From the NCBI GenBank assembly GCA_025934735.1, contig JAICWP010000006.1, forward strand, positions 62,001-126,000: a stretch of 64,000 bases of DNA, in the 5' to 3' direction. Below the pieces are notes generated by a model. It did no database searches. It saw nothing but the letters and a program-made list of their open reading frames with translations, and was not told where the DNA came from. Shown here piece after piece: positions 1 to 64,000 of the stretch. Source of the stretch: Terriglobales bacterium (GTDB lineage Bacteria > Acidobacteriota > Terriglobia > Terriglobales > Acidobacteriaceae). Position numbers and translations under genes: made by a program. Every line of letters starts with the position of its first letter. The first letter of the stretch is position 1.

Positions 1-181
1 TATTTGCAGCAGACTAGATAACCGCTTCAACTCCACAGGGGTTCGCGATTTGTGCTGCGCCATCGGGAATTTAGGTTATGTGCTCTAGCCAGAACAGGTG
101 GCGCACGTAGACGTACAACATACCAATCTATCTGAGAGATAGCCGGACATCGGCCTAAAACAGCTATCGCTGAGGTGATTT

Positions 182-1864
182 GTGAAGACATTTCACATCG
201 CGCTCTTTGGGGCTGCGTTTATCGCAACTGTATTCGCCACCGCACGGGACACAAAGCCGATAATTGCTACGCCATCACCGACTGTAGACACGATATTCCT
301 TGGCCGGTTTCTCACGCTCGATCGGTTCCATCCCCAGGCCGCTGCAATGGCGGTATTGGGAGGCCGCATTATTGCAATTGGTTCTGAGTCCGCAGTTAAG
401 GCTCTTGCCAATGAGAGTACTCGGATTGTCAGATTCTCTGGAGTGGCGCTACCCGGGTTCGACGACGCGCACATCCATACCTCAGCTATCGGCGCTCAAC
501 TCGAGAGGCTCAATCTCCGTGGCTTAACCAAGGCGGCGATCTTGGCGAACGTTGCCCACGCGGCGCGTTCCTCGTCCCCTGGAACCTGGATACAAGGCGA
601 CGGCTGGGACCAGGGCTTCTGGCATCCGGCAACCTTTCCGACAGCGAAAGACCTTGACTCCGTGAGTGGAGCTCATCCCGTTGTTCTCGATCGCATCGAT
701 GGTCATTCCACCTGGGTTAATTCCAGAGTGCTCGAACTCTCAAAAATCTCCCGCGACACCCGCGACCCGGAAGGCGGACACATTATGCGCGATGCAGCGG
801 GCGAGCCAAGCGGTATGCTGGTAGATAATGCCCAGGAACTGATTCGCCAGGTAATTCCGAAGCCCACCCACGCAGATCTAGAACGCCAGGTCCGTGCGGC
901 ACTTCAGCAGTTCACTCGATGGGGCCTGACTAGCGTTCAAGATGCTGCCGTCGATCTTGACACCATTTCCATTTATAAGGAGCTGCTCAAACGGGGCGAA
1001 TTGCCTGTCAGAGTGTATGTGATGGCGGCTGGTGAGCAGGCGAGACGGCAGTATCTTGCAACCGGGCCGGAGGTTGACCTGGGCAGTGGCATGCTCACGG
1101 TTCGCAGCTTTAAGCTATTTTCCGATGGCGCCCTCGGCTCTCGCGGCGCCGAACTGACAGAGCCGTATGCGGATGCGCCCGGGCTGCGTGGCTTGGAGCT
1201 AATCAAGGATGCTGATCTCAACGCAATCATCCGAGCGGCACAACAAAAGGGATTCCAGGTCAACACCCACGCCATTGGAGACCTGGCGGTTCGGCGGGTG
1301 CTGGACGCGTACCAGCGGGGTGGCGTCACACCGCAAGAGCGCTTTCGGGTCGAGCATGCGTCAATTATTACGGATAACGATCTGCCTCGGTTTGCTCAAC
1401 TCGGCATCATTGCATCCATTCAGCCGGTATTCGTCGGTGAATACAGCCGGTGGGCAGATGCCCGAGTTGGGCCAGCACGGGCTCATTGGGTGCTGAGGAC
1501 GCGCGATTTGTTGAATTCCCGTGCGAGGCTGGCTGCCGGAACCGATTACCCGGCTTCCGATTCCGGTTCGCCTATCGACAACCTCTTCTGTGTGGTCACG
1601 CGGCGTGGTGCCGATGGCAAACCAGAAGCTGGCTGGCATCCCGATCAACACATTGATGTCGACCAGGCACTTCGGATGATGACGATAGGGCCCGCATACG
1701 CTTCCTTCAGGGAAAAAGATCTCGGAGAGCTCACTGTCGGCCGGTACGCGGATTTCACGGTTCTTTCTGCTGACCCTTACAAAATACGCAGCAATGCCTT
1801 GAGGAGCATCGCAGTCCGTATGACGGTGGTAGCGGGACGCGTGACTTTTGATGCAAGCAGATAA
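182..1864 (+). CDS. Secreted amidohydrolase family 3 (YtcJ-like) protein
   Basis: This 560-residue protein belongs to the metal-dependent amidohydrolase superfamily (amidohydrolase 3, YtcJ/AepA-like), which hydrolyses amide or related bonds; the substrate cannot be told. It opens with a signal-peptide-like segment. The metal-binding HxH lies in LPGFDDAHIH near residue 97. Further family motifs are KLFSDGALGSRGAEL, NTHAIGD, RVEHASI and the late AGTDYPASD. The start is a GTG at 182; a GAGGTG ribosome-binding site lies just upstream and no ATG fits better. A second member of the same family follows on the same strand at 2962, about 1.1 kb downstream, but the gap makes an operon unlikely. Family assignment is firm; activity is not established. 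Confidence 0.88.
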   Translation: MKTFHIALFGAAFIATVFATARDTKPIIATPSPTVDTIFLGRFLTLDRFHPQAAAMAVLGGRIIAIGSESAVKALANESTRIVRFSGVALPGFDDAHIHTSAIGAQLERLNLRGLTKAAILANVAHAARSSSPGTWIQGDGWDQGFWHPATFPTAKDLDSVSGAHPVVLDRIDGHSTWVNSRVLELSKISRDTRDPEGGHIMRDAAGEPSGMLVDNAQELIRQVIPKPTHADLERQVRAALQQFTRWGLTSVQDAAVDLDTISIYKELLKRGELPVRVYVMAAGEQARRQYLATGPEVDLGSGMLTVRSFKLFSDGALGSRGAELTEPYADAPGLRGLELIKDADLNAIIRAAQQKGFQVNTHAIGDLAVRRVLDAYQRGGVTPQERFRVEHASIITDNDLPRFAQLGIIASIQPVFVGEYSRWADARVGPARAHWVLRTRDLLNSRARLAAGTDYPASDSGSPIDNLFCVVTRRGADGKPEAGWHPDQHIDVDQALRMMTIGPAYASFREKDLGELTVGRYADFTVLSADPYKIRSNALRSIAVRMTVVAGRVTFDASR

Positions 1865-2961
1865 AAATAGATAAAGGAGTCACCTTGAGACTGCCAGAAA
1901 ACTGCATTTTGCATACTGTGGGATTCATTATTGGTGAAATCAGCCCTTCATACATTCTACAAATCTAAGCCGAGGTCAAACTTGCTAAATCAGGCTCTCA
2001 TCTGCTCCTAACGTGCAGCGCGCTAGACGAGTATATCAAGCTGAAGTGTCGCTCCCGAGCGAAGGTCGTTGACGAGCTCACTCCAATGGTGCCGTATTCC
2101 GCGGGGACTGTAGTAAAAATGTAGTAGTTCTAAGTTCACAACGCGTCAACTGCCATCATCAGCAGTCAAAAGGCTGGGCTGGTAAGCCGTTTGAAAAATC
2201 AATTAGAGTAGGAAATTTTCAAAACGGACCAGCTCCCACCTGTGTTCTTGAAAACTCCTGTACCCGTAACATGGCAGGTTTAGACAATCAGGATAAAATC
2301 GCACTGCGGTTCCCGTCAGCAATCACTTCAGTTCGATGCGATACGGTTTTTCGCGACCCTAAAACTGGTGTCGGACAGATCCGTAAGGTACGGCTAGAAA
2401 CTGCTAGACCGGTGCAGGCGGCTCCCGCATGGGTGGGGGACGGGGATAACATGGTCACCTGTAGTAGGCTCCGTCAGAACGGGAATTTGGCGGTTTTCTG
2501 CGTATCTCATTGGAAAATAACGCTGCTACCCTGATTTGGTGAAATTCAACGGGGGACAAAGCTTTGGATCTTCGCTCCACGGTACGTGAAGATTTCCCCA
2601 CTCATGGCGATTCCTCAATAGAGCTGGACCTGGCATCAGCTTCAAAGCAATTGCGCAGGGTACTCTGTCAATTTCCGGATTGCCCGTGACTCGGGAACAA
2701 GCATCGGCTCTTTCGGCACGGCTGGCTGACATTCCATTAGTCGTTTTCTGATGTGGAGCTTCGAATGCGTGTCTTGTGACTCTGGTATGTGCCGATGCTG
2801 CTGAATTCATTCAATATGCCCGTAGAGTGTGTGAGTGGAGAAATTGGCGGGTTTATTATCGGCGTCTAGTGCGCGCTAAATCTGTGCTAGGTGGCCGCAT
2901 TTTTGGGCAGGTTTGCTCCCCTGCTATCGGATGATTTACTCTTTTGTGTCGGTCAAAAACC
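1865..2961. other. Long non-coding, decayed intergenic stretch
   Basis: About 1.1 kb without a convincing gene. A possible 27-codon frame with a TTG start (1885-1968) follows an AAAGGAG site and may be the leftover start of a lost gene. Frames at 2271-2534 (+) and 2526-2810 (-) have no recognisable motif and I do not call them. The stretch carries one of the two copies of the element-end repeat (2110-2256). Confidence 0.6.
2110..2256 (+). repeat. Element-end repeat, copy 1
   Basis: This block aligns almost without gaps to 28164-28308. An 18-base block (tagagtaggaaattttca, 2204-2221) is identical in both. The flanks are diverged; I judge roughly two thirds of bases identical by eye. It ends in gttcttgaaaac, which resembles the anticodon loop of a Ser/Sec-class tRNA, but no tRNA 3' half follows here. 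Read as a decayed end of an integrative element. Confidence 0.65.
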
Positions 2962-4737
2962 ATGACCCGTCTCCTTCTCGTCGGTCTCGTAGCCGCATCC
3001 CTCATCGCATCTTGCTTCGCTCAATCCTCCGCCGACCGCGTCTTCCGTAACGGCACGATCTATACCATCGACGCGCGCGGCACTATTGCACAAGCGATTG
3101 CAATTCGCGACGGCCGCATCGTCTACGTCGGCACCAACGACAAACTAGCTCCGTTCATCGGCGCATCCACGAAAGTCACCGATCTCCACGGCCGCTTCCT
3201 CATGCCCGGACTGATTGACGGTCACATGCATCCGCTTGGAGGAGGTCTCGTCCTCCGTAAATGTGGCCTCAACTACGAGCCGCTGACTGTCCCGGAAATG
3301 CAGGGCCGCATTCAGGAGTGCCTCGATAAAACAAAAAACCAGGAGCCGGACGGCTGGCTTGAAGTCGTCAGCTGGTTTCAGGAGAGCATGCGTCCGCCGG
3401 GCGTGAAGACTAGCCGCGCCACCCTCGACGCGCTTAAAACCTCGCGCCCTATCATCGTGCGCTCTTCTTTCGGACACACGGTGCTCGCTAACTCGCGCGC
3501 ACTCGGTCTGGCAAAAATCACCAAAGCGACTCCCGATCCTCTCGGCGGAAAAATCTGGCATGACCCCGAGGGCAATCCCACCGGCCTCCTCGAAGACGCC
3601 GCTTTCGACGTCTTCTCTGACCTGATCCCGAAGCCCACTCCCGAAGAAAACATCGCCGCCGCCAAAGAAGCACAGCAGGCGATGCTTGGTCAAGGTGTGA
3701 CTTCTTTCCTCGATGCCGCTGCCGCTCCAGAGAGCATGACCGCCTTCACCGCTGTGCAGACGAGGGGCGGACTCAAGGTGCGCGCGCATTTTGCTCCCGT
3801 GATCAACCCGCCGGAAGCCAGCGGTCCCGCCCAGGCAGTCTCAAAAGTGGTCGCGTATCGCAAGCAGTACGATCAGGGCGCTCTCCAAGTGAAGCCCGGC
3901 ATCACCGTGGGCAATGCGAAGCTCTTTCTCGATGGCGTGATTGCCGCTCCCGCCCTCACTGGCGCCGTGCTCGAGCCCTATCGCAAAAACGTCGGCACCC
4001 AGGAGAATCCCAACTGGGTTGACGGCGACAATCGCGGCCCGGCCGTCTACTTCCCGCCCAAGGCTTTGGCAGAAATTGTGGTTCGCCTCGGCCGCGCCGG
4101 CATTGATCCCCACATGCACGCCGACGGTGACGCCGCCGTTCGCGCCGGCCTCGATGCGATCGAAGTCATGCGCAAAGAACTGAGCGGTGCCGATGTCCGT
4201 CCCGCGATCGCGCACGACGAAATCGTCAGCCCCACGGACTTTCCCCGCTTCCGGGCGCTTAATGCGCTGCCGGTGCTCTCTTTTCAGTGGGAAAAACCTG
4301 CCGGCGACACGCTCGGTTTGATCAATTACTTTGGCCCGGCGCGCATGAAGATTCTCGAGCCTGCAGGCCTGCTGAAAGCAGCTGGCGCGCGAGTCGTGTT
4401 TGGCAGCGACTGGCCCGTAGATCGGCTCGATGAGTGGTTTGCCCTCAAAGTCGGCGTGACCCGCACGAACGCGCGCGATGCCGGTCTGCAATATCAGGGC
4501 AAACTGGGCGAAGATCCAGGTCTACGGGGTGATGCCGTGCTCCGTGCAGCGACGATTGATGCTGCTTATGAACTCCATGAAGACGATGTCACCGGCTCCT
4601 TGGAAGTCGGGAAGTTCGCCGATCTGATTGTGCTTGACCGCAATCCTTTAGAAATCGCGCCTGAGGATATAGCCCACGTGCGAGTGCTTGAAACCGTGGT
4701 CGCCGGATCAACCGTGTTTGCAGCGAAGGTCAGGTAG
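2962..4737 (+). CDS. Secreted amidohydrolase family 3 (YtcJ-like) protein
   Basis: A 591-residue amidohydrolase of the same superfamily as the gene at 182. I chose the ATG at 2962 over an upstream TTG at 2944 because it begins directly with a clean signal peptide (MTRLLLVGLVAASLIASCFA). Metal-site motifs are MPGLIDGHMHPLGGG (HxH), KLFLDGVI, DPHMHADGDAAV, IAHDEI and FGSDWPVDRLDEW. Codon use is more C-rich than in the first amidohydrolase, so the two are probably not a recent duplication. Likely periplasmic; substrate unknown. The reading frame is intact to its stop. Confidence 0.88.
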   Translation: MTRLLLVGLVAASLIASCFAQSSADRVFRNGTIYTIDARGTIAQAIAIRDGRIVYVGTNDKLAPFIGASTKVTDLHGRFLMPGLIDGHMHPLGGGLVLRKCGLNYEPLTVPEMQGRIQECLDKTKNQEPDGWLEVVSWFQESMRPPGVKTSRATLDALKTSRPIIVRSSFGHTVLANSRALGLAKITKATPDPLGGKIWHDPEGNPTGLLEDAAFDVFSDLIPKPTPEENIAAAKEAQQAMLGQGVTSFLDAAAAPESMTAFTAVQTRGGLKVRAHFAPVINPPEASGPAQAVSKVVAYRKQYDQGALQVKPGITVGNAKLFLDGVIAAPALTGAVLEPYRKNVGTQENPNWVDGDNRGPAVYFPPKALAEIVVRLGRAGIDPHMHADGDAAVRAGLDAIEVMRKELSGADVRPAIAHDEIVSPTDFPRFRALNALPVLSFQWEKPAGDTLGLINYFGPARMKILEPAGLLKAAGARVVFGSDWPVDRLDEWFALKVGVTRTNARDAGLQYQGKLGEDPGLRGDAVLRAATIDAAYELHEDDVTGSLEVGKFADLIVLDRNPLEIAPEDIAHVRVLETVVAGSTVFAAKVR

Positions 4738-5363
4738 GTTACAGGCCGGGAGCGAACTCCTGTCCCGGACCAAAGTGCTGCTTAGAGCCTGTAACAAAAC
4801 CTCGCAGCGACCGGCGATCCCCTAGTCCCGGACCAAGAAAAGGCCAAAATCCAAGTGCTTCATTCGGCGTCGCTTAGGACCCGGGGAGCCACTCTTTCCC
4901 TCGCCTCAATTGTACCGAGTTGTACCGAAATCCTGAGAACCCTGCCGAATGACTCCCGGTTTGTCCGTTACCCGGCACAAAGAATCGTAGAATACAAAAG
5001 GGCGTCATATTCCAGCCGTCACGCGGCTGGCGCCGGGTACTCGGCTCCGGGCGTTCAGGTCACGAACCTGGTCATTCCGAGCCGCACTTGGCAGTTAATG
5101 AATCCGCTTTATTTCCGTAGTTCGATATACAGCCGTTTTCGCTTGAAAATCCATCGTAAGTCCGACCCCTGGTCCCGAAAATGGGATTAGGTTCTGTTGT
5201 TGAATGTTTTCACTCTCATAGAGTGGTGCTTCGACCTTTTCATTCCTGCTCAATCATGCCAGTTTGGAGCGAATGTAAACCTTCGGATGGCAACCCTAAC
5301 CAGGGGCTCATTGAGCCCGGGACCAGCATTACCTGACCCAGGTCATCGATCTTCCTGATCTAA
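4738..5363. other. Intergenic stretch with IS-end remnant and palindromes
   Basis: About 625 bases with no supported gene; the open frame at 4855-5190 shows no family feature. Visible items are an IS5-type end (4785-4801), two copies of tcccggaccaa (near 4762 and 4824), an inverted pair gttacagg / cctgtaac (about 4739 and 4788) and a perfect 15-base palindrome gggctcattgagccc (5304-5318). It reads like DNA left after transposition and decay. Confidence 0.55.
4785..4801. repeat. Solo IS5-family-like terminal repeat
   Basis: The sequence gagcctgtaacaaaacc shares 14 consecutive bases (cctgtaacaaaacc) with the left flank of the transposase gene at 18758, there at 18687-18700. In both places the end follows TTA. 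No transposase accompanies it here, so it is read as a solo end left by a lost or decayed copy. Confidence 0.55.
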
Positions 5364-6017
5364 TCACCGTCGGAAGATAAACGGCAGATGCGGCCTGAAA
5401 TCAACGTGTTCTTCTTGACGCGTGTTATCAAATTCAATTCCGAGCAGGTGTGTCTCTCCAAGCCGAGTCTTCAGAATTCCACTTTCAATTACTTTCTGCG
5501 ATGCCTGAGAGTGAAGCGGCACCGGAGTAGTCAGAGTTAAGGCGGTGATTTCACGAATACCAGTTGGGTGCTCGATGAACTGCTCTTCGCGATAGAGACG
5601 TCGCATGAAGCTCAGATAGACCCACATCGGCTCCTCAATTCCTGCTTCGCCAATGTGCATGACGAGTGGATCTGGCAAATACGACGGCCGATACTCCCAT
5701 GAGGAAAAAGGTGGCGGCAGTGTGTCTTGACAATTGACAGGACGAACGCAAATCCCGAAAGGACAGGCACGATCAATCCGATCAGACCACCTCTCCCAGA
5801 GCAAAGTACGTTTGGTATCTTCACTTCGAGCTTCCGCCATGTCGCTGACCCAGAGCAACTCAATCATGGCATTGGAGAACCCAAAACGGCGATTGGCGGT
5901 GCCTTGGCCGGGGTGCTGATTTGAAGGTCCTTCGTGCAATCCGAACTGAATCAGTTCCTCAGCCTCGGGAGCGCCGGGAGCAGCACAGACGAACAAATGG
6001 TCCAACTCTATCCGCAT
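5364..6017 (-). CDS. VOC/glyoxalase-like domain protein
   Basis: A 217-residue soluble protein resembling the glyoxalase-like VOC superfamily. The N-terminal stretch ELDHLFVCAAPGAPEAEEL, then GPSNQHPGQGTANRRF and MIELLWV, is the typical first beta-alpha-beta unit. No signal peptide is seen, so it is probably cytoplasmic. The ATG at 6017 is preferred because the VOC fold starts there; a start at 6074 would add 19 residues with no fold match. It sits alone between amidohydrolase and kinase genes. The specific reaction cannot be inferred. Confidence 0.7.
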   Translation of the reverse strand: MRIELDHLFVCAAPGAPEAEELIQFGLHEGPSNQHPGQGTANRRFGFSNAMIELLWVSDMAEARSEDTKRTLLWERWSDRIDRACPFGICVRPVNCQDTLPPPFSSWEYRPSYLPDPLVMHIGEAGIEEPMWVYLSFMRRLYREEQFIEHPTGIREITALTLTTPVPLHSQASQKVIESGILKTRLGETHLLGIEFDNTRQEEHVDFRPHLPFIFRR

Positions 6018-6135
6018 TCCGAGATAGTGTACTGCACCTTTGACGGACCATCCGTTAGAGCCAACACATAGCATGCGATTCTGAAGAATACTCAGTATCT
6101 ATTGTGCCGTATCCAGACGCCGTTGAGAATGCTGG

Positions 6136-8760
6136 CTAAAAGGCCGGACAGGTCGGATTCGACCTAAGCCGTGCCTCCAACATCTTGAATTTCGGTTCCG
6201 ACCGCAGGCTTTCAAAGCCTGGGTCGGATATTTTCGGATCGTCATCCGGTTTAGCTTTCTCCAACCACGCGATGGCGGCTGCTTTCTCTCCTAGGCGGGC
6301 GTAGATCAGCGCACTCAAACTCGGAGCCACGTATTGTTGCGTCGACATTTCCTTCAGACGTCGGATGGCTTCGAAGGCTTTCTTCCTCTTGCCCCATTGC
6401 GCGTACACTTCGCCCACCTTTGCCACCCTAATGGGTGTGTTGTCCAACGAGAGCGCCTTCTGCATCTCTGTTACCGCTTGTTCGTAATGCTGTTTCCGAG
6501 CATATGCCATTCCAAGCCGGGCATGTGCGGCGGCGTAGTTCGGATCGAGTTCCAGTGCCTTTTCGAGCTGCGCGATAGCTTCATCGTTGCGCCCCGCAAG
6601 GTAAAGATAGAGTCCCAACTCGGCGTTGGTTATTACCCTAAGCGGGTCGTGCTGCAGCACTCTTCTCTTTTCGGCAATTGCTTCGTCCGTGCGCCCTATC
6701 TCAAGCAGATAGTATGAATGGTAGTCGAGCGCTCGTATGTCGCCAGGGTTGAGTTCGAGGGCAAGATTTAATTCTTTTTCGGCGAGCGCCCTATCGCAGC
6801 GAAACTGGAGTTTTAGCATCCCTAGCATCGAGTGAGCCTTCGAAGAGCTGTTATCTACTTCTACTGCTTTTGACAACAAGTCCTCGGACTTGAGCCACGA
6901 CTCTCGCGGAGATTCCACGCCCAAGAAAGCAAGCACGCCATAATATTCGCCCAACCCAGCATAAGCCTCGGCGTAGGTCGGATCGAGATCGATGGAGTGC
7001 TCGAAGTAGACTTTGGCCTTTCCGAAACCCTCGGTCGTCCACTTATCGAGGAAGTACTCTCCCTTAAGGAAGGCCTCATATGCTTGCGGATTTACCTGTC
7101 GCGATTTCGCCTTAAGACGGGACAATTCATTGGGCGCCAGTTTGCCGGCCACTTCCATCGCGATGGCAGAGGCTAAGTCACTCTGCAGTTGCAGCACGTC
7201 CTTCAACTCCGCGTCGTACTGCCGCGCCCAGAGATGCTGATCCCTGTGAGCGTCAACCAATTGTGCGTTGATCCGCACTCGATTCCCCGCCCTTGCAACA
7301 GTACCTTCGACTACGGCATCTACGTCCAATTCCTGAGCAATCTCAGGCAGGGACTTCTGTGCTCCCTTGTAGGGCATGCTCGATGTTCGCGAGATCACGC
7401 GCAGAGCTCCGAACTTGCTTAAGTTTGTGATCAAAGCATCTGTCATACCATCGGCGAAATAATCCTGCGCGGAATCCCCGCTTAGATTCTCCAGCGGGAG
7501 AACGGCTATGGACTTGATTGCGGATGGTGCATATTCCTTTCCGAGAATCCATCCTCTGACAGGCTGAAGCCGCAGGGAACCCGCCACGGCAGCCGCAAAG
7601 AGCAAGGCGGCGAGCGCAATCAGCGGCAGCATCTTCCGACACTTCGCAATGACTGCGAGCCGGTCCCGAAACGCCCTCAGGTCCACTCGCATGTCCGCGG
7701 CGCTCTGGTAGCGCAGTGAGCGCTCTTTCTGCAGTGCCTTGTTGACAATGCCAACCAGTCTGGACGGAAGCTTCGGCCTGAGTTGCCCAATCGGCGTTGG
7801 CTGGCGGTGCTGAATCGCTTGCAGAACATTGGCCAGGTCCTTCCCCGGAAAGGGACTTTGACCCGTTGCCATCACATACAGCACCGCGCCCATCGAGAAG
7901 AGATCGGAGCGTGCATCGACGTCATCTCCGGCAGACTGTTCCGGCGACATGTAAGCCACGGTTCCGATCACCGCTCCAGGGGCGGTCACAGTGGGATCGA
8001 GGTTGGGGGGCAACAGCCGGGAGACCGTCTCGGCTTGCTGAATCAGTTCCGGTCCCACACGTTTGGCTACGCCGAAATCGAGTAACTTGGCGCTTCCCTG
8101 GCACGTGAGAACAATGTTGGACGGCTTTATGTCGCGATGAATGATGCCGGCCGAGTGAGCAGCCTCAAGCGCATCGCAGATCTGGATTCCTATCGCTAGT
8201 ATTTCTCGAACGTCCAGCGGACCGCGGCCAATACGCTCCTTCAGGGTTTCGCCTTTCAGCAGTTCAATGGCGATAAAGTGCTGTCCCTGATCTTCGTCAA
8301 CTTCATAGACGGCGCAGATGTTTGGGTGATTCAGCGCGGAAGCTGCTTGTGCTTCCTGCTCAAAGCGCCGCAGGGCCTGCGAGTCTCTGGCCAGAAAATT
8401 AGGCAACAGCTTGAGCGCGACGCGACGGCGAAGTTTGAGATCTTCCGCTTCATAGACCACTCCCATGCCGCCACGACCCAGCGCCTTGACAATCCGGTAA
8501 TGAGAGATGCTCGTTCCCTCCAGCGCCGAAGCAGGAGAGTTGTACTTGTCCGCGGCGATAGCCTTCGCCACGATGGCGATGGCCGCCGTGTCCAGGAAGG
8601 TTTGTGGTGTGTCTCCGTGCCGGAGTAGGGATTCGACTTCCTGGCAGAGCTGCGTGTCTTCCCCGCAAGCTCTCTGAAGAAAAGAGCGGCGCTGGACCTC
8701 AGGCAGGTCTGAGGCTGAGTGATACAACTCCTCGATCAACTGCCATTGCTCCGCCTTCAT
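6136..8760 (-). CDS. Membrane Ser/Thr protein kinase with TolB-like and TPR domains
   Basis: An 874-residue Hanks-type kinase. An N-terminal helical region of about 80 residues precedes the kinase domain (about 87-345): glycine loop GRGGMG (95-100), VALK lysine near 117, HRDIKPSN (208), DFG (228-230) and SPEQ, so it should be active. One membrane segment follows (about 377-396). Then comes a TolB-N/FlgO-like domain starting IKSIAVLPLENLSGD (about 415-540) and a long run of TPR repeats (about 565-860). The C-terminal half is probably periplasmic. Its start overlaps the stop of the upstream ECF sigma gene by four bases (ATGA), so the pair is co-translated. I infer that kinase and sigma factor form one signalling unit. 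Confidence 0.92.
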   Translation of the reverse strand: MKAEQWQLIEELYHSASDLPEVQRRSFLQRACGEDTQLCQEVESLLRHGDTPQTFLDTAAIAIVAKAIAADKYNSPASALEGTSISHYRIVKALGRGGMGVVYEAEDLKLRRRVALKLLPNFLARDSQALRRFEQEAQAASALNHPNICAVYEVDEDQGQHFIAIELLKGETLKERIGRGPLDVREILAIGIQICDALEAAHSAGIIHRDIKPSNIVLTCQGSAKLLDFGVAKRVGPELIQQAETVSRLLPPNLDPTVTAPGAVIGTVAYMSPEQSAGDDVDARSDLFSMGAVLYVMATGQSPFPGKDLANVLQAIQHRQPTPIGQLRPKLPSRLVGIVNKALQKERSLRYQSAADMRVDLRAFRDRLAVIAKCRKMLPLIALAALLFAAAVAGSLRLQPVRGWILGKEYAPSAIKSIAVLPLENLSGDSAQDYFADGMTDALITNLSKFGALRVISRTSSMPYKGAQKSLPEIAQELDVDAVVEGTVARAGNRVRINAQLVDAHRDQHLWARQYDAELKDVLQLQSDLASAIAMEVAGKLAPNELSRLKAKSRQVNPQAYEAFLKGEYFLDKWTTEGFGKAKVYFEHSIDLDPTYAEAYAGLGEYYGVLAFLGVESPRESWLKSEDLLSKAVEVDNSSSKAHSMLGMLKLQFRCDRALAEKELNLALELNPGDIRALDYHSYYLLEIGRTDEAIAEKRRVLQHDPLRVITNAELGLYLYLAGRNDEAIAQLEKALELDPNYAAAHARLGMAYARKQHYEQAVTEMQKALSLDNTPIRVAKVGEVYAQWGKRKKAFEAIRRLKEMSTQQYVAPSLSALIYARLGEKAAAIAWLEKAKPDDDPKISDPGFESLRSEPKFKMLEARLRSNPTCPAF

Positions 8761-9353
8761 CCCTTCGCCTCATGGCTGAGTTCGCGCAACAGCCAGGCTT
8801 TGGCCAGCTTCCACTCACGCATCACGGTCTCGGGAGAAACTTTCAGAGCCGCAGCAGTCTCCTCAACTGTAAGACCGCCAAAAAAGCGCAACTCGACCAC
8901 TTCACTCTTGCGCTGGTCCAGCTTTGCAAGTTCTTTGAGAGCTTCATCCACGGCTAGTAGTTCGGAACCTACAACCGCAGACACCGTCACTGCCTCCTCT
9001 AACTCTATATGCGGGGAATGGCCGCCTCTTTTTTGATAATTTCGAGAACGGGCAAAGTCGATCAGGATACGCCGCATCAGGCGGGCACAAATGGCATAAA
9101 AATGAGCTCGATCCTGCCACTTGATATCATTTGCGTCCACCAGCCTGAGATAAACCTCATGAACCAAGGCTGTGGTCTGTAAGGTCTGGCCCGGCTGTTC
9201 GGCTGCCATGTAGCGGTGAGCGATCCGGTGTAACTCGTTGTAAACGAGCAGCGTCAGCCGTTCAAGAACGCTTTCGTCCCCTGAACCCCAGGCCTGGAGC
9301 AGGCGGGTTATTTCGTGGGTTGAAGCCGACGCGACTTCGTCCATGCCCGCCAT
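8757..9353 (-). CDS. ECF-type RNA polymerase sigma factor
   Basis: A sigma-70 family factor of about 198 residues, of the ECF group that acidobacteria and planctomycetes often pair with Ser/Thr kinases. Region 2 is visible as ALVHEVYLRLVD and HFYAICARLMRRILIDFARSR; region 4 as VVELRFFGGLTVEETAAAL with its helix-turn-helix KVSPETVMREWKLAK. The start is uncertain: ATG at 9353 (chosen) or 9344, or an upstream start at 9395. It is translationally coupled to the downstream kinase. It probably directs transcription in response to a signal relayed by that kinase; targets are unknown. Confidence 0.9.
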   Translation of the reverse strand: MAGMDEVASASTHEITRLLQAWGSGDESVLERLTLLVYNELHRIAHRYMAAEQPGQTLQTTALVHEVYLRLVDANDIKWQDRAHFYAICARLMRRILIDFARSRNYQKRGGHSPHIELEEAVTVSAVVGSELLAVDEALKELAKLDQRKSEVVELRFFGGLTVEETAAALKVSPETVMREWKLAKAWLLRELSHEAKG

Positions 9354-9532
9354 ACGTCTGCACTTCTGGCGCAAGGTTACCATGTGCCAGCCCACCTTTC
9401 CAGAACCTGCCGTTATCCGGCATTGCAGTTTTCGCGCTGGTTTCCCGCATTAATGAACAGATACGGTCTTTCCCCAGCAAGGCGCAATTGTGATCCGCAG
9501 CGGGCCGATATATCTGGGGGTTGGAGGAAGTC

Positions 9533-10303
9533 ATGCTCAGACGTTTCCCGTGGACAGCTGTCGGATTCCTCATCGTATGGCAGTTTGCCTGCGGTGGGGG
9601 GGCCCTAATGCAACCTCCCAAGTCGGGCGCTTCGAGCACGCCGTCGTCGGCAAACATCTCAATTTCCCCTGCGAACGCCATGGTCGGCAGCCCGGACGTG
9701 ACCCTGACAATTTCAGCTCTGAACAACTTCAGATTTTTCAACGGCCATTGGCAAAGCGAAGTGCTATGGTCGCAAGGGGGCGTCGACACGCCGTTGCTGG
9801 CGACTTTCGTCAGCAGCTCACAGCTCACGGCGCTCGTGCCAGCAGCTCTTCTGAGCAGCGCTGTTACGGCCAAAGTACGCGTCGAGACCCGGGACATTAT
9901 TGAGAACACTCGCGTCGCTACATCAAGTTCAGTCCCATTTCTGGTGACATCAACTCCCCCCCAAACTCCAGTTCCATCTATTTCCTCTATCTCGCCTTCG
10001 ACGGTATCAGCCGCTAGCCCGGATGTGACGATCACGATAGATGGCTCGAACTTTGGGCACTACGGGCATTTCGTTTGGAGTACTGCGTTCTGGACCACCA
10101 ATGGCAACCTGCATGACACCGGCAGATGGTTGACAACGACGATTGTTAGCGACAACCAATTGACCGCGGTAATCCCGGCAGCATTATTACGGAGCCCTAC
10201 CTCCGCGCAAATTGTCGTAATGAACGGCGACATTCAGGGCATGACCGACGGGTATTTCGGCTATCCGAAGTCGAACTCAGTGACTTTTACAGTGGATCCC
10301 TAG
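9533..10303 (+). CDS. Exported IPT/TIG-domain protein, putative lipoprotein
   Basis: A 256-residue exported protein. The ATG at 9533 follows a GGAGG site (9523-9527). The N-terminal hydrophobic segment ends in WQFACGGG, a possible but imperfect lipobox. Two homologous Ig-like IPT/TIG units follow. Each starts with the same pattern (ISISPANAMVGSPDVTLTI; ISPSTVSAASPDVTITIDG) and contains a matching DNQLTAVIPAALL or SSQLTALVPAALL segment, so it is an internal duplication. It starts 179 bases from the divergent sigma factor gene. Likely a surface-exposed binding protein; ligand unknown. Confidence 0.75.
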   Translation: MLRRFPWTAVGFLIVWQFACGGGALMQPPKSGASSTPSSANISISPANAMVGSPDVTLTISALNNFRFFNGHWQSEVLWSQGGVDTPLLATFVSSSQLTALVPAALLSSAVTAKVRVETRDIIENTRVATSSSVPFLVTSTPPQTPVPSISSISPSTVSAASPDVTITIDGSNFGHYGHFVWSTAFWTTNGNLHDTGRWLTTTIVSDNQLTAVIPAALLRSPTSAQIVVMNGDIQGMTDGYFGYPKSNSVTFTVDP

Positions 10304-10342
10304 TGTAGGCCTGTATTTCAAGTTTGAGAACTGGAGGACACA

Positions 10343-11230
10343 ATGAAACGCTCGATCAAGATTATTTTCGTCTCGCTTCTACTGACGGTGGCGGCCTTCG
10401 CCGCAGACTTCAATTTTGCGCAGTTTGATGTGCCTGGGGCTCTTGCCACGAGTCCCTCTGGTGTCAATGCGCGCGGCCAGATCGTCGGCCTGTTCATCGA
10501 TGCTAAGGGCGCCCATGGCTTTCTGAGAAACACCGATGGCACGTATGAACCGATTGACGTCCCCGGCGCCACTTTTACCACCGCCACCAGCATCAATGCG
10601 CGCGGCCAGATCGTTGGACGTTGGACTGACAGCGCTGGCATCAATCACAGCTATGTGCGAACGCGGGACGGCAAGTTCACACTATTTGACCCCGCCAGTC
10701 CTTGCATTGTGGGAGATTCCCCAACCGTGCCGCACGGAATCAACGATGTGGGAGACATGGTCGGAAGGTGCTTCAACGCTAGCGGCAAAGAGCTCGGCTG
10801 GCTATTGCGCCACGATGGGACATTCAGGATTCTCGACGATCCCGCCCAATCAACTACCGACGCATGGCTGGCGACAAACAGAGATCTGATCGTGGGCGAT
10901 TACAGCGACGCCTCAGGGTTAGTCCATGGCTACACCTGGACATCTGATGAAGGCTTCGTCACCCGCGATTTTCCCGGAAGTCAGACGGGCTTGCGCGCGA
11001 TGAACGGACGCGGCCACATCACAGGGATCTACAGCACCGACGGATTCCGACTCCACGGATTCCTGCTGCGCCAAAGCGTCTTTATAACCGTCGACTTTCC
11101 AGACAGCGCTGATAACGGAGGCACTCTGGTTATCAACGATAGTGGATTGATGGTTGGCCCCTACATCGACGCCAGCGGAAACGAACACGGTTTTATGGCG
11201 ATCGAGTGCCCACAATCAGGTTGCCAATAA
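10343..11230 (+). CDS. Exported HAF-repeat protein
   Basis: A 295-residue exported protein made of HAF-type beta-propeller-like repeats. After a signal peptide (MKRSIKIIFVSLLLTVAAFA) it repeats the pattern FDVPGA...INARGQIVG...D..G..HGFLR at least five times, for example SINARGQIVGRWTDSAG and GINDVGDMVGRCFNASG. HAF-repeat proteins are common in acidobacteria and probably extracellular; no enzymatic activity is known. It starts 39 bases after the IPT/TIG gene and is likely co-transcribed with it and with the downstream haloperoxidase-like gene. Confidence 0.8.
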   Translation: MKRSIKIIFVSLLLTVAAFAADFNFAQFDVPGALATSPSGVNARGQIVGLFIDAKGAHGFLRNTDGTYEPIDVPGATFTTATSINARGQIVGRWTDSAGINHSYVRTRDGKFTLFDPASPCIVGDSPTVPHGINDVGDMVGRCFNASGKELGWLLRHDGTFRILDDPAQSTTDAWLATNRDLIVGDYSDASGLVHGYTWTSDEGFVTRDFPGSQTGLRAMNGRGHITGIYSTDGFRLHGFLLRQSVFITVDFPDSADNGGTLVINDSGLMVGPYIDASGNEHGFMAIECPQSGCQ

Positions 11231-11341
11231 TGCCGGCCCTGAACAAAACGATCAGCAGCCACGCGATCAGAACTACATATACGAAACCGGTGTGGATGAC
11301 TCGCAAACGAACATCCTGACAGATAAGGAGTGATTACAGAT

Positions 11342-12586
11342 ATGAAACGCACAGCACTTACCATGGTTACTACTCTGCTGCTGAGTTCGCTGACTGCAAT
11401 AGCGCAGAACCCCATCACGGCCTGGAATGATATTGGCATCACGGCTGCCCGCGCCAGCACAGCGCTGGGATCAGCAACAGCTGGCGGTACGGGGATCTAC
11501 ATGGCGTATGTACATTTAGCTGCCTATAACGCGGTGAATGCCACTGACGGTCGCTTCCAGCCCTACAAGTATTCACTTCCCGTGACCCCGGACGCTTCCG
11601 CCGATGCTGCCGCCATTGAAGCCAGCTACCGCGTGCTGCTCTACCTGCTGCCTGACCAAGCAGCGGTCCTAACTACCCAATATAACAATTCATTGGCCGC
11701 TATCCCCGACGGCGCTCCCAAGACCAAAGGCCAAATTCTCGGTCTGGCTTCAGCCAATGCACTCATTGCGCTACGAGTCGGCGATGGACGCGGCGCCACC
11801 GTTCCTTACACTTTTCCCACCGTTCCGATGCCGGGTGTGTGGATTCTCACTCCAGGCGCTACCGCACCGCAAACGCCCTGGGTCGGGCAGATGCGGCCCT
11901 TTACCTTTGACGATCCCGCCCGGTTCCTACCCGACGAGCCCCCGCCTGACCTGGGCAGTAAGACTTGGGCAGACGATTACAACCAGGTTAAGGCCCTCGG
12001 CGCATTGAACAGCACGGACCGCACCGCGTGGCAGACCGAAGTTGGCCGATTCTGGATGGACCACGGCGCTTCTCAGTATGGCCGCATGTTGCGCGCGATA
12101 GCGGGGCAACGCCAGTTGAGCGTTTCCGACTCGGCGCGTCTCTTCGCCATGTCCTATGCTGCCTATGCCGATAGCTTTGTCGGTTGTATGAACGCAAAAT
12201 ACCACTTCAGTTTCTGGCGACCGGTTACCGCCATCCAAAATGGGGACATTGACGGCAACCCCGATACAGTCGCTGATCCAAACTGGCTGCCTCTGGCTAC
12301 TACCCCCAACCACCCGGAATATCCGGCAGCCCATGGATGCGTGACGGGCGCACTGGCCGAAACGTTAGCAGCCTTCTTCGGCACACCAAATCTTCCGATC
12401 TCGGTGGATAGCACGATCACAGGCACAACTCACACGTTCACGAGCATCCGTGAATGGCAGAAGGAAGTGGAAGTTGCACGTATATATGCCGGCTTTCACT
12501 ACCACCACTCACTCGTGCAGGGATTTGTGCTTGGCCACAAGGTCGCGCACAATTTGGTTACCAATTATTTCAGGCCAGTTCGGTAA
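11342..12586 (+). CDS. Vanadium-haloperoxidase/PAP2-like exported protein
   Basis: A 414-residue exported protein of the vanadium-dependent haloperoxidase / PAP2 phosphatase superfamily. The signal peptide ends near TAIAQ. The vanadate/phosphate site is recognisable: KYHFSFWRP (lysine and RP motif), HPEYPAAHGCVTG in place of PSGH, and ARIYAGFHYHHS with the catalytic Arg and His. PAAHG instead of PSGH is common in bacterial non-canonical members, so halide oxidation is not assured. AAGGAG (about 1323 bases into the eleventh kilobase, 11323-11328) is 13 bases before the ATG at 11342. It ends convergently with the receptor gene at 12609. Confidence 0.85.
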   Translation: MKRTALTMVTTLLLSSLTAIAQNPITAWNDIGITAARASTALGSATAGGTGIYMAYVHLAAYNAVNATDGRFQPYKYSLPVTPDASADAAAIEASYRVLLYLLPDQAAVLTTQYNNSLAAIPDGAPKTKGQILGLASANALIALRVGDGRGATVPYTFPTVPMPGVWILTPGATAPQTPWVGQMRPFTFDDPARFLPDEPPPDLGSKTWADDYNQVKALGALNSTDRTAWQTEVGRFWMDHGASQYGRMLRAIAGQRQLSVSDSARLFAMSYAAYADSFVGCMNAKYHFSFWRPVTAIQNGDIDGNPDTVADPNWLPLATTPNHPEYPAAHGCVTGALAETLAAFFGTPNLPISVDSTITGTTHTFTSIREWQKEVEVARIYAGFHYHHSLVQGFVLGHKVAHNLVTNYFRPVR

Positions 12587-12608
12587 GGGCTTTGCGGGGG
12601 CCTTATTC

Positions 12609-15600
12609 TCAAAATGTAACCTTGATGGCAAGCTCCATAATCCTTGCACCCGAGGAAAAAATCGGAGTACCGAAGGCATTCAGCCCACGGTTCTGTGGGA
12701 ACAGACAAGGAAGAGGGGCAATACCGCAAGCCGACGGGAGGGCAGATACCGTATACTGAACGTTGTTCACGCCCGTGATATTCGAATGATTCAGGGCGTT
12801 GAAGGCTTCCCAGATGACCTGGAGTTTCGCTCGTTCCCCCATGTTGATGTTGCGCGTCAGCCGGGGGTCGAGGGAAACCGATGCCGGCATGTAGAAAGTG
12901 TTGCGGCCCAATCCGGGCGTGCGATCGGTCGCGAAAACACCGTCCTTATTGAGGTCAAAGTTGATCAGGCCGGAGTAGGGCTGTCCGGACTGCGCAGTCA
13001 GAATTCCGCTGAGCTCCCATCCCTGGAGAATTGCACTAGCCGGTCTGGGCAGGCCATGGCCGTAGTTCAGCGCCCACACGGTCCCCAGCGTAAAGCGATG
13101 GCGTTGGTCATTGCTGCCGGGTCCGCGGTCGGAGCGGGGATCCGTCGGGTCCTGAACAAGACCAGAGGCATCGGGTCCTGGATTTAAGGCATAAACGTTG
13201 GGGTTGTTGTCGACCACCTTGGAGAGGGTGTACGACGCCAAGGCCTGGAAATTCCGCGAAAAACGCCGATTCACCTGGATTACCAGTCCGTGATAAATCG
13301 AGTTGGCGTCACTGTTGAAAACCAGAATGCGATCGAACCCTGGGATAGGGCGTGGCTCCTGAAACCTGCGGTAGGTCAAAAGCCTGTTGCTGTCGGCGAC
13401 CGCAATCGTTCCGGGAACGGTATTTCCGAGATTGACATCGCGTATCTGCTGCAGGTGCGTGCCTTTGCTGAAAATGTAGCTGGCGGACACAGTGAGACAT
13501 TTGCTCGCCTGGACTTCCAATCCCAGGCTGCCTTGCTGAACGTAGGGCTGCCGGTAATGGGGGGAGAACAACTGTAGAGTCGGAAGCGCGGCGCCGGCAG
13601 ATGGGGGAGCACAATTCGGAGGCAAGCCAGATGGATCTGGAGGTCCGCAGAAGTTGTTGGGGTAAATCGGGATCAAGGAAGCAAGTGAAGAATCTCCTGC
13701 AAATGTTCTCGTCTGAGTGGTGATCCCGTTCTGATAATGGGCACGAGCAGTAAGGGCCGACGGGGTAAGTGCATAGAAGATTCCATACCCCGTCCGTAAC
13801 ATCAATCGGCTGCTTGCCGCGGGAGACCAAGCCACTCCGATCCGCGGCGCAAAGCTATGCTTGTCGGTTGGCAGCTCGCTCGTATCCAGGCCCGCAGCCA
13901 GTAAGGCCGGGGAAGGATTTCTTAAGGGAGGCTTGGCGATTAACTGCAGGTCATAACGGAGTCCGAGGTTAAGCGTGAGACTCGGCCGAACGCGCCATGC
14001 GTCCTCAACAAAGCCTGCAATGCTGGTGAAGTCAGGATGAGTTACGACGCCATGCTGCCCGACTCCCGAAAAAGCCTGGACATAGACCTCGCCGGGGAGA
14101 GGCTGCGGTTGTCCGCTCAAATTGCGGCCAAAGCTCTCCAGGCTGTTGAAAGTGTAACTTCCGGAAAAGTTTTGTGCGAAAAAAAATTGGATACGATCAA
14201 CCAGAAGGTCCGTCCCAAACTTCAGAGCGTGCGAACCATGGTCATGATGCAGGGTGTCGGCCCACTGCAGTTGGTGAACCGGGCTTTCCTGCGGGCTGGC
14301 TGAAGAACGGCCGATGGTCAGCACCCTTTGGCCGCTCTCATAGATATTAGCCTCTGCATTGACTCCGAGCGGACCAAATCCGCCCGATTCGTGCAGGTAG
14401 CCGAACCTTATGACATTGACGGTGCGGCTTGAGAGCGCAGAGGTGAGCGACACAGCGCCGGTGTCCGCGTTTGTCGGATTGGACATGGTATGCTCGAACG
14501 CGTTTTGCGGATCAATGTCGAGCGCCCCCCCTCCAGTGAATCGCTGCACATCCCAAAACGCGGTCAACCTGTGCTTCTCTGAAACCTGCCAGTCGATCTT
14601 GCCAAGATAATCATTTTGAGATATTGGCCACACCCACGAAGAAGCTCGCGGCCTCAGGTAGTCGAGTGCAATTTGTTGAAAACCCGCAATGGCAGGATCC
14701 GGAGAGAGCTGGAAATCAGGCGGCAGTCTAAGGGAAACAGCGTTGGGGATATTGCTTCGCATGCCTTCATAGTTGACGAAGAAGAATAGCCGGTCTCTCT
14801 GAATCGGACCACCAACGGCGGCGCCAAACTGGTTGAAGTGAAACGGACTTTTCGGCAAACCATAAAGCTTGTTTATGGGATCGTTTGCGTTCATGGATTG
14901 GTCGCGATAAAACCAGAACGCGGAACCGTGAAAATCATTGTTTCCCGATTTCGTCACCGTGTTGACTACGCCCCCACCAGCCCGGCCGAACTCCGCCGAA
15001 TAAGTATTGGAGTTGACCTGAAATTCTCGGACCGCATCTTGGCTGATGGGGTAGGGCTGGCGGCCATCGATGATGAAACCAGACATGGGCTGCCCCCAGA
15101 AGGGGTCGTCATAATTGACGCCATCGAGCAGCAGGGAGTTCATCGCGCGCTGGCCGGCAAAGCTGAGGCCCCCTCGCGCATCCATCGTCACTCCAGGTGT
15201 CAGCAGTACAAATGCTGTGAAATCCCGGCCGTTGACGGGTAAGTCCGAGATAAGGCGATTGTCGATGGTCGTGCTGAGTTGGCTGCGGGTCCTCTCCAGA
15301 ATAGGGGCCTGATCAGTCACGGTCATGGATTCTTTGGCGCTCGCAACGCTGAAGCGCAGCGTAAGTGTCAGGTTCGCGCCGACGCTCAGGTCGATCTTGT
15401 TTACCTGAACCGTGGCGAAACCAGCATGATCCGCCGTCATTTCATACAGGCCTACGGGAAGAACGGCGAAACGGAACATCCCGTGATCGTTCGTCGTAGT
15501 AGAAGCGGCAAATGAAGTACTTAGGTCGCGGACTTCCACGTGAGCGTTCGCAACCACCGCGCCCGAGGCATCGAGCGCAGTGCCTGCAAGCGAAGCTTGA

Positions 15601-15686
15601 TCGCCCGATTGGCCCCAGGAGGATACCCCCGCCAGCAACACCAAGCCGAGCAGGCTTGCTAGTCGGTGTGAATGGCGAAGGCACAT
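12609..15686 (-). CDS. Oar-like TonB-dependent receptor, first of three
   Basis: A 1025-residue outer-membrane receptor. A signal peptide (ending WGQ) is followed by a carboxypeptidase-regulatory-like beta-sandwich (about 30-115: ASLAGTALDASGAVVANAHV), a plug domain (about 125-240, including LPVNGRDFTAFVLLTPGV and EFQVNSNTYSAEFGRAGGG) and a large beta-barrel ending in the aromatic beta-signal IKVTF. It starts 60 bases downstream of the DNA-binding TolB-propeller gene at 15747-17990 on the same strand and is probably in its operon. Oar-like receptors take up large substrates or secrete peptides and proteases; the ligand here is unknown. Confidence 0.92.
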   Translation of the reverse strand: MCLRHSHRLASLLGLVLLAGVSSWGQSGDQASLAGTALDASGAVVANAHVEVRDLSTSFAASTTTNDHGMFRFAVLPVGLYEMTADHAGFATVQVNKIDLSVGANLTLTLRFSVASAKESMTVTDQAPILERTRSQLSTTIDNRLISDLPVNGRDFTAFVLLTPGVTMDARGGLSFAGQRAMNSLLLDGVNYDDPFWGQPMSGFIIDGRQPYPISQDAVREFQVNSNTYSAEFGRAGGGVVNTVTKSGNNDFHGSAFWFYRDQSMNANDPINKLYGLPKSPFHFNQFGAAVGGPIQRDRLFFFVNYEGMRSNIPNAVSLRLPPDFQLSPDPAIAGFQQIALDYLRPRASSWVWPISQNDYLGKIDWQVSEKHRLTAFWDVQRFTGGGALDIDPQNAFEHTMSNPTNADTGAVSLTSALSSRTVNVIRFGYLHESGGFGPLGVNAEANIYESGQRVLTIGRSSASPQESPVHQLQWADTLHHDHGSHALKFGTDLLVDRIQFFFAQNFSGSYTFNSLESFGRNLSGQPQPLPGEVYVQAFSGVGQHGVVTHPDFTSIAGFVEDAWRVRPSLTLNLGLRYDLQLIAKPPLRNPSPALLAAGLDTSELPTDKHSFAPRIGVAWSPAASSRLMLRTGYGIFYALTPSALTARAHYQNGITTQTRTFAGDSSLASLIPIYPNNFCGPPDPSGLPPNCAPPSAGAALPTLQLFSPHYRQPYVQQGSLGLEVQASKCLTVSASYIFSKGTHLQQIRDVNLGNTVPGTIAVADSNRLLTYRRFQEPRPIPGFDRILVFNSDANSIYHGLVIQVNRRFSRNFQALASYTLSKVVDNNPNVYALNPGPDASGLVQDPTDPRSDRGPGSNDQRHRFTLGTVWALNYGHGLPRPASAILQGWELSGILTAQSGQPYSGLINFDLNKDGVFATDRTPGLGRNTFYMPASVSLDPRLTRNINMGERAKLQVIWEAFNALNHSNITGVNNVQYTVSALPSACGIAPLPCLFPQNRGLNAFGTPIFSSGARIMELAIKVTF

Positions 15687-15746
15687 ATTTCCGTCACGAT
15701 GTGGATTCCGAGCAGGCTTTCAGTTTCGGCATACTTCGCGTCCCGA

Positions 15747-17990
15747 CTACTGGAAGTTGTCCACTAGCACAATATCCCTCGTCAAAGCATCGAGTTGGGT
15801 GTAAAGGATGGTTCGACCATCGGGCGATGCTGCCAACCCCGTGGCTTCGCGTGCAGGACGAGTCTCAAGCTCGAACAGGCGAGTTACATGCCCGTTAGCG
15901 AAATCGAGAAAGGCAATCGCCGGTCTTGCAGTGGTGTCGAGGTAATAGATGCCCATTTCGACGACGCCCCAATAGCCCCAGAATTCGGGTTCCACACCGG
16001 GAACAACGAGAGTCTCCTCACCGCCGCTCGTCGGCATACGCCATATACCAGGAATAGCTGGATATTTTGTGTAATAGAGGAATTTTCCGTCCGGTGCTTC
16101 AAAGGCTCCGAAGCCGCCACGTCGCGTTACTTGCACAGCCGGTCCCCCTGTCGAAGGCATCTTCCACACTTCCCACGGGCCACTGCGCGCGGAGGCAAAA
16201 TATATCCAGTGCCCATCTCGTGACCAACTGGGTACGACATCCGCAGACGCCTCATGCGTGAGCTGACGAAGCTGCCCCCCGTGCGAATTCATGACGAAGA
16301 TGTCCGCATTACCGGGAGCTCGAGAGTCGAAGGCGATCTGCTGTCCGTTGGGCGCCCACCGCGGCGTTCCGCTCACGTTATTGAAATGCGTGAGCTGGAC
16401 AAGATTGGTGCCATCACTCCGGCCCATCCAAATCTCATAGCTTCCACTACGGGTCGACTCGAAGGCGATGCTGTTTCCGTCCGGTGAATACTGCGGCCCA
16501 CTTTCGATTGCTGTGGAAGATAGGAAGCGATCGGGGGGGGCCAATGAATATTTCGCATTGAGCTGCTTTCGCCAAATGTTCAGATTACTAACCTGGCGAG
16601 CGTACACCAGGCGGCTTCCCCGGATAGATGGTTCCGTTCCTTCCTGGCCGAATTGCAGCCGTTGCGGCTCTCCGCCCTGAGCAGAAATTTTCCAAAGCCA
16701 ACCAGACGTTGCAAGCCAACCCGCCTTTCCGAAGACGATGTCGCGCCCGTCGGAGGTCCAAGCCAGACCCCATCCAAATTGCGAACCAGTGACCAAACGT
16801 CGCTCCTCCCCTCCCGCAACAGGCTCGGTGTAGATAGAGGTGACGCCTTGCGAACCGCGGTTGAATGCCAGCGTTTGACCATCTGGCGAGAACACTGGGT
16901 TGTAGTCGCCAGGCAGACCCGGCCACGTGATTCTACGTGCCGATAGCGAATAGAGGGACAGCAGGTAGATCGCAGTCGGCTCGTTATCGGACGTGCGATC
17001 AGAAAATGCAAGCAGCTTTCCATCGGGCGACCAAGAGAGGCGACCGAAGTACCAGAAGACCTGATCGAAATCGCGGTTTTCCCAGTGGGTGTCGCGTATC
17101 TTGCGCTCGGCGCCTCCCAATGCAGGAACTATGTAAATACCGCTGTCACCCTTCTCAATGCGACAGAACGCGATGTAGTGTCCATCGGGTGACCAGACTG
17201 GATTGAAGTCGATGGATCGTTGCCGTGTGACACGAAGTGGTTCCTCGTTCCCGATAAGCTTCACATATATGCTGAAGTGCCAGCCGGTTCCGCCATTCCA
17301 GGCGAAGGCTAACTGCTTACCGTCCGGAGACAGGCTGGGGCTGTATTTTTCACCCACGCTGGTAACGACCAGGCTGATGGAGGGCTCGGGCGCTTTAGGC
17401 CTACCCAGAGGACCGGGGTAGAGCAGAAGCAAAGCAATTGTACCCCCGACCACAAGGGCTATTGACAAGACGATGCTTGAAATCCAAAGTCGCTTCGCCC
17501 CTTCTGATCGAGAGACTCTTTCATCTGTAATCGGGGTTGGGACGTCGGTGCGTGCAGGGTGGTGATTACTCGTTTCCCTGACCCACTCAATGGGAACCAG
17601 GAAGCGATACCCGACTTTCGGCACTGTCTCGATGAACTTGGGATTTTGGACTGAGTCTTCCAGTGCCTTGCGCAGCTTTTTCACAGCCGTGTTGACGCTG
17701 TGCTCGAAATCAACGAAGGTCTCTTCCGGCCAGAGAGCGGCCCTTAGCTCCTCACGCGAAACAACTCTTCCCTCTGCCTCCAGCAAGAGCCGGAGAACCT
17801 GAAGCGGCTGTTGCTGTATACGCACGGAGCTTCCGCTTCCGCCACGGAGTTCCCCCGTGGCCAGATCGAGCTGAAATTGGCCAAAGGAAGCACGAGCCGG
17901 AAGCAAGCGGTAGGTGGCCACCCCAAAAATCCTCACTGCGATGGTGCCCGAATTGTACCGCAGGCGAAATGTCGGTCGCGCCCAGTACAA
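15747..17990 (-). CDS. Membrane-anchored winged-helix regulator with TolB-like propeller
   Basis: A 747-residue CadC/ToxR-like one-component regulator. The OmpR-type winged helix spans about residues 36-135 (FGQFQLDLATGELRGG, VVSREELRAALWPEETFVDF, NTAVKKLRKAL, IETVPKVGYRF). A single membrane helix lies at about 167-192. The rest is a TolB/WD40-like (PD40) propeller with repeated blades such as SPSLSPDGKQLAFAW, NPVWSPDGHYIAFCR and TPRWAPNGQQIAFDSRAPG. The propeller is predicted to be periplasmic. The gene is directly upstream of a TonB receptor. I infer that it senses a periplasmic signal and controls that receptor; only the architecture is visible. The exact start is uncertain. Confidence 0.88.
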   Translation of the reverse strand: MYWARPTFRLRYNSGTIAVRIFGVATYRLLPARASFGQFQLDLATGELRGGSGSSVRIQQQPLQVLRLLLEAEGRVVSREELRAALWPEETFVDFEHSVNTAVKKLRKALEDSVQNPKFIETVPKVGYRFLVPIEWVRETSNHHPARTDVPTPITDERVSRSEGAKRLWISSIVLSIALVVGGTIALLLLYPGPLGRPKAPEPSISLVVTSVGEKYSPSLSPDGKQLAFAWNGGTGWHFSIYVKLIGNEEPLRVTRQRSIDFNPVWSPDGHYIAFCRIEKGDSGIYIVPALGGAERKIRDTHWENRDFDQVFWYFGRLSWSPDGKLLAFSDRTSDNEPTAIYLLSLYSLSARRITWPGLPGDYNPVFSPDGQTLAFNRGSQGVTSIYTEPVAGGEERRLVTGSQFGWGLAWTSDGRDIVFGKAGWLATSGWLWKISAQGGEPQRLQFGQEGTEPSIRGSRLVYARQVSNLNIWRKQLNAKYSLAPPDRFLSSTAIESGPQYSPDGNSIAFESTRSGSYEIWMGRSDGTNLVQLTHFNNVSGTPRWAPNGQQIAFDSRAPGNADIFVMNSHGGQLRQLTHEASADVVPSWSRDGHWIYFASARSGPWEVWKMPSTGGPAVQVTRRGGFGAFEAPDGKFLYYTKYPAIPGIWRMPTSGGEETLVVPGVEPEFWGYWGVVEMGIYYLDTTARPAIAFLDFANGHVTRLFELETRPAREATGLAASPDGRTILYTQLDALTRDIVLVDNFQ

Positions 17991-18174
17991 ACAGACCAGA
18001 TGACGTAAGCCCTTGGGGCATCAGCTACTTGCGTGCTTTCACCTTTATTTCACCGTCGGGTCACCTGCTGTGCATTGCGACCGACAGCAAAAGTCGTACA
18101 GTTTGCCCATTGCACAGGGGGTGAGCAGCGTCGGAGACGCGATCACCGATTTCAATTGTTGAGAGGTCAAACCA

Positions 18175-18651
18175 ATGAACACGTCGATGAGTAGGATTTT
18201 GGCTGTCTGCGTTGTCTTAGTTCTCGGGCTGCCGGTCATGGCCCAGTCGGCAAGCCGGAATGATGCTGGCAGCCGATGCTCGAACCAAACTCTCTCCGGT
18301 AATTATGGAGCACAGATTGAGGGCACGGAGTACATTCCAAACGATTCGAATCCGCCGATGAAGGTGGATCTCAGAACGGTATCAATGGGCTACTTTAATG
18401 GTGCTGGAAATGTATCTTTTCGCGACCACATCATTTTTAACGGCACCCCCCCTCCCGAAGAAGGCGATCAGTGGCGAGAGGCGAGCGGAACTTATGAGGT
18501 GAATCCGGATTGCACCGGAAAATTCACCGTCGACACAGTTCCCGGCTTTCCGCCGATTGTCGTGTATTTTGTCGTAGTGAAACGCGGGACGGAAATACAC
18601 GGAGTGACGAACGGCAGTGCGATCACCTACAGCGCGTATAAAGTCAACTAG
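18175..18651 (+). CDS. Small exported protein of unknown function
   Basis: A 158-residue protein with a clear signal peptide (ILAVCVVLVLGLPVMAQ). The mature part has the pattern CSNQTLSGNYGAQIEGTEY, MGYFNGAGNVSFRD, SGTYEVNPDCTGKFTV and HGVTNGSA. This looks like a small antiparallel beta-barrel with a Cys pair, of a kind often seen as hypothetical secreted proteins in acidobacteria. GAGAGG lies nine bases before the ATG. It stands alone, followed by the IS element. I do not recognise a function. Confidence 0.75.
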   Translation: MNTSMSRILAVCVVLVLGLPVMAQSASRNDAGSRCSNQTLSGNYGAQIEGTEYIPNDSNPPMKVDLRTVSMGYFNGAGNVSFRDHIIFNGTPPPEEGDQWREASGTYEVNPDCTGKFTVDTVPGFPPIVVYFVVVKRGTEIHGVTNGSAITYSAYKVN

Positions 18652-18683
18652 GTCGCAGGTAGACCACACGCCAGATTTCCTTA

Positions 18684-19634
18684 AACCCTGTAACAAAACC
18701 GTTGCTGCAACCTAGCTGAAAGTTGGAAAATCCACTTATTCGAGGGGGAGAGTTTTCATGCCTGCCACACTTCTTTCTCCTGCCCTATGGGATTTGATTG
18801 AACCACTTCTCCCAGCCTCGCCGCCCAAGCCTCAAGGTGGCAGACCCCGTATATCAAACCGTGCTTGCCTCACGGGCATCTTGTTCGTCCTCCAAAGCGG
18901 GATCCCGTGGCGGATGCTGCCGCAGGAAATGGGCTGTGGCTCCGGCATGACATGTTGGCGGTGCTTGCGGGATTGGCAGCAGATCGGAATTTGGGGCCTG
19001 ATCCACTTCGCACTCGTGAACTGGTTATCCCACTACGGCGAAATTGATTGGTCGCGGGCGGTGGTGGATAGCTGTTCCGTGCGAGCGGTTTTTGGGGGCC
19101 CACAGACCGGTCCCAATCCAACGGACAGAGCCAAACCTGGTAGCAAGCGTCACCTGATCTGCGATGGACAGGGCGTGCCACTCGTACTCCATTTGACGGC
19201 GGCTAACCGGAACGATTCGCAGGAAGCTCTACCGCTGGTCGATGCGCTTCCGCCATTGCAGGGCGAAAGAGGACGGCCGCGGCGCCGCCCAGACTGTCTC
19301 TGGGGCGATCGAGGATACGATGCCGAGGCGATCCGGCAAGGTCTACGCACTCGACGCATCTCGCCTTTGTTAGCGAAGCGTAACACGAAGCATGGCAGTG
19401 GGTTGGGTCGCTTGCGTTGGGTGGTCGAGCGGACCTTTGCATGGCTTAACCAGTTTCGCCGTCTACGCATCAGATATGAGAAGCGGGCAGACATGCACGA
19501 GTCATTCCTGAGCCTTGGCTGTGCAATGATTTGCTGGCGCTTCTTAGCTGCCAGAACCGCTGGGCATGTGACGACTGGGGCAGGAGAGCAAATGAAGAAA
19601 CTCCGATTCGAGTCGGAACAGTACGTGAATCTCA
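18684..19634 (+). mobile_element. IS5-family-like insertion sequence, right end not recognisable
   Basis: The element consists of a left end (cctgtaacaaaacc at 18687-18700, after TTA), a short leader and one transposase gene. The expected inverse right end (ggttttgttacagg) is absent before the stop of the receptor gene at 19635. The right boundary is therefore only bracketed: after the last conserved transposase motif (about 19550) and before 19635. Probably an old, one-ended, immobile copy. Confidence 0.65.
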
Positions 19635-19645
19635 TTAGAAGATGA
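18758..19645 (+). CDS. IS5-family DDE transposase
   Basis: A 295-residue single-frame transposase of the IS5 superfamily (DUF4096/DDE). The N-terminal DNA-binding part includes [21 protein letters not shown] and [13 protein letters not shown]. The catalytic triad appears as [15 protein letters not shown] and [21 protein letters not shown]. After the usual terminal motif ([11 protein letters not shown]) the frame continues about 33 residues and overlaps the last codons of the convergent receptor gene by 11 bases. I infer that the natural stop was lost, so the tail is not transposase. The catalytic region itself is intact. Confidence 0.88.
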
Positions 19646-22600
19646 ACTTCAAACCCAGCTGCAGGATACGCGAACGGTGGGCTGAATTGGGGTGCAGGAA
19701 GTTGCTCTCAGCGATGCAGTTCGGATCACCGGCAGAATTAGACGACCCCCCGTAGCAACTCATTCCACTGTTAACGAATGCCCACTGGGTGTGGTTGAAG
19801 ATATTGAAAGCCTCGGCGCGGACCTCGAACCATTTGACTTCCGAAACAGCAAAACGCTTGAACAGTGCCATATCGAAGTTGGTCCGTTGTGGATTACGAA
19901 GGAAATTGCGGCCCGAATCGCCAAAGGTCAGACCACGGGGCGCCGCGAAAGCAGCGGGATTGAAGAGCAGCGGCGCTGGTATGCCCTCCGCGAACTTGGC
20001 GGGAGGCGGTGACTTTGGATCGCCAATCAAATCGGCGTAGGTTCCGATTCCAAATTGGTTACCCACCCCAGCGTTGTCAGCGTAGGTTGCGGCATTCACT
20101 ACGCTGAAAGGCGTTCCCGTCTGGAAGGTGGCGATGCCAGAGAACTGCCAAGCACCTAAGAGTTTGAAAATAGTGCCCGGTCGCCTAAAGAAAGGCAGGT
20201 CGTAGATGTAACCTACGTTCAGGATGTGACGCTGGTCAAAGCCCCCGCTGGCACGATTCGAACGGAAGTTGTAGGAATCCACAAAATTGTTGTCGCCGCG
20301 ACCTGACAGATTATCAATGGCATGACTGTAGGTGTATGCGACACTGAATTGCAGCGCGCCTATGCTTCGCCGCAAAGATGCTTCTAAGGCATGGTAGGTG
20401 GAGCTGGCTGTTTCTTCCAGCCGCAGTATTGACCCGTAACCGACAAAGGGACGGAACGGATTGGGATCGGCACGGCAAGCAACTGCCAAATGGAGAGCGG
20501 CGTCGCCCGTCACAGCGACACCGCTCGGTGTGGTCATGGTGCCGCAGTCGTCGTGCTGGCCGTCGATGCCTCCAATCGGCTCTCCTGGTTTGTAGGGGTT
20601 TAAGGAAAGCGGAAGCGCGGGAATCTGATTGAGATCGCGCTGAAGAGTTAGATGAGTGCCCTGGCTACCCACATAAGCGACAGTGAGCACGGATTTCGCC
20701 ACCAGTTCGCGCTGCACGTCCAAATGCCATTGCTGTACATAGGGCCAGACAGCCTGGTTGGGAATGGACGTGACATCAACGGGGAAATAAAGCGGACTGG
20801 CTCCTGGATTGTTGCCCATGCCGATGTTCTCGTATCCCAGGATATTCAATTGTGCAGCCGACAGTACCAGGGGGGGCGCTCCTTCCAAAGACTCAGTATT
20901 GGCCTCATTTCCATTGGTGTGCTCGTAGAAGATGCCATAGCCACCGCGAATCGCCATCTTTCCCGTACCGACTGGATCATAAGCAAAACCAATCCGCGGC
21001 GCGGGATTGAACTGATGCCCTTTCATGCAGCCCGCAGGGATGCCACCGATTCTGCACTGAACCATGCCCGTGATGTTGTTGATATTGTTTCCTGGCGGGA
21101 ATATCAGTGCACCCGTTGCGGGATCAATTGAAGGCGCAGCGGTGCGGTCGTAAGCGTTAGGATCGAAGTTGTAAGCCTGATAATAGCGCTCCCGATAGGT
21201 GCCGAAAAGACTTACGCGCAAGCCGAGATTCAGGGTCAGGTGACTATTGACCCGCCAGTCATCCTGAAAGTAAGGCTCGAGGATTTTGTATTGATTGTAG
21301 TACTTGACCTGACGGCTGGTTTGAGCAAAGGCAAAGATCCGGCCGGTCAGCAAATCGGCGAATGGGTTGCCAGTTGAGTTTTGTGAAGAAGCATCGAAAG
21401 AAAGGGATCCCTGAAGGGAGGCGAAATTGGGCTCATTTTTTTGAGCACTTACCGCATAAGCTCCCAGATGAAGGTTGTGCCGGGCCTCAATTTTGCTGAG
21501 GTTGTCGCGATAGGTGTAAGTAGGGTTGGCGTTTGCCCAAGGCGCGAATCCGAGATCCACTCCGAACCCACCATTGTAGGCCGAACTGCCACCCAGGCCA
21601 AAGCCGGGCAGCTTGCCTCCAAAACCATTTTGAAACAGAGCGCCAAAGGTCCCGCCCGGTGGCCGCTGCCATGCGCCCAGATTGGCACTGGAAAAATGGT
21701 CAGTCGTGTAGCTGAATACAAATTCATTGAGCGCAGTACTGGATAGGTTCGCGGTGAGACGCGCCACCAGGCTGACACCAGGTACGTTGATCTCGTTCTG
21801 AACCGTCGGAAAACTTGCGCCGCTGCCATAGAAGGGAAAGGGGAAAACACTATCCAACAAATCGTGAGTGTAGCGAAACATAGCGCGCAGCCTGGAGCTG
21901 AAATTGTGGTCCAGGCGTAGTGACTCCTCTCGCCAATTCAAAGGCACAGGTGGGTTAGCCGTGTACGTTTCGGCGCCGGGTCTGCCCCCGTTGGGCAGCG
22001 GAATTAGAGGCAACAGGAATTGCGCGTTGAACGCCACATGTACTTGGTTGTTCGGAAACCGAGCGCCGGTCGTCGGATCGCTTGGGCAGTCAGCAAAGGA
22101 ATTGGTCAGGACATTAGGGCACATATCGGAGAAGCTCCCCTTGCGCTCCTCCAACGACGGGACCTGAGCAAAAAACGGAAAACTGTTGGGTACATGCTCT
22201 TTCCGCCACTCCTGTGACCAGAAAAAGAAGCTTTTGTCCCTTTTCGTGTTGTAAACGCCAGGTATAGAGATCGGTCCGCCGATGGTGTAACCGAAATCAT
22301 GTTTTTTATAGGTAGGCGCTGGGTCGGACGGATCAAAGTAGTTGCGCGCGTTGAACATATCATTGCGCAGAAACTCGTAAATGTCGCCGTGAAATGTGCT
22401 CGTCCCAGATTTGGTTTCAACTTCTATCGTTCCCGAGCCGTTGCGCCCGTACTGTGCTCCGTAATTAGACGTGAGCACGCGGACCTCGGAGATGGCGTCG
22501 ATGCTGGGAGTGATGTTCAGGCTGACGTTGCTTCCATTGTCCAGAATGTCGCCGCCATCTAATTCCCAGTTGTTGTACTCGAGGCGACCGCCGTTGATAC

Positions 22601-23135
22601 TAAATCCCGGGAATCCGATTCCCTGGTCCTCAAGGCTCTGGCTACTCACGCCAGGTACTAGCGTGATCAGTTGCGTGAAATCGCGACCGTTTAGCTGGAG
22701 CTGTGTAACCTCCCTTCCGGTTATGGTTCCCGCAAGCTCGGATGATTGTGTCTCCACCTGGGCAACGTCTTCACCCGATACCGTGATTTTGGCGGTAGCC
22801 ATACCGACGGGCAGTATGGCGTCGGCGCGTGCTTTCTGCGCCACGCGGAGAACGATGCTTTTTGCCTCGTACCTCCTGAAACCAGCTGCCGTGATCGTAA
22901 GGTCATAGGGCGCAGGCGGCAGTCCGGGGACCAGGTACTCACCAGCAGTATTCGTGACTGTAACTCGGTGAACGCCGTTGCCTACGTTTGTGACGCTGAC
23001 CTGGGCGTCGGTGATAACTGCGCCGGTGTCATCCGTTACCGTCCCAGTGAGAGACGCGGTGTCTTGTCCTAGGAGGTTGGGCGAGATTGCCAGCACGAGA
23101 AGGAAGATGCCCAGCGGAAGTCTGCGGGACTGCAT
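19635..23135 (-). CDS. Oar-like TonB-dependent receptor, second of three
   Basis: A 1166-residue outer-membrane receptor of the same family as those at 12609 and 46147. Order: signal peptide; carboxypeptidase-regulatory-like domain ([33 protein letters not shown]); plug ([39 protein letters not shown]); long barrel ending LQLGLKFIF with the terminal aromatic. By eye it is much closer to the third receptor (46147-49749) than to the first: [13 protein letters not shown] matches ELDGGDNMDNGSN. It begins 47 bases after the stop of the winged-helix/kinase gene, pointing to an operon. The IS element abuts its 3' end without cutting it. Confidence 0.92.
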
Positions 23136-23182
23136 ACACGCTCCCGATTTAGAACAACCTATACACCTAAGGAGGGCCGGGG

Positions 23183-26100
23183 CTACGGCCAGTCCATTTC
23201 GAGCGCATAGATTTCTGTGCTGCTGATATCGCGAGCGAACAAAGGAGAATCATCGGGCGCAAGTCCGAACCAGTCCACGAACGTTCCCGTGGTCACGCGT
23301 CCGACATTCTTAATATCAACCATGTTTTCAATCTTCCGATCGCTTAGCCGAAGACGGACAATACGGTCAGACTTATGCTTATCCTGGAAATAGATGTGCT
23401 TTCCATCGTGGGACCAGTGCAAGTAGCCGATTTCAGAGCCGAACGGTTCCGTCCACTTCTGAGTGACAAAGTCAAAAAGCATCAACTTCGACGCTACGTC
23501 CGTTGTAATGGCGGCAACATACCTGCCATCCGGCGACCAACGAGGGGAAAACAGTCCAACGGATCCCGGCAAGGGGGAAACGCGCTTGGAGCCGAGATCG
23601 AGTGTGGAAATCGGGGAGGCCGGGTCACCGGCACTGCCGAAGATCAGCGACCTTCCGTCCGGTGACCAATTCACATCCATCTGGCTCTTTTCACTGGGGA
23701 GTAAACGCTGGGGTGTGCCACCTTCGCTCGAGACCAGGTAGACGTTCCAGGTCTCACCGGGGCGCATGGCATTAAAGGCAATTTGTTTACCGTCCGGCGA
23801 CCAGCGCGGCAAAAGGACCCGCAAAGGTGGAAAGGTAAGCTGACGCCGCTCACTTCCGTCCATTTTGCTTCGCCATAGCGTACCATCAGGGTAGGAACTG
23901 TAAGTAACCCATCGCCCATCTTGTGAAAATGCCAAGCCCTCAGCGGAGATTCCGGAAAGATAGGGCACAAACTCCCTGCTGCGTGAGTCATAACGGATTA
24001 CTTCAGCTTGACGGGAACTACCGATGGCGAAGATCTGCTTGCCATCTTTACTCGGCAAAGGATATTGAAAGTCCAGTGGGCCCGCAGTCAACTGGATTGG
24101 CTTATCCTTTCGGTTCCACCAAGCGACCCTCGCTTCCGGCAAAGCCCAGATATCCAGTCTGAGATTGATTCTGTTCTGAAAAAGGAAAAACCGTCCGTCT
24201 GGAGTCCACGTACCGTGCCCTCCCTCAAACATGGGGTGGGGTTTCGTCCCGTCCGCTGCGGCTTCGACAATGGTCCAAGAATCGGTTTGGAAATCGTTCT
24301 GCGTGAACCGAAACACCGTGGCGTCTGGCGAAAAACGAAAGTCGAATGGAACGTTGGTTGCCGTAAGGAGTTTTTGAGGGGAAGTGCCGTCCCGGTCCAC
24401 TGAGTAGACGTCATTCCCTATCCCGTAGATGATGCTGGTTCCGTCCACCCCGAACGCCGCGTTTTCGGCGCGGATCGCCCCGATGCGCCTTGGGGACCCC
24501 CCCGCCACTGGCTGCAGCCAAAGCGGGCCCGGTCTAATTCCGTCGTCACTCGTGATTAGAAGGTCGGTTCCATCTTGCGTAAGATCAAAAAACCCAGGGT
24601 TCTTGAGTGGCACCAGAAGGGGAGCGCCTTCTCCACCGTGGATGGACACCTGAAAGATGAGAGCGCGCTGACCCGGCAACATCTCGTTGAAATAGATTCG
24701 CGAACCATCGGTAGCTATTGGACCATCTTTGGCTTGGCCGTCATTGGTCAGCTTTGTGAAGTGCAGGACTTTGGGCGCCCTTGGAACTCGGATCACCGTC
24801 AGCCATAAGGCCAGCGCCGCAACGGCGACGATAACCGCGCCAAGTATCGCCGGCCCGTAATACCTATGTCTTCCCTTGTCTGTCCCGGCGACGGATAGTG
24901 TGGGCCGAGCAATAACGGCGGTACCCTGCCCGTCGATAGTTCCGTCACGAGGGAAAGCTCCTTCCAGGCCAGCGGGCGAAACACGCGCGCCACGTCCGGA
25001 ATCCGTGTCCCGCCTGAACCGCTTCAAGTCGGCGCGCATTTCCGAAGCGCTTTGATAGCGGAGGTGGCGGTCTTTCTCCAGCGCCTTGGCGATGATTTCT
25101 TCGAGCTTTGTCGGCAATTCGGGGTTGAGACGAAGCGGTGAGGCAGGTGTGCGGTTCAGAATCGCATCGTGGATCGCGGCAGTTGTGGACCCTGCAAAAG
25201 CCTGCCGGCCGGTCGCCATTTCGTAGAGCACTGCGCCCAGGCTGAACAAGTCGGTGCGTGCATCAACGTTTTCACCCAGCGCTTGTTCGGGAGACATATA
25301 CGCGACCGTGCCCATCGCCACGCCCAGGAGGGTGAGGTGTTCGTCGTCCTCGTTAGCGGTGCCCATAGCCGCCGCACCCATAGCTCCGGCCATCTTTGCG
25401 AGGATTATCTTGGCCAAGCCGAAGTCCAGAATCTTGGCTTCGCCACGCTGGGTAATAAAGATATTGGCCGGTTTGATATCACGATGGATGATGCCCTGCT
25501 GATGCGCCGCCTCTAACCCCTCCGCCACTTGCATGGCGAGATCGAGCAACTCAGCGCAGGCTAGGGGTGTGCCTTCGGCGATGCGCTCTCGCAGTGTTTG
25601 CCCTTCCAGTAGTTCCATTACGATGAAGGGTTGTGATTCATGCTCTTCGACCTCGTAGATGGTGCAGATGTTGGGATGATTCAGCGACGAGGCGGCGCGG
25701 GCCTCGCGCTCAAAACGTTCGAGCGCCACAGGGTCCGTGACCAACTCTTCGGGTAGGAACTTCAGGGCAACGCGACGGCCCAGCTTGATGTCTTCAGCTT
25801 TGTAGACGACCCCCCTGCCGCCGCCGCCCAACACCTTCAAAACGCGGTAGTGCGAAACCTTCCTGCCGATCAGGTTTTCGCTGGCAGGTGCCTCGGGGAG
25901 CGCAATGACGAAGGGGAGCCCTTTCGGGGGTGCCTCCCGCCACTCAACCGGCACTTTCCAGCGATAGCCTCGGCGCGCAAGGGTCTCGATATAGTGAGGA
26001 CTATCGGCGGAATCGCCCAGCGCCTGACGCACTCGGTTCATCGCCGCGCTGATGCTGTGCTCAAACTCGACGATCGTATCGTTGGGCCAGAGTCGCTGGC

Positions 26101-26287
26101 GCAGCTCCTCCCGGGTTACCACCTCGCCCGGGCGCTCCAGCAACATGACAAGGATTCGGAAAGGCTGCTCAGGCAAGCGGAGGGCCTTCCCTCCATTCTG
26201 GCGCAGCTCCCCGGCAGGAACATCAAGCTCGAAGTCCCCGAAGATAACTACCGTATGGGGTACTTTGGCTTTCGGCACTTCACACAC
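23183..26287 (-). CDS. Winged-helix DNA-binding / Ser-Thr kinase / TolB-propeller fusion
   Basis: A 1034-residue protein with four parts. An OmpR-type winged helix spans about 14-115 (FGDFELDVPAGELRQNG, VVTREELRQRLWPNDTIVEF, LARRGYRWKVPVEW). A Hanks-type kinase spans about 145-430: glycine loop GGGGRG (154-159), VALK lysine 176, HRDIKPAN (268), DFG (288-290), SPEQ. One membrane helix lies at about 478-500. A TolB-like propeller (505-1034) has blades such as PRWSPDGKQIAFNAM and PRWSPDGRYVAAI. It could bind DNA, phosphorylate proteins and sense the periplasm in one chain. It sits 47 bases upstream of a TonB receptor. All catalytic residues are present. Confidence 0.92.
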   Translation of the reverse strand: MCEVPKAKVPHTVVIFGDFELDVPAGELRQNGGKALRLPEQPFRILVMLLERPGEVVTREELRQRLWPNDTIVEFEHSISAAMNRVRQALGDSADSPHYIETLARRGYRWKVPVEWREAPPKGLPFVIALPEAPASENLIGRKVSHYRVLKVLGGGGRGVVYKAEDIKLGRRVALKFLPEELVTDPVALERFEREARAASSLNHPNICTIYEVEEHESQPFIVMELLEGQTLRERIAEGTPLACAELLDLAMQVAEGLEAAHQQGIIHRDIKPANIFITQRGEAKILDFGLAKIILAKMAGAMGAAAMGTANEDDEHLTLLGVAMGTVAYMSPEQALGENVDARTDLFSLGAVLYEMATGRQAFAGSTTAAIHDAILNRTPASPLRLNPELPTKLEEIIAKALEKDRHLRYQSASEMRADLKRFRRDTDSGRGARVSPAGLEGAFPRDGTIDGQGTAVIARPTLSVAGTDKGRHRYYGPAILGAVIVAVAALALWLTVIRVPRAPKVLHFTKLTNDGQAKDGPIATDGSRIYFNEMLPGQRALIFQVSIHGGEGAPLLVPLKNPGFFDLTQDGTDLLITSDDGIRPGPLWLQPVAGGSPRRIGAIRAENAAFGVDGTSIIYGIGNDVYSVDRDGTSPQKLLTATNVPFDFRFSPDATVFRFTQNDFQTDSWTIVEAAADGTKPHPMFEGGHGTWTPDGRFFLFQNRINLRLDIWALPEARVAWWNRKDKPIQLTAGPLDFQYPLPSKDGKQIFAIGSSRQAEVIRYDSRSREFVPYLSGISAEGLAFSQDGRWVTYSSYPDGTLWRSKMDGSERRQLTFPPLRVLLPRWSPDGKQIAFNAMRPGETWNVYLVSSEGGTPQRLLPSEKSQMDVNWSPDGRSLIFGSAGDPASPISTLDLGSKRVSPLPGSVGLFSPRWSPDGRYVAAITTDVASKLMLFDFVTQKWTEPFGSEIGYLHWSHDGKHIYFQDKHKSDRIVRLRLSDRKIENMVDIKNVGRVTTGTFVDWFGLAPDDSPLFARDISSTEIYALEMDWP

Positions 26288-26509
26288 CCCAAGTCTGCCG
26301 GGATTTTACCACCTTGTTGAGGCTGCACAGGCATTTCCTCGCCTGCCGCGGAAACTCTGAGGCCCGACGATCACACCGATAAGTCTCTGAAAGCAAACGA
26401 CCTCGTGCAGTGACCCGGATATGACCTAATCGTGAACTGCCTTGCATTGAGGGGGCAGCCGTTCTGACTCAGGGTTGGCGTCACCACGCAACTCGCGGAG
26501 GTGACCGCC

Positions 26510-27382
26510 ATGAAAACTCTATGCCGATTCTGCATTGTGCTATCCGTTATTGTCCTCACGAGCCGAAATTTAACTGCCAAACGCCAGCCGCAAGCGCACC
26601 CAATTGAGAGCAGGAGCGGAATTCCCTTCAAGGTATACGGAAACTACCTGGTCGTAATTGAGGGCCGCATTGGAGATCGGGGCAAACTCAGGTTTGTGGT
26701 GGATACCGGTGTAACCCACAGTGTCATCGATCGCAAACTGGCTGGCAGGATGGGTGTCGCGCGTCGTTCGGGGAAAGTGCTCAATTTCGATAAGACCATC
26801 CCCGCCGAGTGGGCCGAAGTTGCCGAGGTACAATTTGGGCCCATCGACGTGGCTCATTTCTCCATGATGGTCGGCGATCTCCGGTATTTTCAGTCCTTCG
26901 CTACCAAGGTCGATGCAGTGATCGGGCTGGACCTTCTGCGCTTAAGCAGCTTCAGCATCGATTACGACGTGAGAAAAATCTTCTTTGGTCCGGTGAACAG
27001 GGCTTCTGGCGTTCCCATGAACTCTGATCCCCTCTGCCTGAGCGTGCAGTTGGCTGTGGGAGACGGCTGGCTTCGGTTTGTGGTTGACACCGGAGCACAG
27101 GCCTTGGTTCTTTACGAGGAGCGTGTTTTAGGCCGCATAGGGCAGTTCAGCATTGCAGGTGAAACTGATGGCTCCAGTGTGGGAGGCTATGTACACGCAA
27201 AACGTGCAACCCTCGCGAGAGTGCGCTTGGGCACAACGGACTTGGACAAAGCGGCGTTCCTAGTGAAGGCACCACCCGAGAACATCTTGCCCGGCATCGA
27301 TGGCTATTTTGGAACCGGTACATTGAAAGCACGGCGGATCGATTTCAATTTTGAGACCAACACGTTAGCCTGGGAAAGATGA
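26510..27382 (+). CDS. Exported aspartic protease-like protein with two DTG sites
   Basis: A 290-residue exported protein with two retropepsin-like halves. The first half carries LRFVVDTGVTHSVID (DTG 65-67) and closes with VIGLDLL; the second carries LRFVVDTGAQALVLY (DTG 193-195) and IDGYFGTGTL. Retropepsin-like bacterial proteins usually have one such half and dimerise; here one chain could form the whole active site, as in pepsins. The ATG at 26510 follows GGAGGTG by six bases. The signal sequence ends near LTAKR. It is transcribed away from the kinase fusion gene. Substrate unknown; proteolysis is not proven. Confidence 0.82.
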   Translation: MKTLCRFCIVLSVIVLTSRNLTAKRQPQAHPIESRSGIPFKVYGNYLVVIEGRIGDRGKLRFVVDTGVTHSVIDRKLAGRMGVARRSGKVLNFDKTIPAEWAEVAEVQFGPIDVAHFSMMVGDLRYFQSFATKVDAVIGLDLLRLSSFSIDYDVRKIFFGPVNRASGVPMNSDPLCLSVQLAVGDGWLRFVVDTGAQALVLYEERVLGRIGQFSIAGETDGSSVGGYVHAKRATLARVRLGTTDLDKAAFLVKAPPENILPGIDGYFGTGTLKARRIDFNFETNTLAWER

Positions 27383-28163
27383 AATGCGGTTCCCTGGTCT
27401 GAGCTGTTAGGTACCATTTCGCGTCCGCCAAGTGCGATGCAACATACCCAAGCGTCCACGTGCCGGTTCCAGTAAACGTGGCGTGTCGTTCCTGGCACAT
27501 CATTAGTCCGATGCCAGGCGACCATCAACCTACATCATCCTGCTCTGCGGGGCTGGAGGCCCTTCTTGTGCCGAGAGGTTTTACAAGCTCTTAGTAGCCG
27601 GAAAACTGGGCAATTCTTCCACGTTGCTGTCTGACCGACTTCGGGCCCGAATTCTTCACGTGTTGCACTGTCTCTATTGCAAAACCATCCGACTGCGATT
27701 GCTGTTGCATATCATCAGCAAGGGGCGCCAACGAACTTTTTGTTGTCAGTTTCCCGATTGCCCGTCACCCGTTCAGAGGGACTGTGTTTCCCAACCAGGG
27801 AAAAGTTGACTTCAGGCGGGCACATCGTCTAAATGACGGATCTACTCTGGTCATGTCTCACTTCCAAATCCTCTGAAGCTTCCAGATGCTGCCCGTCACC
27901 GCGACCGGCTTACCACTCTCAGAGAAGAGCACAAGTCTACTTTTATCAGAACTACCGAAGACCAGATTCGTCATCGCAATCGTGCCATGCTGCGCATAGG
28001 CCTCTATTGACGAGCGGTCGACAATGACTTTGAGATCGTAAGCGATTTTCGGACAATGGGGCGGTCGTCTTCGTTGGGAAGTCTGCACTAATTACGCGAC
28101 CCGATTTGATTGAGCGTGTGCAGATGAGGGTCTGCCGAACCTCGTACAATCATTGATTCCGGT
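27383..28163. other. Decayed intergenic region
   Basis: About 0.8 kb with no intact gene. It contains the frameshifted GH32 tail (27858-28149). A segment near 27747-27772 resembles 2664-2689 in the other decayed stretch. The left part (27383-27850) shows nothing else I can name. Confidence 0.5.
27858..28149 (-). pseudogene. GH32 (fructanase/invertase-like) C-terminal fragment, frameshifted
   Basis: The minus strand encodes the end of a glycoside hydrolase family 32 beta-sandwich. LKVIVDRSSIEAYAQHG, TIAMTNLVF and SIWKLQRIWK then stop match the family's hallmark LRVFVDRSSVEVF...TDLVFP...SIDVWELK end. The preceding part, KSGRVISADFPTKTTAPLSEN, lies in another frame, so a frameshift falls around 28050-28080. 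Nothing of the catalytic five-blade propeller is present upstream; the fragment stops where the element-end repeat begins (about 28164). No function is expected. Confidence 0.75.
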
Positions 28164-28308
28164 GTGATGAAATTGTGATAATTCTCGGCTCAAAACGGGT
28201 CAAATCAGGACAGAATGGATCAGACCATCAGATTTGTAGGCGGTTGAGGAATCAAGTAGAGTAGGAAATTTTCATAACCCGTCAGGGTCCCCGTGAGTTC
28301 TTCAAAAC
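28164..28308 (+). repeat. Element-end repeat, copy 2, abutting tRNA-Sec 3' half
   Basis: Homologous to 2110-2256, offset by 26053-26054 bases with almost no gaps. It contains the identical block tagagtaggaaattttca (28257-28274). It ends inside the anticodon loop of the tRNA-Sec fragment that starts at about 28300. I read it as the conserved end of an integrative element whose crossover site was the tRNA anticodon loop. Confidence 0.65.
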
Positions 28309-28365
28309 CGGCGGGAGGCGGGTTTGCCCGTCTTCGGTGGGTTCGACTCCCACTCGCTTCCGCCA
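28300..28365 (+). tRNA. tRNA-Sec 3' half (5' half missing)
   Basis: The sequence matches a selenocysteine tRNA from the anticodon loop onward. The anticodon loop is CTTCAAA with TCA at 28302-28304, followed by the 3' stem strand ACCGG. A long variable arm follows (aggcggg, loop tttg, cccgtctt; about 7 pairs), then a perfect 5-base-pair T stem GTGGG/CCCAC with loop TTCGACT, an 8-base acceptor strand TCGCTTCC, then GCCA. Eight acceptor plus five T-stem pairs is the bacterial tRNA-Sec layout. Upstream there is no matching CCGGT stem strand, no D arm and no GGAAGCGA acceptor strand; element DNA is there instead. It cannot be a functional gene as it stands. Confidence 0.75.
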
Positions 28366-28766
28366 ACTACACGCGGGGGCCTTCGCCTGCGGCTCAGGAT
28401 TTCGCCTGCGGGCTCCCGCTTCGCTCACGCCCGCAAAACGGCTCAAGTTCGAATCCCGCTCGCTTCCCCCAACTCCTGTAGGAACTCCCTCCTTGGAGCG
28501 GGATTGCGGTAGCACGAACCGATGACGGGCCCGGGTTCGGGACATACGTCTGCACCAGTGCTCCCACTTTCACTGCAACTGTCTCCAAACTTGGATACGC
28601 TCAGCTGGTAGCGCAATGGCCCGGACGGATGCCGGTTATCAAACTTGCTATTGCTGTTATCACTCATTTCAGCTTGTCTTAAGGTGGACGGTCTCATCGC
28701 GCGACAGGAATAACGGGCTCGACTGCCCGGTTCGTGTCATTAGCACTCTTTATTGACGGAGGAAGC
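28366..28766. other. Intergenic stretch with palindromes, second tRNA end and OmpA-gene leader
   Basis: Between the two tRNA-end fragments lie G+C-rich inverted words (cgcctgcgggctcccgcttcgctcacgcccgc region). After the second fragment nothing is recognisable until the GGAGGA ribosome-binding site of the OmpA-family gene at 28758-28763. The promoter of that gene should lie in 28480-28750, but I cannot place its boxes. Confidence 0.45.
28447..28472 (+). repeat. Second tRNA T-arm/acceptor fragment
   Basis: The string ttcgaatcccgctcgcttcc, followed by cccaact, repeats the end of the tRNA-Sec half at 28342-28368 (ttcgactcccactcgcttcc, gccaact) with four or so differences. The 5' strand of the T stem is absent. 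It looks like the end of an earlier or related tRNA-Sec copy, left by repeated integration. Confidence 0.5.
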
Positions 28767-30572
28767 ATGATATTCAGCCGCGAGGCGCGCAAGTCGAGGT
28801 TGGGCCTTTCAATAGTCTTGCTGATACTTTCCCTAACTTTTGCAACGGTCTTAGCACACGCCCAAGACCAGAACACTCCTAAGGCGGATATCTTCGTCGG
28901 CTATCAGTGGCTGAATCCGGGCGGAAGTATTCCCATCCAGGGGACGGCAAACCCGGTTCAAGGCCAGCAGCTGCCCAGCCTCTCCAAAGGGTTTGGCCTC
29001 GCCTTCGGCTACAACTTCAATCCGGTTTTCGCCATGGAGGGTGATTTCGGGCGGAACTGGAACAATGGTTTGAGTTTCAACACCTATTCCGCAGGCCCGC
29101 GCTTTACCCTGCGCAGTGATGGCATCAACTTTTTCCTGCACACGCTGGTAAGCCTGAACCAGCTGTCCGCGCCCTCCTACTCCACCCGCGAAGGAATAGG
29201 GACAATTTTAGGCGGCGGCATGGATCTGCAGGCCAGCAAGCACCTCAGCATTCGGCTTATTGAAGCCGACTACCAGTGGGCGCGGCACAATTTTGCCGCC
29301 TTTGCTCCGGAGAACCAGTCGAATTTGCGGCGGCCCAGCTTCAGCGGCGTTCGCCTGCGGGGCGGCCTGGTGTTCAACCTGGGTGGAGGGGCGCCGCCCA
29401 CACCGCCTACGGCGCAGTGCTCGGCACAGCCCACCGAGGTGATGGTCGGCGAACCGGTGACGGTAAGCCTTACCACCAACGATTTCAATCCCAAGCACAC
29501 GCTGAATTACAGCTGGAGCAGCACCGGCGGAAAGATTACCGGCAAAGGCAATACCGCCAGCGTGGACACCAATGGCATCGCCGGCGGAAGTTATACGGCC
29601 ACTGCCCGCGTGACCGATCCAAAAGCGAAGCAGAACAATGAGGCCTCCTGCTCGGCGAACTTCACGGTCAAGGAGCCTCCCAGGAATCCGCCCACCATGA
29701 GCTGTTCCGCCAATCCAGCCTCTCTGCAGGCGGGAGGCACAGTCAGCCTCAGCTGTGAATGCAAGAGTCCAGACAACGCGCAGGTAAATGTTTCCGGCTG
29801 GAACGCCAGCGCCGGCACCGTCAGCGGCACAGGCAACACGGCTACTTTGAACACTGCCGGAGCCTCAGCAGGACCGATCACGGTGAACGCAACCTGCACC
29901 GACTCCCGTGGCCTGAGCAGTTCGTCCTCGGCCGAGGTGACCGTCGAGGCTCCACCGGCGCCTTCTCCCCAAGTGAAGGAACTGGAAGCCCGGCTCGCCT
30001 TGCACAGCGTTTATTTCCCCACTGGCCAGCCCACTGCCGCCAGTCGCAATGGCGGCCTGGTTCTAAGCCAGCAGAAAACGCTGCTCGCGCTCGCCAGCGA
30101 TTTCGCGAAATACCTGCAGAGCAAGCCGGATGCAAAGTTAATCCTCGAGGGGCATGCCGACCAGCGCGGCTCGGCGGCTTTCAATCAGCTGCTCTCGGAG
30201 CGGCGGGTAGAAGGCACGCGCAGCTTCCTGGTGGCCAACGGCGTTCCCGCAGGCAACATCGAGACCAGGGCGTATGGCGCGCAGCATAACCTTACTCCAG
30301 CCGAGGTCAGGAGTTCGGTTGAGCAGAACCCAGAGCTCACTCCCGGAGAACGGGCGAGGATCCTGCGCAACATGCGAACCATCATCCTGGCCAGCAACCG
30401 CCGGGTGGATGTCACGCTGAGCACCACCGGGCAAACCTCCGTCCGCCAATTCCCCTTCAACGCCGCCGATTCTTTGAGCCTGATTGGCGGCCGCGAAAAC
30501 AAGGCGGCGGCACCGGCCAAGAAAGCGGCGCCGCGTCGTAAGGCCCGGACGAGAAGGCCCAAGAAGCAATAG
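28767..30572 (+). CDS. OmpA-family outer-membrane protein with Ig-like domains and basic tail
   Basis: A 601-residue protein. The ATG at 28767 follows GGAGGA closely. After the signal segment (LSLTFATVLAHAQ) comes an 8-strand OmpA-like barrel (about 40-215), starting KADIFVGYQWLNPGG. Two similar Ig-like units follow (QCSAQPTEVMVGEPVTV; MSCSANPASLQAGGTVSL), then an OmpA peptidoglycan-binding domain (about 410-555) with LILEGHADQRGS, NQLLSERR and a final NRRVDVTL. The last 25 residues are Ala/Lys/Arg rich (KKAAPRRKARTRRPKKQ), which is odd for this family. It likely links outer membrane and cell wall. Confidence 0.88.
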   Translation: MIFSREARKSRLGLSIVLLILSLTFATVLAHAQDQNTPKADIFVGYQWLNPGGSIPIQGTANPVQGQQLPSLSKGFGLAFGYNFNPVFAMEGDFGRNWNNGLSFNTYSAGPRFTLRSDGINFFLHTLVSLNQLSAPSYSTREGIGTILGGGMDLQASKHLSIRLIEADYQWARHNFAAFAPENQSNLRRPSFSGVRLRGGLVFNLGGGAPPTPPTAQCSAQPTEVMVGEPVTVSLTTNDFNPKHTLNYSWSSTGGKITGKGNTASVDTNGIAGGSYTATARVTDPKAKQNNEASCSANFTVKEPPRNPPTMSCSANPASLQAGGTVSLSCECKSPDNAQVNVSGWNASAGTVSGTGNTATLNTAGASAGPITVNATCTDSRGLSSSSSAEVTVEAPPAPSPQVKELEARLALHSVYFPTGQPTAASRNGGLVLSQQKTLLALASDFAKYLQSKPDAKLILEGHADQRGSAAFNQLLSERRVEGTRSFLVANGVPAGNIETRAYGAQHNLTPAEVRSSVEQNPELTPGERARILRNMRTIILASNRRVDVTLSTTGQTSVRQFPFNAADSLSLIGGRENKAAAPAKKAAPRRKARTRRPKKQ

Positions 30573-30594
30573 CTCATTAGCGTTTTGGTTTTGA

Positions 30595-30630
30595 GGGCTG
30601 CTGCGCTCAGCTTGGGCAGCAGCCCTTTGA
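30595..30630 (+). terminator. Rho-independent terminator of the OmpA-family gene
   Basis: A perfect 10-base-pair stem, gggctgctgc (30595-30604) and gcagcagccc (30616-30625), is followed by tttgactt. It lies 22 bases after the stop codon. Confidence 0.75.
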
Positions 30631-30647
30631 CTTGGCGGCTAGAGCGG

Positions 30648-31445
30648 CTAGGCTACGCGGCGCTCTACGTTCGTTTTGGACTGCTTATCAAATTCGCTGC
30701 CCCTCTCGTAGCCGCTGATAAACAGCGCATTGTCGTACCGATCCGGATAAATGCTTCGTAATTGCTCTTTCGCGGCGGCGTACGATTGCCCGCGGATGCC
30801 GGGTCGCAGAGCCGCCTCAAACCCGGAGCGGAAAAGTGATTCTCGGCTCGGCAAGTGCTGGCCCGGTTCCTCATAGTGGACTTTTTCCGTGTCCCGCAAA
30901 CCAATCCACCATTTCTCGCGCGCAGCATCGACCGTTTCTGCTCCGGCATCGCGCATGATAGTGCGGATCTGATCTGCTTGGTGTTCGCCTTCAGCAAAGG
31001 CAATCACGACGGTGTGCCCACTTCTTAACGCGTCCTCATAAAAGAACACTTCATCTTCTGGAATCCCATGGGTCGATTGCCTCTCCAGCGCCGTGCCAAC
31101 GGCCGCGCCACCCAGGGCGCCCCCGGCTCCTAGAAGCCCAGCGGCGGCAAAGCCGATGGCCATGATCGGACCAACACCGGGGACAAACAGGCTGGCAACC
31201 GCCGTACCCAGTGACATTCCTCCGCCCAAGCCCAGGGCTGCGCCGATTACTGCTCCCAAGCCGCCCCCCATGCCAGGCTGCTCGCTTTCGCTAAGCGGCA
31301 CTTGCGCCAATTCCTTTTTCTCCAGATCCGCTGGTCCGGGGGTAAGCAGATTGATTCCGTTCTCGGGAATTTCAATGGCGCGGAGTTGAGCGACAGCTTG
31401 GGCCGCATCAGAAAGCGTCTGGAAGATCCCAACGACACTCATCAT
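30648..31445 (-). CDS. Glycine-zipper protein of the general-stress (YflT/GSP17M-like) type
   Basis: A 265-residue protein. The first part, VVGIFQTLSDAAQAVAQLRAIEIPENGINLLTP, resembles the general stress protein 17M fold. A Gly/Ala-rich membrane-active stretch (about 58-118, GMGGGLGAVIGAALGLGGG and GAGGALGGAAVGTALE) follows, then a second alpha-beta unit (EVFFYEDALRSGHTVVIAF...ADQIRTIMRDAGAETVD). The C-terminal part (about 190-250) with PGIRGQSYAAAKEQLRSIYPDRYDNALFISGYERG is hydrophilic. GAGGAG precedes the start by about ten bases. It could sit in the inner membrane and respond to stress; that is inference. Confidence 0.7.
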   Translation of the reverse strand: MMSVVGIFQTLSDAAQAVAQLRAIEIPENGINLLTPGPADLEKKELAQVPLSESEQPGMGGGLGAVIGAALGLGGGMSLGTAVASLFVPGVGPIMAIGFAAAGLLGAGGALGGAAVGTALERQSTHGIPEDEVFFYEDALRSGHTVVIAFAEGEHQADQIRTIMRDAGAETVDAAREKWWIGLRDTEKVHYEEPGQHLPSRESLFRSGFEAALRPGIRGQSYAAAKEQLRSIYPDRYDNALFISGYERGSEFDKQSKTNVERRVA

Positions 31446-31579
31446 GGCGTGCGCTCCTCTACCTCTCAGAGAGCGCGCATACCCGAACGGGTTGTAAACA
31501 GAGTTCTAAGCGTGAGCTGCCTAGTGTGCGGTGAGGTCTGCCGGAATGTCACTCTGTCATTCATGTGGGCCAAGTTCCT

Positions 31580-31632
31580 ACATAAAAAGCAGGGGCAGCC
31601 CGAAGGCTGCCCCCCTAAAATCCATTTTTTTG
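31580..31632. terminator. Bidirectional hairpin terminator
   Basis: A 9-base-pair stem, ggggcagcc (31592-31600) and ggctgcccc (31605-31613), has a CGAA loop. It is flanked by A-rich and T-rich tracts on both sides (cataaaaagc; ccatttttttgg). It lies just after the stop of the minus-strand gene at 31644 and can end transcription from either strand. Confidence 0.8.
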
Positions 31633-31643
31633 GGGTTGACGGA

Positions 31644-32021
31644 TCAGTGCATCTCGCCCATGGATGCCGATTTTCCCTTTTCGGGCAGCGGGTTCACCTT
31701 ATCCACATGCATGCTGCCCTTGTCCGCATCCACAGTTCCGTGGACGGCGACGCGATGGCCGATCATCTCTTTCACGGCGTCTTCGTTGTCCACTGTGTAA
31801 ACCTTTTTGTTGTGTTCGTTAACGAACACCGCGTGTTCCCCAGCGGCGAGACACTTCTTCCCGCACGCCTCATGTCCGGGAGCAGCGCCCTTCACGCCGC
31901 ACTTCGAATCACTGATCCAGCCCTTCTCCCATTTGGCTTTGGTAGCTGACTTGGCTGAGGCCAAGCCTGCAATCGCCAGAACCATAGATGCAGCACAACA
32001 AATCGTTATTAGTCTCTTCAT
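31644..32021 (-). CDS. Small exported protein, OB-fold-like
   Basis: A 125-residue exported protein. A signal peptide (MKRLITICCAASMVLAIAGLASA) is followed by GWISDSKCGVKGA, then HEACGKKCLAAGEHAVFV and IGHRVAVHGTVDADKGSMHVDKV. The conserved Cys residues and the VxGxVD strand pattern suggest an OB-like fold, a common acidobacterial secreted type. Same strand as the secreted kinase-like gene upstream (66-base gap) and followed by a strong terminator, so it may end that transcript. Function unknown. Confidence 0.75.
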   Translation of the reverse strand: MKRLITICCAASMVLAIAGLASAKSATKAKWEKGWISDSKCGVKGAAPGHEACGKKCLAAGEHAVFVNEHNKKVYTVDNEDAVKEMIGHRVAVHGTVDADKGSMHVDKVNPLPEKGKSASMGEMH

Positions 32022-32087
32022 GCCATCCTCTCTTGGTGTGGTTTACCGCAAAACACAAGGGCCCCCTCCAACCTCGCTGCTGATCTC

Positions 32088-32918
32088 CTAATAAAGCACC
32101 TGATCTTCACCTTGTTTCGCGATCAACTGCTCAAAGTGCTGCACCATCTTATCGCGGCGGGCCATCACGGCATCCACCTCTGCCTTGCTCAGAAAGCCTT
32201 TGGTTTGCGCCATCAGTTGAGCGCGGTCCAGCGCCTTTAGCTTAGCCAGCAGTTGCCGGTCGCAACGGACCAGATCAGTGGGCCGCTGCAAGGTCTTAAT
32301 GGTGCGGAACGCTCGCGTAAAGTCTACCCGATAGATCTTCCAGTCCTCACCGATCAGCACATTCGTGAGATTAGCGTCAGTGTCGTAAACCAGCTGGTCG
32401 AACACTCGCACCCGGTACATCTGCTTGTTCCAGGCATCCTGGTCGGGCACCTCAATTTTCTTCTTGAGCCGTTGTTCCTCATCCATCTTTACCGGCAGCC
32501 ACCAGCTCAGCGAACCAGATCGTCCTGACCATTTCCGCGGCACGTACACGGGCAGCATATCGTCAACTCCCAGCAGTTCGGCCACTGCGTAGGCGGCGAT
32601 ATTGTATTTGTAGGAATCGGTAAAATTCATTTCCATGCGGCCGCTGGCGAATTCTTCCAGGCCCTTATGCTCATCGACTGACTGGAAGGACGCATCGTGA
32701 GTGAGGTTCCCGTCGCTCAGCGTCAGCCGGAGGGGATGTGTAATTCCGGTCGACGAATCTCGGCTTTTGATCACCTTTGCGGTAAGCAGGAAGTTCTTTA
32801 CCTGCTCCTTGGTCAGATGGGAATCCGCGGCCTGATCCGCCGCGACACAATAGAGCGAGGAAAGTCCTAGCACCAAGGCTACGACCAGGGCTGGGCAACG
32901 GGTACCTGTGATACGCAT
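32088..32918 (-). CDS. Exported atypical kinase-like protein (PI3/4K or FAM20-like fold)
   Basis: A 276-residue exported protein. The ATG at 32918 follows GAGGAG by seven bases and starts a signal peptide (ALVVALVLGLSSLYCVA). The body has the layout of atypical kinases. An N-lobe THPLRLTLSDGNLTHDASFQ is followed by YNIAAYAVAELLGVDDMLPVYVPRKW. A catalytic-loop-like DTDANLTNVLI (D181, N186) and a metal-binding-like YRVDFTRAFR (D199) come next. This matches the D-x4-N plus hydrophobic-D-F order of PI3/4-kinase and FAM20 families. The usual H/R of that loop is absent, so activity is uncertain. Location would be periplasmic. Confidence 0.65.
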   Translation of the reverse strand: MRITGTRCPALVVALVLGLSSLYCVAADQAADSHLTKEQVKNFLLTAKVIKSRDSSTGITHPLRLTLSDGNLTHDASFQSVDEHKGLEEFASGRMEMNFTDSYKYNIAAYAVAELLGVDDMLPVYVPRKWSGRSGSLSWWLPVKMDEEQRLKKKIEVPDQDAWNKQMYRVRVFDQLVYDTDANLTNVLIGEDWKIYRVDFTRAFRTIKTLQRPTDLVRCDRQLLAKLKALDRAQLMAQTKGFLSKAEVDAVMARRDKMVQHFEQLIAKQGEDQVLY

Positions 32919-33071
32919 AAAGACACTCCTCTGGCTTCCCGCCATCGGGATCCAAGGTACCTGGTTCCTGGGACCTGCAAGCGCCGCCGGATGAGCGCTA
33001 CCGGGGCGCCTGCTGCCAATTATCGCAGCCGTGCGAAGTTGCCGCCGGCTGCTGGCGGCTGCACAAACAGC

Positions 33072-33434
33072 TCACCTGGGTAAACGTAAATCAATTCGTT
33101 CTGCGTGCAACATGCCTTTCTTGTCAACGTTGCCTTCCACGATGACGAAGGCTCCGTCTTTAAACTCGTCTTGAGTGGCATCCTTCCCGCCCTTGGTCCA
33201 CTGGGTGCTGGGATCGAACATGACCATGCGCTCGAAGTTGTCCTTGGGCGAGCGCCCGCCGCGAATGCTCATGGTTGATTTGTCGGTACTGATCCGGACT
33301 ATGTGGCCCTGCCATTGAGTCTTGTGGACGGTTTTTTCTTTAGCCGCCTTCTGTGGAGCGGCAACTGCTGCCTGCGAGGCGCAGACTGCCAGCGCCAGCG
33401 TTAAGGTCAGGAAAATCCCCCAGGGTTTAATCAT
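33072..33434 (-). CDS. Small exported protein, DUF5666/OB-fold-like
   Basis: A 120-residue exported protein with a signal peptide (MIKPWGIFLTLTLALAVCASQA). The mature part, TQWQGHIVRISTDKSTMSIRGG, then VMFDPSTQWTKGG, GAFVIVEGNVDKKGMLHAERIDLR, is the strand pattern of small OB-like secreted domains (DUF5666 type). It is upstream of the kinase-like gene on the same strand with a gap of about 150 bases. Function unknown. Confidence 0.72.
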   Translation of the reverse strand: MIKPWGIFLTLTLALAVCASQAAVAAPQKAAKEKTVHKTQWQGHIVRISTDKSTMSIRGGRSPKDNFERMVMFDPSTQWTKGGKDATQDEFKDGAFVIVEGNVDKKGMLHAERIDLRLPR

Positions 33435-33530
33435 CAGCGTCTCCTCCTCGATGGGGACCGGTGAAGCGGGCGAATTGTACCGCGTTTCCGGCGCTCTTTC
33501 GAACTATTTCTCGCAGGGGCTCCTGCCAGC

Positions 33531-36299
33531 TCACGCTTTGGCGGACCGCGATTCCGGCCCCAACCGCAACTTGGCTGCCCGCGCGGTCTCCCGCAGCAGG
33601 GCATCAGGGTGGTCCAGGCATTGGTTCAGTTGCTCCTCCAGGGACCTTATACCTAGAGTCCCAATAGCGTAGGCGCCGCATGACCGCAGCCAGGAGTCCT
33701 CACTGGTCATGAGCACCATAATCGCCTGCTCGGGCCTGTCCATGGCTATCCGTATCAGACGGTCGGCTCGGCTGGCGCGCTCAGCCACTGTTACACGCCC
33801 ATCCAGAAGGGGCACAAGGAGCTCGCGCAACTGCGCCTTCAAAACGTTATCGAGAAACTCCAGCGCATTGTCATGAACCGATGCGCTCTTGGATTGCAGA
33901 CCCAGATACGCGCTGTGGGCGTCCACGTGCGGGTACAGCAAGCCCAGCAGGCGGAAGATGCGCTCCAACTCCTGGTTCATGGACTCGCGCAAGGCCTCTG
34001 ACAAATGGCGGTCCTCACCGGAGCCCAGCATGTGGAGGACCTGGTAGGACCGGTAATGGCCAAGAATCTCGGCTAACAGCACGGTTTCCAGCAACTGGAT
34101 GTCGCGGTCAATCTCCGGATGCTGCCGATGCAGTTTGTTGAGAGCGCTGATCACGTGGAACCGTAGTTGGGTATCGCTCTGCAGCAGGTTTTCCATGAGG
34201 ACCCGGGCGGCAGCCGTGCTCCCCATTTTGACCAGCACCCCGGGGATGGCGCGCCGCACTCCCACGGGGACCGACGTGTCGGAAAGCTCATCCCCCAGCG
34301 CCCCGACGATGACATCGCCAAACTTGGCTAATGCCTCCTGCGCGTCGGCGCTTAAGGACGCATCGGTAAGACGGTCCAGCAAATCGGGAAGGACGCGGCG
34401 CTTGCGTAAGGTGCCGGCGGAGCGAATGGCTTCACGAACCACCTCCGTGTCCTGGTCGGCAAGCAGGGTTGCAAGCAAGGGATCGAAAGAGTCCGGCAGG
34501 ATAGCCAGAAGCCGGGCCGCTTCCAGGCGGGTAAGCCGGTTTTCCTCGCCGGCCTCGTTCACCATGGCTTCGAGCAGGTGGCGGGCAGCAGGCAAATTCT
34601 GCGCCTCGCCCGGCCGTGCCAGGTAAGCCACCATGGCAGAACGGACCGAGTAATCGGCAAAATCGCCCACCTCCTGGATGCGGGTCAGCGGGTCAACCAT
34701 GGTGTGACGGCTGAGGAAAAGCAAAGCTTCAGTGCGCACGCTCAAATCGGGATCGCGCACTAACTGCTCCACTTCCGGCAGGATCGCCTTGTCGGCGGAA
34801 GACGATAAAATGGCCAGCGCCTTTTGCCGCACCTCGGCGGCGGGATGCTGAAGCAAGCTGCGGATTACAGGATGCACCGCCCGATGTCGTTCCGCCTCAA
34901 ACACGCCGAGGGCATAGAGAATGTCGCCCGGGTTAGATGCGGTGAGGCTGGCGGCTAACACGTCGGAAGTTTCGCGGTCCAGTACCGGAGTAGAGAGCTG
35001 CTCCAGTTCCAGTCGGTGGCGGCTGACGCTGTCCTTCAGGCTGAGCACGTACTCCCTGCGTGCGCCGAAAACCGCCACCAGCCAGCACGTGATCCATCCC
35101 AGAACCACCCAGCTTAACGTCACCGCTGAAAGATGCAGCCAGGTGGCAAACACCAGCACCGTCAGGCCGGCAAGGGTGTCGCCGGCGCGCCAAATCACCG
35201 TGTCAATGAACCACTTCACCTGAATTTTCAAACGCGAGGGAAGCGGCAGATAAAGCAATTCAGCGGTTGATTTGTCCACGGAATAGCGCAGAACCTGGTC
35301 TGTGCCCTTAAGCGCGACCACCGCCGCCAGAGTGCCCACCGCGAGCAGCCCGATGGAACCAGCCATCACCGCCAGGGGCAACACAAATAGCGCCTTCCCT
35401 ATGCCGAAGCGGCGCAAAAGGCGACTGGTCAGGAGCAACTGAAAAGCCAGCGATGCCACTCCGGCGTAAAGATTGAATTCCCCGAAGAACACCGCCAGGG
35501 CATCTTTGTGCACCAGCACTTGCTGGGCGATGGCTCGGAACTGCCACATGGTGAGGTTGGTCACCAGGTTGGAGAGACAGATGACACCGGCAATGGCCCG
35601 CAGGTAGGGCGAAGCGAACACCAGCCGCAGGCTTTCCCCTAAGCTTCCCGGCCCCGCCTGAGCGGCATGTGCCGCCTCCTCCTGGTCTCCGCCCAGGCGC
35701 ACCACGCCGCTGCGCCAGATAAGCACAATCAGCACAGCGCAGAGCAACAGGAAGAACGCCATGCCAGCCAGCAGGCTTTCCGTACCGAACACCTTGGCGA
35801 TGGTGCGGGAAAAAAAGCCGGCGAAAATCCAGCCCGAAATAGCTCCTCCGCCGATTAGCCCAAAAACTCGCTTGGCCTCCCGGGTGGTCAGTACGTAATT
35901 GGCCAGCGTCCATACTTGTGCCGGGGCCAGTACTCCAAAGGTCTTCACCCAAACGTAGAACACCGGATACAGCCACGCTGGGCGGTAGGTGTAGGAGAGG
36001 ACCCAGAACAGCGCGCAGTTGCTGGCGAAGAACAGCATGCTGGTCACCAGCAACTTCACCACCGACAGCTTGCGTCCGAAACGGACGTAGGCGCCGATTA
36101 CCAGCGCCACCACAAAAGCGCTGCAGATATCCGCATAGGCCAGTTCGCGGGCATTGAAGTGCGCCAGGAACAGCGCGTCGCCCGCTACTTTGCCGACCAC
36201 GTAGCTGGTAATGATGAGGAAGAGGCAGGAGCACAGCAGGGCTCCGCGCCCCAGATCGCCGGGGCGAAGATTCAAACCTCGTTCTACCCACCGCACCAT
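33531..36299 (-). CDS. NTT-like (MFS) membrane protein fused to HEAT repeats
   Basis: A 922-residue inner-membrane protein. About residues 15-420 form 10-12 transmembrane helices resembling the nucleotide-transporter (NTT, ATP/ADP translocase-like) branch of the MFS, for example SYVVGKVAGDALFLAHF, FGVLAPAQVWTLANYVLT and KGTDQVLRYSVDKSTAELLYLP. The C-terminal half (about 440-915) is a long HEAT-repeat solenoid (HPAAEVRQKALAIL, DPDLSVRTEALLFL, DQDTEVVREAIRSAG). Such NTT-HEAT fusions occur in free-living bacteria, where nucleotide exchange is unproven. The HEAT part is probably cytoplasmic. Single gene between a small exported protein and a phosphatase. Confidence 0.85.
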   Translation of the reverse strand: MVRWVERGLNLRPGDLGRGALLCSCLFLIITSYVVGKVAGDALFLAHFNARELAYADICSAFVVALVIGAYVRFGRKLSVVKLLVTSMLFFASNCALFWVLSYTYRPAWLYPVFYVWVKTFGVLAPAQVWTLANYVLTTREAKRVFGLIGGGAISGWIFAGFFSRTIAKVFGTESLLAGMAFFLLLCAVLIVLIWRSGVVRLGGDQEEAAHAAQAGPGSLGESLRLVFASPYLRAIAGVICLSNLVTNLTMWQFRAIAQQVLVHKDALAVFFGEFNLYAGVASLAFQLLLTSRLLRRFGIGKALFVLPLAVMAGSIGLLAVGTLAAVVALKGTDQVLRYSVDKSTAELLYLPLPSRLKIQVKWFIDTVIWRAGDTLAGLTVLVFATWLHLSAVTLSWVVLGWITCWLVAVFGARREYVLSLKDSVSRHRLELEQLSTPVLDRETSDVLAASLTASNPGDILYALGVFEAERHRAVHPVIRSLLQHPAAEVRQKALAILSSSADKAILPEVEQLVRDPDLSVRTEALLFLSRHTMVDPLTRIQEVGDFADYSVRSAMVAYLARPGEAQNLPAARHLLEAMVNEAGEENRLTRLEAARLLAILPDSFDPLLATLLADQDTEVVREAIRSAGTLRKRRVLPDLLDRLTDASLSADAQEALAKFGDVIVGALGDELSDTSVPVGVRRAIPGVLVKMGSTAAARVLMENLLQSDTQLRFHVISALNKLHRQHPEIDRDIQLLETVLLAEILGHYRSYQVLHMLGSGEDRHLSEALRESMNQELERIFRLLGLLYPHVDAHSAYLGLQSKSASVHDNALEFLDNVLKAQLRELLVPLLDGRVTVAERASRADRLIRIAMDRPEQAIMVLMTSEDSWLRSCGAYAIGTLGIRSLEEQLNQCLDHPDALLRETARAAKLRLGPESRSAKA

Positions 36300-36366
36300 G
36301 GGCTCCCTTTCTTGCCGCCCAACCTCTTAGCGATCCTTTGCCGCACCCGCGCAGGGCTCGGACCCG

Positions 36367-37617
36367 CTATCGTTTAGCCTGGACCGGCAGCGCGTCTGCA
36401 TGGTCCATGTACTCGGCCGTGAAGTTCACCCCATCGCGAATTCGCAAGGCCGACGCCCGGCCCTGGGGATAGTAGCTGGAAAGCATTCCCGTATCGATGA
36501 GAAAAAGCTTGCCGCCCAAGCGGCTGCGAATGCGGCCATCCCGCTGGGGAGTGTGCCCCACCACAATGCCCGTCGCCCCATATGCCGCCAGAATCGCGGG
36601 AAGATTGGCAGCCACTTGCTCGTCGCTCCACTCGTCGTACCCGCGAAACCACAGCGGGCCATTGGAAGCAACGCTCAGCCACCGTCCGTAGTCCAAGAAC
36701 TCCTTCATCAGCTCCCGTTGCGTATGCTCGGGAAGCGATTCCTGCTCATTCCGGCTGGGATGGCGCAATTTGGGAGCATTTTCCCGTGCGCTCACCTCGG
36801 CCTGCACCACCGCCGTGATTTCCTGCAGCGTGAAAAAGGGCAGAATCAGTTGCTGGGCTGCCAGGAACTCCTTCGCCTTATCAAAGCCGCTGAGCTCCTC
36901 CTGAACGCGGCTGTTGATGCTTTGCACGCTCATGGAAGCCAGGCTGGGATCAATCCCTCCGTGCACAAACACCACGTGCTCCAGTTCCGCCACCGCTGGC
37001 CGTTCCCGCAGCCACTTGCCATATTTGCCTTCCGGACCGAATGCGTCGCGCTGCTCGATGAACCCCGCGGGATGCCGGGCCGCCCACTCCGCTTCACTGG
37101 TTTCGGGAAACGCCTGCGGCATGCTTGCCAGCAGTGCCTCATGATGCTTGCGCCAGTCGACATACTCCCGGTACGCCGAATGCTGGAGCTTCTCCGAATT
37201 CTTGCCGGCATAACTGGCGTAGTTCTCCGCCGTTACGTAGCGGAGGTCGCCCATGATGTTCATTACCTCATGGTTGCCGAGAAGCACCACGACCCTCCCG
37301 CCCTTCTTTGGCGCCTCCTTCTGCAGCGACATCAGCAGGTCCATGGCTTCGCGAGGTTTGGGGCCGCGATCGAGCACATCGCCGGTTTGAACCAGAGTTG
37401 TGCTGCCGCCCGTCCAATGGTGCTCCGCGTCAATAAGACCGGCATGTTGCAGCAGCGCAGCCAGAGCGTCGAAATCGCCGTGTATGTCCGCCACCGCCGT
37501 GATGGATGAGGGGGGACCGGCGGCCCTCGCCGGAGGCCCCAGAACCAGGCCGGCAAGAAAGACAAGGAGTAATGACGTTGCAGGGCGGAAGCTCAAATGT
37601 CGTCGCAGGCGCGCCAT
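36367..37617 (-). CDS. Exported PPP-family (Shewanella-like) metallophosphatase
   Basis: A 416-residue exported calcineurin-like phosphatase. The ATG at 37617 follows AAGGA; an upstream start would put charged residues before the signal segment (LLLVFLAGLVLGPPARA). The metal-site series is complete: VADIHGDFD (44-50), GDVLDRGPKPREA, LLGNHEVMNIMGD, FVHGGIDPS and VVGHTPQRDG. This is the order of the Shewanella-like PPP group, which often acts outside the cytoplasm on phospho-residues. With a secreted kinase-like protein 3.4 kb away, a periplasmic phosphorylation pair is possible but not shown. Confidence 0.85.
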   Translation of the reverse strand: MARLRRHLSFRPATSLLLVFLAGLVLGPPARAAGPPSSITAVADIHGDFDALAALLQHAGLIDAEHHWTGGSTTLVQTGDVLDRGPKPREAMDLLMSLQKEAPKKGGRVVVLLGNHEVMNIMGDLRYVTAENYASYAGKNSEKLQHSAYREYVDWRKHHEALLASMPQAFPETSEAEWAARHPAGFIEQRDAFGPEGKYGKWLRERPAVAELEHVVFVHGGIDPSLASMSVQSINSRVQEELSGFDKAKEFLAAQQLILPFFTLQEITAVVQAEVSARENAPKLRHPSRNEQESLPEHTQRELMKEFLDYGRWLSVASNGPLWFRGYDEWSDEQVAANLPAILAAYGATGIVVGHTPQRDGRIRSRLGGKLFLIDTGMLSSYYPQGRASALRIRDGVNFTAEYMDHADALPVQAKR

Positions 37618-37826
37618 GGTTGGGTTCCTTTTGGGCCCGGAAGGCACAAGGCGTGCTTACACCCCGTACACGCCCCGCGTGGTGCGAATCTTAGGGCCCG
37701 GTACTCCACAAGTCAATGCGCTGTATCTGGCCTCAGGAAGCGAGGGCCTGCCCGAGGCCTGGAAATCCTTCTTTGTCCATCCTGCATCTCACCTCCTCAA
37801 ATCACCTTTTTCATTGGGAGTCGAGA

Positions 37827-38432
37827 ATGCAGAAGTTTACGTTCGTTCTATTGGTGTGCCTGCTTTTGCCCGCTGTTATGTTGGCGCAGGATGAAACTCC
37901 GAAGGTCACCGTGTTCGGCGGTTATTCGCTGCTGCGCAACGGTGGTAATAACACCAACGGCTGGGATGGCCAGGGCACCTTTAACTTCACCCGCTATCTG
38001 GGCGTAACCGCCGACATCAGCGGCAATTACCGCAATTTAAGTTCGCTGCCGATCCCCATCGTATCCGCAGGCGTCAACCAGCACCTGTACACCTTCCTGT
38101 TTGGCCCTACGGTGACCGGAAACCTGGGCCGGGCCTCGGTCTTCGGGCACGCACTGTTTGGGATCGCCCAAGCCAGTTCCAGCGCCGGCGTATCACTGCC
38201 CTTCATTGGGGGAATTAACACCAGCGTGAGCAGCGCCAGCGCATTTGCCATGGCCTTCGGTGGCGGCCTGGATATTAATCTGGGGCGGCATTTCGCGCTC
38301 CGTCCCGCGCAACTGGATCTGGTTCGCACCCAGTTCAGTCCGACGGACGCGCTTACCACCGGCCTCTCCACCAGCACCAGCGGGGCGCAAAACTTCCTGC
38401 GCTACTCGGGAGGAATTGTATTTCGGTTCTGA
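37827..38432 (+). CDS. Small outer-membrane beta-barrel protein
   Basis: A 201-residue OmpW/OmpA-like barrel. The ATG at 37827 follows GGGAG. A signal peptide (MQKFTFVLLVCLLLPAVMLAQ) precedes KVTVFGGYSLLRNG and alternating amphipathic strands (VTADISGNYRNL, LYTFLFGPTVTGN, GGGLDINLGRHFALRP). The last residues GGIVFRF form the C-terminal aromatic signal for the Bam machine. Probably eight strands. Similar in plan to the barrel of the OmpA-family protein at 28767. Ligand unknown. Confidence 0.8.
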   Translation: MQKFTFVLLVCLLLPAVMLAQDETPKVTVFGGYSLLRNGGNNTNGWDGQGTFNFTRYLGVTADISGNYRNLSSLPIPIVSAGVNQHLYTFLFGPTVTGNLGRASVFGHALFGIAQASSSAGVSLPFIGGINTSVSSASAFAMAFGGGLDINLGRHFALRPAQLDLVRTQFSPTDALTTGLSTSTSGAQNFLRYSGGIVFRF

Positions 38433-38446
38433 CCCGCAGCCCAGCC

Positions 38447-39058
38447 TCAGCTTTGCTTGGGAATGAACCTCAAGGCGACTGAGTTCATGCAGTACCGCAG
38501 GTGAGTGGGCGGAGGGCCGTCGTCGAACACATGACCCAGGTGGGCGTCACACAGCGTGCAGCGCACTTCCGTTCTCTCCATGCCCAGGCTCGCGTCGTTC
38601 CCAGTCGTGACATTTTCCGCCGCGATGGGCGCCCAAAAGCTCGGCCAGCCGGTGCCGGAGTCGAACTTGGTTTGCGAGCTGAACAACGCGTTGCCGCAGC
38701 AGACGCAGCGAAACAAGCCGGCGGCATGCAGGTTCCAGTATTGGCCGGTATAGGCCAGTTCGGTGCCCTGCTGGCGGGTGATCTCGAAGGCCGCCGGCGA
38801 CAATTGCTTGCGCCATTCCAGCTCGCTTTTGACCACCTTGGCGACGCGAACTTTTCCCAGCCGCCGGCCGGCATCGGAGAACTGCACAATGCTAACGGCT
38901 TGCGGCGAGGGCGGACTGGCGTGGGCCTGCACCACTACATTTGTTTTCCACCGCCATACTGCCAACCCCGCCACAGCCGACGCAGCCCCCAGCAGAAAAC
39001 CGCGGCGGCCAACCTTCCCGCTCACCTTCCCGGAGTTGAAATCGCTCTCCATGGGCAA
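38447..39058 (-). CDS. msrB: Peptide-methionine (R)-S-oxide reductase, Tat-exported
   Basis: A 203-residue MsrB. It reduces the R epimer of methionine sulfoxide in proteins. The N terminus has a twin-arginine signal (GRRGFLLGAASAVAG), so folding precedes export to the periplasm. The enzyme domain shows both zinc CxxC pairs (CVCC and CTLC), GTGWPSF, HLGHVFDDGP and the catalytic Cys in RYCMNSVALRF. The gene starts five bases after the msrA stop on the same strand. Together they repair oxidised exported proteins. Confidence 0.93.
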   Translation of the reverse strand: MPMESDFNSGKVSGKVGRRGFLLGAASAVAGLAVWRWKTNVVVQAHASPPSPQAVSIVQFSDAGRRLGKVRVAKVVKSELEWRKQLSPAAFEITRQQGTELAYTGQYWNLHAAGLFRCVCCGNALFSSQTKFDSGTGWPSFWAPIAAENVTTGNDASLGMERTEVRCTLCDAHLGHVFDDGPPPTHLRYCMNSVALRFIPKQS

Positions 39059-39063
39059 CTCCT

Positions 39064-39762
39064 CTAACGTGCCGTGTAAAGCGCGGGCAACTGCTCGCGC
39101 AAGTGCGTCAGCTTCGGCAAATCGTAAATCATGATGTAGGGACTGTCCGGGTGCTGCGCCGCATAGTTCTGGTGGTAGGCTTCGGCGGGATAAAAGGCCC
39201 GCAGCGGGACCACCTGGGTCACAATGCGCTGCGCGAAAGTTTTCGACGCATCAAGCTGCGCAATGTAGGCTTGCGCGATCCGCTTCTGTTCCTGGTCGGC
39301 GTAGAAAATCACCGAACGGTACTGGCTGCCCGCGTCCGGTCCCTGGCGGTTCAACTCCGTGGGATTGTGTGCCACCGAGAAGAAAACTTTCAACAGCTGC
39401 CCGTAGGTGATCTGCGAAGGATCGTAAACGATCTTCACTGATTCGGCGTGGCCGGTACTTCCCGTGCTCACCACCTCGTACTCGGCCGCTCCTGCCGGGC
39501 CACCGGAGTAGCCGGAAGTGGCGCTCACCACTCCCTTTACATGCTGAAAAACGGCTTGCACGCCCCAGAAACAGCCGCCCGCCAGCACCGCGGTCTGTTG
39601 GCCCTTGGCTTTGGCCAGGGGAGCGTCCACGCTCGGATTGGGAAAGGCAGTAGCTCCTCCCCTAACCGCCGGAGCATGGTTGCTGGCGATCACAAACACA
39701 GCAACCAGCACCACGCACGCGAATACCGTGACCGAAGCGAACCTGCCAAAACGACCACCCAT
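39064..39762 (-). CDS. msrA: Peptide-methionine (S)-S-oxide reductase, exported
   Basis: A 232-residue MsrA that reduces the S epimer of methionine sulfoxide. A membrane/signal segment (SVTVFACVVLVAVFVIA) precedes the enzyme. The catalytic Cys lies in GGCFWGVQAVF; YSGG, GHAESVKIVYDP, HNPTELNRQGPDAGSQYRS and AEAYHQNY are all typical. It is the first gene of an msrA-msrB pair. Having both enzymes exported suggests a periplasmic repair system supplied with electrons by an unlinked membrane or thioredoxin-like donor; no donor is visible nearby. Confidence 0.93.
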   Translation of the reverse strand: MGGRFGRFASVTVFACVVLVAVFVIASNHAPAVRGGATAFPNPSVDAPLAKAKGQQTAVLAGGCFWGVQAVFQHVKGVVSATSGYSGGPAGAAEYEVVSTGSTGHAESVKIVYDPSQITYGQLLKVFFSVAHNPTELNRQGPDAGSQYRSVIFYADQEQKRIAQAYIAQLDASKTFAQRIVTQVVPLRAFYPAEAYHQNYAAQHPDSPYIMIYDLPKLTHLREQLPALYTAR

Positions 39763-39890
39763 AGCGGCACCTTTCTCTGTGCAACCCCGTTACGTTGCAC
39801 AACGGCCTACTCATCAGATTCCACAGAAATACGGAAAGTGACGTTTTTTCCTCGTGGCGGAATCCCAGAGCCGTCCGCTCGGATCAGCCT

Positions 39891-40619
39891 TTAGAACCGC
39901 AGATAGCGCATCAGCACACCCGCCAGAATGCCGCCCAGCAACGGACCGACCACGGGCACCAGCGCGTATCCCCAATCCGAATGGCCTTTGCGCGAGATGG
40001 GCCAGAGGGCGTGGGCGATGCGCGGCCCCAGATCGCGGGCAGGGTTGATGGCGTAACCGGTGGTTCCACCCAGCGACAGCCCGATCCCCCATACCAAACT
40101 TGCCACTAGATACGGTCCTAAGCCGGCCACCGGTCCAACCGCGCTCACCGCTCTGGAAAACATGGCGCCCACCACCAGCACCAGGAGGAAAGTTCCTATC
40201 ACTTCGCAAAGCAGGTTGGAAGGCAGGTTGCGAATGGCGGGTGCAGTGCAGAAGCAAGCCAGCTTGGTGTCGGGATCCGGGGTCTCGCGCCAGTGCGGCA
40301 GGAAATACAACCAGACCAGGGTCGCCCCGGCAAAGGCGCCCAGCAGTTGGGCAATGGCATAGGGCACTACTTTGGCGAAGGCGCCCGAACTGACGGCGAA
40401 TCCCAGCGTCACTGCGGGATTGATGTGGGCGTCGCGGCTGCCACAGGCCACGGCGGTGAAGACCCCGGCCATGACTGCGAAGGCCCAGCCGCTGGTGATC
40501 ACCATCCAGCCTGCGCCTTCAGCCTTAGTGCGCTTGAGCAGCACGTTCGCTACTACGCCGTCGCCCAGCAGAATCAGAACCATCGTTCCCATGAATTCGC
40601 CCAGCAGCGGTGAAGCCAT
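39891..40619 (-). CDS. glpF: Glycerol facilitator / aquaglyceroporin (MIP family)
   Basis: A 242-residue channel of the major intrinsic protein family. The start at 40619 (MASPLLGEFMGTMVLILLGDG) begins exactly with the first helix; an upstream start at 40820 would add 67 hydrophilic residues. Both pore motifs are intact: HINPAVTLG and INPARDLGPR. The Asp after the second NPAR is characteristic of glycerol-conducting members. Six membrane helices plus two half-helices are evident. No glycerol kinase or dehydrogenase gene is nearby, so substrate assignment rests on motif alone. Divergent from the SYLF gene at 40805. Confidence 0.88.
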   Translation of the reverse strand: MASPLLGEFMGTMVLILLGDGVVANVLLKRTKAEGAGWMVITSGWAFAVMAGVFTAVACGSRDAHINPAVTLGFAVSSGAFAKVVPYAIAQLLGAFAGATLVWLYFLPHWRETPDPDTKLACFCTAPAIRNLPSNLLCEVIGTFLLVLVVGAMFSRAVSAVGPVAGLGPYLVASLVWGIGLSLGGTTGYAINPARDLGPRIAHALWPISRKGHSDWGYALVPVVGPLLGGILAGVLMRYLRF

Positions 40620-40804
40620 CCCAGTCCTCCACTTACCCGATGTGAGCCGCCGGCCTGAGCCGGACGGAAGCTCAACTCCAAACGACAGATAGCACGGGAG
40701 ATTGGTGATTGTACTCTGCCCGGCGGCAACTCGGAGGCGTGCGCCCCGGTCCAACCTGGCGTTCACCTCGGCGGTTCCAATAAAAAGTACGGAGGAGTGT
40801 AACC

Positions 40805-41479
40805 ATGAAAATCGCATCAATTCTGTGCGTCTTGGCCCTGGCGTCTCTGGGCTGGGCGCAGGACAACGACGCAGCAGCTACTAAGGTCAGCCAGGCCTCT
40901 GAGATCATCCAGCAGATGACCACCGGCAACGCTGGCATCCCTGACTCCGTCCTCACCGGAGCCAAGTGCATCGCCGTAATCCCCCACATGATCAAGGGCG
41001 CATTTGTGGTAGGCGGCGAACACGGCAGCGGGCTGGCCTCGTGCCGTACGAGTTCGGGGTGGAGCGCTCCGGCTCCATTTGACATCTCCGGCGGCAGCAT
41101 TGGCTGGCAGATCGGCGGCCAGAGCAGCGACCTGGTCATGATGGTGATGAACCAGCAAGGTATGGACCAGCTCATGTCGGGCCACTTCAAGGTTGGCGCG
41201 GGAGCTTCGGTAGCCGCCGGACCCGTGGGCCGTTCTGGATCGGCTGATGCCGGCTGGAAAGCCGCCATTCTCACCTACGCGCGTTCCAAAGGCGCGTTCG
41301 CTGGCGTGAGCGTGAATGGCTCAGCTATTACCCAGGACAAGAAGATCACCAAAGAGCTTTACGGGAACGAGGTGGCGTTCGCGAACATCCTGAAGGGCCA
41401 AGTGCCGACGCCCTCGTCTGCGCAAGCCTTCATCAGCGCCATCAACAGCGCGGAACAATCGGCCTCAGCTCACAAGTAA
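40805..41479 (+). CDS. Exported SYLF (Ysc84-like) lipid-binding protein
   Basis: A 224-residue exported protein with a SYLF/Ysc84 domain, a family that binds phosphoinositides in eukaryotes and has unclear bacterial roles. A signal peptide ends near GWAQ. Typical motifs are IPDSVLTGAKCIAVIPHMIKG, VVGGEHGSGLASCR, SGGSIGWQIGGQSSDLVMMV and GASVAAGPVGRS, then AFAGVSVNGSAI. The reading frame is intact. GGAGGAGTG precedes the ATG. A strong terminator follows, so it is a single-gene unit. Confidence 0.9.
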   Translation: MKIASILCVLALASLGWAQDNDAAATKVSQASEIIQQMTTGNAGIPDSVLTGAKCIAVIPHMIKGAFVVGGEHGSGLASCRTSSGWSAPAPFDISGGSIGWQIGGQSSDLVMMVMNQQGMDQLMSGHFKVGAGASVAAGPVGRSGSADAGWKAAILTYARSKGAFAGVSVNGSAITQDKKITKELYGNEVAFANILKGQVPTPSSAQAFISAINSAEQSASAHK

Positions 41480-41498
41480 ACGGAGCGAGAGAGGAAAA

Positions 41499-41536
41499 CA
41501 CACGGCGGCGGAGCAGTTTCCGCCGCCTTTGTGTTT
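41499..41536 (+). terminator. Terminator of the SYLF gene
   Basis: A G+C-rich inverted repeat, ggcggcgga and tccgccgcc, separated by about six bases, is followed by tttgtgtttgtg. It starts about 20 bases after the stop codon at 41479. Confidence 0.75.
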
Positions 41537-41545
41537 GTGAGGGAA

Positions 41546-42016
41546 CTAGCCCAGCCTGCGCGAGTCATGACCGCAGGAGCTGCGGCACTGGTCCAGCACG
41601 CTCTGGCCATGTGCCGCCATTTGCAGTCTCCCTTGCCGGTAGCACACCACCCGGGAATTCTCCAGGAACTCCAGCCATTCTTCGAAGCGGTGGCCTTCGT
41701 ACAGTGCCGGATAGGACCGTGCCATCGCCTTGTAATACGGACGAAGCGATTCGGGAAGGAGTCCGCTCGAATAATGGGTCGCTAGGTACTCCAGCACCGG
41801 CACCTGCGTTGCCCACACCAGCCGCGCATTTTCATCCAGCGGGTTGCGGCTCATGCCGCGGAACATGCGCTCAGCAGGCGAACCCAGGCAGCGCCGCTCC
41901 CGCTCTTCGCAGGCGACGGCCACGCTCAGCATCAGCAAGACTAAGAAGAACGCCATCATCGCCAGAGCGGCAATGGGGAGCAGCAACACGGTTCCTCCTG
42001 CGTTAGGCACTTCCAC
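41546..42016 (-). CDS. Single-span membrane protein of unknown function
   Basis: A 156-residue protein with one N-terminal membrane helix (VLLLPIAALAMMAFFLVLLMLSVAVA) and a cytoplasmic or periplasmic part rich in Arg, Glu and Cys (CEERERRC, VVCYRQGRLQMAAHGQSVLDQCRSSCGH). The start is a GTG at 42016; it could be a few codons further in. No family is recognised. It stands alone and converges with the SYLF gene. Confidence 0.55.
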   Translation of the reverse strand: MEVPNAGGTVLLLPIAALAMMAFFLVLLMLSVAVACEERERRCLGSPAERMFRGMSRNPLDENARLVWATQVPVLEYLATHYSSGLLPESLRPYYKAMARSYPALYEGHRFEEWLEFLENSRVVCYRQGRLQMAAHGQSVLDQCRSSCGHDSRRLG

Positions 42017-42376
42017 CGGCCAGCGCCGGTAAGCGTGGAAGCACGATATTTCCGCGCACTCTACAAAATGGGATGCATAGTGGTGTTGGGTTTTGCCTCC
42101 AATTCCAGAGCAGCCGCCTCAGGCAATACGCTTCGCCTTCTGCTTGCTCGGAACACCTATGGCGATATCGGCCAGCTTCAGGTATTTGTGGATGAATTGT
42201 TCCTCCTCCTCAGAGCCGAAGGACATCAACGCCGGCGGCTGCTTAACGGCAAAGTTAATTCGAGGAGTGGCGGATGGATCGGGTGTGTCAGAGACGATGT
42301 GGCTGCGCTTGCGTCGTTGCACACTAAGACCGCGAACTCACCTGGATCGTTCCCAACCTGGGCCCATCAGAGATGC
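42017..42376. other. Intergenic stretch with one possible small gene
   Basis: About 360 bases. Apart from the doubtful 67-codon minus-strand frame listed separately, I see no repeat, hairpin with T-run or other feature. Confidence 0.4.
42119..42322 (-). CDS. Possible small basic protein
   Basis: A 67-codon frame encoding a charged protein ending IHKYLKLADIAIGVPSKQKAKRIA. It has the same orientation as the receiver-like gene at 42377, 54 bases downstream of that gene's stop. The balanced composition and C-terminal helix make it plausible; there is no family match or strong ribosome-binding site. Treat as tentative. Confidence 0.35.
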   Translation of the reverse strand: MQRRKRSHIVSDTPDPSATPRINFAVKQPPALMSFGSEEEEQFIHKYLKLADIAIGVPSKQKAKRIA

Positions 42377-42799
42377 TTAGGCGGCGCGCAGTTGTCGTCC
42401 CGGCAACGAATGTGACGGCTGCACATTATTTGCGGTAGCCAGTTTGGCCAGCAGTTCCGACCGGCTGAGGGGGCGAACCAGGACTTCGCAATCCAATCCC
42501 GTTTCCTCTGCCCAGAAGGCGACGTCGTCCGCTTGCGAGCGGCCACAGAGCAGTAGAATTCTGCAAGACGGATATCGCTCCTGCAGCGCAACCGCGTTTT
42601 CCAGATTGCTCGCGTCTTTGCTGCCCACGTCAATGACGGCGGCGTCAATCACCATGCGGGAGGCTATGCGCAACGTGGTTTCGCTGGAGGCGGTGCTCGC
42701 AGCCATGTACCCGCCGGCATACAGCACGGTCGCCAGGGTGGTGGCCACTACACGGTCAGCTTCAACGATCAGAACAAATGATCTCTTTTCCTCTCGCAT
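42377..42799 (-). CDS. Stand-alone degenerate receiver domain
   Basis: A 140-residue protein with the CheY-like receiver fold and no output domain. The likely phospho-acceptor Asp (D57) is kept in DAAVIDVGS. The acidic pair near the N terminus is VLIVEAD (E13 and D15, spaced). The conserved Thr/Ser strand reads LLLCGRS, and the conserved Lys-Pro has become Arg-Pro (LVRP, 109-110). Loss of the Lys suggests altered or absent phosphorylation switching. No histidine kinase is nearby. It may act as a protein-interaction module; that is inference. Confidence 0.7.
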   Translation of the reverse strand: MREEKRSFVLIVEADRVVATTLATVLYAGGYMAASTASSETTLRIASRMVIDAAVIDVGSKDASNLENAVALQERYPSCRILLLCGRSQADDVAFWAEETGLDCEVLVRPLSRSELLAKLATANNVQPSHSLPGRQLRAA

Positions 42800-42989
42800 G
42801 GTTCCTTTCTCGTTGACCGTCGGGTGCGGATCCGGCTCTCGTCATCTTTGGTGACAAGTCCAGGGTTGGGGTTGCCTTGCTGGCTGATAACCCGTGCGTA
42901 AGTAGTCTCTGGCCTGAGTTCCTGCTGCCGCGGGGGAAGTGAACGAAAGGTCTGTTAAGCCATACCACTATCCAGGCCGGGTGTTCGCA

Positions 42990-44660
42990 TCATTTTCCCG
43001 TGTAGCTCACCCGCCAGATGGAATTGGAACCATCGTCGGTCACCAGCAGGGAACCATCCGCCGCCACGGTAACGCCGACCGGCCGGCCCCAGGCGTCACC
43101 ATTGGGCAGCACGAAGCCGGTAATAAAGTCCTCGTATTCGCCGCTGGCACGGCCGCTCTGATGCAGGGGAATGCGGATCACCTCGTAACCGGCGCGCGGC
43201 ACCCGATTCCAGGAACCGTGTTCGGCGGCAAAAATGTCGCCGCGATACTGCGCGGGAAACTGCTTGCCGGTGTAGAACGTGGGCTCCAAGGACGCGCTGT
43301 GCGCCTGGATGAGCACGTCGGGCGTGATCACCTTATTCTTCAGTTCCGGATGTTTGCCCTTGAGCCGCGGGTCCTGGTTGCTGCCCATGTACCACCAGGG
43401 CCAGCCGTAGAAGCCTCCCTCCTGCACGTGCGTAATGTAATCAGGCACCAGATTATTGCCCAGCGCATCGCGTTCGTTCACCGAGCACCACAACTCGCCG
43501 GTCTTGGGATCAATGGCCAGGCCGCCGCCGGGATTGCGAATGCCGGAGGCGTAAACCCGCAGGCCAGAACCATCAGGATTGAACTGCAGAATGTTGGCGC
43601 GATGTTTTTCCGCGGGATGCGTATCGGGATCGTCCACGTTGGAGCGCGAGCCCACGCCCACGAACATCTTCTTGCCGTCGGGAGAGAACTGAATATCGCG
43701 CGTCCAGTGCCCGCTGGGGCCGGGCAGATCGGCGATGTGCTGCGCCTTGCCCGCGGCTTTCATGTCGCCGTTGTGATAAGGGAATCGCACCACCGATTCG
43801 GTTTGTCCGATGTACACCCACTGCGGATTGGGTCCGGGAGGATAGAAGTTAATGCCGTAAGGCCGCCGCAGGCCGGAGGCGAATATGGACATCTCTTCCG
43901 GCTTGCCGTTCTTGGTAATGCCACGGAACACGCGGATGTCCCCGGCATCGCTCTCGGCCACGAAAATGTCGCCATTGGGGGCGGTGCGGATAAGCCGCGG
44001 GTTTTCCAGCCCGGTGGCGTAGAGCTCCACTTTGAAGCCGGCGGGCGCCTGTGGCCACACGTTGGCGGGCCGGGCCACAACGTCGGGACCGTTATCGGCC
44101 GAGGGCGTGGCGTAAGCAGCAGGCAGGTCTTTGACCGTGATCTTGCGCACCTTGCCGGGCTGCTCGTACCGGAAATCGGTGAACGGCGGCTTGGGTGGTG
44201 GATCCTTAATGGTGCTGGTCATGGCCGAGGGCGGTGCGGCGGCGTGGGCCGGCGCTTCGCGCGCCACCGGCTGTCCTAGCGTCTTCACATAGGTCACGAT
44301 CTGCCAGCGCACGCTCTTGGGCAGCTTGGCCCAGCTAGGCATGCCGTTCTCCGGGCTGCCTTTGGTGACAAACCAGAACACCTCGCCGGGGGTCACGGTT
44401 TCCAGCGCGCCATCCACCAGCGCCGGAATATTCCCTGAGCCCTGGGCGTTTTCGCCATGGCAGCGGGCGCAGTAATGGTGATAGAGCTCATGGCCGGTGG
44501 CTAAGGCCTTTTTCTGGCCGGCATAAGGATCTTTCAACCGCTTGGCGGAAGCGGGCGCGTCGTGAAAATCCTTGTTCTGCGCATGTAAGGAAGGATGGGT
44601 CAGAACCGCCAAGGTGAAAACTGCAAGACAAGCCAGCACTGCGCGCGTGCCTGTGTTCAA
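42990..44660 (-). CDS. Cytochrome c / PQQ-type sorbosone dehydrogenase fusion
   Basis: A 556-residue exported protein. The start is read as TTG at 44660, preceded by GGAGGAG and followed by a signal peptide (AVLACLAVFTLAVLTHPSLHA). A further upstream ATG at 44804 would add 48 non-signal residues. First comes a cytochrome c domain with one heme site (YCARCHGENAQGSG) and a distal Met in GMPSWAKLP. Then a six-blade glucose/sorbosone dehydrogenase propeller (VELYATGLENPRLIRTAPNGDIFVAES...; GHWTRDIQFSPDGKKMFVGVGSRSN). It probably oxidises a sugar or aldose in the periplasm and passes electrons to the attached heme. Substrate unknown. Confidence 0.86.
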   Translation of the reverse strand: MNTGTRAVLACLAVFTLAVLTHPSLHAQNKDFHDAPASAKRLKDPYAGQKKALATGHELYHHYCARCHGENAQGSGNIPALVDGALETVTPGEVFWFVTKGSPENGMPSWAKLPKSVRWQIVTYVKTLGQPVAREAPAHAAAPPSAMTSTIKDPPPKPPFTDFRYEQPGKVRKITVKDLPAAYATPSADNGPDVVARPANVWPQAPAGFKVELYATGLENPRLIRTAPNGDIFVAESDAGDIRVFRGITKNGKPEEMSIFASGLRRPYGINFYPPGPNPQWVYIGQTESVVRFPYHNGDMKAAGKAQHIADLPGPSGHWTRDIQFSPDGKKMFVGVGSRSNVDDPDTHPAEKHRANILQFNPDGSGLRVYASGIRNPGGGLAIDPKTGELWCSVNERDALGNNLVPDYITHVQEGGFYGWPWWYMGSNQDPRLKGKHPELKNKVITPDVLIQAHSASLEPTFYTGKQFPAQYRGDIFAAEHGSWNRVPRAGYEVIRIPLHQSGRASGEYEDFITGFVLPNGDAWGRPVGVTVAADGSLLVTDDGSNSIWRVSYTGK

Positions 44661-44819
44661 TTTCTCCTCCGGACACAAGAGTGCCCCAATGGGTGATTTG
44701 GATGCAAGTTTTAGCGCAGAGATTCGTAATCGGGACAGCCGCGGGAAAGTATCGTGGGATGACTTAAAAAAAGGGGAGTGCGCGGGTGTCTGGACCACGC
44801 GCACTCAATCTGACAAAGT

Positions 44820-45959
44820 CTAGCGCTTGGAGTCGCCCACTGCACGCGGCGGCAGCGGGTCCATGGCCGATGCCATCGGGGGCGCCCCCAGCGACTCCTG
44901 CGCCTGATAGCCGGAGACAATGCGAGCGTGCGAGATGGCCAGTGACGCCGCCGACATGGTGTGGGGATTCCGCTCCACCGCTCCGTAACGGAAGCCGGTG
45001 GCGATCACCGTGATCTTGAGCTGTTCCTTCATGCTCTCATCCTGCACCGCGCCGAAGATGATGTTAGCGTCATCGTCGGCCGCGCCCTGGATGATCTGGC
45101 AGGCTTCGTTCACTTCCCGCAGGGCCAGCGAACTGGAGCCCGTAATGTTGATCAGCAGCCCGCGTGCTCCGAAGATGCCGCCGTTGTCCAGCAGCGGCGA
45201 GGAAATGGCGCGCTTGGCTGCTTCCGCCGCCCGCCGCTCGCCCGAGGCCACCGCCGTGCCCATCACCGCATAGCCCATGCCTTCCATGGTGGTGCGCACG
45301 TCGGCAAAATCGCGGTTGATAATGCCGGGCACCTGGATGATGTCGGAAATGCCCTGCACCGCCTGGCGCAGCACGTCGTCGGCAACCTTGAAAGACTCGA
45401 AGAAGCCCGCGCCCGTGGCCACGCTCAGCAGCTTTTCATTGGGAATAACGATGACCGTCCCCACCGACTGCATAAGCTCGGCGATTCCCTGCTCCGCCTG
45501 CGCCATGCGCCGCTTGCCTTCGAAGCCGAAGGGCTTGGTGACCACCGCCACCGTGAGCGCGCCCAGTTCGTTGGCCAGCGAGGCCACAATGGGCGCCGCG
45601 CCCGTGCCGGTGCCGCCACCCAGTCCGGCGGTGACGAATACCATGTCCGCGCCCTCGAGCGCGTCTATCAGCTTGTCGGTGTCTTCCAGGGCGGCGCGGC
45701 GGCCCACTTCAGGGTTGGCGCCCGCTCCCAGCCCGTTGCTCAGCTTGCTGCCGATCTGAATTTTCAGGGGCGCCCGAGAGAGCCGCAGCGACTGCAGGTC
45801 GGTGTTGGCCACCAGGAACTCCACGCCTTCCAGGCGCGCCTCGATCATGCGGTTGACGGCGTTCACGCCGCCGCCGCCTACGCCTACCACCTTAATTTTT
45901 GCCGGCGGTTGTGGTCCGTTGTCCAAACCCACCCGAAGTTCCATCACTTTGTCGCTCAT
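44820..45959 (-). CDS. ftsZ: Tubulin-like cell-division GTPase FtsZ, without usual C-terminal peptide
   Basis: A 379-residue FtsZ. The nucleotide-binding motif [15 protein letters not shown] (GGGTGTG 114-120), the [16 protein letters not shown] start and the T7 loop NRDFAD (215-220) are intact, so GTP binding and hydrolysis should work. After the core the tail is short and ends [16 protein letters not shown]. The conserved DIPAFLRR-like peptide that binds FtsA or ZipA is absent, and no frameshifted copy was found downstream. No ftsA, ftsQ or mur genes surround it; it lies between a sugar dehydrogenase and a TonB receptor. It may be a second FtsZ paralogue. Confidence 0.9.
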
Positions 45960-46091
45960 AACACCTCTCGCGCGCAAAAGTCAGCGTTTCCTAACTGCAG
46001 CGTAAGTGGTGCAGTGCCCTGGAACAATAAGGTGATATGCGTAGAAGCCGGCCTGCTTTTGTGGAAAAGCGGTACACAATTCGTTTGCCCA

Positions 46092-46125
46092 ATAAAAAAC
46101 CCTGGCCGCCGCGGAGCGGCCAGGG
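46092..46125 (-). terminator. Terminator of the third TonB receptor gene
   Basis: The stem ccctggccg (46100-46108) and cggccaggg (46117-46125) is perfect over nine pairs. On the minus strand it is followed by a run of T (ttttttatt). It lies about 20 bases past the receptor stop and separates that transcript from ftsZ. Confidence 0.85.
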
Positions 46126-46146
46126 CGAGGAGTTGCTAAGCGACTT

Positions 46147-49100
46147 CTAGAAGATGAACTTCAGGCCCAACTGGAGAATGCGCGCGTTGTGCGCGGCACT
46201 GGAATTCAGGAAGTCCGCCTGGCCAATGCACGACGCCCCAGTGTCTCCCGAGCAGTCATAGCCGTTAGTGCCCGAACTGAAGTTCCCGCCAATGCCGCCT
46301 GAACCTCCAGAAATGGGAGCAAAGGCGGTGTGGTTGAAGACGTTGAAGGCTTCCGCGCGGAACTCCAATCCGATCTGTTCGTGGATGACGAAGTGTTTGA
46401 ACAGCGCCATGTCGAAGTTGGTGTAATTGGGGTTACGCAGGAAGTTGCGATTGGTGTTGCCGAAGGTGAGGCCGGTGGGCAATGCGAAAGCCGCCGGATT
46501 GTAATCCAGATACGGCCCTACGCTGCCAAAAGCACCGCCGGTTCCAGCATAGGGATTGCCGATCACGTTCAGGTAGGAACCGGTGCCCACTCCGTTGCCC
46601 ACGCCGGCGCTGTCACCGAAAGAAGCGCCGTTGGTCACACTGAAGGGCGTGCCGGTGTTGTAGGCGATAATGCCGGACCACTGCCATCCACCGAGCACGG
46701 CATGCGTCAAGCCTGAACCGCGGAAGAACGGCAGGTCATAGACGTAGCCGATGTTCAGCACGTGCCGCTGGTCAAAGTTAGAGCTGGCGCGCGCGGAAGA
46801 TGGATTGTAGGAGTTGACGAAGGTTCCGTCGAAACGATCAGAGGAATCATCAATGGAGTGGGCGTAGGTGTAGGCCACGTTTAACTGCAGGCCGCCCATG
46901 CTATGCCGCAACCCGAATTGAAACGCGTGGTAAACGGAGCTGGACAGGTCCTGCAAGCCGCTGATCGTGGAATACCCCAGGAATGGCCGGAAGGCATCGG
47001 CGGCAACATTGCCGCAGGCTATGTTCAGGTTAAGAGCCGCCTGCCCGGTCACGGCTATGCCGGCCGGTGTTTTCATGGTGGCGCAATCGTCGTGACCATT
47101 CGCACCGATTGGCTGGCCAGACGCCAGATATGGATTAGCCGACGCCGCCACCGGGTAGAGCTGGTTGAAGTCCAGTTGTCGCGACAGGTGCGTGCCCTTG
47201 CTGCCGACGTAGGACACGGTGGCCACCGTGTTCTTCACGATCTCATGCTGCACATCCAGGTGCCACTGCTGGACGTACGGCCACTGCGCCTTGGTGGGGA
47301 TGGAGTTGACGCTCAACGGGAAGGCAGGGTTCGTAGCCGTGGGTCCGGCGCTGACGATGCCGTTGTAGCCGCTGGCCGTCTGCACACTTCCCGCCCAGGT
47401 ACTGGCAATATTGGACTGCGTAGCCGCCAGCACGCCAGGAGGCGAATTCTCCAGGGATTCGGTGTTGGCCTCGTTACCGTTGGTCTCCTCCCAGAACATG
47501 CCCCACCCACCGCGAATCGCCCATCTGCCGTTGCCGAAGGGATCGTACGCAAAACCGATCCGTGGCGCGGGGTTAAACAGGTGGCCGGTCATGCAGCCAT
47601 CGGGCACGCCCTTGGTCACGCCGCACTGCACGATGCCGTCGAAAGGATTGGTATTGGGACCGTAGATCAAGGCTCCGCTAGATGGATCCACGCCTGGCGC
47701 GGTTGCGGGATCGTAGAACGCCCGATCAAAGTTGTAGGCTTGATGATTTTTCTCTTTGTAGACACCGAACATGCTGATTCGCAGGCCCAGGTTCAGGGTC
47801 AGCTTGTCGGTCACGCGCCAGTCATCCTGGAAATAAGGTTCGAAGGTCTTTTCCCGGTTGTAGTACTTCACTACGTTTCGCTGCTGCCCGAAGCTGGCAA
47901 TGTTGCCCATCAGCATGTCGGCGAACGGATTGCCGCTGCTTACTGTCTTGTTGCTGCCGTCGAAGGTCAGGAATCCGGGCGTGCCGCCAGGGCCAAGTTC
48001 CCCGCCCAGTTCATTCTTCTGCCGGAAAGCGGAGAAGAAGCCGAACTGCAGGTTGTGGCGGCCTACGATTTTGGTGACGTTATCGCGCAAAGTATAGGTC
48101 GGGTTGGAGTTGTAGGTACCGTTGGGAATGTAACCGGGGTCCTGGCCGAAGTTGAACTGGGAACTGCCGCCGGTCAGGCTAATGCCCGGAATAACCGGGC
48201 CCTGTGGGCTGCTAAACACCCCAAACAGCGTTCCCATATCCATGCCGGCGGGGCGCTTCCAGGCGTTGGGATCGGGGAAGCCGGTATTGAACAGGATGAT
48301 GTGGTCGGTGGTATAGCTGACCACAAATTCGTTCAACAGGGTGGGCGAAGCGGTCGTGTTCAGGCGAGCCACCAGGCTTACGCCCGGGCCGTCGAAGTTC
48401 GTACCGATGGTGGGAAAATCGCCGGCATTGGTCCACAGCGGGGTAGCCGTCTGCGTATTCCAGGAATCGTGAATGTAGTGGAAGCTCAAGCGGTTCTTGG
48501 AGTTGATGTTCTCGTCAATGCGCAGCAGTTCTTCGCGCCAGTTGGTGGGCTGCACCGGCGAGAGCACAAAATTACTGCCTGAATTCGCTGCCGGCACCAG
48601 ATTCTGCACCAGCAGCGCGCCGTTCGTATTGACCGGCACCTGGTTGTTAGGAAAGTAGCCGCCGCCCACAATGGGTATATGGGGGCAATCCGGGAAGAGC
48701 GTCGTATTTACGGGGGTGCCCGGCGCCGCGGGACATACAGCGGAGAAATTGCCCGCCCGCTCGAGATCGGTCGGCACCGGAGTGTTGAAGTTCTGGCCCG
48801 GCACCCGCTCCTTGCGCCATTCCTGCGACCAGAAGAAGAAGGTTTTGTCCTTGTTCGTGTTGTACACGCCCGGAATGTAAACCGGACCGCCGACCGTGTA
48901 CCCGTAATCGTTCTTCTTGTATGGCGGGACGGTTTGCTGGAAGTAGTTGCGGGCGTTGAAGGCATCGTTGCGGACGAACTCGTAAACGTTCCCGTGGAAG
49001 GAGCTGGTGCCCGACTTGATTTCGGTTTCAACCGTACCCGAGCCGTTGCGGCCGTACTGGGCGCCGTAGTTGGAAGTGAGCACGCGGGTCTCGGCGATGG

Positions 49101-49749
49101 CGTCAATACTCGGATAGACGTTCAGCGTGGAGTTGCTGCCGTTATCCATGTTGTCGCCGCCGTCCAGTTCCCAGTTGTTGTACTCGACGCGGCCGCCGTT
49201 GATGCTGAAGCTGACGTTGCCGTAAACACCGACGGTGCCCTCATCCTGCCCGGTCTGGTTGCTGACGCCCGGCACCAGGGTGGCCAACTGGGTAAAGTTG
49301 CGCCCGTTCAACTGGAGCTGGGTAATTTCCTTGCCCGTAACCGTGCCCGCCAAATCAGAAGACTGGGTCTCCGGAGCCACGGCCGAGCCTTGCACCGTGA
49401 TCTCGGTGGCTGTCGCCCCAACCTGCAGGGTGGCGTCCTGGCGCAACTTCTGGCCGATGCGCAGGGCAAGCGCCTTGGCCTGGTATTTCTTAAAACCGGG
49501 CGCTTCCACGGAGACGTCGTAAGTGCCGCCCGGCAGACCTCCCACCAGCCAATCGCCACCGGAGTTAGTCGTCGTCGGGCGCACAATGCCTTGCGACTTG
49601 TTGCTCACCGTCACCGTGGCATTGGGAACGGAGGCTCCGGAGGAATCATGTACCGTGCCCGTGATCTGGCCGGTATCCTGCGCCAACATGGTTAGAGAGA
49701 AAACTAGGACGGCGATTAAGATCGCAACCCACCGCAGATTGACTTTCAT
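46147..49749 (-). CDS. Oar-like TonB-dependent receptor, third of three
   Basis: A 1200-residue outer-membrane receptor. After the signal peptide come a carboxypeptidase-regulatory-like domain (GQITGTVHDSSGASVPNATV; WLVGGLPGGTYDVSV), a plug ([38 protein letters not shown]) and a long barrel that ends LQLGLKFIF. It closely resembles the receptor at 19635 in motifs and order. Unlike the first two it has no winged-helix propeller partner upstream; about 280 bases separate it from the cytochrome gene. A terminator follows its stop. Ligand unknown. Confidence 0.92.
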   Translation of the reverse strand: MKVNLRWVAILIAVLVFSLTMLAQDTGQITGTVHDSSGASVPNATVTVSNKSQGIVRPTTTNSGGDWLVGGLPGGTYDVSVEAPGFKKYQAKALALRIGQKLRQDATLQVGATATEITVQGSAVAPETQSSDLAGTVTGKEITQLQLNGRNFTQLATLVPGVSNQTGQDEGTVGVYGNVSFSINGGRVEYNNWELDGGDNMDNGSNSTLNVYPSIDAIAETRVLTSNYGAQYGRNGSGTVETEIKSGTSSFHGNVYEFVRNDAFNARNYFQQTVPPYKKNDYGYTVGGPVYIPGVYNTNKDKTFFFWSQEWRKERVPGQNFNTPVPTDLERAGNFSAVCPAAPGTPVNTTLFPDCPHIPIVGGGYFPNNQVPVNTNGALLVQNLVPAANSGSNFVLSPVQPTNWREELLRIDENINSKNRLSFHYIHDSWNTQTATPLWTNAGDFPTIGTNFDGPGVSLVARLNTTASPTLLNEFVVSYTTDHIILFNTGFPDPNAWKRPAGMDMGTLFGVFSSPQGPVIPGISLTGGSSQFNFGQDPGYIPNGTYNSNPTYTLRDNVTKIVGRHNLQFGFFSAFRQKNELGGELGPGGTPGFLTFDGSNKTVSSGNPFADMLMGNIASFGQQRNVVKYYNREKTFEPYFQDDWRVTDKLTLNLGLRISMFGVYKEKNHQAYNFDRAFYDPATAPGVDPSSGALIYGPNTNPFDGIVQCGVTKGVPDGCMTGHLFNPAPRIGFAYDPFGNGRWAIRGGWGMFWEETNGNEANTESLENSPPGVLAATQSNIASTWAGSVQTASGYNGIVSAGPTATNPAFPLSVNSIPTKAQWPYVQQWHLDVQHEIVKNTVATVSYVGSKGTHLSRQLDFNQLYPVAASANPYLASGQPIGANGHDDCATMKTPAGIAVTGQAALNLNIACGNVAADAFRPFLGYSTISGLQDLSSSVYHAFQFGLRHSMGGLQLNVAYTYAHSIDDSSDRFDGTFVNSYNPSSARASSNFDQRHVLNIGYVYDLPFFRGSGLTHAVLGGWQWSGIIAYNTGTPFSVTNGASFGDSAGVGNGVGTGSYLNVIGNPYAGTGGAFGSVGPYLDYNPAAFALPTGLTFGNTNRNFLRNPNYTNFDMALFKHFVIHEQIGLEFRAEAFNVFNHTAFAPISGGSGGIGGNFSSGTNGYDCSGDTGASCIGQADFLNSSAAHNARILQLGLKFIF

Positions 49750-50027
49750 GCCGCGACTCCTTTACGGCGCTAGCGCCGGTGTGAAACAACGTCTGGCTTG
49801 CCCTTAAGACACGGATTCAGCTTTTAGGTGGCAATCCGTAAGCCACTGTACAGCGGGAGGGTAACGAGACAGGTGATTGTCGCTACAGCCTTTCGCATCA
49901 ACGACTTTCGCTGCTACCGTACGTGAGGACGCACGGACTAGTATGAATCTACTATCCGAGATTTCATACCAAGACCCCTCGCTATATGAATTATGGGAGA
50001 GTGCCCGACGAGCATCTTTCGTCGCAG
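49750..50027. other. Upstream region of the third receptor gene
   Basis: About 280 bases between the receptor start and the end of the cytochrome gene. The minus-strand leader of the receptor contains GGAGTCG near its start. I cannot locate promoter boxes or repeats, and small frames here have no support. Confidence 0.4.
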
Positions 50028-51185
50028 CTAATCCGGGTATGGTTGGCCCTTGCGCACGATGCGAATCCAATGGTCGGTGAATTTGAAGTAGATACCGGGA
50101 ATTTCTACCTTGGGCATATGGCAGCTCACGCAGTTACTGCTGGCCACCGGACAGGCGTGGGCGGGGTGCTCCGAGGTGGTTTTCAACCCATGGCTTGCAT
50201 GACAGTTCAGGCAGTGCGGATCGTAGGCCGCCATGTCGCTCATCAGCGGCTTGTGGGGATCATGGCAGTTCAGGCAAGTGATACGGTCCTGCCGGTTGCG
50301 AAAGCACGCACTTCTTTCCAACCGGTAAGCTTGAAACCGCACGTTGAAAACGCCGCCGCCATTTTGCAGGATGGTGTCCCACAGGGTCCGGTGACAAGCC
50401 CCGCAGAATTCTACCTGATCAAGGGAGTTCAACTGGGCAGGGTTAAATATTGACTTGGCGCCTTCCTCTACCTTCCCCGCCTTCATCGCGGCTACATGCT
50501 TGGCGCCAGGCCCGTGGCAGGCCTCGCAGGTAACGCCCGGGATCAGCAAGTCGGGGCGAAACTGATTGCTCGTGGTAGAGGCGGTGGTGTGGCATCCGAA
50601 ACAGGCTCTCCCCTCCGGCGGCTCAATGCGCCGGCCGAGCGCCTCGCCCAAGTTCAGGCCTCCTTCTGATCCCAGGGCAAAGCCTGGCTTCTGCAATCCG
50701 CCGAAAAAACTGACACTGCTCTCGTAAAACGTACCATCTTGTTCAAAGAAATAGGCTTGACCCACCTTGCCAACTCCGAATTCCCAGCTCAGTGGAACGG
50801 AAAGCGAGTGCCCCCCATCGGACACCGAATACAGTACAGTTCCGTCCTTCGGCTCAATGGTGTAGGTGTAATTGCCGGAGTGGAAGCTTAGGCGGCCGTA
50901 AACCCGCAGTACATCGGAATCCGTGGGCGCGGTGGCGGCGCGGGCCATGGCCGTGGACTTCTGCAGCGCCGCGCGTGCGGAGTGACACTCCCCGCAAACC
51001 GCCGGACCCACATATTCCTCCCGCCCCGGCGTTCCCGTGGTGGGCCACCAGGCTCGGGATTGCACCCGGTCCGGGGTGGCCATCATTCCTGGTAATTGCG
51101 CCCATGATTTACACGATACCGCCAGCCACATGGCTACGAAGAGACCCAGGCGCCTTCTCGCCGTTCCGCGGAGCTTGATCAACAT
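50028..51185 (-). CDS. Heptaheme cytochrome c, exported
   Basis: A 385-residue exported multiheme cytochrome. The start at 51185 (MLIKLRGTARRRLGLF) gives a signal peptide; an upstream start at 51272 would precede it with a non-signal stretch. Seven CxxCH sites are present: CGECH, CFGCH, CEACH, CGACH, CLNCH twice and CVSCH, with extra histidines for axial ligands. The layout resembles cytochrome c554/DmsE-type proteins that relay periplasmic electrons. It is divergent from a TPR gene, 121 bases apart, a pairing common for such cytochromes. Electron partners unknown. Confidence 0.88.
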   Translation of the reverse strand: MLIKLRGTARRRLGLFVAMWLAVSCKSWAQLPGMMATPDRVQSRAWWPTTGTPGREEYVGPAVCGECHSARAALQKSTAMARAATAPTDSDVLRVYGRLSFHSGNYTYTIEPKDGTVLYSVSDGGHSLSVPLSWEFGVGKVGQAYFFEQDGTFYESSVSFFGGLQKPGFALGSEGGLNLGEALGRRIEPPEGRACFGCHTTASTTSNQFRPDLLIPGVTCEACHGPGAKHVAAMKAGKVEEGAKSIFNPAQLNSLDQVEFCGACHRTLWDTILQNGGGVFNVRFQAYRLERSACFRNRQDRITCLNCHDPHKPLMSDMAAYDPHCLNCHASHGLKTTSEHPAHACPVASSNCVSCHMPKVEIPGIYFKFTDHWIRIVRKGQPYPD

Positions 51186-51306
51186 AAGCCACCCCTGAAC
51201 GCCTGACCAAGGCTCTAATTCAGACTCCAGAGCGGCTGCCGGGTTACGCCAAGCTTGACGGTGCGGTTGCACCTCCTAGTATTCTTTTCACGGGTTCTCA
51301 TCAATC

Positions 51307-52488
51307 ATGCTGGTCTTTGCTTTGTTGCTGGCGCTCCACACGCTCTCTTTGGGCGCAGCAGGAAACCTCACTCCCGGCGCCCAGTCAAGCAGCGTGCGTG
51401 ACATCTACCTCAGCGGGGAAAAAGCGCTGCAGGCGGGTGACCTGAAGAGCGCGGAGAAGGCTTTTCGCGAAGTGCGGGCGCGCCAACCCCAAGACCCGGG
51501 CGCCAACGCCAACCTGGGCGTGGTCTACATGCGGAGACAGCAGTGGAGCCTCGCGCTGCGTTACCTGAAGGCGGCGGAGCGCCTCGCGCCTTCCCTCGGC
51601 GGAATTCGCCTGAACATTGGCCTGGTTTATTACCGCCAGGCTCAGTATTCCGCCGCCATCGCTCCCTTCGCCGCGGCCGTCCACCAAGAACCCAAGTTGC
51701 TGCAGGCACGGTATTTGCTGGGGCTGTGCTACTTCTTTACCGGGGACTATGCGCGCACCGTGGCCACGCTCGATCCGGTGTGGGCGCAAGAGACGTACAA
51801 CCTCAACTACCTCTACGTGCTAGGCATAGCGGCGCACAACGCCAAGCGCCCCGAGGTGGAGCAACGGGCTCTGGGGCGGCTGGTGGAAATTGGCGGCAAC
51901 ACGCCGGAGTTTCACCTGATCATGGGCAAGGCCCACCTCAACCGGCAAGAGGATGATGAGGCCATCCAGGAGCTGAACCAAGCGGCGCAGGGCGATCCCA
52001 AGCTGCCCTTTGTCCATTACAACCTGGGCATGGCCTACATGCACAAGCAGCAGTACGACAATGCGCGCAACGAATTCCTGAAGGACATCGCGGTCGAGCC
52101 GGATGTGGCCCTCAACTATGACCAACTGGGCCATGCTTACGAGTCTTTGGGCCAGGACGAACCGGCGGAGCAGAATTTCCAGCAGGCAGTCAAGCTGGAC
52201 CCGAAGCTGGCCAGCTCCTACATGGGTTTAGCCAAAATTTACCAGAAGCAGGAGAAGTATCCTCAGGCGCTGCAGGCGCTGAACGCGGCCCAGAAGTTGG
52301 CGCCGAAGGCGGCCCGTATTCACTATTTGAAAGGGCAGGTGTTCCGGCGCATGGGCAAACTGCAACAAGCCAAGTTGGAACTGGATACTGCCACCCGCCT
52401 GATGAATGCTATGCGCAATAAACGGGAACAGCAGTTAAGTGGCGAGGGCACCGCCGATCCTCAACTGGCGAAAGAGCCGCCGCAGTAG
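51307..52488 (+). CDS. Exported TPR-repeat protein
   Basis: A 393-residue protein with a signal peptide (MLVFALLLALHTLSLGAA) followed by nine or ten TPR units covering about 30-370, for example DPGANANLGVVYMRRQQWSLALRYL, then LPFVHYNLGMAYMHKQQ and ARIHYLKGQVFRRMGKLQQA. Such periplasmic TPR proteins are scaffolds. It is divergent from the heptaheme cytochrome gene and may share its regulatory region. I infer a link to assembly or docking of that cytochrome; there is no direct proof. Confidence 0.85.
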   Translation: MLVFALLLALHTLSLGAAGNLTPGAQSSSVRDIYLSGEKALQAGDLKSAEKAFREVRARQPQDPGANANLGVVYMRRQQWSLALRYLKAAERLAPSLGGIRLNIGLVYYRQAQYSAAIAPFAAAVHQEPKLLQARYLLGLCYFFTGDYARTVATLDPVWAQETYNLNYLYVLGIAAHNAKRPEVEQRALGRLVEIGGNTPEFHLIMGKAHLNRQEDDEAIQELNQAAQGDPKLPFVHYNLGMAYMHKQQYDNARNEFLKDIAVEPDVALNYDQLGHAYESLGQDEPAEQNFQQAVKLDPKLASSYMGLAKIYQKQEKYPQALQALNAAQKLAPKAARIHYLKGQVFRRMGKLQQAKLELDTATRLMNAMRNKREQQLSGEGTADPQLAKEPPQ

Positions 52489-53048
52489 CCTCTTGGGCTT
52501 CGGTCGGGCGCCGGATGGGTCTATTGACTTGTGGCGGGAAAGGGCGCAAAAATTGAAGCCGGTGCCGGGAAAATTCAAAGTCGTGCTGGCGCTGTTGTTG
52601 GCTACCATAGTGGCGGTGGTCTTGGTTTCCCCCGCCGTCAACATGGAGCCGACTGCCGTACATGCCTGGGGTAGCGCCCGCAACTTAGTGGCGCCCCTGT
52701 GCACTGCAATCAGCACCGCCTTAATAAGCCTCCTCCCCGACACGCGAGTGTTGTTCCTGCCCATAGCTACCTCCGCTTCTCCCGGGGCCGCCGACCTAGT
52801 GGCGCTCAACTGCACTCGTCTTTGCTAGCCAAAACGCGCTCTTTCCACACTCAGGTTGCCGGTTGGCCAGCGGGCTATCGGCGGGCTTAGTCATTGGGAT
52901 TCGGACTTAAACAGGCCTTCGGATCTCCTGAAAAGTCCGCGCGAGTTCGTGGCTGGGCCGGCAGTGCAAGGGCATTCCCACGCTCGGGAGCGCGGCTCGA
53001 GAAGCGATGGCGCCCCCACCAGCCAAATCACGAAGGAGATTGAGAAAC
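52489..53048. other. Intergenic stretch between TPR and Rnk-like genes
   Basis: About 560 bases. It holds the doubtful exported protein at 52562-52828. The remaining 220 bases before the Rnk-like gene show an AAGGAG site at 53032-53037 and nothing else I recognise. Confidence 0.4.
52562..52828 (+). CDS. Possible small exported protein
   Basis: An 88-codon frame. From a GTG at 52562 (a TTG at 52553 is an alternative) it starts with VPGKFKVVLALLLATIVAVVLVSP, a convincing signal/membrane segment, followed by NMEPTAVHAWGSARNLVAPL and a second moderately hydrophobic stretch ending in LNCTRLC. No family is known to me. Ribosome-binding site weak. It lies 74 bases after the TPR gene, same strand. 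Confidence 0.42.
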   Translation: MPGKFKVVLALLLATIVAVVLVSPAVNMEPTAVHAWGSARNLVAPLCTAISTALISLLPDTRVLFLPIATSASPGAADLVALNCTRLC

Positions 53049-53465
53049 ATGTCTATGCGCACGATTCTGATATCGAAATCCGACCTGGAACGGCTTAAAT
53101 CACTGCTGGCTTCGGCCAGAAAATTTTTGCGAAATTGCGGCCCGGAACATCTCACCGCCCTGGAAGAAGAACTGCAGCAAGCGGAGGTAACCAAAGAGGA
53201 GAAGATTCCTGCCAACGTCATCACCATCAACCGGCGGGCGGTTGTGCTGGATCTGGACGCGGGAAAGAAACTTGAATACGTTCTGGTGTTTCCGCGGGAT
53301 GCTGACGTGGCCAAGGGAAGAATCTCGGTGCTGGCCCCCATTGGGGCGGCCATGCTGGGCGGCCGGGTGGGGGAGATCATCCAGGGGCGCGTCCCGGACG
53401 GCATACGCCGCTTTAAGATCGAGGAGGTGCAGCGCAGAGCTGAGACCCAGGGTGCGGTGGCCTAG
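53049..53465 (+). CDS. Rnk/GreA-family C-terminal-domain protein
   Basis: A 138-residue protein of the Rnk / transcript-cleavage-factor (GreA C-terminal) family. A short N-terminal helical region (SKSDLERLKSLLASARKF) precedes the FKBP-like domain: EKIPANVITINRRAVVLDLDAGKKLEYVLVFPRDAD, then VLAPIGAAMLGGRVGEII. Rnk-type proteins bind RNA polymerase without the long GreA cleavage coiled coil. The ATG at 53049 follows AAGGAG by 11 bases; the frame can be extended upstream to 53007 but without support. Followed by a hairpin. Function in this organism is inferred. Confidence 0.85.
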   Translation: MSMRTILISKSDLERLKSLLASARKFLRNCGPEHLTALEEELQQAEVTKEEKIPANVITINRRAVVLDLDAGKKLEYVLVFPRDADVAKGRISVLAPIGAAMLGGRVGEIIQGRVPDGIRRFKIEEVQRRAETQGAVA

Positions 53466-53482
53466 CCTAGGGAAAGTCCGGG

Positions 53483-53520
53483 GGCGGCGGGCCAAATAAT
53501 CGGCCTGCCGCCGTCTAACT
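53483..53520 (+). terminator. Hairpin terminator of the Rnk-like gene
   Basis: The inverted arms ggcggcgggcc (53483-53493) and ggcctgccgcc (53502-53512), with one mismatch, are followed by gtctaactctttc. It lies 18 bases after the stop. Confidence 0.65.
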
Positions 53521-53542
53521 CTTTCGAATCTGGCGGGGGCGA

Positions 53543-54406
53543 TCAGGCGGCCGCGATGCGGCGAATCAAATCTTCCTGCTGAGACTTGCTTTCGGCGCCG
53601 ATGGTGAACGCGTCCAGCACGCCCAGCGACAATGCGTATTTCAGCGCCTCATCCTGGCGGCTGCTTAGGTCTCCCTGGCCGAGAATTTTCATGCCCACGA
53701 CCGCCTTGCCCGCCGCTTTCATGGAACGCAGCAGGTTCAAAACCGCCTGGGGATCGGCGTCCATGTGCGAGCCGATGGGATTGACGCGCACCAGGTCCAC
53801 CTCCACCCAAGGCGACTGCGCGGCCGCGCGCAAAGCGCCGATGGTGTGGCAGGAGCAGCCGTGGGCACGGATAATCCCCTTCTCTTTGGCCTCGGATAGC
53901 ACGTCCATTACGCGGCGGTAGCGCTTGGTCCAGTCGGTATCGCTCAGGCAATGCATCAGAAAAATATCAATGTAGTCAGTGCCCAGTTCGCGGCGAAAGC
54001 GGTCCAGGTCGGCGCGCATGGCCGCCGGTTCGCGCGACCAGGATTTGGTCAGCACCGTAACCTTGTCGCGGGGCACGTGCTTGAGCGCCTCCGCCACGTG
54101 AGGGTGGGTACCGTAAGCGTCGGCGGTATCGAAAAAGAGCAGACCGTGGTCGTACCCGTTGAGCAGCAGCCGGGACAAGCCTTGCACTCCCAGAGCGCTC
54201 TGATTGGAGTGGTGGCCGAAGCCAACCGTGCCGGTGCCCATGGCCAGGCGGCTGGTGCGAATGCCGGTTTTGCCCAGCAGCACCGTATCGGCAGCACTGA
54301 ACTTGCGCGGCAGGCTGGGCGCGAGGCTTGCGGGTAGGACTTTGGCGCCTGCCCAAGCCGCTGCCAGTCCCCAACTGGCGCCGATGAGGAACTCTCTGCG
54401 CTTCAT
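53543..54406 (-). CDS. Tat-exported aldo/keto reductase
   Basis: A 287-residue NAD(P)-dependent aldo/keto reductase family protein. The N terminus is a twin-arginine signal (MKRREFLIGASWGLAAAWAG), so the folded cofactor-bound protein is probably exported. The AKR catalytic set is visible: FFDTADAYG (Asp and Tyr), VLTKSW (Lys), LMHCLSD (His). The strand AFTIGAESKSQQEDLI near the end is the cofactor-binding motif. It converges with the Rnk-like gene. Substrate unknown; short for the family at the C terminus but complete in motif. Confidence 0.88.
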   Translation of the reverse strand: MKRREFLIGASWGLAAAWAGAKVLPASLAPSLPRKFSAADTVLLGKTGIRTSRLAMGTGTVGFGHHSNQSALGVQGLSRLLLNGYDHGLLFFDTADAYGTHPHVAEALKHVPRDKVTVLTKSWSREPAAMRADLDRFRRELGTDYIDIFLMHCLSDTDWTKRYRRVMDVLSEAKEKGIIRAHGCSCHTIGALRAAAQSPWVEVDLVRVNPIGSHMDADPQAVLNLLRSMKAAGKAVVGMKILGQGDLSSRQDEALKYALSLGVLDAFTIGAESKSQQEDLIRRIAAA

Positions 54407-54535
54407 AATGCCTCCTCGCGGCGGGCAGGCCGCACCTCAGAAGACGAATTTTGACACGATTTGGTAGCGAAAGTCGGTGATTTACCCCTTTTGATTTTGC
54501 CGGCTTCGTCCGGCCGGCTGATACCATGATGGCCA

Positions 54536-54820
54536 ATGGCCCTGCACGAGCTGCATCCGTTCACCGACGCCGAAGTCATCCGTGCTCCGCAGGCAGCGGG
54601 CGTTTACGTCCTCTTTCAGGTGGAGAATCCGCTGCACGTGGATAGCGCGGCCAACTTGCGGACCAAGTTGAAAGCTGAAAAACTCCGGTTGCCACAGGCG
54701 ACTCACTTCGCCATTGAGATTGGCTATAAGACGGAGCGGGATGCCGCCAAGAGAGTACAGACATTGAGAAAGGAACTGGGCCGGGTGCGAGTGGAATGGT
54801 TTGCGGGATCATACCGTTGA
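54536..54820 (+). CDS. Small GIY-YIG-like domain protein, degenerate
   Basis: A 94-residue protein whose order of elements resembles a GIY-YIG nuclease domain: PQAAGVYVLFQ in place of the GIY strand, PLHVDSAANLRTKL in place of the YIG strand and its Arg-bearing helix, then THFAIEIGYKTERDAAKRVQTLRKEL. The YIG Tyr and Gly are replaced (HVD), so nuclease activity is doubtful. Start ATG lies close to the tgatgg start region and no better start is available. It stands alone. The fold call is tentative. Confidence 0.55.
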   Translation: MALHELHPFTDAEVIRAPQAAGVYVLFQVENPLHVDSAANLRTKLKAEKLRLPQATHFAIEIGYKTERDAAKRVQTLRKELGRVRVEWFAGSYR

Positions 54821-54833
54821 CAGAGAATTGAGA

Positions 54834-54854
54834 ATTGATGATTTCAGATTGAAG
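54834..54854 (+). repeat. Dispersed A+T-rich repeat word
   Basis: The 21-base word beginning attgatgatttcagattg recurs on the minus strand at 58595-58615 with two mismatches. Here it lies just after the GIY-YIG-like gene stop and is preceded by agaattgag, a shorter version of itself. Confidence 0.5.
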
Positions 54855-54953
54855 AATAAGGGGCCCAGCGCCGGATTTTCCTCCCGGCTCCAGAGTGCCT
54901 CGCAACCACTTCTTTCGCCCCGCTGTAATGATCAGGCTGGGACGCACGTCCGG

Positions 54954-55769
54954 TTAATGAGTGAAGACGCCAGCGCCGACGAGATCCGGCGGACGCGCCC
55001 TGCGTCGCCTCGGAACTGTCGGCTGGTTACGCGCCTCTGCCTGGCCGCTCTCATAATTGAGTTCGCGTGACGTGAGGGTGTGCTCGCCAAAGATGCGTAC
55101 ATCGGCCACAGCTTTGGTTCCGGTCTGCAGCCACATTCCCCCCACATCGCCAAAGCTGAGGGTCAGGTGCACGCGTTTCAGCCACCAGGAAGGGTTTTTC
55201 GCCAAATCGCCGTCAATCAGGCGAGGCAGGTGTGTTTGCGCATCAATCCAGCCGCGACCGGAAACCAGGTCTTCCCGTTTGTGCTTGGGCTGGAGTTGGA
55301 GCAGGTAGCAGGAATGGCCATCTACATTGGCCATGCCCAAGAAAACGAAATCGTAGTTCTCGCGATCCAGCACACTGGCGCCATGATCTTCGGCGGTGGT
55401 TTTGACCTCATGTTCCAGGATCTTGCGAACTACATTCCCCCCGCGGGAGGCACCGATTACTCGGTCAATGGTAAAAGTTTTCCGGTTAGGAGGTACAAAG
55501 CTCACGCGAGCAACAACATCGGACTGGGCCGCCCGGCCGCTGCTGCCAAACAGCTGGTAATCGCGCACAAGGGTGTAAGCCCGGTAATGTTCCCGGTTTT
55601 GCAGCTGAGCCGTTTCCATGCCTGCGACAATGCTTTGCAAGTCAACAGTTTGTGGCTTAACGCTGGTTTTGGAGGGGAATTGCCGGGGATTGGGAACTTG
55701 AGTCTGCGCCAGGACAGGGATGGCGGCGACTGCTGAAATCAAGAACGCGGCTGCCAGTTGACGGTGCAC
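54954..55769 (-). CDS. Exported LolA-like/outer-membrane lipoprotein-sorting-type protein
   Basis: A 271-residue exported protein with a signal peptide (LAAAFLISAVAAIPVLAQ). The mature part contains RAYTLVRDYQLFG, then FVPPNRKTFTID, YDFVFLGMANVDGHSCYLLQLQPK, GRGWIDAQTHLPRLIDGDLAKNPSWW, and VADVRIFGEHTLTSRELNY. This strand series resembles the half-barrel of LolA/LolB-like proteins widespread in acidobacteria. It ends with a basic stretch (PRRRRARPP). Its role, possibly lipid or lipoprotein carriage, is inferred from fold only. Confidence 0.68.
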   Translation of the reverse strand: MHRQLAAAFLISAVAAIPVLAQTQVPNPRQFPSKTSVKPQTVDLQSIVAGMETAQLQNREHYRAYTLVRDYQLFGSSGRAAQSDVVARVSFVPPNRKTFTIDRVIGASRGGNVVRKILEHEVKTTAEDHGASVLDRENYDFVFLGMANVDGHSCYLLQLQPKHKREDLVSGRGWIDAQTHLPRLIDGDLAKNPSWWLKRVHLTLSFGDVGGMWLQTGTKAVADVRIFGEHTLTSRELNYESGQAEARNQPTVPRRRRARPPDLVGAGVFTH

Positions 55770-55949
55770 AAATCACTCCACCTGAGTTCACTTTACGTCC
55801 GTCCTTATGGTTAGAAGCAAGTTGAGGGCCAGCAGAGGGCTGAACGTGGGGCCTAGGTAGATTTTGTAAGTAGCTGAAATCACAGCATCTCCTTAGCAGC
55901 CGGAGCGGTCCCAAAAGACCCAGGCGGATACCCCCCGTCCCACAGCGGC

Positions 55950-57149
55950 TCAGGACGCAGGCTTCTGGGGAGAGGCAACAACGGCTGGCTCTGCCTGGAG
56001 CGACGGAGCAGGCGGGTTCAGGCCAGTGACAGACCCATACACCTCCAGGACACGGCGCGCGCTAGCTTCCCAGGAGAAGCGGGCGGCCTGCTCATAGCCA
56101 CGCTGTTTCAGCTTGTCGCGCAAGGCCTGATCGAGAAGCACACGGTGCAGGGCGCGCATGATGTCGAAAACGTTGTCAGGGTTCACCAGCACCGCGGCAT
56201 TGCCCACCACCTCCGGCAGCGATGTGGTGTTCGAGGTGACCACCGGCGTGCCGTGGGCCATGGCTTCCAGCGGCGGCAGCCCAAAGCCTTCGTAAAGCGA
56301 TGGAAAGATGAAAAGCTTGGCGGTGTCATAAAAAGTGCGTAGCACTTCAATGGGCACAAAGCCGAGAAAGCGGACGTCATTTTGCACAGCGCTGCGGATC
56401 ACAGTGCGGCGCAGTTCAGGCTGGCGCGAAAGCTCGTCGCCAATGATGATCAGCTTCAGATCGGGGTACTTGCCTTCCTTCTCCAGGCTGGCCTTGAGCG
56501 CGGAAAAAGCTTCGATGATACGGCCCACATTCTTATGCGGGCTGATGCGCCCGGCATACAGCAGGAAGGGATAACTGACCTGGTAGCGCTCGGCGATGAA
56601 CTGGCGGTCGGCATCGGTGGCGTGGCCCCGGCCAAAGCGCTCGTCAATGGCGTTGTATACCACCTCAATTTTTTCCGGCGGAATCCGGAACAGCGCCTCT
56701 ACATCCTTTTTGGTGAAGTTGGAGACAGCGAAAATGCGGGCCGCACGCTGCAGCACCCGGCGGGTGAGGTGAAAGTGCGCGGCCCGGCGCATGCCGGAGT
56801 GGTCGCGCAGGCGGTACATGTGCTCAAGCACATCGTGCACGGTGACCACATACGGACAAGGCAGGTAATGCGGCACCCAGGAGAGGTGCGGAATGTGGGC
56901 GAGGTCGCAACCTTCACGGCGCAAGATGCCGCGGAAACTGAAATAGCCGGCCAGGGACGCTTCCGGCGCGGCCACCACGGCGCTGCGGAAGTTAGACGGA
57001 AGCGGGTCAATCTCGCGGAATTTCTCTGCCGTCCCGATCAGGATGTAGGTATTCTTCTGATCCAGCCGGCCCAAAGCGCGCAACACGTTGCGGATGTAGG
57101 TGCCCACGCCAAAATCGCCAATACGCCGGATGTCTATGGCGATCTTCAC
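55950..57149 (-). CDS. Glycosyltransferase family 4 protein
   Basis: A GT-B glycosyltransferase of about 399 residues, group 1/GT4. Motifs are KIAIDIRRIGDFGVGTYIRN at the N terminus, YVVTVHDVLEHMY, ERYQVSYPFLLYAGRISPHKNVGRI (donor site), LFIFPSLYEGFGLPPLEAMAHGTPVV (EX7E motif), and SLPEVVGNAAVLVNPDN. The start is uncertain: GTG at 57149 is chosen because the fold begins there, though no good ribosome-binding site is seen. An upstream ATG at 57227 lies inside a 12-base-pair hairpin. It probably adds sugars to LPS or exopolysaccharide. Confidence 0.85.
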   Translation of the reverse strand: MKIAIDIRRIGDFGVGTYIRNVLRALGRLDQKNTYILIGTAEKFREIDPLPSNFRSAVVAAPEASLAGYFSFRGILRREGCDLAHIPHLSWVPHYLPCPYVVTVHDVLEHMYRLRDHSGMRRAAHFHLTRRVLQRAARIFAVSNFTKKDVEALFRIPPEKIEVVYNAIDERFGRGHATDADRQFIAERYQVSYPFLLYAGRISPHKNVGRIIEAFSALKASLEKEGKYPDLKLIIIGDELSRQPELRRTVIRSAVQNDVRFLGFVPIEVLRTFYDTAKLFIFPSLYEGFGLPPLEAMAHGTPVVTSNTTSLPEVVGNAAVLVNPDNVFDIMRALHRVLLDQALRDKLKQRGYEQAARFSWEASARRVLEVYGSVTGLNPPAPSLQAEPAVVASPQKPAS

Positions 57150-57222
57150 GGGGAGAGTATAGACCGAAACCCAAGCGAAGGCGGGCGGAAGGTTCCAGAG
57201 TTTCAAAGCAGGTCGCAAGTGG

Positions 57223-57253
57223 CCCACTCAAGCCTTCTTTTGGCTTGAGTGGG
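57223..57253. repeat. Perfect 12-bp inverted repeat
   Basis: The arms cccactcaagcc (57223-57234) and ggcttgagtggg (57242-57253) are perfect complements around the loop ttctttt. It stands between the glyA stop and the glycosyltransferase gene on the minus strand. There is no clear T-run, so it may be a factor-dependent terminator or a dispersed palindrome. Confidence 0.65.
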
Positions 57254-57275
57254 GTCCGTCAGCGAACGTTCGTGG

Positions 57276-58562
57276 CTAAACCCTGGCTTCCGCGTGGGCG
57301 CGGGAGCGGCGCTCGGCGTAGAGCGGAAACGCCTCCGCCAGTTCGAACACCTCTTTGCGAATGCGCTTCAGCACCTCGGGTTCGGTGCGGTGGTAGAGAG
57401 CCTCCGCGATCCAACGCCCCACCTGCCGCATTTCTTTTTCTTTCATGCCGCGGGTAGTCAGGGCCGGGGTGCCAATGCGCACGCCGCTGGGCTTGAGCGG
57501 CGGGTTGGTGTCAAAGGGAATGGCGTTCTTGTTCACGGTGATGCCGGCCTCGCCCAGAGCCCTTTCAGCTTCGCTGCCCAGCATGCCTTTGGCAAACACG
57601 TCCACCAGCATGAGGTGAGTATCGGTACCGCCGGAGATGAGGCGGAAGCCTTCGTTGCGCAGCGCCTCCGCCAAGGTCTTGGCGTTGGTGACGATCTGGC
57701 GGGCATAACCCTTGAAATCGGGCTGCAGGGCTTCACGGAAACAGACCGCTTTGGCGGCCACAATGTGCACCAGCGGACCTCCCTGGTCGCCGGGAAAAAC
57801 CACCTTATCTATAGCGGCGGCAAATTCCTGCCTGCACAGGATCATGCCGGCTCGCGGGCCGCGCAGGGTCTTGTGGGTGGTGGTGGTCACGATCTGGGCG
57901 TGGGGCACGGGGGAGGGATGCACGCCGCCGGCGACCAGCCCAGCAAAGTGGGCCATGTCCACCAGGTAGAGGGCGCCCACCTTGTCGGCGATTTGCCGCA
58001 TGCGGCCAAAATCAATGATGCGCGGGTAAGCGCTGCCGCCGCCGATGATCAGCTTGGGGCGCTCGCGCTCAGCCAGCTTTTCCAGTTCGTCGTAGTCAAT
58101 GGTTTCCGTCTCGCGGGTCACGCCGTAGGGCACGATCTTGTAAGTCTTGCCGGAAAAATTCAGATGGTGGCCGTGGGTGAGATGTCCGCCGTGGGCCAGG
58201 TTCAGGCCCAGGATGGTGTCGCCGGGCTGCAGCACCGCGCCATAAGCCTCCATGTTGGCGGAAGAGCCGGAGTGGGGCTGCACGTTGGCGTGCTCGGCGC
58301 CAAAAAGCTGCTTGGCGCGCTCCCGGGCCAGGTTCTCCACCACGTCCACAAACTCGCAGCCCCCGTAGTAGCGCTTGCCGGGATAGCCTTCGGCGTATTT
58401 ATTGGTGAATACCGAGCCCATGGCCTCAAGTACGGCTTCGCTGACGAAGTTCTCCGAGGCGATCAGTTCCAGCCCTTCGTGCTGGCGGCGAGCCTCGTTG
58501 TCAATGGCGGCGGCAATTTCCGGGTCAACTTCGTAGAGAGGGCGGGTCATGGAGGGATTCAT
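57276..58562 (-). CDS. glyA: Serine hydroxymethyltransferase
   Basis: A 428-residue pyridoxal-phosphate enzyme that interconverts serine and glycine with transfer of a one-carbon unit to tetrahydrofolate. Motifs are complete: [69 protein letters not shown] and the PLP lysine in [17 protein letters not shown] at 58562 is chosen; 58550 and a TTG at 58586 overlapping the rpiB stop are alternatives. It follows rpiB on the same strand and is likely co-transcribed. Cytoplasmic, housekeeping. Confidence 0.95.
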
Positions 58563-58579
58563 AAATGGCTCTTGGCTAG

Positions 58580-58617
58580 ACTTCAATCGTCAACCTTCAA
58601 TCGTAAATCATCAATTC
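58580..58617 (-). repeat. Dispersed A+T-rich repeat forming the rpiB tail
   Basis: Read on the minus strand, attgatgatttacgattg then aaggttgacgattgaag. It contains two tandem variants of the acgattgaag word and matches 54834-54854 over 21 bases with two differences. It codes for the end of RpiB and includes its stop codon. Confidence 0.55.
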
Positions 58618-59056
58618 CCTGTCGCTCGATACTCATGATCTTATCCACCCGGCGCTGGTGGCGGCCAGCTTCGAAGCGGGTCTCCAGGAACTTGCGTACC
58701 AGCTTTGCCGCCATTGCCGCATCCGTGACGCGGGCGCCCAGGCAGAGCACATTAGCATCGTTGTGGGCGCGGGCCATCTCGGCCTCGTATTCCGTATCCG
58801 CCTTGGCGGCGCGAATGCCGGGCACCTTGTTGGCGCTCATAGACATGCCGACGCCGGTGCCGCACACCAAAATACCGAAATCAGCCTGGCGGCGGGCCAC
58901 TTCCTCGCCCACGGCGCGGGCGAAGTCGGGATAGTCCACCGACTCGGTGGAGTGCGTGCCCTGGTCGTCCACCTGCACCCCCTCGGCCGCAAGCAGGCGC
59001 TTGATGTTCTCCTTGAGTTCAAAGCCGGCGTGGTCGGCGCCCAGAGCGATCTTCAT
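58583..59056 (-). CDS. rpiB: Ribose-5-phosphate isomerase B
   Basis: A 157-residue RpiB that interconverts ribose-5-phosphate and ribulose-5-phosphate. Typical motifs are [55 protein letters not shown] (catalytic Cys) and [14 protein letters not shown]. The start at 59056 is where the family begins. The last ten codons ([10 protein letters not shown]) are encoded by a dispersed A+T-rich repeat word that also supplies the stop, so the native C terminus may have been longer or different. Upstream of glyA on the same strand; divergent from the heptose kinase gene. Confidence 0.93.
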
Positions 59057-59189
59057 GACCCGCCATTCTACCCTCCGGCACGCTAAAACCTTCAACCCGG
59101 AGGTCGCCGAGGCTCGACAAAAGCGCTGATGCCTGAGGAACATCACTGCGGACCACGGCCCATGGTGTGAGAAAATCCTTTTTCAGCTC

Positions 59190-60221
59190 ATGAGCAAGCA
59201 ACTGAGCGAGACCGACCGGCTGCGCAAGATCGTCGAGGCCTTTCCCCAGGTCACGGTGACCGTGCTGGGCGATATGGTGGCCGACGAGTTCGTCTATGGC
59301 GAAATTTCCCGGGTCTCGCGCGAGGCTCCAGTGCTCATTCTCAGGCACCGCGAACGGGATGTGGTTCCGGGAGGCGGGGCCAACGCCGTTTACAACTTGG
59401 CCGACCTGGGCGTGAATGTGCTTCCCGTGGGCGTGGTGGGCGAAGATGAAACCGGCAAGCTGCTGCTCAAGCGCTTTCGGCAGAAGCGGATTCCTACCAG
59501 CGCCTTGATCCGCGAGAAAGGCTTTGCCACGGTGACCAAGACGCGCATTCTGGCGGGCATGACCCACTCCGCGCGGCAGCAGGTGGTACGCGTGGACCGG
59601 GAGCCGGAAAGCGAACCCAACCAGCACGTGGTTCGCGAGCTGATTCTGGCGGCTAAGCAATATGCCCATGCCTCCGACGCCCTGCTGGTTTCCGACTATG
59701 GCTACGGTGCGGCCACGCCGGAAATCCTCGATTCCATCCGCTCCGGAGGCTGGAACGGCATTCCCATTACGCTGGACTCGCGCTACCGCATGTTCGACTA
59801 CGCGGGGGTGACCGCGGCCACGCCCAACGAGCCCGAGGTGGAAGAATTGCTGCGGCTGCAAATCGGCAATAATTGGGGGAAGCTGGTCTCCGCGGGCGAG
59901 CAGATCATGAAGAAAATGAAGCTGCAATCGCTGGTCATTACTCGCGGCCGCGATGGCATGGTGGCCTTTGCCCGCAAGCAGGGACCGGTGGACATCCCCA
60001 TTTACGGCAGCGACCAGGTCACCGACGTGACCGGGGCAGGCGATACGGTGATTGCCGCCTTTACCGCGGCGCTGGCCGCAGGCGCCGATCCGCAAGCGGC
60101 AGCGCAACTGGCCAACTATGCCGGCGGGATTGTGGTGATGAAGCGGGGCACGGCGACGGTGACGCGGCAGGAATTGCTGCAGGCGCTGCAGCAGGCGCCC
60201 CCCTCCGTGCGGCCCCATTGA
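59190..60221 (+). CDS. hldE1: D-glycero-beta-D-manno-heptose-7-phosphate kinase
   Basis: A 343-residue PfkB/ribokinase-fold sugar kinase of the RfaE domain I (HldA-type) kind, acting in ADP-heptose synthesis for LPS. Typical segments are VTVLGDMVADEFVYGEISRV, SREAPVLILRHRE, PGGGANAVYNLADLG, RQQVVRVDRE, DALLVSDYGYGA and the anion-hole motif DVTGAGDTVIAAF with its catalytic Asp. In E. coli this domain is fused to the adenylyltransferase (HldE); here the two are separate genes 19 bases apart. First gene of the heptose operon. Confidence 0.92.
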   Translation: MSKQLSETDRLRKIVEAFPQVTVTVLGDMVADEFVYGEISRVSREAPVLILRHRERDVVPGGGANAVYNLADLGVNVLPVGVVGEDETGKLLLKRFRQKRIPTSALIREKGFATVTKTRILAGMTHSARQQVVRVDREPESEPNQHVVRELILAAKQYAHASDALLVSDYGYGAATPEILDSIRSGGWNGIPITLDSRYRMFDYAGVTAATPNEPEVEELLRLQIGNNWGKLVSAGEQIMKKMKLQSLVITRGRDGMVAFARKQGPVDIPIYGSDQVTDVTGAGDTVIAAFTAALAAGADPQAAAQLANYAGGIVVMKRGTATVTRQELLQALQQAPPSVRPH

Positions 60222-60240
60222 GCGCGGGTTTTCGATACCA

Positions 60241-60720
60241 TTGAGTGTGTCCTCCAACAAGATTGTGGACCGGCAAACGCTGCAGCGGCGGCTGGCGGAA
60301 TGGCGGCGCGGCGGCGAGACAGTGGTGCTGGCCAACGGCTGCTTTGACCTGCTGCACGTGGGCCACATCCGCTACCTGCGCGCAGCCAAGGCGCTGGGGG
60401 GGCGCCTGGTGGTGGCCATCAACTCCGATGCCAGCGCGCGACAACTCAAAGGTGAGGGGCGCCCACTCATGCCGGAGCAGGAGCGCGCAGAAATCATGGC
60501 CGCGCTCGACGACGTGGACGCAGTGGTGATCTTCTCCGAACCGGACGTGCGAGCGCTGGTGCGGGAAATCCGCCCCGACGTCCATGCCAAGGGCACCGAT
60601 TACACCGCGCAGAACGTGCCCGAGCGAGACCTGGTTGTGGAGTACGGCGGTAGGGTGGAGATCGTAGGCGATCCCAAGGACCATTCCAGCAGCGACATGC
60701 TGCGCGCCATGAAGAAGTGA
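60241..60720 (+). CDS. hldE2: D-glycero-beta-D-manno-heptose 1-phosphate adenylyltransferase
   Basis: A 159-residue cytidylyltransferase-fold enzyme (RfaE domain II) that makes ADP-heptose. It has VVLANGCFDLLHVGHIRYL with the HxGH signature, ALGGRLVVAINSDAS, GRPLMPEQERAEIMAALDDVDAVVIF and DYTAQNVPERDLVVEYGG. The start is TTG at 60241 (GTG at 60247 possible). It follows the kinase gene and is followed one base later by the heptosyltransferase gene, so the three are tightly coupled. Confidence 0.92.
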   Translation: MSVSSNKIVDRQTLQRRLAEWRRGGETVVLANGCFDLLHVGHIRYLRAAKALGGRLVVAINSDASARQLKGEGRPLMPEQERAEIMAALDDVDAVVIFSEPDVRALVREIRPDVHAKGTDYTAQNVPERDLVVEYGGRVEIVGDPKDHSSSDMLRAMKK

Positions 60721-60721
60721 G

Positions 60722-61885
60722 ATGCAGCTGGCCAACATTGCGGAAACGGAACAAGGCGTATTGATGCGCGGCCATGAGGCTGAAGTGCAGGAGGCGGCGC
60801 AGGGCCTCGAGCGCCTGCTGATCGTGCGCCTGGGCTCGATGGGGGACGTGATCCACGCCCTGCCGGCCGCCACCCTGCTGCGCCGCGCTTTTCCCGCCGC
60901 CACCCTGGCCTGGCTGATCGAAGAACGCTGGGCAGAGCTGCTGTGCGCTCCCGGAACGCCGCGCCTGGGGCCGCGCTGTCCCGGGCGGCCGCTGGTGGAT
61001 GCCGTCCACGTAGTCAATACGCTGGCGTGGCGCGCCGCTCCCTTCTCCGATGAAACTTGGAGGGAAGCGTTAGGAGCATGGCGCGAAGTGCGTGCTGCGA
61101 AATATGAGCTGGCACTGGATTTTCAGGGCGCGGTGCGTACGGCGCTGATGGCGCGCTGGACGGGCGCCGAGGCGGTGGCCGGAGTTGAAAGACCGCGGGA
61201 GCATGCCGCCAGCCTCTTCTACACCTACACGGTGGAAGCCGGGGGCGCGCACGTTATCGAACAAAATGTCGCCCTGGCGGCCGCCGTGGCCGGAGTGACG
61301 GCCGAAGTTCCGGAAATCGAGCTCCCTCTCGATGCAGCCGCGGAACAATCCTGTGAACAACGACTGCGACTGTACGGGGTGCGGCAATTCGCGATCCTCA
61401 ATCCTGGGGCGGGGTGGGAAGGCAAGCAGTGGCCGCCGGAACGCTATGGCGAAGTAGCCAGAGGTTTGGCGCGCCTAGGTCTGCGCTGCCTGATCAATTT
61501 TGGCCCGGGAGAAGAGGCGCTGGCGCGCGCTGCCGCGGGCGCCAGCGCTGGCGCGGCCGAGGCAGTGCCGAGTTCGGTAAGCGAACTGATTGCGTTCACG
61601 CGGCGGGCACAACTTTTTGTCGGCGGCGATACCGGCCCCATGCACCTGGCGGCGGCTCTGGGTGTCCCGGTGGTGGCGCTGTTTGGGCCGACCAGCCCGG
61701 CCCGCAATGGCCCGTTTGGCACGTGCAGCGTCGTGTTGCGCAGCCCCTTGAGTCCCTCTACGGATAGCGCCGAGCGTGCCGCCGCGCGCTCCAGCCGCAA
61801 GCGCCCGGATGCGGGGCTGATGGCCATTACCGCCGAGCAGGTGCTGGAAGCGGCGAGGCAGTTGTTGGGGAGCGGGCTTGCGTAG
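60722..61885 (+). CDS. LPS heptosyltransferase (GT9, WaaC-like)
   Basis: A 387-residue GT9-family transferase that adds heptose from ADP-heptose to the LPS core at the cytoplasmic face of the inner membrane. The N-terminal acceptor part has LLIVRLGSMGDVIHALPAA; the C-terminal donor part has NPGAGWEGKQWPPERYGEVA and GGDTGPMHLAAALGVPVVALFGP. The gene starts one base after the adenylyltransferase stop. Most like heptosyltransferase I; type II cannot be excluded. Confidence 0.9.
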   Translation: MQLANIAETEQGVLMRGHEAEVQEAAQGLERLLIVRLGSMGDVIHALPAATLLRRAFPAATLAWLIEERWAELLCAPGTPRLGPRCPGRPLVDAVHVVNTLAWRAAPFSDETWREALGAWREVRAAKYELALDFQGAVRTALMARWTGAEAVAGVERPREHAASLFYTYTVEAGGAHVIEQNVALAAAVAGVTAEVPEIELPLDAAAEQSCEQRLRLYGVRQFAILNPGAGWEGKQWPPERYGEVARGLARLGLRCLINFGPGEEALARAAAGASAGAAEAVPSSVSELIAFTRRAQLFVGGDTGPMHLAAALGVPVVALFGPTSPARNGPFGTCSVVLRSPLSPSTDSAERAAARSSRKRPDAGLMAITAEQVLEAARQLLGSGLA

Positions 61886-62420
61886 TTGGGCAAACATCGC
61901 ACGCCGCATCCGCGTGCCGCTGGGGTTTCTCTTCGCCATCTTCTATGTGTGGCAGGCGCGGCCAACCTGGGAATCGCTGCTGGCCGGAGCAGCTATTTGT
62001 GTTCCGGGGTTGGTGCTGCGTGGAGTAGCTTCGGGACACGTCCAAAAGAACACCTGTCTCACCACTACCGGACCCTACGCCTGCACGCGCAACCCCCTGT
62101 ATCTTGGCTCTTTGGTGCTGGCGGGAGGGTTTGCGGTGGCGGCGCGTAGCCTGTGGGTAGCGCTGGCCATCGTGGCGCTCTTCGCCGCCGTTTATCTACC
62201 GGTGGTGTGGGCGGAAGAGGAATTTCTGCGGCTGCGCTTTCCGGAATTTGCCGACTACGAGCGGCAGGTGCCGCGGTTCCTGCCGCGCTGGGCGCCTGGC
62301 GAAGCCCGCCAGGGCAAGTTTTCCAGCCAGCTATACTGGAAACACCGCGAGTACAACGCCTTATTGGGCGCCGGCGCAATCATGGCGGCGCTGGTAACCA
62401 AAATGTTGTGGGTACGCTAA
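61878..62420 (+). CDS. Isoprenylcysteine carboxyl methyltransferase-like membrane protein
   Basis: A 180-residue integral membrane protein of the ICMT/phospholipid methyltransferase type. After four or so helices comes the cofactor motif TTGPYACTRNPLYLGSLVLA, then VWAEEEFLRLRFPEFADYERQVPRFLP. The TTG start at 61878 overlaps the end of the heptosyltransferase gene, so it is translated with the heptose operon. The methyl acceptor is unknown; a membrane lipid or LPS-linked target is an inference from context. Confidence 0.82.
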   Translation: MRSWANIARRIRVPLGFLFAIFYVWQARPTWESLLAGAAICVPGLVLRGVASGHVQKNTCLTTTGPYACTRNPLYLGSLVLAGGFAVAARSLWVALAIVALFAAVYLPVVWAEEEFLRLRFPEFADYERQVPRFLPRWAPGEARQGKFSSQLYWKHREYNALLGAGAIMAALVTKMLWVR

Positions 62421-62429
62421 AGACTGAAG

Positions 62430-63284
62430 ATGCGTTTGGCCTGCCCCATTCCGCGATCCACCGCCCGAGTAGCCGCCATTGCCCTCGTGCTGTTGGGGGG
62501 AACTGCGGGGCTGATTGCCGGGCCGGCGCGCAATACTTCTTCGCCCGCAGCCGATGTGAAGAGCCCGCTGGAAATTTCAGCGGCGGCGCGCATTGTGCCG
62601 CCTTCCGACGCCTATCACTTCCCTGCCCACCAGACTTACTTCTACAATGCCGATTGGCACTTGCTCAGCGCGGGTACCGCCAAATTAACCATGGAATCCT
62701 CGCCAAGTGGGCAGCACGCGGTGCTCACGGCAGATACTTCAGGATTTGTGAATCTGCTGTTCGCGGTGCACGACCAGTTTCGCACCACCATCAACCCGCG
62801 CACCTTCTGCTCCTTGGCCGTCTCCAAACGCACTCAGGAGGGCTCGCGCCAGCGCCAGACCGAGGTTCACTTCGACTACGTCCGGGGGAAGAGCTTATTG
62901 CAGGAGAAGGATCTGAGAACGGGTGCGGTCAAGCACGTGGAACACCCGATCCCGCGCTGCGTAACCGACGTGATGTCAGGATTCTATTACGTCGGCTCGT
63001 TGCCCCTGTCGCCGGGACAAAGCTTCGTGTTCCCGCTGAACGATGGCGGGCCGACGGGCGAAATCACGGCCACCGTGGAAGCACGGGAGCAGATCAAAAC
63101 TGCAGCCGGCGTTTTCCCCACCTTGCGCGTGCGCGCCATCGCCACCGCTGGGCCGCTCAAGAACAAAGGGCTGGCCTGGGTATGGTACAGCGACGACGCG
63201 CGGCGCATCCCGGTTCTGCTGAAGGCCAAAGTAAAATGGGGCACGCTCAACCTGCGCCTGGAAAAAGTGGAGAAAAGCAATTGA
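62430..63284 (+). CDS. Exported DUF3108-family protein
   Basis: A 284-residue exported protein with a signal segment (VAAIALVLLGGTAGLIAG). The mature part has the DUF3108 pattern: YFYNADWHLLSAGTAKLTMES, TADTSGFVNLLFAVHDQF, HFDYVRGKSL, RCVTDVMSGFYYVGSLPLSPGQSFVFPL, LAWVWYSDDARRIPVLLKAKVKWG. DUF3108 proteins are periplasmic and of unknown function, often found near LPS or envelope genes as here. It starts nine bases after the methyltransferase stop and is probably the last gene of the operon. Confidence 0.82.
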   Translation: MRLACPIPRSTARVAAIALVLLGGTAGLIAGPARNTSSPAADVKSPLEISAAARIVPPSDAYHFPAHQTYFYNADWHLLSAGTAKLTMESSPSGQHAVLTADTSGFVNLLFAVHDQFRTTINPRTFCSLAVSKRTQEGSRQRQTEVHFDYVRGKSLLQEKDLRTGAVKHVEHPIPRCVTDVMSGFYYVGSLPLSPGQSFVFPLNDGGPTGEITATVEAREQIKTAAGVFPTLRVRAIATAGPLKNKGLAWVWYSDDARRIPVLLKAKVKWGTLNLRLEKVEKSN

Positions 63285-63306
63285 GGATTGACAGTCAAAG
63301 CCGTTC

Positions 63307-63374
63307 TTCACCACGGAGACACGGCGGCACAGAGGGGAACAAATAGAATGTCTTCTCTCTGTGTCTGTGGTGAA
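63307..63374. repeat. Imperfect palindrome between convergent genes
   Basis: The arms ttcaccacggagacac (63307-63322) and gtgtctgtggtgaa (63361-63374) are complementary except for a small bulge. It sits between the DUF3108 gene and the convergent gene at 63383 and may serve as a bidirectional transcription end. This word type is frequent in environmental bacterial genomes. Confidence 0.55.
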
Positions 63375-63382
63375 TTTGATCT

Positions 63383-63661
63383 TTACTGCAGGCGGAAGCG
63401 CTCGTTCATAAGCCGCTGCAAGCGCGGCTTGTAGATAATGTCGTAGGCGAATTCCTTGTCAGGAAACATGGCCAGGGCGGCGCGCTTGCTGTTGGCCACC
63501 AGTTCGGAAGCTTCTTCCACGGTCAGGTCGGTATCCTGGCAGATCACCGACATCACCATGTTCATCATGATCTGCAGGCGGCGAATTTTTCTATCTTCAT
63601 CTTCGACCGGATTGCCGGACTGAGCCTGCTTGCTCCCTGCTTCGCGCGCCTCGTTATCCAT
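63383..63661 (-). CDS. Small conserved-looking helical protein of unknown function
   Basis: A 92-residue soluble, mainly helical protein. The ATG at 63661 follows GAGGAG closely. Notable segments are RRLQIMMNMVMSVICQDTDLTVEEASELVANSKRAA and DIIYKPRLQRLMNERF. The pattern resembles short proteins found in several acidobacteria but I cannot name a family. It converges with the DUF3108 gene. Confidence 0.7.
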   Translation of the reverse strand: MDNEAREAGSKQAQSGNPVEDEDRKIRRLQIMMNMVMSVICQDTDLTVEEASELVANSKRAALAMFPDKEFAYDIIYKPRLQRLMNERFRLQ

Positions 63662-63837
63662 AAACTCCTCAGCGGGTAAGTACGGCCCAGAGCCGCTCTG
63701 GGTGCGGATTCTACCAGTATTTGGATGATTTCCGACGCCCGCCTGTTGCGTTTTCCAGGCGCCGGATGTAAGTGGGTCAAAGGAAAAGAAATAGCCCAAC
63801 GCGAGGCGTAATTACGAAGGTTCATTAACCGGTAGCT

Positions 63838-63875
63838 GGTGGTTTGCAGCTGGCATCGGCCAACTGCAAACTACC
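63838..63875. repeat. Hairpin-forming palindrome
   Basis: The arms ggtggtttgcagctgg (63838-63853) and ccaactgcaaactacc (63860-63875) pair at 14 of 16 positions with a 6-base loop. It lies after the stop of the gene leaving the window at right and may end its transcript. Confidence 0.6.
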
Positions 63876-63896
63876 AAATACCAACTGCCCAGAGCA

Positions 63897-64000
63897 TCAA
63901 TGCGCCGGAGAGGCCTGGCTGGATTGGGATGAAGCTGCCGGGGGCTCAATCTGCATGGGCTTGTTCCAATCCGAGTAAGTCGTGATCAGGCCGCCGTTGC
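63897..64000 (-). CDS. C-terminal end of a gene cut by the window edge
   Basis: The last 34 codons of a minus-strand gene are visible, containing GGLITTYSDWNKPMQIEPPA and ending in SPAH then stop. The YSDWNKPMQIEPP pattern is like the final strand of LppX/LprG- or LolA-type lipid-binding proteins, but too little is present to assign it. The start lies outside the window. Confidence 0.55.
   Translation of the reverse strand, partial: NGGLITTYSDWNKPMQIEPPAASSQSSQASPAH

Follow-up and report, generated by a model that had tools for sequence, protein, structure and literature searches.

The half tRNA-Sec gene and its intact counterpart

Why does the 3' half of a tRNA-Sec gene stand without its 5' half in an acidobacterial chromosome? 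The window, i.e. the whole stretch of 64,000 nucleotides that was analysed, is C8:62001-126000 of a 4.94 Mb draft genome in 50 contigs, and a window position is the C8 position minus 62000. The sequence-only reading had taken the half to be the displaced att end of an integrative element lying to its left, and had suggested looking farther left for an intact tRNA-Sec. Such a gene was found by ARAGORN and with the Rfam model RF01852, 1.44 kb left of the window:

C8:60465-60562, intact tRNA-Sec (RF01852 70.6 bits, cut-off 47; ARAGORN, tRNA-Sec TCA)
28299..28365, + strand, displaced tRNA-Sec 3' part from the anticodon loop to CCA, read as attR (67 bp, 67/67 identity with C8:60496-60562)

The half (TCTTCAAAACCGGCGGGAGGCGGGTTTGCCCGTCTTCGGTGGGTTCGACTCCCACTCGCTTCCGCCA) starts at 28299, not at 28300 as first given, and opens with TCTTCAAAACC, i.e. 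at the anticodon loop, in agreement with the crossover point that had been proposed. The DNA immediately 5' of it is element DNA and not tRNA. The tRNA gene has not been lost, given the complete copy farther left. By itself the half was called neither by ARAGORN nor at the Rfam gathering level, and at relaxed Rfam thresholds it matched by its T arm only, to tmRNA. Its identity as tRNA-Sec is therefore based on the 67/67 match to the intact gene and not on a model score. The genome also carries selB (351.5 bits, cut-off 242), therefore Sec decoding is plausible.

In a 50-contig draft, two copies of one sequence could be an assembly artefact or a chance duplication. However, both copies are within one 255 kb contig and the architecture of the right end recurs in 44 genomes, which makes this explanation barely credible.

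The island between the two copies

The two 67-bp copies enclose an island of 29,736 bp (C8:60563-90298), with the same integrase-arm-like direct repeat, TGTGATRAAAWTGTGATAA, at both ends; the element predicted to the left of the half is therefore present. Its limits are given by the following features:

1..28298, no strand, island portion inside the window (direct-repeat ends and GC contrast); the left end is 1.44 kb left of the window and adjoins the intact tRNA-Sec
28163..28181, + strand, arm-like pair TGTGATGAAATTGTGATAA with an 11-bp period, right end, about 118 bp left of the half
C8:60635-60653, partner arm pair TGTGATAAAAATGTGATAA, 73 bp right of the intact tRNA-Sec

When up to two mismatches were allowed, the arm pair was found at just two sites in the 4.94 Mb genome, one at each island end, and the reversed-pattern control gave none. 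By rough arithmetic, a sequence within two mismatches of the left arm would turn up by chance in the 300 bp next to the half with a probability of about 2e-6. Two direct repeats at 11-bp spacing have the look of the arm-type sites of tyrosine integrases, and could be bound in the same way. The two parts of the island have a GC content of 54.6% and 55.9%, compared with 60.8% and 60.4% in the 20-kb flanks.

The half is most probably (at roughly 0.87) the attR of an island that crossed over in the anticodon loop of tRNA-Sec and rebuilt the gene, that is now free of a recombinase, and that belongs to a family sharing a conserved right end (R-end). In the proposed order of events, a circular element would have recombined, by a reaction like that of a tyrosine recombinase, with the anticodon loop of the genome's one tRNA-Sec gene. 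It would have brought its own tRNA 3' part, making the left junction (attL) a complete and presumably working tRNA-Sec, and the original 3' part of the chromosomal gene would have been displaced 29.7 kb rightward as attR. The arm-like repeats at both ends would be where the recombinase docks.

The island carries the following genes and sites:

182..1864, + strand, amidohydrolase (Amidohydro_3), cargo (Pfam)
2105..2255, + strand, internal R-end, arms of the TGTAGT type, closing loop similar to that of tRNA-Ser(TGA), GTTCTTGAAAAC (nhmmer E 3e-24; 96.6 bits with the R-end model R1)
2944..4737, + strand, amidohydrolase (Amidohydro_3), cargo (Pfam)
6136..8760, - strand, Ser/Thr kinase with TPR repeats, cargo (Pfam)
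8757..9395, - strand, ECF sigma factor, cargo (Pfam)
12609..15686, - strand, outer-membrane beta-barrel protein with CarboxypepD_reg domain, cargo (Pfam)
18758..19645, + strand, IS4/5-family transposase within the island (Pfam DDE_Tnp_1, DUF4096)
23183..26287, - strand, DNA-binding domain, Ser/Thr kinase and PD40 repeats, cargo (Pfam)
26501..27382, + strand, aspartyl-protease-like protein, cargo (Pfam)
27858..28088, - strand, GH32 glycosidase fragment, C-terminal part only, on the inner side of the right end (Pfam Glyco_hydro_32C, positions 104-157 of 158)

The internal R-end splits the island into units of 3.7 kb and 26 kb. The island is therefore composite, and entry of all 29.7 kb in one step is not established. 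The GH32 scrap beside the right end suggests deletion or decay there. No transfer genes were found among the Pfam-scanned island ORFs, several of which had no match, small ORFs lying outside the scan. A recent duplication was considered for two equally long membrane-protein ORFs of the window and was rejected, as only a 403-bp stretch is alike, at 77%.

Search for an integrase

An integrase gene had been expected after the intact tRNA-Sec, and this expectation failed. None was found there or anywhere in the 29.7 kb: all matches of a genome-wide PF00589 search were outside the island, the Pfam scan of island ORFs gave no tyrosine recombinase, and tblastn with 22 integrase sequences gave no relic. 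The tyrosine integrase that would mark an autonomous anticodon-loop island was thus not found in this one. With neither an integrase nor a relic inside, the island is best filed as a cis-mobilizable element (CIME). A cargo-only island of this kind, if mobile at present, would depend on a recombinase from another element for its movement.

Another explanation is that the island is autonomous and that its recombinase is of a family missed by our searches. These used Pfam and local integrase profiles only, and several island ORFs are without a Pfam match. Nevertheless, the lack of both PF00589 matches and relics argues against it, as does the finding that contigs with R-ends have no gene in common beyond widespread kinases and membrane proteins, so we regard this explanation as improbable.

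The chromosomal flank

Downstream of the half, the chromosome carries one further relevant feature:

28392..28476, + strand, REP-like chromosomal flank with a degenerate tRNA tail at its end, 28449-28476 (blastn to the tRNA-Sec downstream regions of genomes G017, G054, G049 and G003)

Flank synteny is not kept among the relatives in the collection, and neither an empty site between the same flanks nor one in the same genus was found there. The REP-like flank, on the other hand, resembles sequence that lies directly behind intact tRNA-Sec in relatives, 18-30 bp after the gene in G017 and G054, and also after tRNA-Sec in G049 and G003. This is expected if the flank once directly followed the reported tRNA-Sec, bearing in mind that such sequence may follow other tRNAs too.

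The flank also raises the possibility that the half is no attachment site: REP-like tandem arrays could multiply tRNA tails downstream of tRNA genes, and the half would be one of their units. Units of 152 bp stand behind an intact tRNA-Sec in G049, every one with a tRNA-Sec 3' part that also starts with CTTCAAAACCGG, and the degenerate tail at 28449-28476 could be a similar copy in the window. However, the half is preceded by a conserved R-end and an arm pair rather than by REP-like sequence, and it is 29.7 kb away from the intact gene. An array unit is thus a very unlikely origin, and attR of an island is the preferred reading.

REP-like arrays behind tRNA-Sec were seen at L066:18500-19000 (G049), L074 (G003), L088 and L095. 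Their units hold copies of the tRNA 3' end, which begin at the anticodon loop in the 152-bp units of G049 and at the T loop in G003.

A family of right ends

The right end of the island is conserved beyond this genome:

28157..28311, + strand, conserved right end (R-end), attP-arm-like, closing in the anticodon-loop core (model R1, own copy 104.5 bits; about 155 bp)
28242..28279, + strand, most conserved block of the R-end, GGTTGAGGAATCAAGTAGAGTAGGAAATTTTCATAACC (pattern search, 398 genomes)

At up to three mismatches the block was present in 12 copies in 9 of the 398 genomes sampled from the same taxonomic family, and the reversed control gave none. The model R1, a sequence-only model of the R-end made from 17 copies, matched in 44 of these 398 genomes. 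When 396 genomes were drawn from the whole phylum, an R-end was found in only two, this genome and another of the same family. No R-ends were found in phage and plasmid collections by blastn, and viral contigs gave no exact match to the R-end core. The R-end is conserved in other genera; in G003 the layout of the right end is as in the reported island and the block between arm and half is kept. The left end was found in the reported genome and G108 only, where a tRNA-Sec half with the same start point has a left-type arm behind it, at a similar distance. In G108 (L079 and L080, G108:C56) a tRNA-Sec half with a left-type arm stands without a 5' half, and the next gene is NACHT-type-like, as judged by eye.

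The family uses the anticodon loops of Sec, Leu, Ser, Met and Arg tRNAs and stacks in tandem, in one acidobacterial family. We read 69 distinct R-end copies and assigned their tRNA identities by eye. The closing loops were CTTCAAAACCGG for the Sec type, CTCAAAATCCGC and CTTAAAAACCGC for Leu, CTTGAAAACC and TTGCTAAACCG for Ser, CTCATAATCC for Met and TTTTCCTAAACC for Arg, and the arm sequence varies with the tRNA type. The tRNA 3' end was complete (T arm, acceptor strand and CCA) behind 12 of 64 R-ends, compared with 3 of 2320 control windows. These tRNA 3' ends are independent evidence because that stretch is outside the model, whereas the loop match lies inside it and is not.

Tandem R-ends occur at 14 examined loci besides the reported one. 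The units between them include one of 3.2 kb with a single kinase gene (817 aa) in G464, one of 1.7 kb with a GmrSD-type nuclease gene in two pieces in G437, one of 2.0 kb with two genes without assignment in G005, and one of 1.5 kb with a metallophosphatase gene (470 aa) in G282. Inner sequence of 5 kb or more was available for 38 R-ends; 36 had no integrase there and two had an integrase or a fragment of one, as judged with a profile made from local examples, which unusual recombinases could escape.

These units could point to an integron-like system, in which small cassettes are swapped through R-ends by a recombinase encoded elsewhere. Some tandem R-ends do enclose just one or two genes (the kinase, the split GmrSD-type nuclease, the metallophosphatase), and only 2 of 38 R-ends have an integrase within 5 kb on their inner side. 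On the other hand, no attC-like fold was found, with z near 0 for the reported R-end (0.07 and -0.01) and for L137 (0.24 and 0.17); the reported island consists of 26 and 3.7 kb, and decaying ordinary islands would look alike. Cassette exchange is an unlikely explanation. It is equally doubtful whether many tRNA anticodon loops in this bacterial family serve as anchors for stacks of small units that lack a recombinase, have a conserved 155-bp right end in common and are swapped by recombinases encoded elsewhere. Such a system would be integron-like in working and use duplex attP-type sites. In the folding test, the internal R-end copy alone folded better than its shuffles.

Several Sec-type R-ends are without a tRNA half (L146:3516, L193:1197, L196, L200, L204:367 and L218:15144) and have non-tRNA sequence of up to about 180 bp in common past the core, which is perhaps the left end of the neighbouring unit. 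On the reverse strand of L225 (1130-1260, G282:C93), a tRNA-Ser(TGA) that looks intact has the arm pair TGTAGTAAAACTGTAGTAG directly against its 5' end, and a full Ser-type R-end lies upstream of the pair.

Comparison with known systems

Williams reportedly described tRNA-gene genomic islands with anticodon-centred attachment sites in 2002. In the selC islands of E. coli the tRNA-Sec gene is the target as it is here, but the crossover is near the 3' end and integrases are carried.

The break at the loop is less unusual than had been implied. Tyrosine integrases use three tRNA subsites, the anticodon loop among them (PMC8371274), and in Islander anticodon-centred sites account for 2083 islands and sites in the T-stem region for 1836 (PMC4383910). 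Crossover in the anticodon loop is thus a common, known class. Islands of this class resemble the reported one in the tRNA gene regenerated at one end, the displaced 3' fragment at the other and the crossover in the loop, but differ in that no integrase was found here. The island is ordinary in kind, and the integrase-poor R-end family is the interesting part.

CIMEs keep attL and attR and have lost their integration and transfer genes, and tandems formed by accretion are known (PMC5704250). Their origin and their mobilization are ascribed to a related ICE or IME that has the same att specificity. The reported island also retains attL and attR with no integration gene found, and its R-end family has tandem neighbours, but no related mobile element with a cognate recombinase was found here, and cis-mobilization is putative. 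In Dehalococcoides, islands are arranged in tandem at one RNA gene, ssrA, with a 20-bp repeat, and 15 ssrA islands are without integration modules (PMC3146451). The R-end family is similar in standing in tandem at RNA genes, a number of its members without an integration module. The difference is that ssrA is the single target in Dehalococcoides, whereas here several tRNA genes are used at the anticodon loop, with a 67-bp repeat and a 155-bp right end. Integron cassettes resemble some R-end contigs in that recurring sites enclose one or two genes in a unit without an integrase, and differ from the family in attC folding, the tRNA-gene anchor and the large size of the reported unit. Tycheposons have a tRNA border, a tyrosine recombinase and cargo, and no recombinase was found here.

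In the literature searched, which was scant for subscription journals, no description of the right-end family was found, nor any paper that combines selC, the anticodon loop and an integrase. An oddity in a draft genome has become an exact island map with both ends, a regenerated tRNA-Sec and arm-like sites, and tRNA-Sec joins the anticodon-loop targets seen in this analysis. With the 155-bp signature as a query, searches could reach integrase-poor islands, which would escape island finders that rely on integrases. Should the small tandem units turn out to be exchangeable, these hard-to-culture bacteria would have a cassette system with tRNA genes as its anchor.

Candidate recombinases

The cognate recombinase of the R-end family was not identified among the integrases examined, and the reported genome has no L191-type gene and one distant L096-type homolog only. 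Integrases of the L096 type are directly after intact tRNA-Sec at seven loci and were considered as the cognate enzyme. Six of their islands were traced to the far ends (G037, G244, G222, G147, G121 and G048), where the displaced fragment is 23-35 bp and starts in or near the T loop. The break here is in the anticodon loop with 67 bp, which places the L096-type islands in another class, and the candidate was rejected.

The tyrosine integrases of L231-L260 are 56-100% identical to L096 and have their stop codon just past the CCA of tRNA-Sec, Ser, Lys, Val or Asn. In the traced cases the displaced fragment lies farther inside the contig, often behind a motif like ACGTTTNAGGCGGATTCGA.

Integrases of the L191 type begin some 60-130 bp behind an intact tRNA-Ser or Leu, with similar repeat pairs between, and are candidate cognate recombinases. 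A second integrase family (L283-L300) was observed to start a short way behind intact tRNA-Ser or Leu and to point away from the gene, often with GGTGATACCTACACTGATACC repeats between.

Follow-up and report, generated by a model that had tools for sequence, protein, structure and literature searches.

The prevailing view is that bacteria have no ATP outside their cytoplasm, and their extracytoplasmic kinases have therefore hardly been studied. CotH spore-coat kinases are bacterial kinase-fold proteins whose targets, the coat proteins, lie outside the cytoplasm proper. Here we ask whether a gene of a Terriglobales bacterium (Acidobacteriota), whose genome measures 4.94 Mb, encodes an exported kinase, and what its neighbours would contribute to such an activity. 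The gene lies in a stretch of 64,000 nucleotides of contig JAICWP010000006.1 (hereafter the window), for which a first-pass annotation, made from the sequence alone, had proposed a signal-peptide protein with a PI3/4-kinase or FAM20-like fold. By computation we show that the family of this protein combines predicted export signals and a predicted FAM20-like fold with conserved aspartates, linkage and fusion to an exported phosphatase, and linkage to a transporter. We lean towards a reading in which the exported FAM20-like kinase-fold protein belongs to an extracytoplasmic module together with the phosphatase and an NTT-HEAT protein.

The kinase-fold gene and its family

The longest open reading frame (ORF) of the gene, taken from its first ATG, occupies 32088..32945 (-), and 32918 is an internal in-frame ATG from which a protein of 276 amino acids is read (32088..32918, (-)). 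We annotate this product as an exported FAM20/PI4K-like kinase-fold protein, based on the ORF, on the match of the family profile to the PDB and on the fold matches described below. The motifs DTDANLTN, which contains D181 and N186, and VDF were found in this frame at the positions previously given for them. The protein has a basic start followed by a hydrophobic stretch and A-x-A-like sites, which fits the signal peptide claimed earlier, and we predict a Sec signal peptide over residues ~1-27 (32838..32918, (-)). A simple signal-peptide rule, applied across the family, was positive in 47 of 52 unfused kinase-family ORFs, against 50 of 500 control ORFs.

Profile searches found a match to the family in 80 of 396 genomes drawn across the Acidobacteriota, frequently in multiple copies per genome; a first search, of 100 related genomes, had given matches in 10, the window's own among them. 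The named relatives of the window protein come from Acidobacteria MAGs and are 52 to 72% identical to it. No relatives were found on viral contigs or on plasmids, and thus no link to mobile elements was found.

Similarity to FAM20 and other kinase folds

Taken alone, the window protein had no match in a Pfam search, nothing useful in a single-sequence search of the PDB and weak matches only in NCBIfam. We therefore rely here on a profile built from 69 family members (alignment A3), which ranked FAM20A first in the PDB (5.7e-10), followed by FAM20C (5.5e-6), FAM20B (1.5e-5), the Fam20 protein H03A11.1 (4kqa, 6.1e-4) and PI4K-II (0.0042), the best E-value outside FAM20 and PI4K-II being 0.38. 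The alignment to FAM20A comprises two collinear stretches, one in the N-lobe (A-x-F-K ... E-I-A-A-F) and one in the C-lobe, which extends to the final helices. When the 69 members were scanned one by one against Pfam, matches were obtained to PI3_PI4_kinase (38), HipA_2 (32), Fam20C (22), ABC1 (18) and IPK (8), with a best E-value of 1e-5, and we take all five to be kinase-fold families. CotH was considered as a separate identity and set aside; the 25 Pfam families (of 36) that are listed for the 69 members do not include it. Searching 24 genomes with the Fam20C model (PF06702) gave eight sub-threshold matches in five genomes, six of the eight at listed kinase places, and none in the named control genomes; within these 24 genomes the gathering cut-off was passed by no member.

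AF2 models were built from five sequences each and both were poor, with a pLDDT of 47.9 for the window protein and of 52.7 for L018, a relative which is 54% identical to it. For the window model, FAM20 entries occupied ranks 1-9 by VIA (Z 6.0 to 4.6) and ranks 1-24 by Foldseek (E from 0.022). Since these matches are non-significant when taken alone, the weight rests on the L018 model, for which all 23 Foldseek rows under 1e-3 were FAM20 (best 3.2e-5) and VIA ranks 1-9 were again all FAM20 (Z 9.6 to 8.5), followed by PI4KII (8.0), CtkA (7.2), MavQ (5.5) and HipA (5.3). Two aligners thus placed FAM20 ahead of everything else, where the first-pass annotation had named a match to a non-kinase fold as grounds for abandoning its proposal. 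Sequence profile and predicted fold agree on a FAM20-like fold, which we regard as close to certain.

Active site residues and the Gln-Asn clade

The candidate catalytic residues are well conserved. Asp181 (codon 32376..32378, (-)), the candidate catalytic Asp, is present in 65 of 69 members; Asn186 (32361..32363, (-)), a candidate metal-binding residue at D+5, is present in 64 of 69; and Asp199 (32322..32324, (-)), the DFG-type Asp, which falls on FAM20C Asp478, is found in all 69. As D181 and D199 are conserved, the second ground on which the proposal was to be given up, that the two Asp residues might vary among homologues, fails to refute it. The Asn at position 186, where FAM20 has Glu, is a PI4K/HipA-like feature. 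A fourth residue, Asp101 (32616..32618, (-)), aligns with FAM20C Glu306 and FAM20A Gln258, and is Asp in 61 of 69 and Glu in 6 of 69 members of A3. According to the literature, Glu306 of FAM20C is essential for catalysis, its equivalent is Gln258 in FAM20A, and FAM20A is a pseudokinase with ATP bound in an inverted manner.

The Lys-Glu pair shows a different pattern. The beta3 Lys position of FAM20 (A-x-F-K) is Gln79 in the window protein (32682..32684, (-)), and across 70 sequences this position is Gln in 38, Lys in 22, Arg in 9 and His in one. The alphaC Glu position, which is Glu in members with the Lys-Glu pair, is Asn106 in the window protein (32601..32603, (-)). Positions 79 and 106 change together, since 36 of the 69 members have Gln-Asn, 19 Lys-Glu, 9 Arg-Glu and five other pairs. 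In the tree, all members with Gln at position 79, including that of the window, group together in a clade of 38 rows (support 100/98), to which the outgroup members retain Lys-Glu. Because the Gln members are confined to a single clade, the swap from Lys-Glu to Gln-Asn most simply occurred once and was then kept, and it represents a natural experiment on the nucleotide site of a kinase.

Given that the Lys-Glu pair is replaced by Gln79 and Asn106, the window protein may be non-catalytic, and its place in this clade points either to an enzyme whose nucleotide site has been rewired or to a partner that is a pseudokinase. As a pseudokinase, members of the clade would bind nucleotide or another ligand and regulate the phosphatase or another kinase, without transferring phosphate. 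The frequency of the Gln-Asn pair (36 of 69) in a well-supported clade of 38 rows (100/98) is consistent with such a role, as is the precedent of FAM20A, an ATP-binding pseudokinase, and fusion to a phosphatase would suit a regulatory domain. Nevertheless, the whole Gln-Asn clade retains D101, D181, N186 and D199, among the rows listed and in the A3 counts, which would be needless in a dead fold, and the position of D101 is occupied by Gln in the inactive FAM20A; we consider the pseudokinase explanation unlikely. The earlier designation as a kinase therefore stands for the fold and for candidacy; as to activity, the Lys-Glu pair is lost in the window's clade and, judging from the sequence, we see the chances that the window's own Gln-Asn copy is active as evenly balanced.

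In four loci (L095, L096, L097 and L098), the D-x4-N motif has been lost from some of the kinase copies that are fused or arranged in tandem (for example, YDDCRNEKD), and judging by these motifs active and dead kinase copies may be paired there.

Neighbouring genes

The kinase-fold gene is part of a run on one strand which comprises, in order of transcription, the phosphatase, the NTT transporter, a DUF5666-like gene, the kinase-fold gene, a DUF5818-like gene and a hairpin, with intergenic gaps of less than 130 bp between the coding stretches. The first gene (36367..37647, (-)) encodes an exported Shewanella-like (PPP-type) metallophosphatase of 426 amino acids, identified by PF00149, its PDB match and its active-site motifs. 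Its best PDB matches were 1v73/2z72, a cold-active protein tyrosine phosphatase (5.6e-28), with Ap4A hydrolase far weaker (0.011). The metal-site motifs of PPP enzymes, which we take to be GDxHG, GDxxDRG, GNHE, HGG and GHT, are present as ADIHG (with the first Gly changed to Ala), GDVLDRG, GNHE, HGG and GHT, and in an alignment of 22 rows of the family H9, G42-D43, E80, H182 and H318 are invariant. Export signals were found in 22 of 23 phosphatase ORFs.

The nature of this phosphatase bears on the possible substrate of the kinase-fold protein. A kinase acting outside the cytoplasm on a small molecule, glycan or lipid, in the manner of FAM20B or PI4K, and not on proteins, would agree with the presence of FAM20B, a glycosaminoglycan xylosylkinase (1.5e-5), and PI4K-II (0.004) among the PDB matches and with the rank of PI4KII directly behind FAM20 by fold. 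However, the linked or fused phosphatase is nearest to a protein tyrosine phosphatase (5.6e-28, as compared with 0.011 for Ap4A hydrolase), and we judge this substrate class to be distinctly unlikely.

The second gene (33531..36299, (-)) encodes a transporter of 922 amino acids which belongs to the TLC/NTT ATP/ADP-carrier family and carries C-terminal HEAT repeats, with scores of 74.1 bits to PF03219 (cut-off 21) and 62.7 bits to HEAT_2. PF03219 was matched at 1e-3 by 25 of 26 members of the NTT family, and the family profile found the solved structures of NTT1 with E-values of 1.5e-39 and 3.7e-38. The gene lies 586 bp upstream of the kinase ORF, on the same strand; the first-pass annotation had called for an extracytoplasmic source of nucleotide if the kinase is active. 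In two papers (PMC10654386, PMC4256464), four charged residues of the plant homologue AtAATP1 are described as needed for ATP/ADP exchange and widely kept, and one paper reports that K527 matters for nucleoside triphosphates and not for diphosphates. Mapped through the spacing of residues when the NTT profile is aligned with NTT1, AtAATP1 K155, E245, E385 and K527 correspond to D57, K119, M251 and D374 of the window NTT, and among 26 family members the K527 column holds Asp in 20, Lys in four, Arg in one and Thr in one. As the four residues are changed, ATP transport by the window NTT is doubtful, and from its sequence the protein may move another substrate or work differently. We accordingly suggest a supply of nucleotide by the NTT protein only tentatively, as something that could be the case and that we would not expect.

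The same neighbours could be accounted for by nucleotide salvage, in which the phosphatase would hydrolyse external nucleotides, the NTT protein would act as an importer and the kinase-fold protein would be an accessory, with no signalling involved. The weak PDB match of the phosphatase to Ap4A hydrolase is in line with this, and characterised NTTs are nucleotide importers according to one study (PMC5381601), but a kinase would use up the salvaged nucleotide, both the FAM20-like fold and the nearest phosphatase relatives point to action on macromolecules, and the AATP1 transport residues are not kept. Salvage is thus, in our view, very improbable.

Two small exported proteins are encoded on either side of the kinase-fold gene. 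The DUF5666-like protein (33072..33434, (-); sub-threshold PF18914) lies between transporter and kinase, and a relative of it was found near the kinase in nine loci. In the window its gene has the orientation of the operon, but in the relatives L050 (9337-9855) and L052 (4213-4623) it lies at the same place on the opposite strand, which suggests a local inversion. The DUF5818-like protein (31644..32021, (-); sub-threshold PF19135) lies downstream of the kinase, and no counterpart of it was seen near the kinase in the neighbour table of the other fetched loci. A terminator-like hairpin matching the consensus, with a 10 bp stem and a T-tract (31591..31614, (-)), is a possible end of the transcription unit as read from its sequence; 11 such hairpins were found in the region, against 8.6 expected.

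Elsewhere in the window, a transposase-like ORF (18758-19645 (+)), which by eye we take to be IS5-like, adjoins a TonB-type beta-barrel gene, and an FtsZ-like protein of 385 amino acids (44820-45977 (-)) was recognised by eye from its motifs. In L096, L097 and L098, short NTTs without the long HEAT part adjoin phosphatase-kinase fusions and tandem kinase copies.

Linkage, fusion and co-occurrence

Phosphatase and kinase are fused, with the phosphatase N-terminal and the kinase C-terminal, in 12 single ORFs from 12 genomes, a count which, like those of fetched loci and of clusters, gives no unbiased rate, as our third batch of regions favoured long ORFs. Because the choice of regions was biased in this way, proximity counts over the listed rows are the fairer measure. 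At the 150 kinase places listed (72 genomes), an NTT gene lay within 10 kb at 43 (30 genomes), a phosphatase gene at 55 (36 genomes) and both partners at 35, with a chance expectation of ~1.2 for the NTT and ~0.8 for the phosphatase when a 4-Mb genome and even spread are assumed. The input consisted of 150 listed kinase rows, 150 listed NTT rows and 75 phosphatase rows, these last with matches of ~1e-40 or better and C-terminal second pieces dropped. With the places that had seeded the profiles removed, NTT was still nearby at 26 or more of the 150 places (at least 26, in 15 genomes) and the phosphatase at at least 35 of 150 (19 genomes), both being lower bounds, as the recount used 49 NTT rows and 53 phosphatase rows from outside the seeds. 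Among the matches listed, neither partner was within 10 kb at 87 of the 150 kinase places, which argues against a tight unit, as do the genomes with an NTT and no kinase counted below.

The kinase recurs next to these two genes across the fetched loci. Clustering of neighbouring ORFs there, in which L017/L057 and L049/L087, two pairs of duplicates, each contributed a single count, as they did for the fusions, gave NTT as the commonest real family (26 loci), then the unfused phosphatase (15 loci), and next DUF5666 and a protein-kinase family (nine loci each); the largest cluster (49 loci) we interpret as antisense shadows cast by the kinase-fold ORF.

At the level of whole genomes, 79 of 80 kinase genomes have an NTT and 63 of 80 a phosphatase, the kinase is missing from only five of the 68 genomes with a phosphatase, and 79 genomes have an NTT without a kinase. 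By genus, NTT was found in 51 of 52 kinase genera and in 45 of 159 others. The comparisons by genome and by genus ignore kinship, so that Fisher p-values are overstated by related genomes, and both are favoured towards co-occurrence by the seeding of the NTT and phosphatase profiles (A4 and A5) from places near kinases. Taken together, we consider it highly probable that the kinase is functionally linked to the phosphatase and the transporter, and the context of linkage and fusion suggests that phosphorylation may take place outside the cytoplasm in bacteria.

In 16 stretches from genomes with strong NTT or phosphatase matches, in which the kinase match was absent or nearly so, no intact kinase was found. 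A 236-aa ORF of genome G355 (L110:10902-11609, G355:C3), of which only the end matches the kinase C terminus, sits just upstream of a window-type NTT transporter and is likely a decayed copy or remnant of the kinase.

Discussion

Our favoured reading is that of an extracytoplasmic module. In it, proteins or glycans outside the cytoplasm would receive phosphate, or some other group derived from a nucleotide, from the kinase-fold protein, the exported phosphatase would take off the group so added, and the NTT protein might carry nucleotide across the inner membrane, so as to supply or recover it, for instance by moving nucleotide out and product in. Of these steps, active phosphotransfer outside the cytoplasm by the family as a whole seems to us probable. 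The module in its complete form, an extracytoplasmic phospho-signalling or decoration system with kinase, phosphatase and nucleotide export by the NTT-HEAT protein in return for spent product, and with a Gln-Asn clade that is still active, is doubtful. If it were true, the NTT-HEAT proteins of free-living bacteria would gain a function and periplasmic kinases a source of ATP. One gene cluster thus makes two questions testable, that of extracytoplasmic kinases and that of the role of the NTT family in free-living bacteria, which PMC5381601 reports as unknown.

In one study, the FAM20 cluster is described as specific to eukaryotes or to Metazoa within that paper's own set (PMC9758233). A literature search, which had most subscription papers outside its range, found no report of a FAM20-like protein of Acidobacteria, nothing relevant, among the entries listed, on extracellular bacterial kinases and none on a link between NTT-HEAT proteins and a kinase.

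How, then, does this locus compare with known systems? The phosphatase resembles the Shewanella-like protein phosphatases (1v73/2z72) in its PDB match of 5.6e-28, its metal-site motifs and its export, but those of the Acidobacteriota are fused to a kinase-fold domain or lie beside one. The transporter shares with other NTT-HEAT proteins the combination of PF03219 with HEAT repeats, and the likeness to NTT1 (1.5e-39); NTT-HEAT fusions are, according to Major et al. (PMC5381601), widespread, of single origin and of function reported as unknown. In contrast to these, the window NTT is linked to an exported kinase and a phosphatase, and has the four AATP1 residues changed.

Among kinases, the SCO1664 family (TIGR03843) shows weak homology to 65 of the 69 members (best 3.2e-18), but has a different gene context, and this identity was dropped, as the score of the window protein is 23.4 bits and the curated cut-off 172.4. 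PI4-kinase II, HipA and CtkA share with the window family the fold, the D-x4-N and D-F/H motifs and the per-member Pfam matches, whereas the window family is exported and their fold scores are below those of FAM20. The closest likeness by profile and by fold is to FAM20A, FAM20B and FAM20C of the animal secretory pathway, which also have an export signal, an acidic residue at the Glu306 position (here D101), the DFG-type Asp (D199) and similar C-terminal helices. Unlike FAM20, the window's clade has neither Lys in beta3 nor Glu in alphaC (Q79 and N106), and its family carries at D+5 an Asn in place of the Glu seen in the FAM20 alignment. Furthermore, FAM20 proteins carry a disulfide pattern, according to the literature, whereas the mature window protein has a single Cys (C219) and therefore no such pattern, and it stays below the Pfam Fam20C cut-off. 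We read the protein as working in the manner of a FAM20-type secretory kinase, but, given the differences in the Lys/Glu pair, the disulfides and the Pfam cut-off, we class it as a FAM20-like relative from bacteria and not as a member of FAM20.
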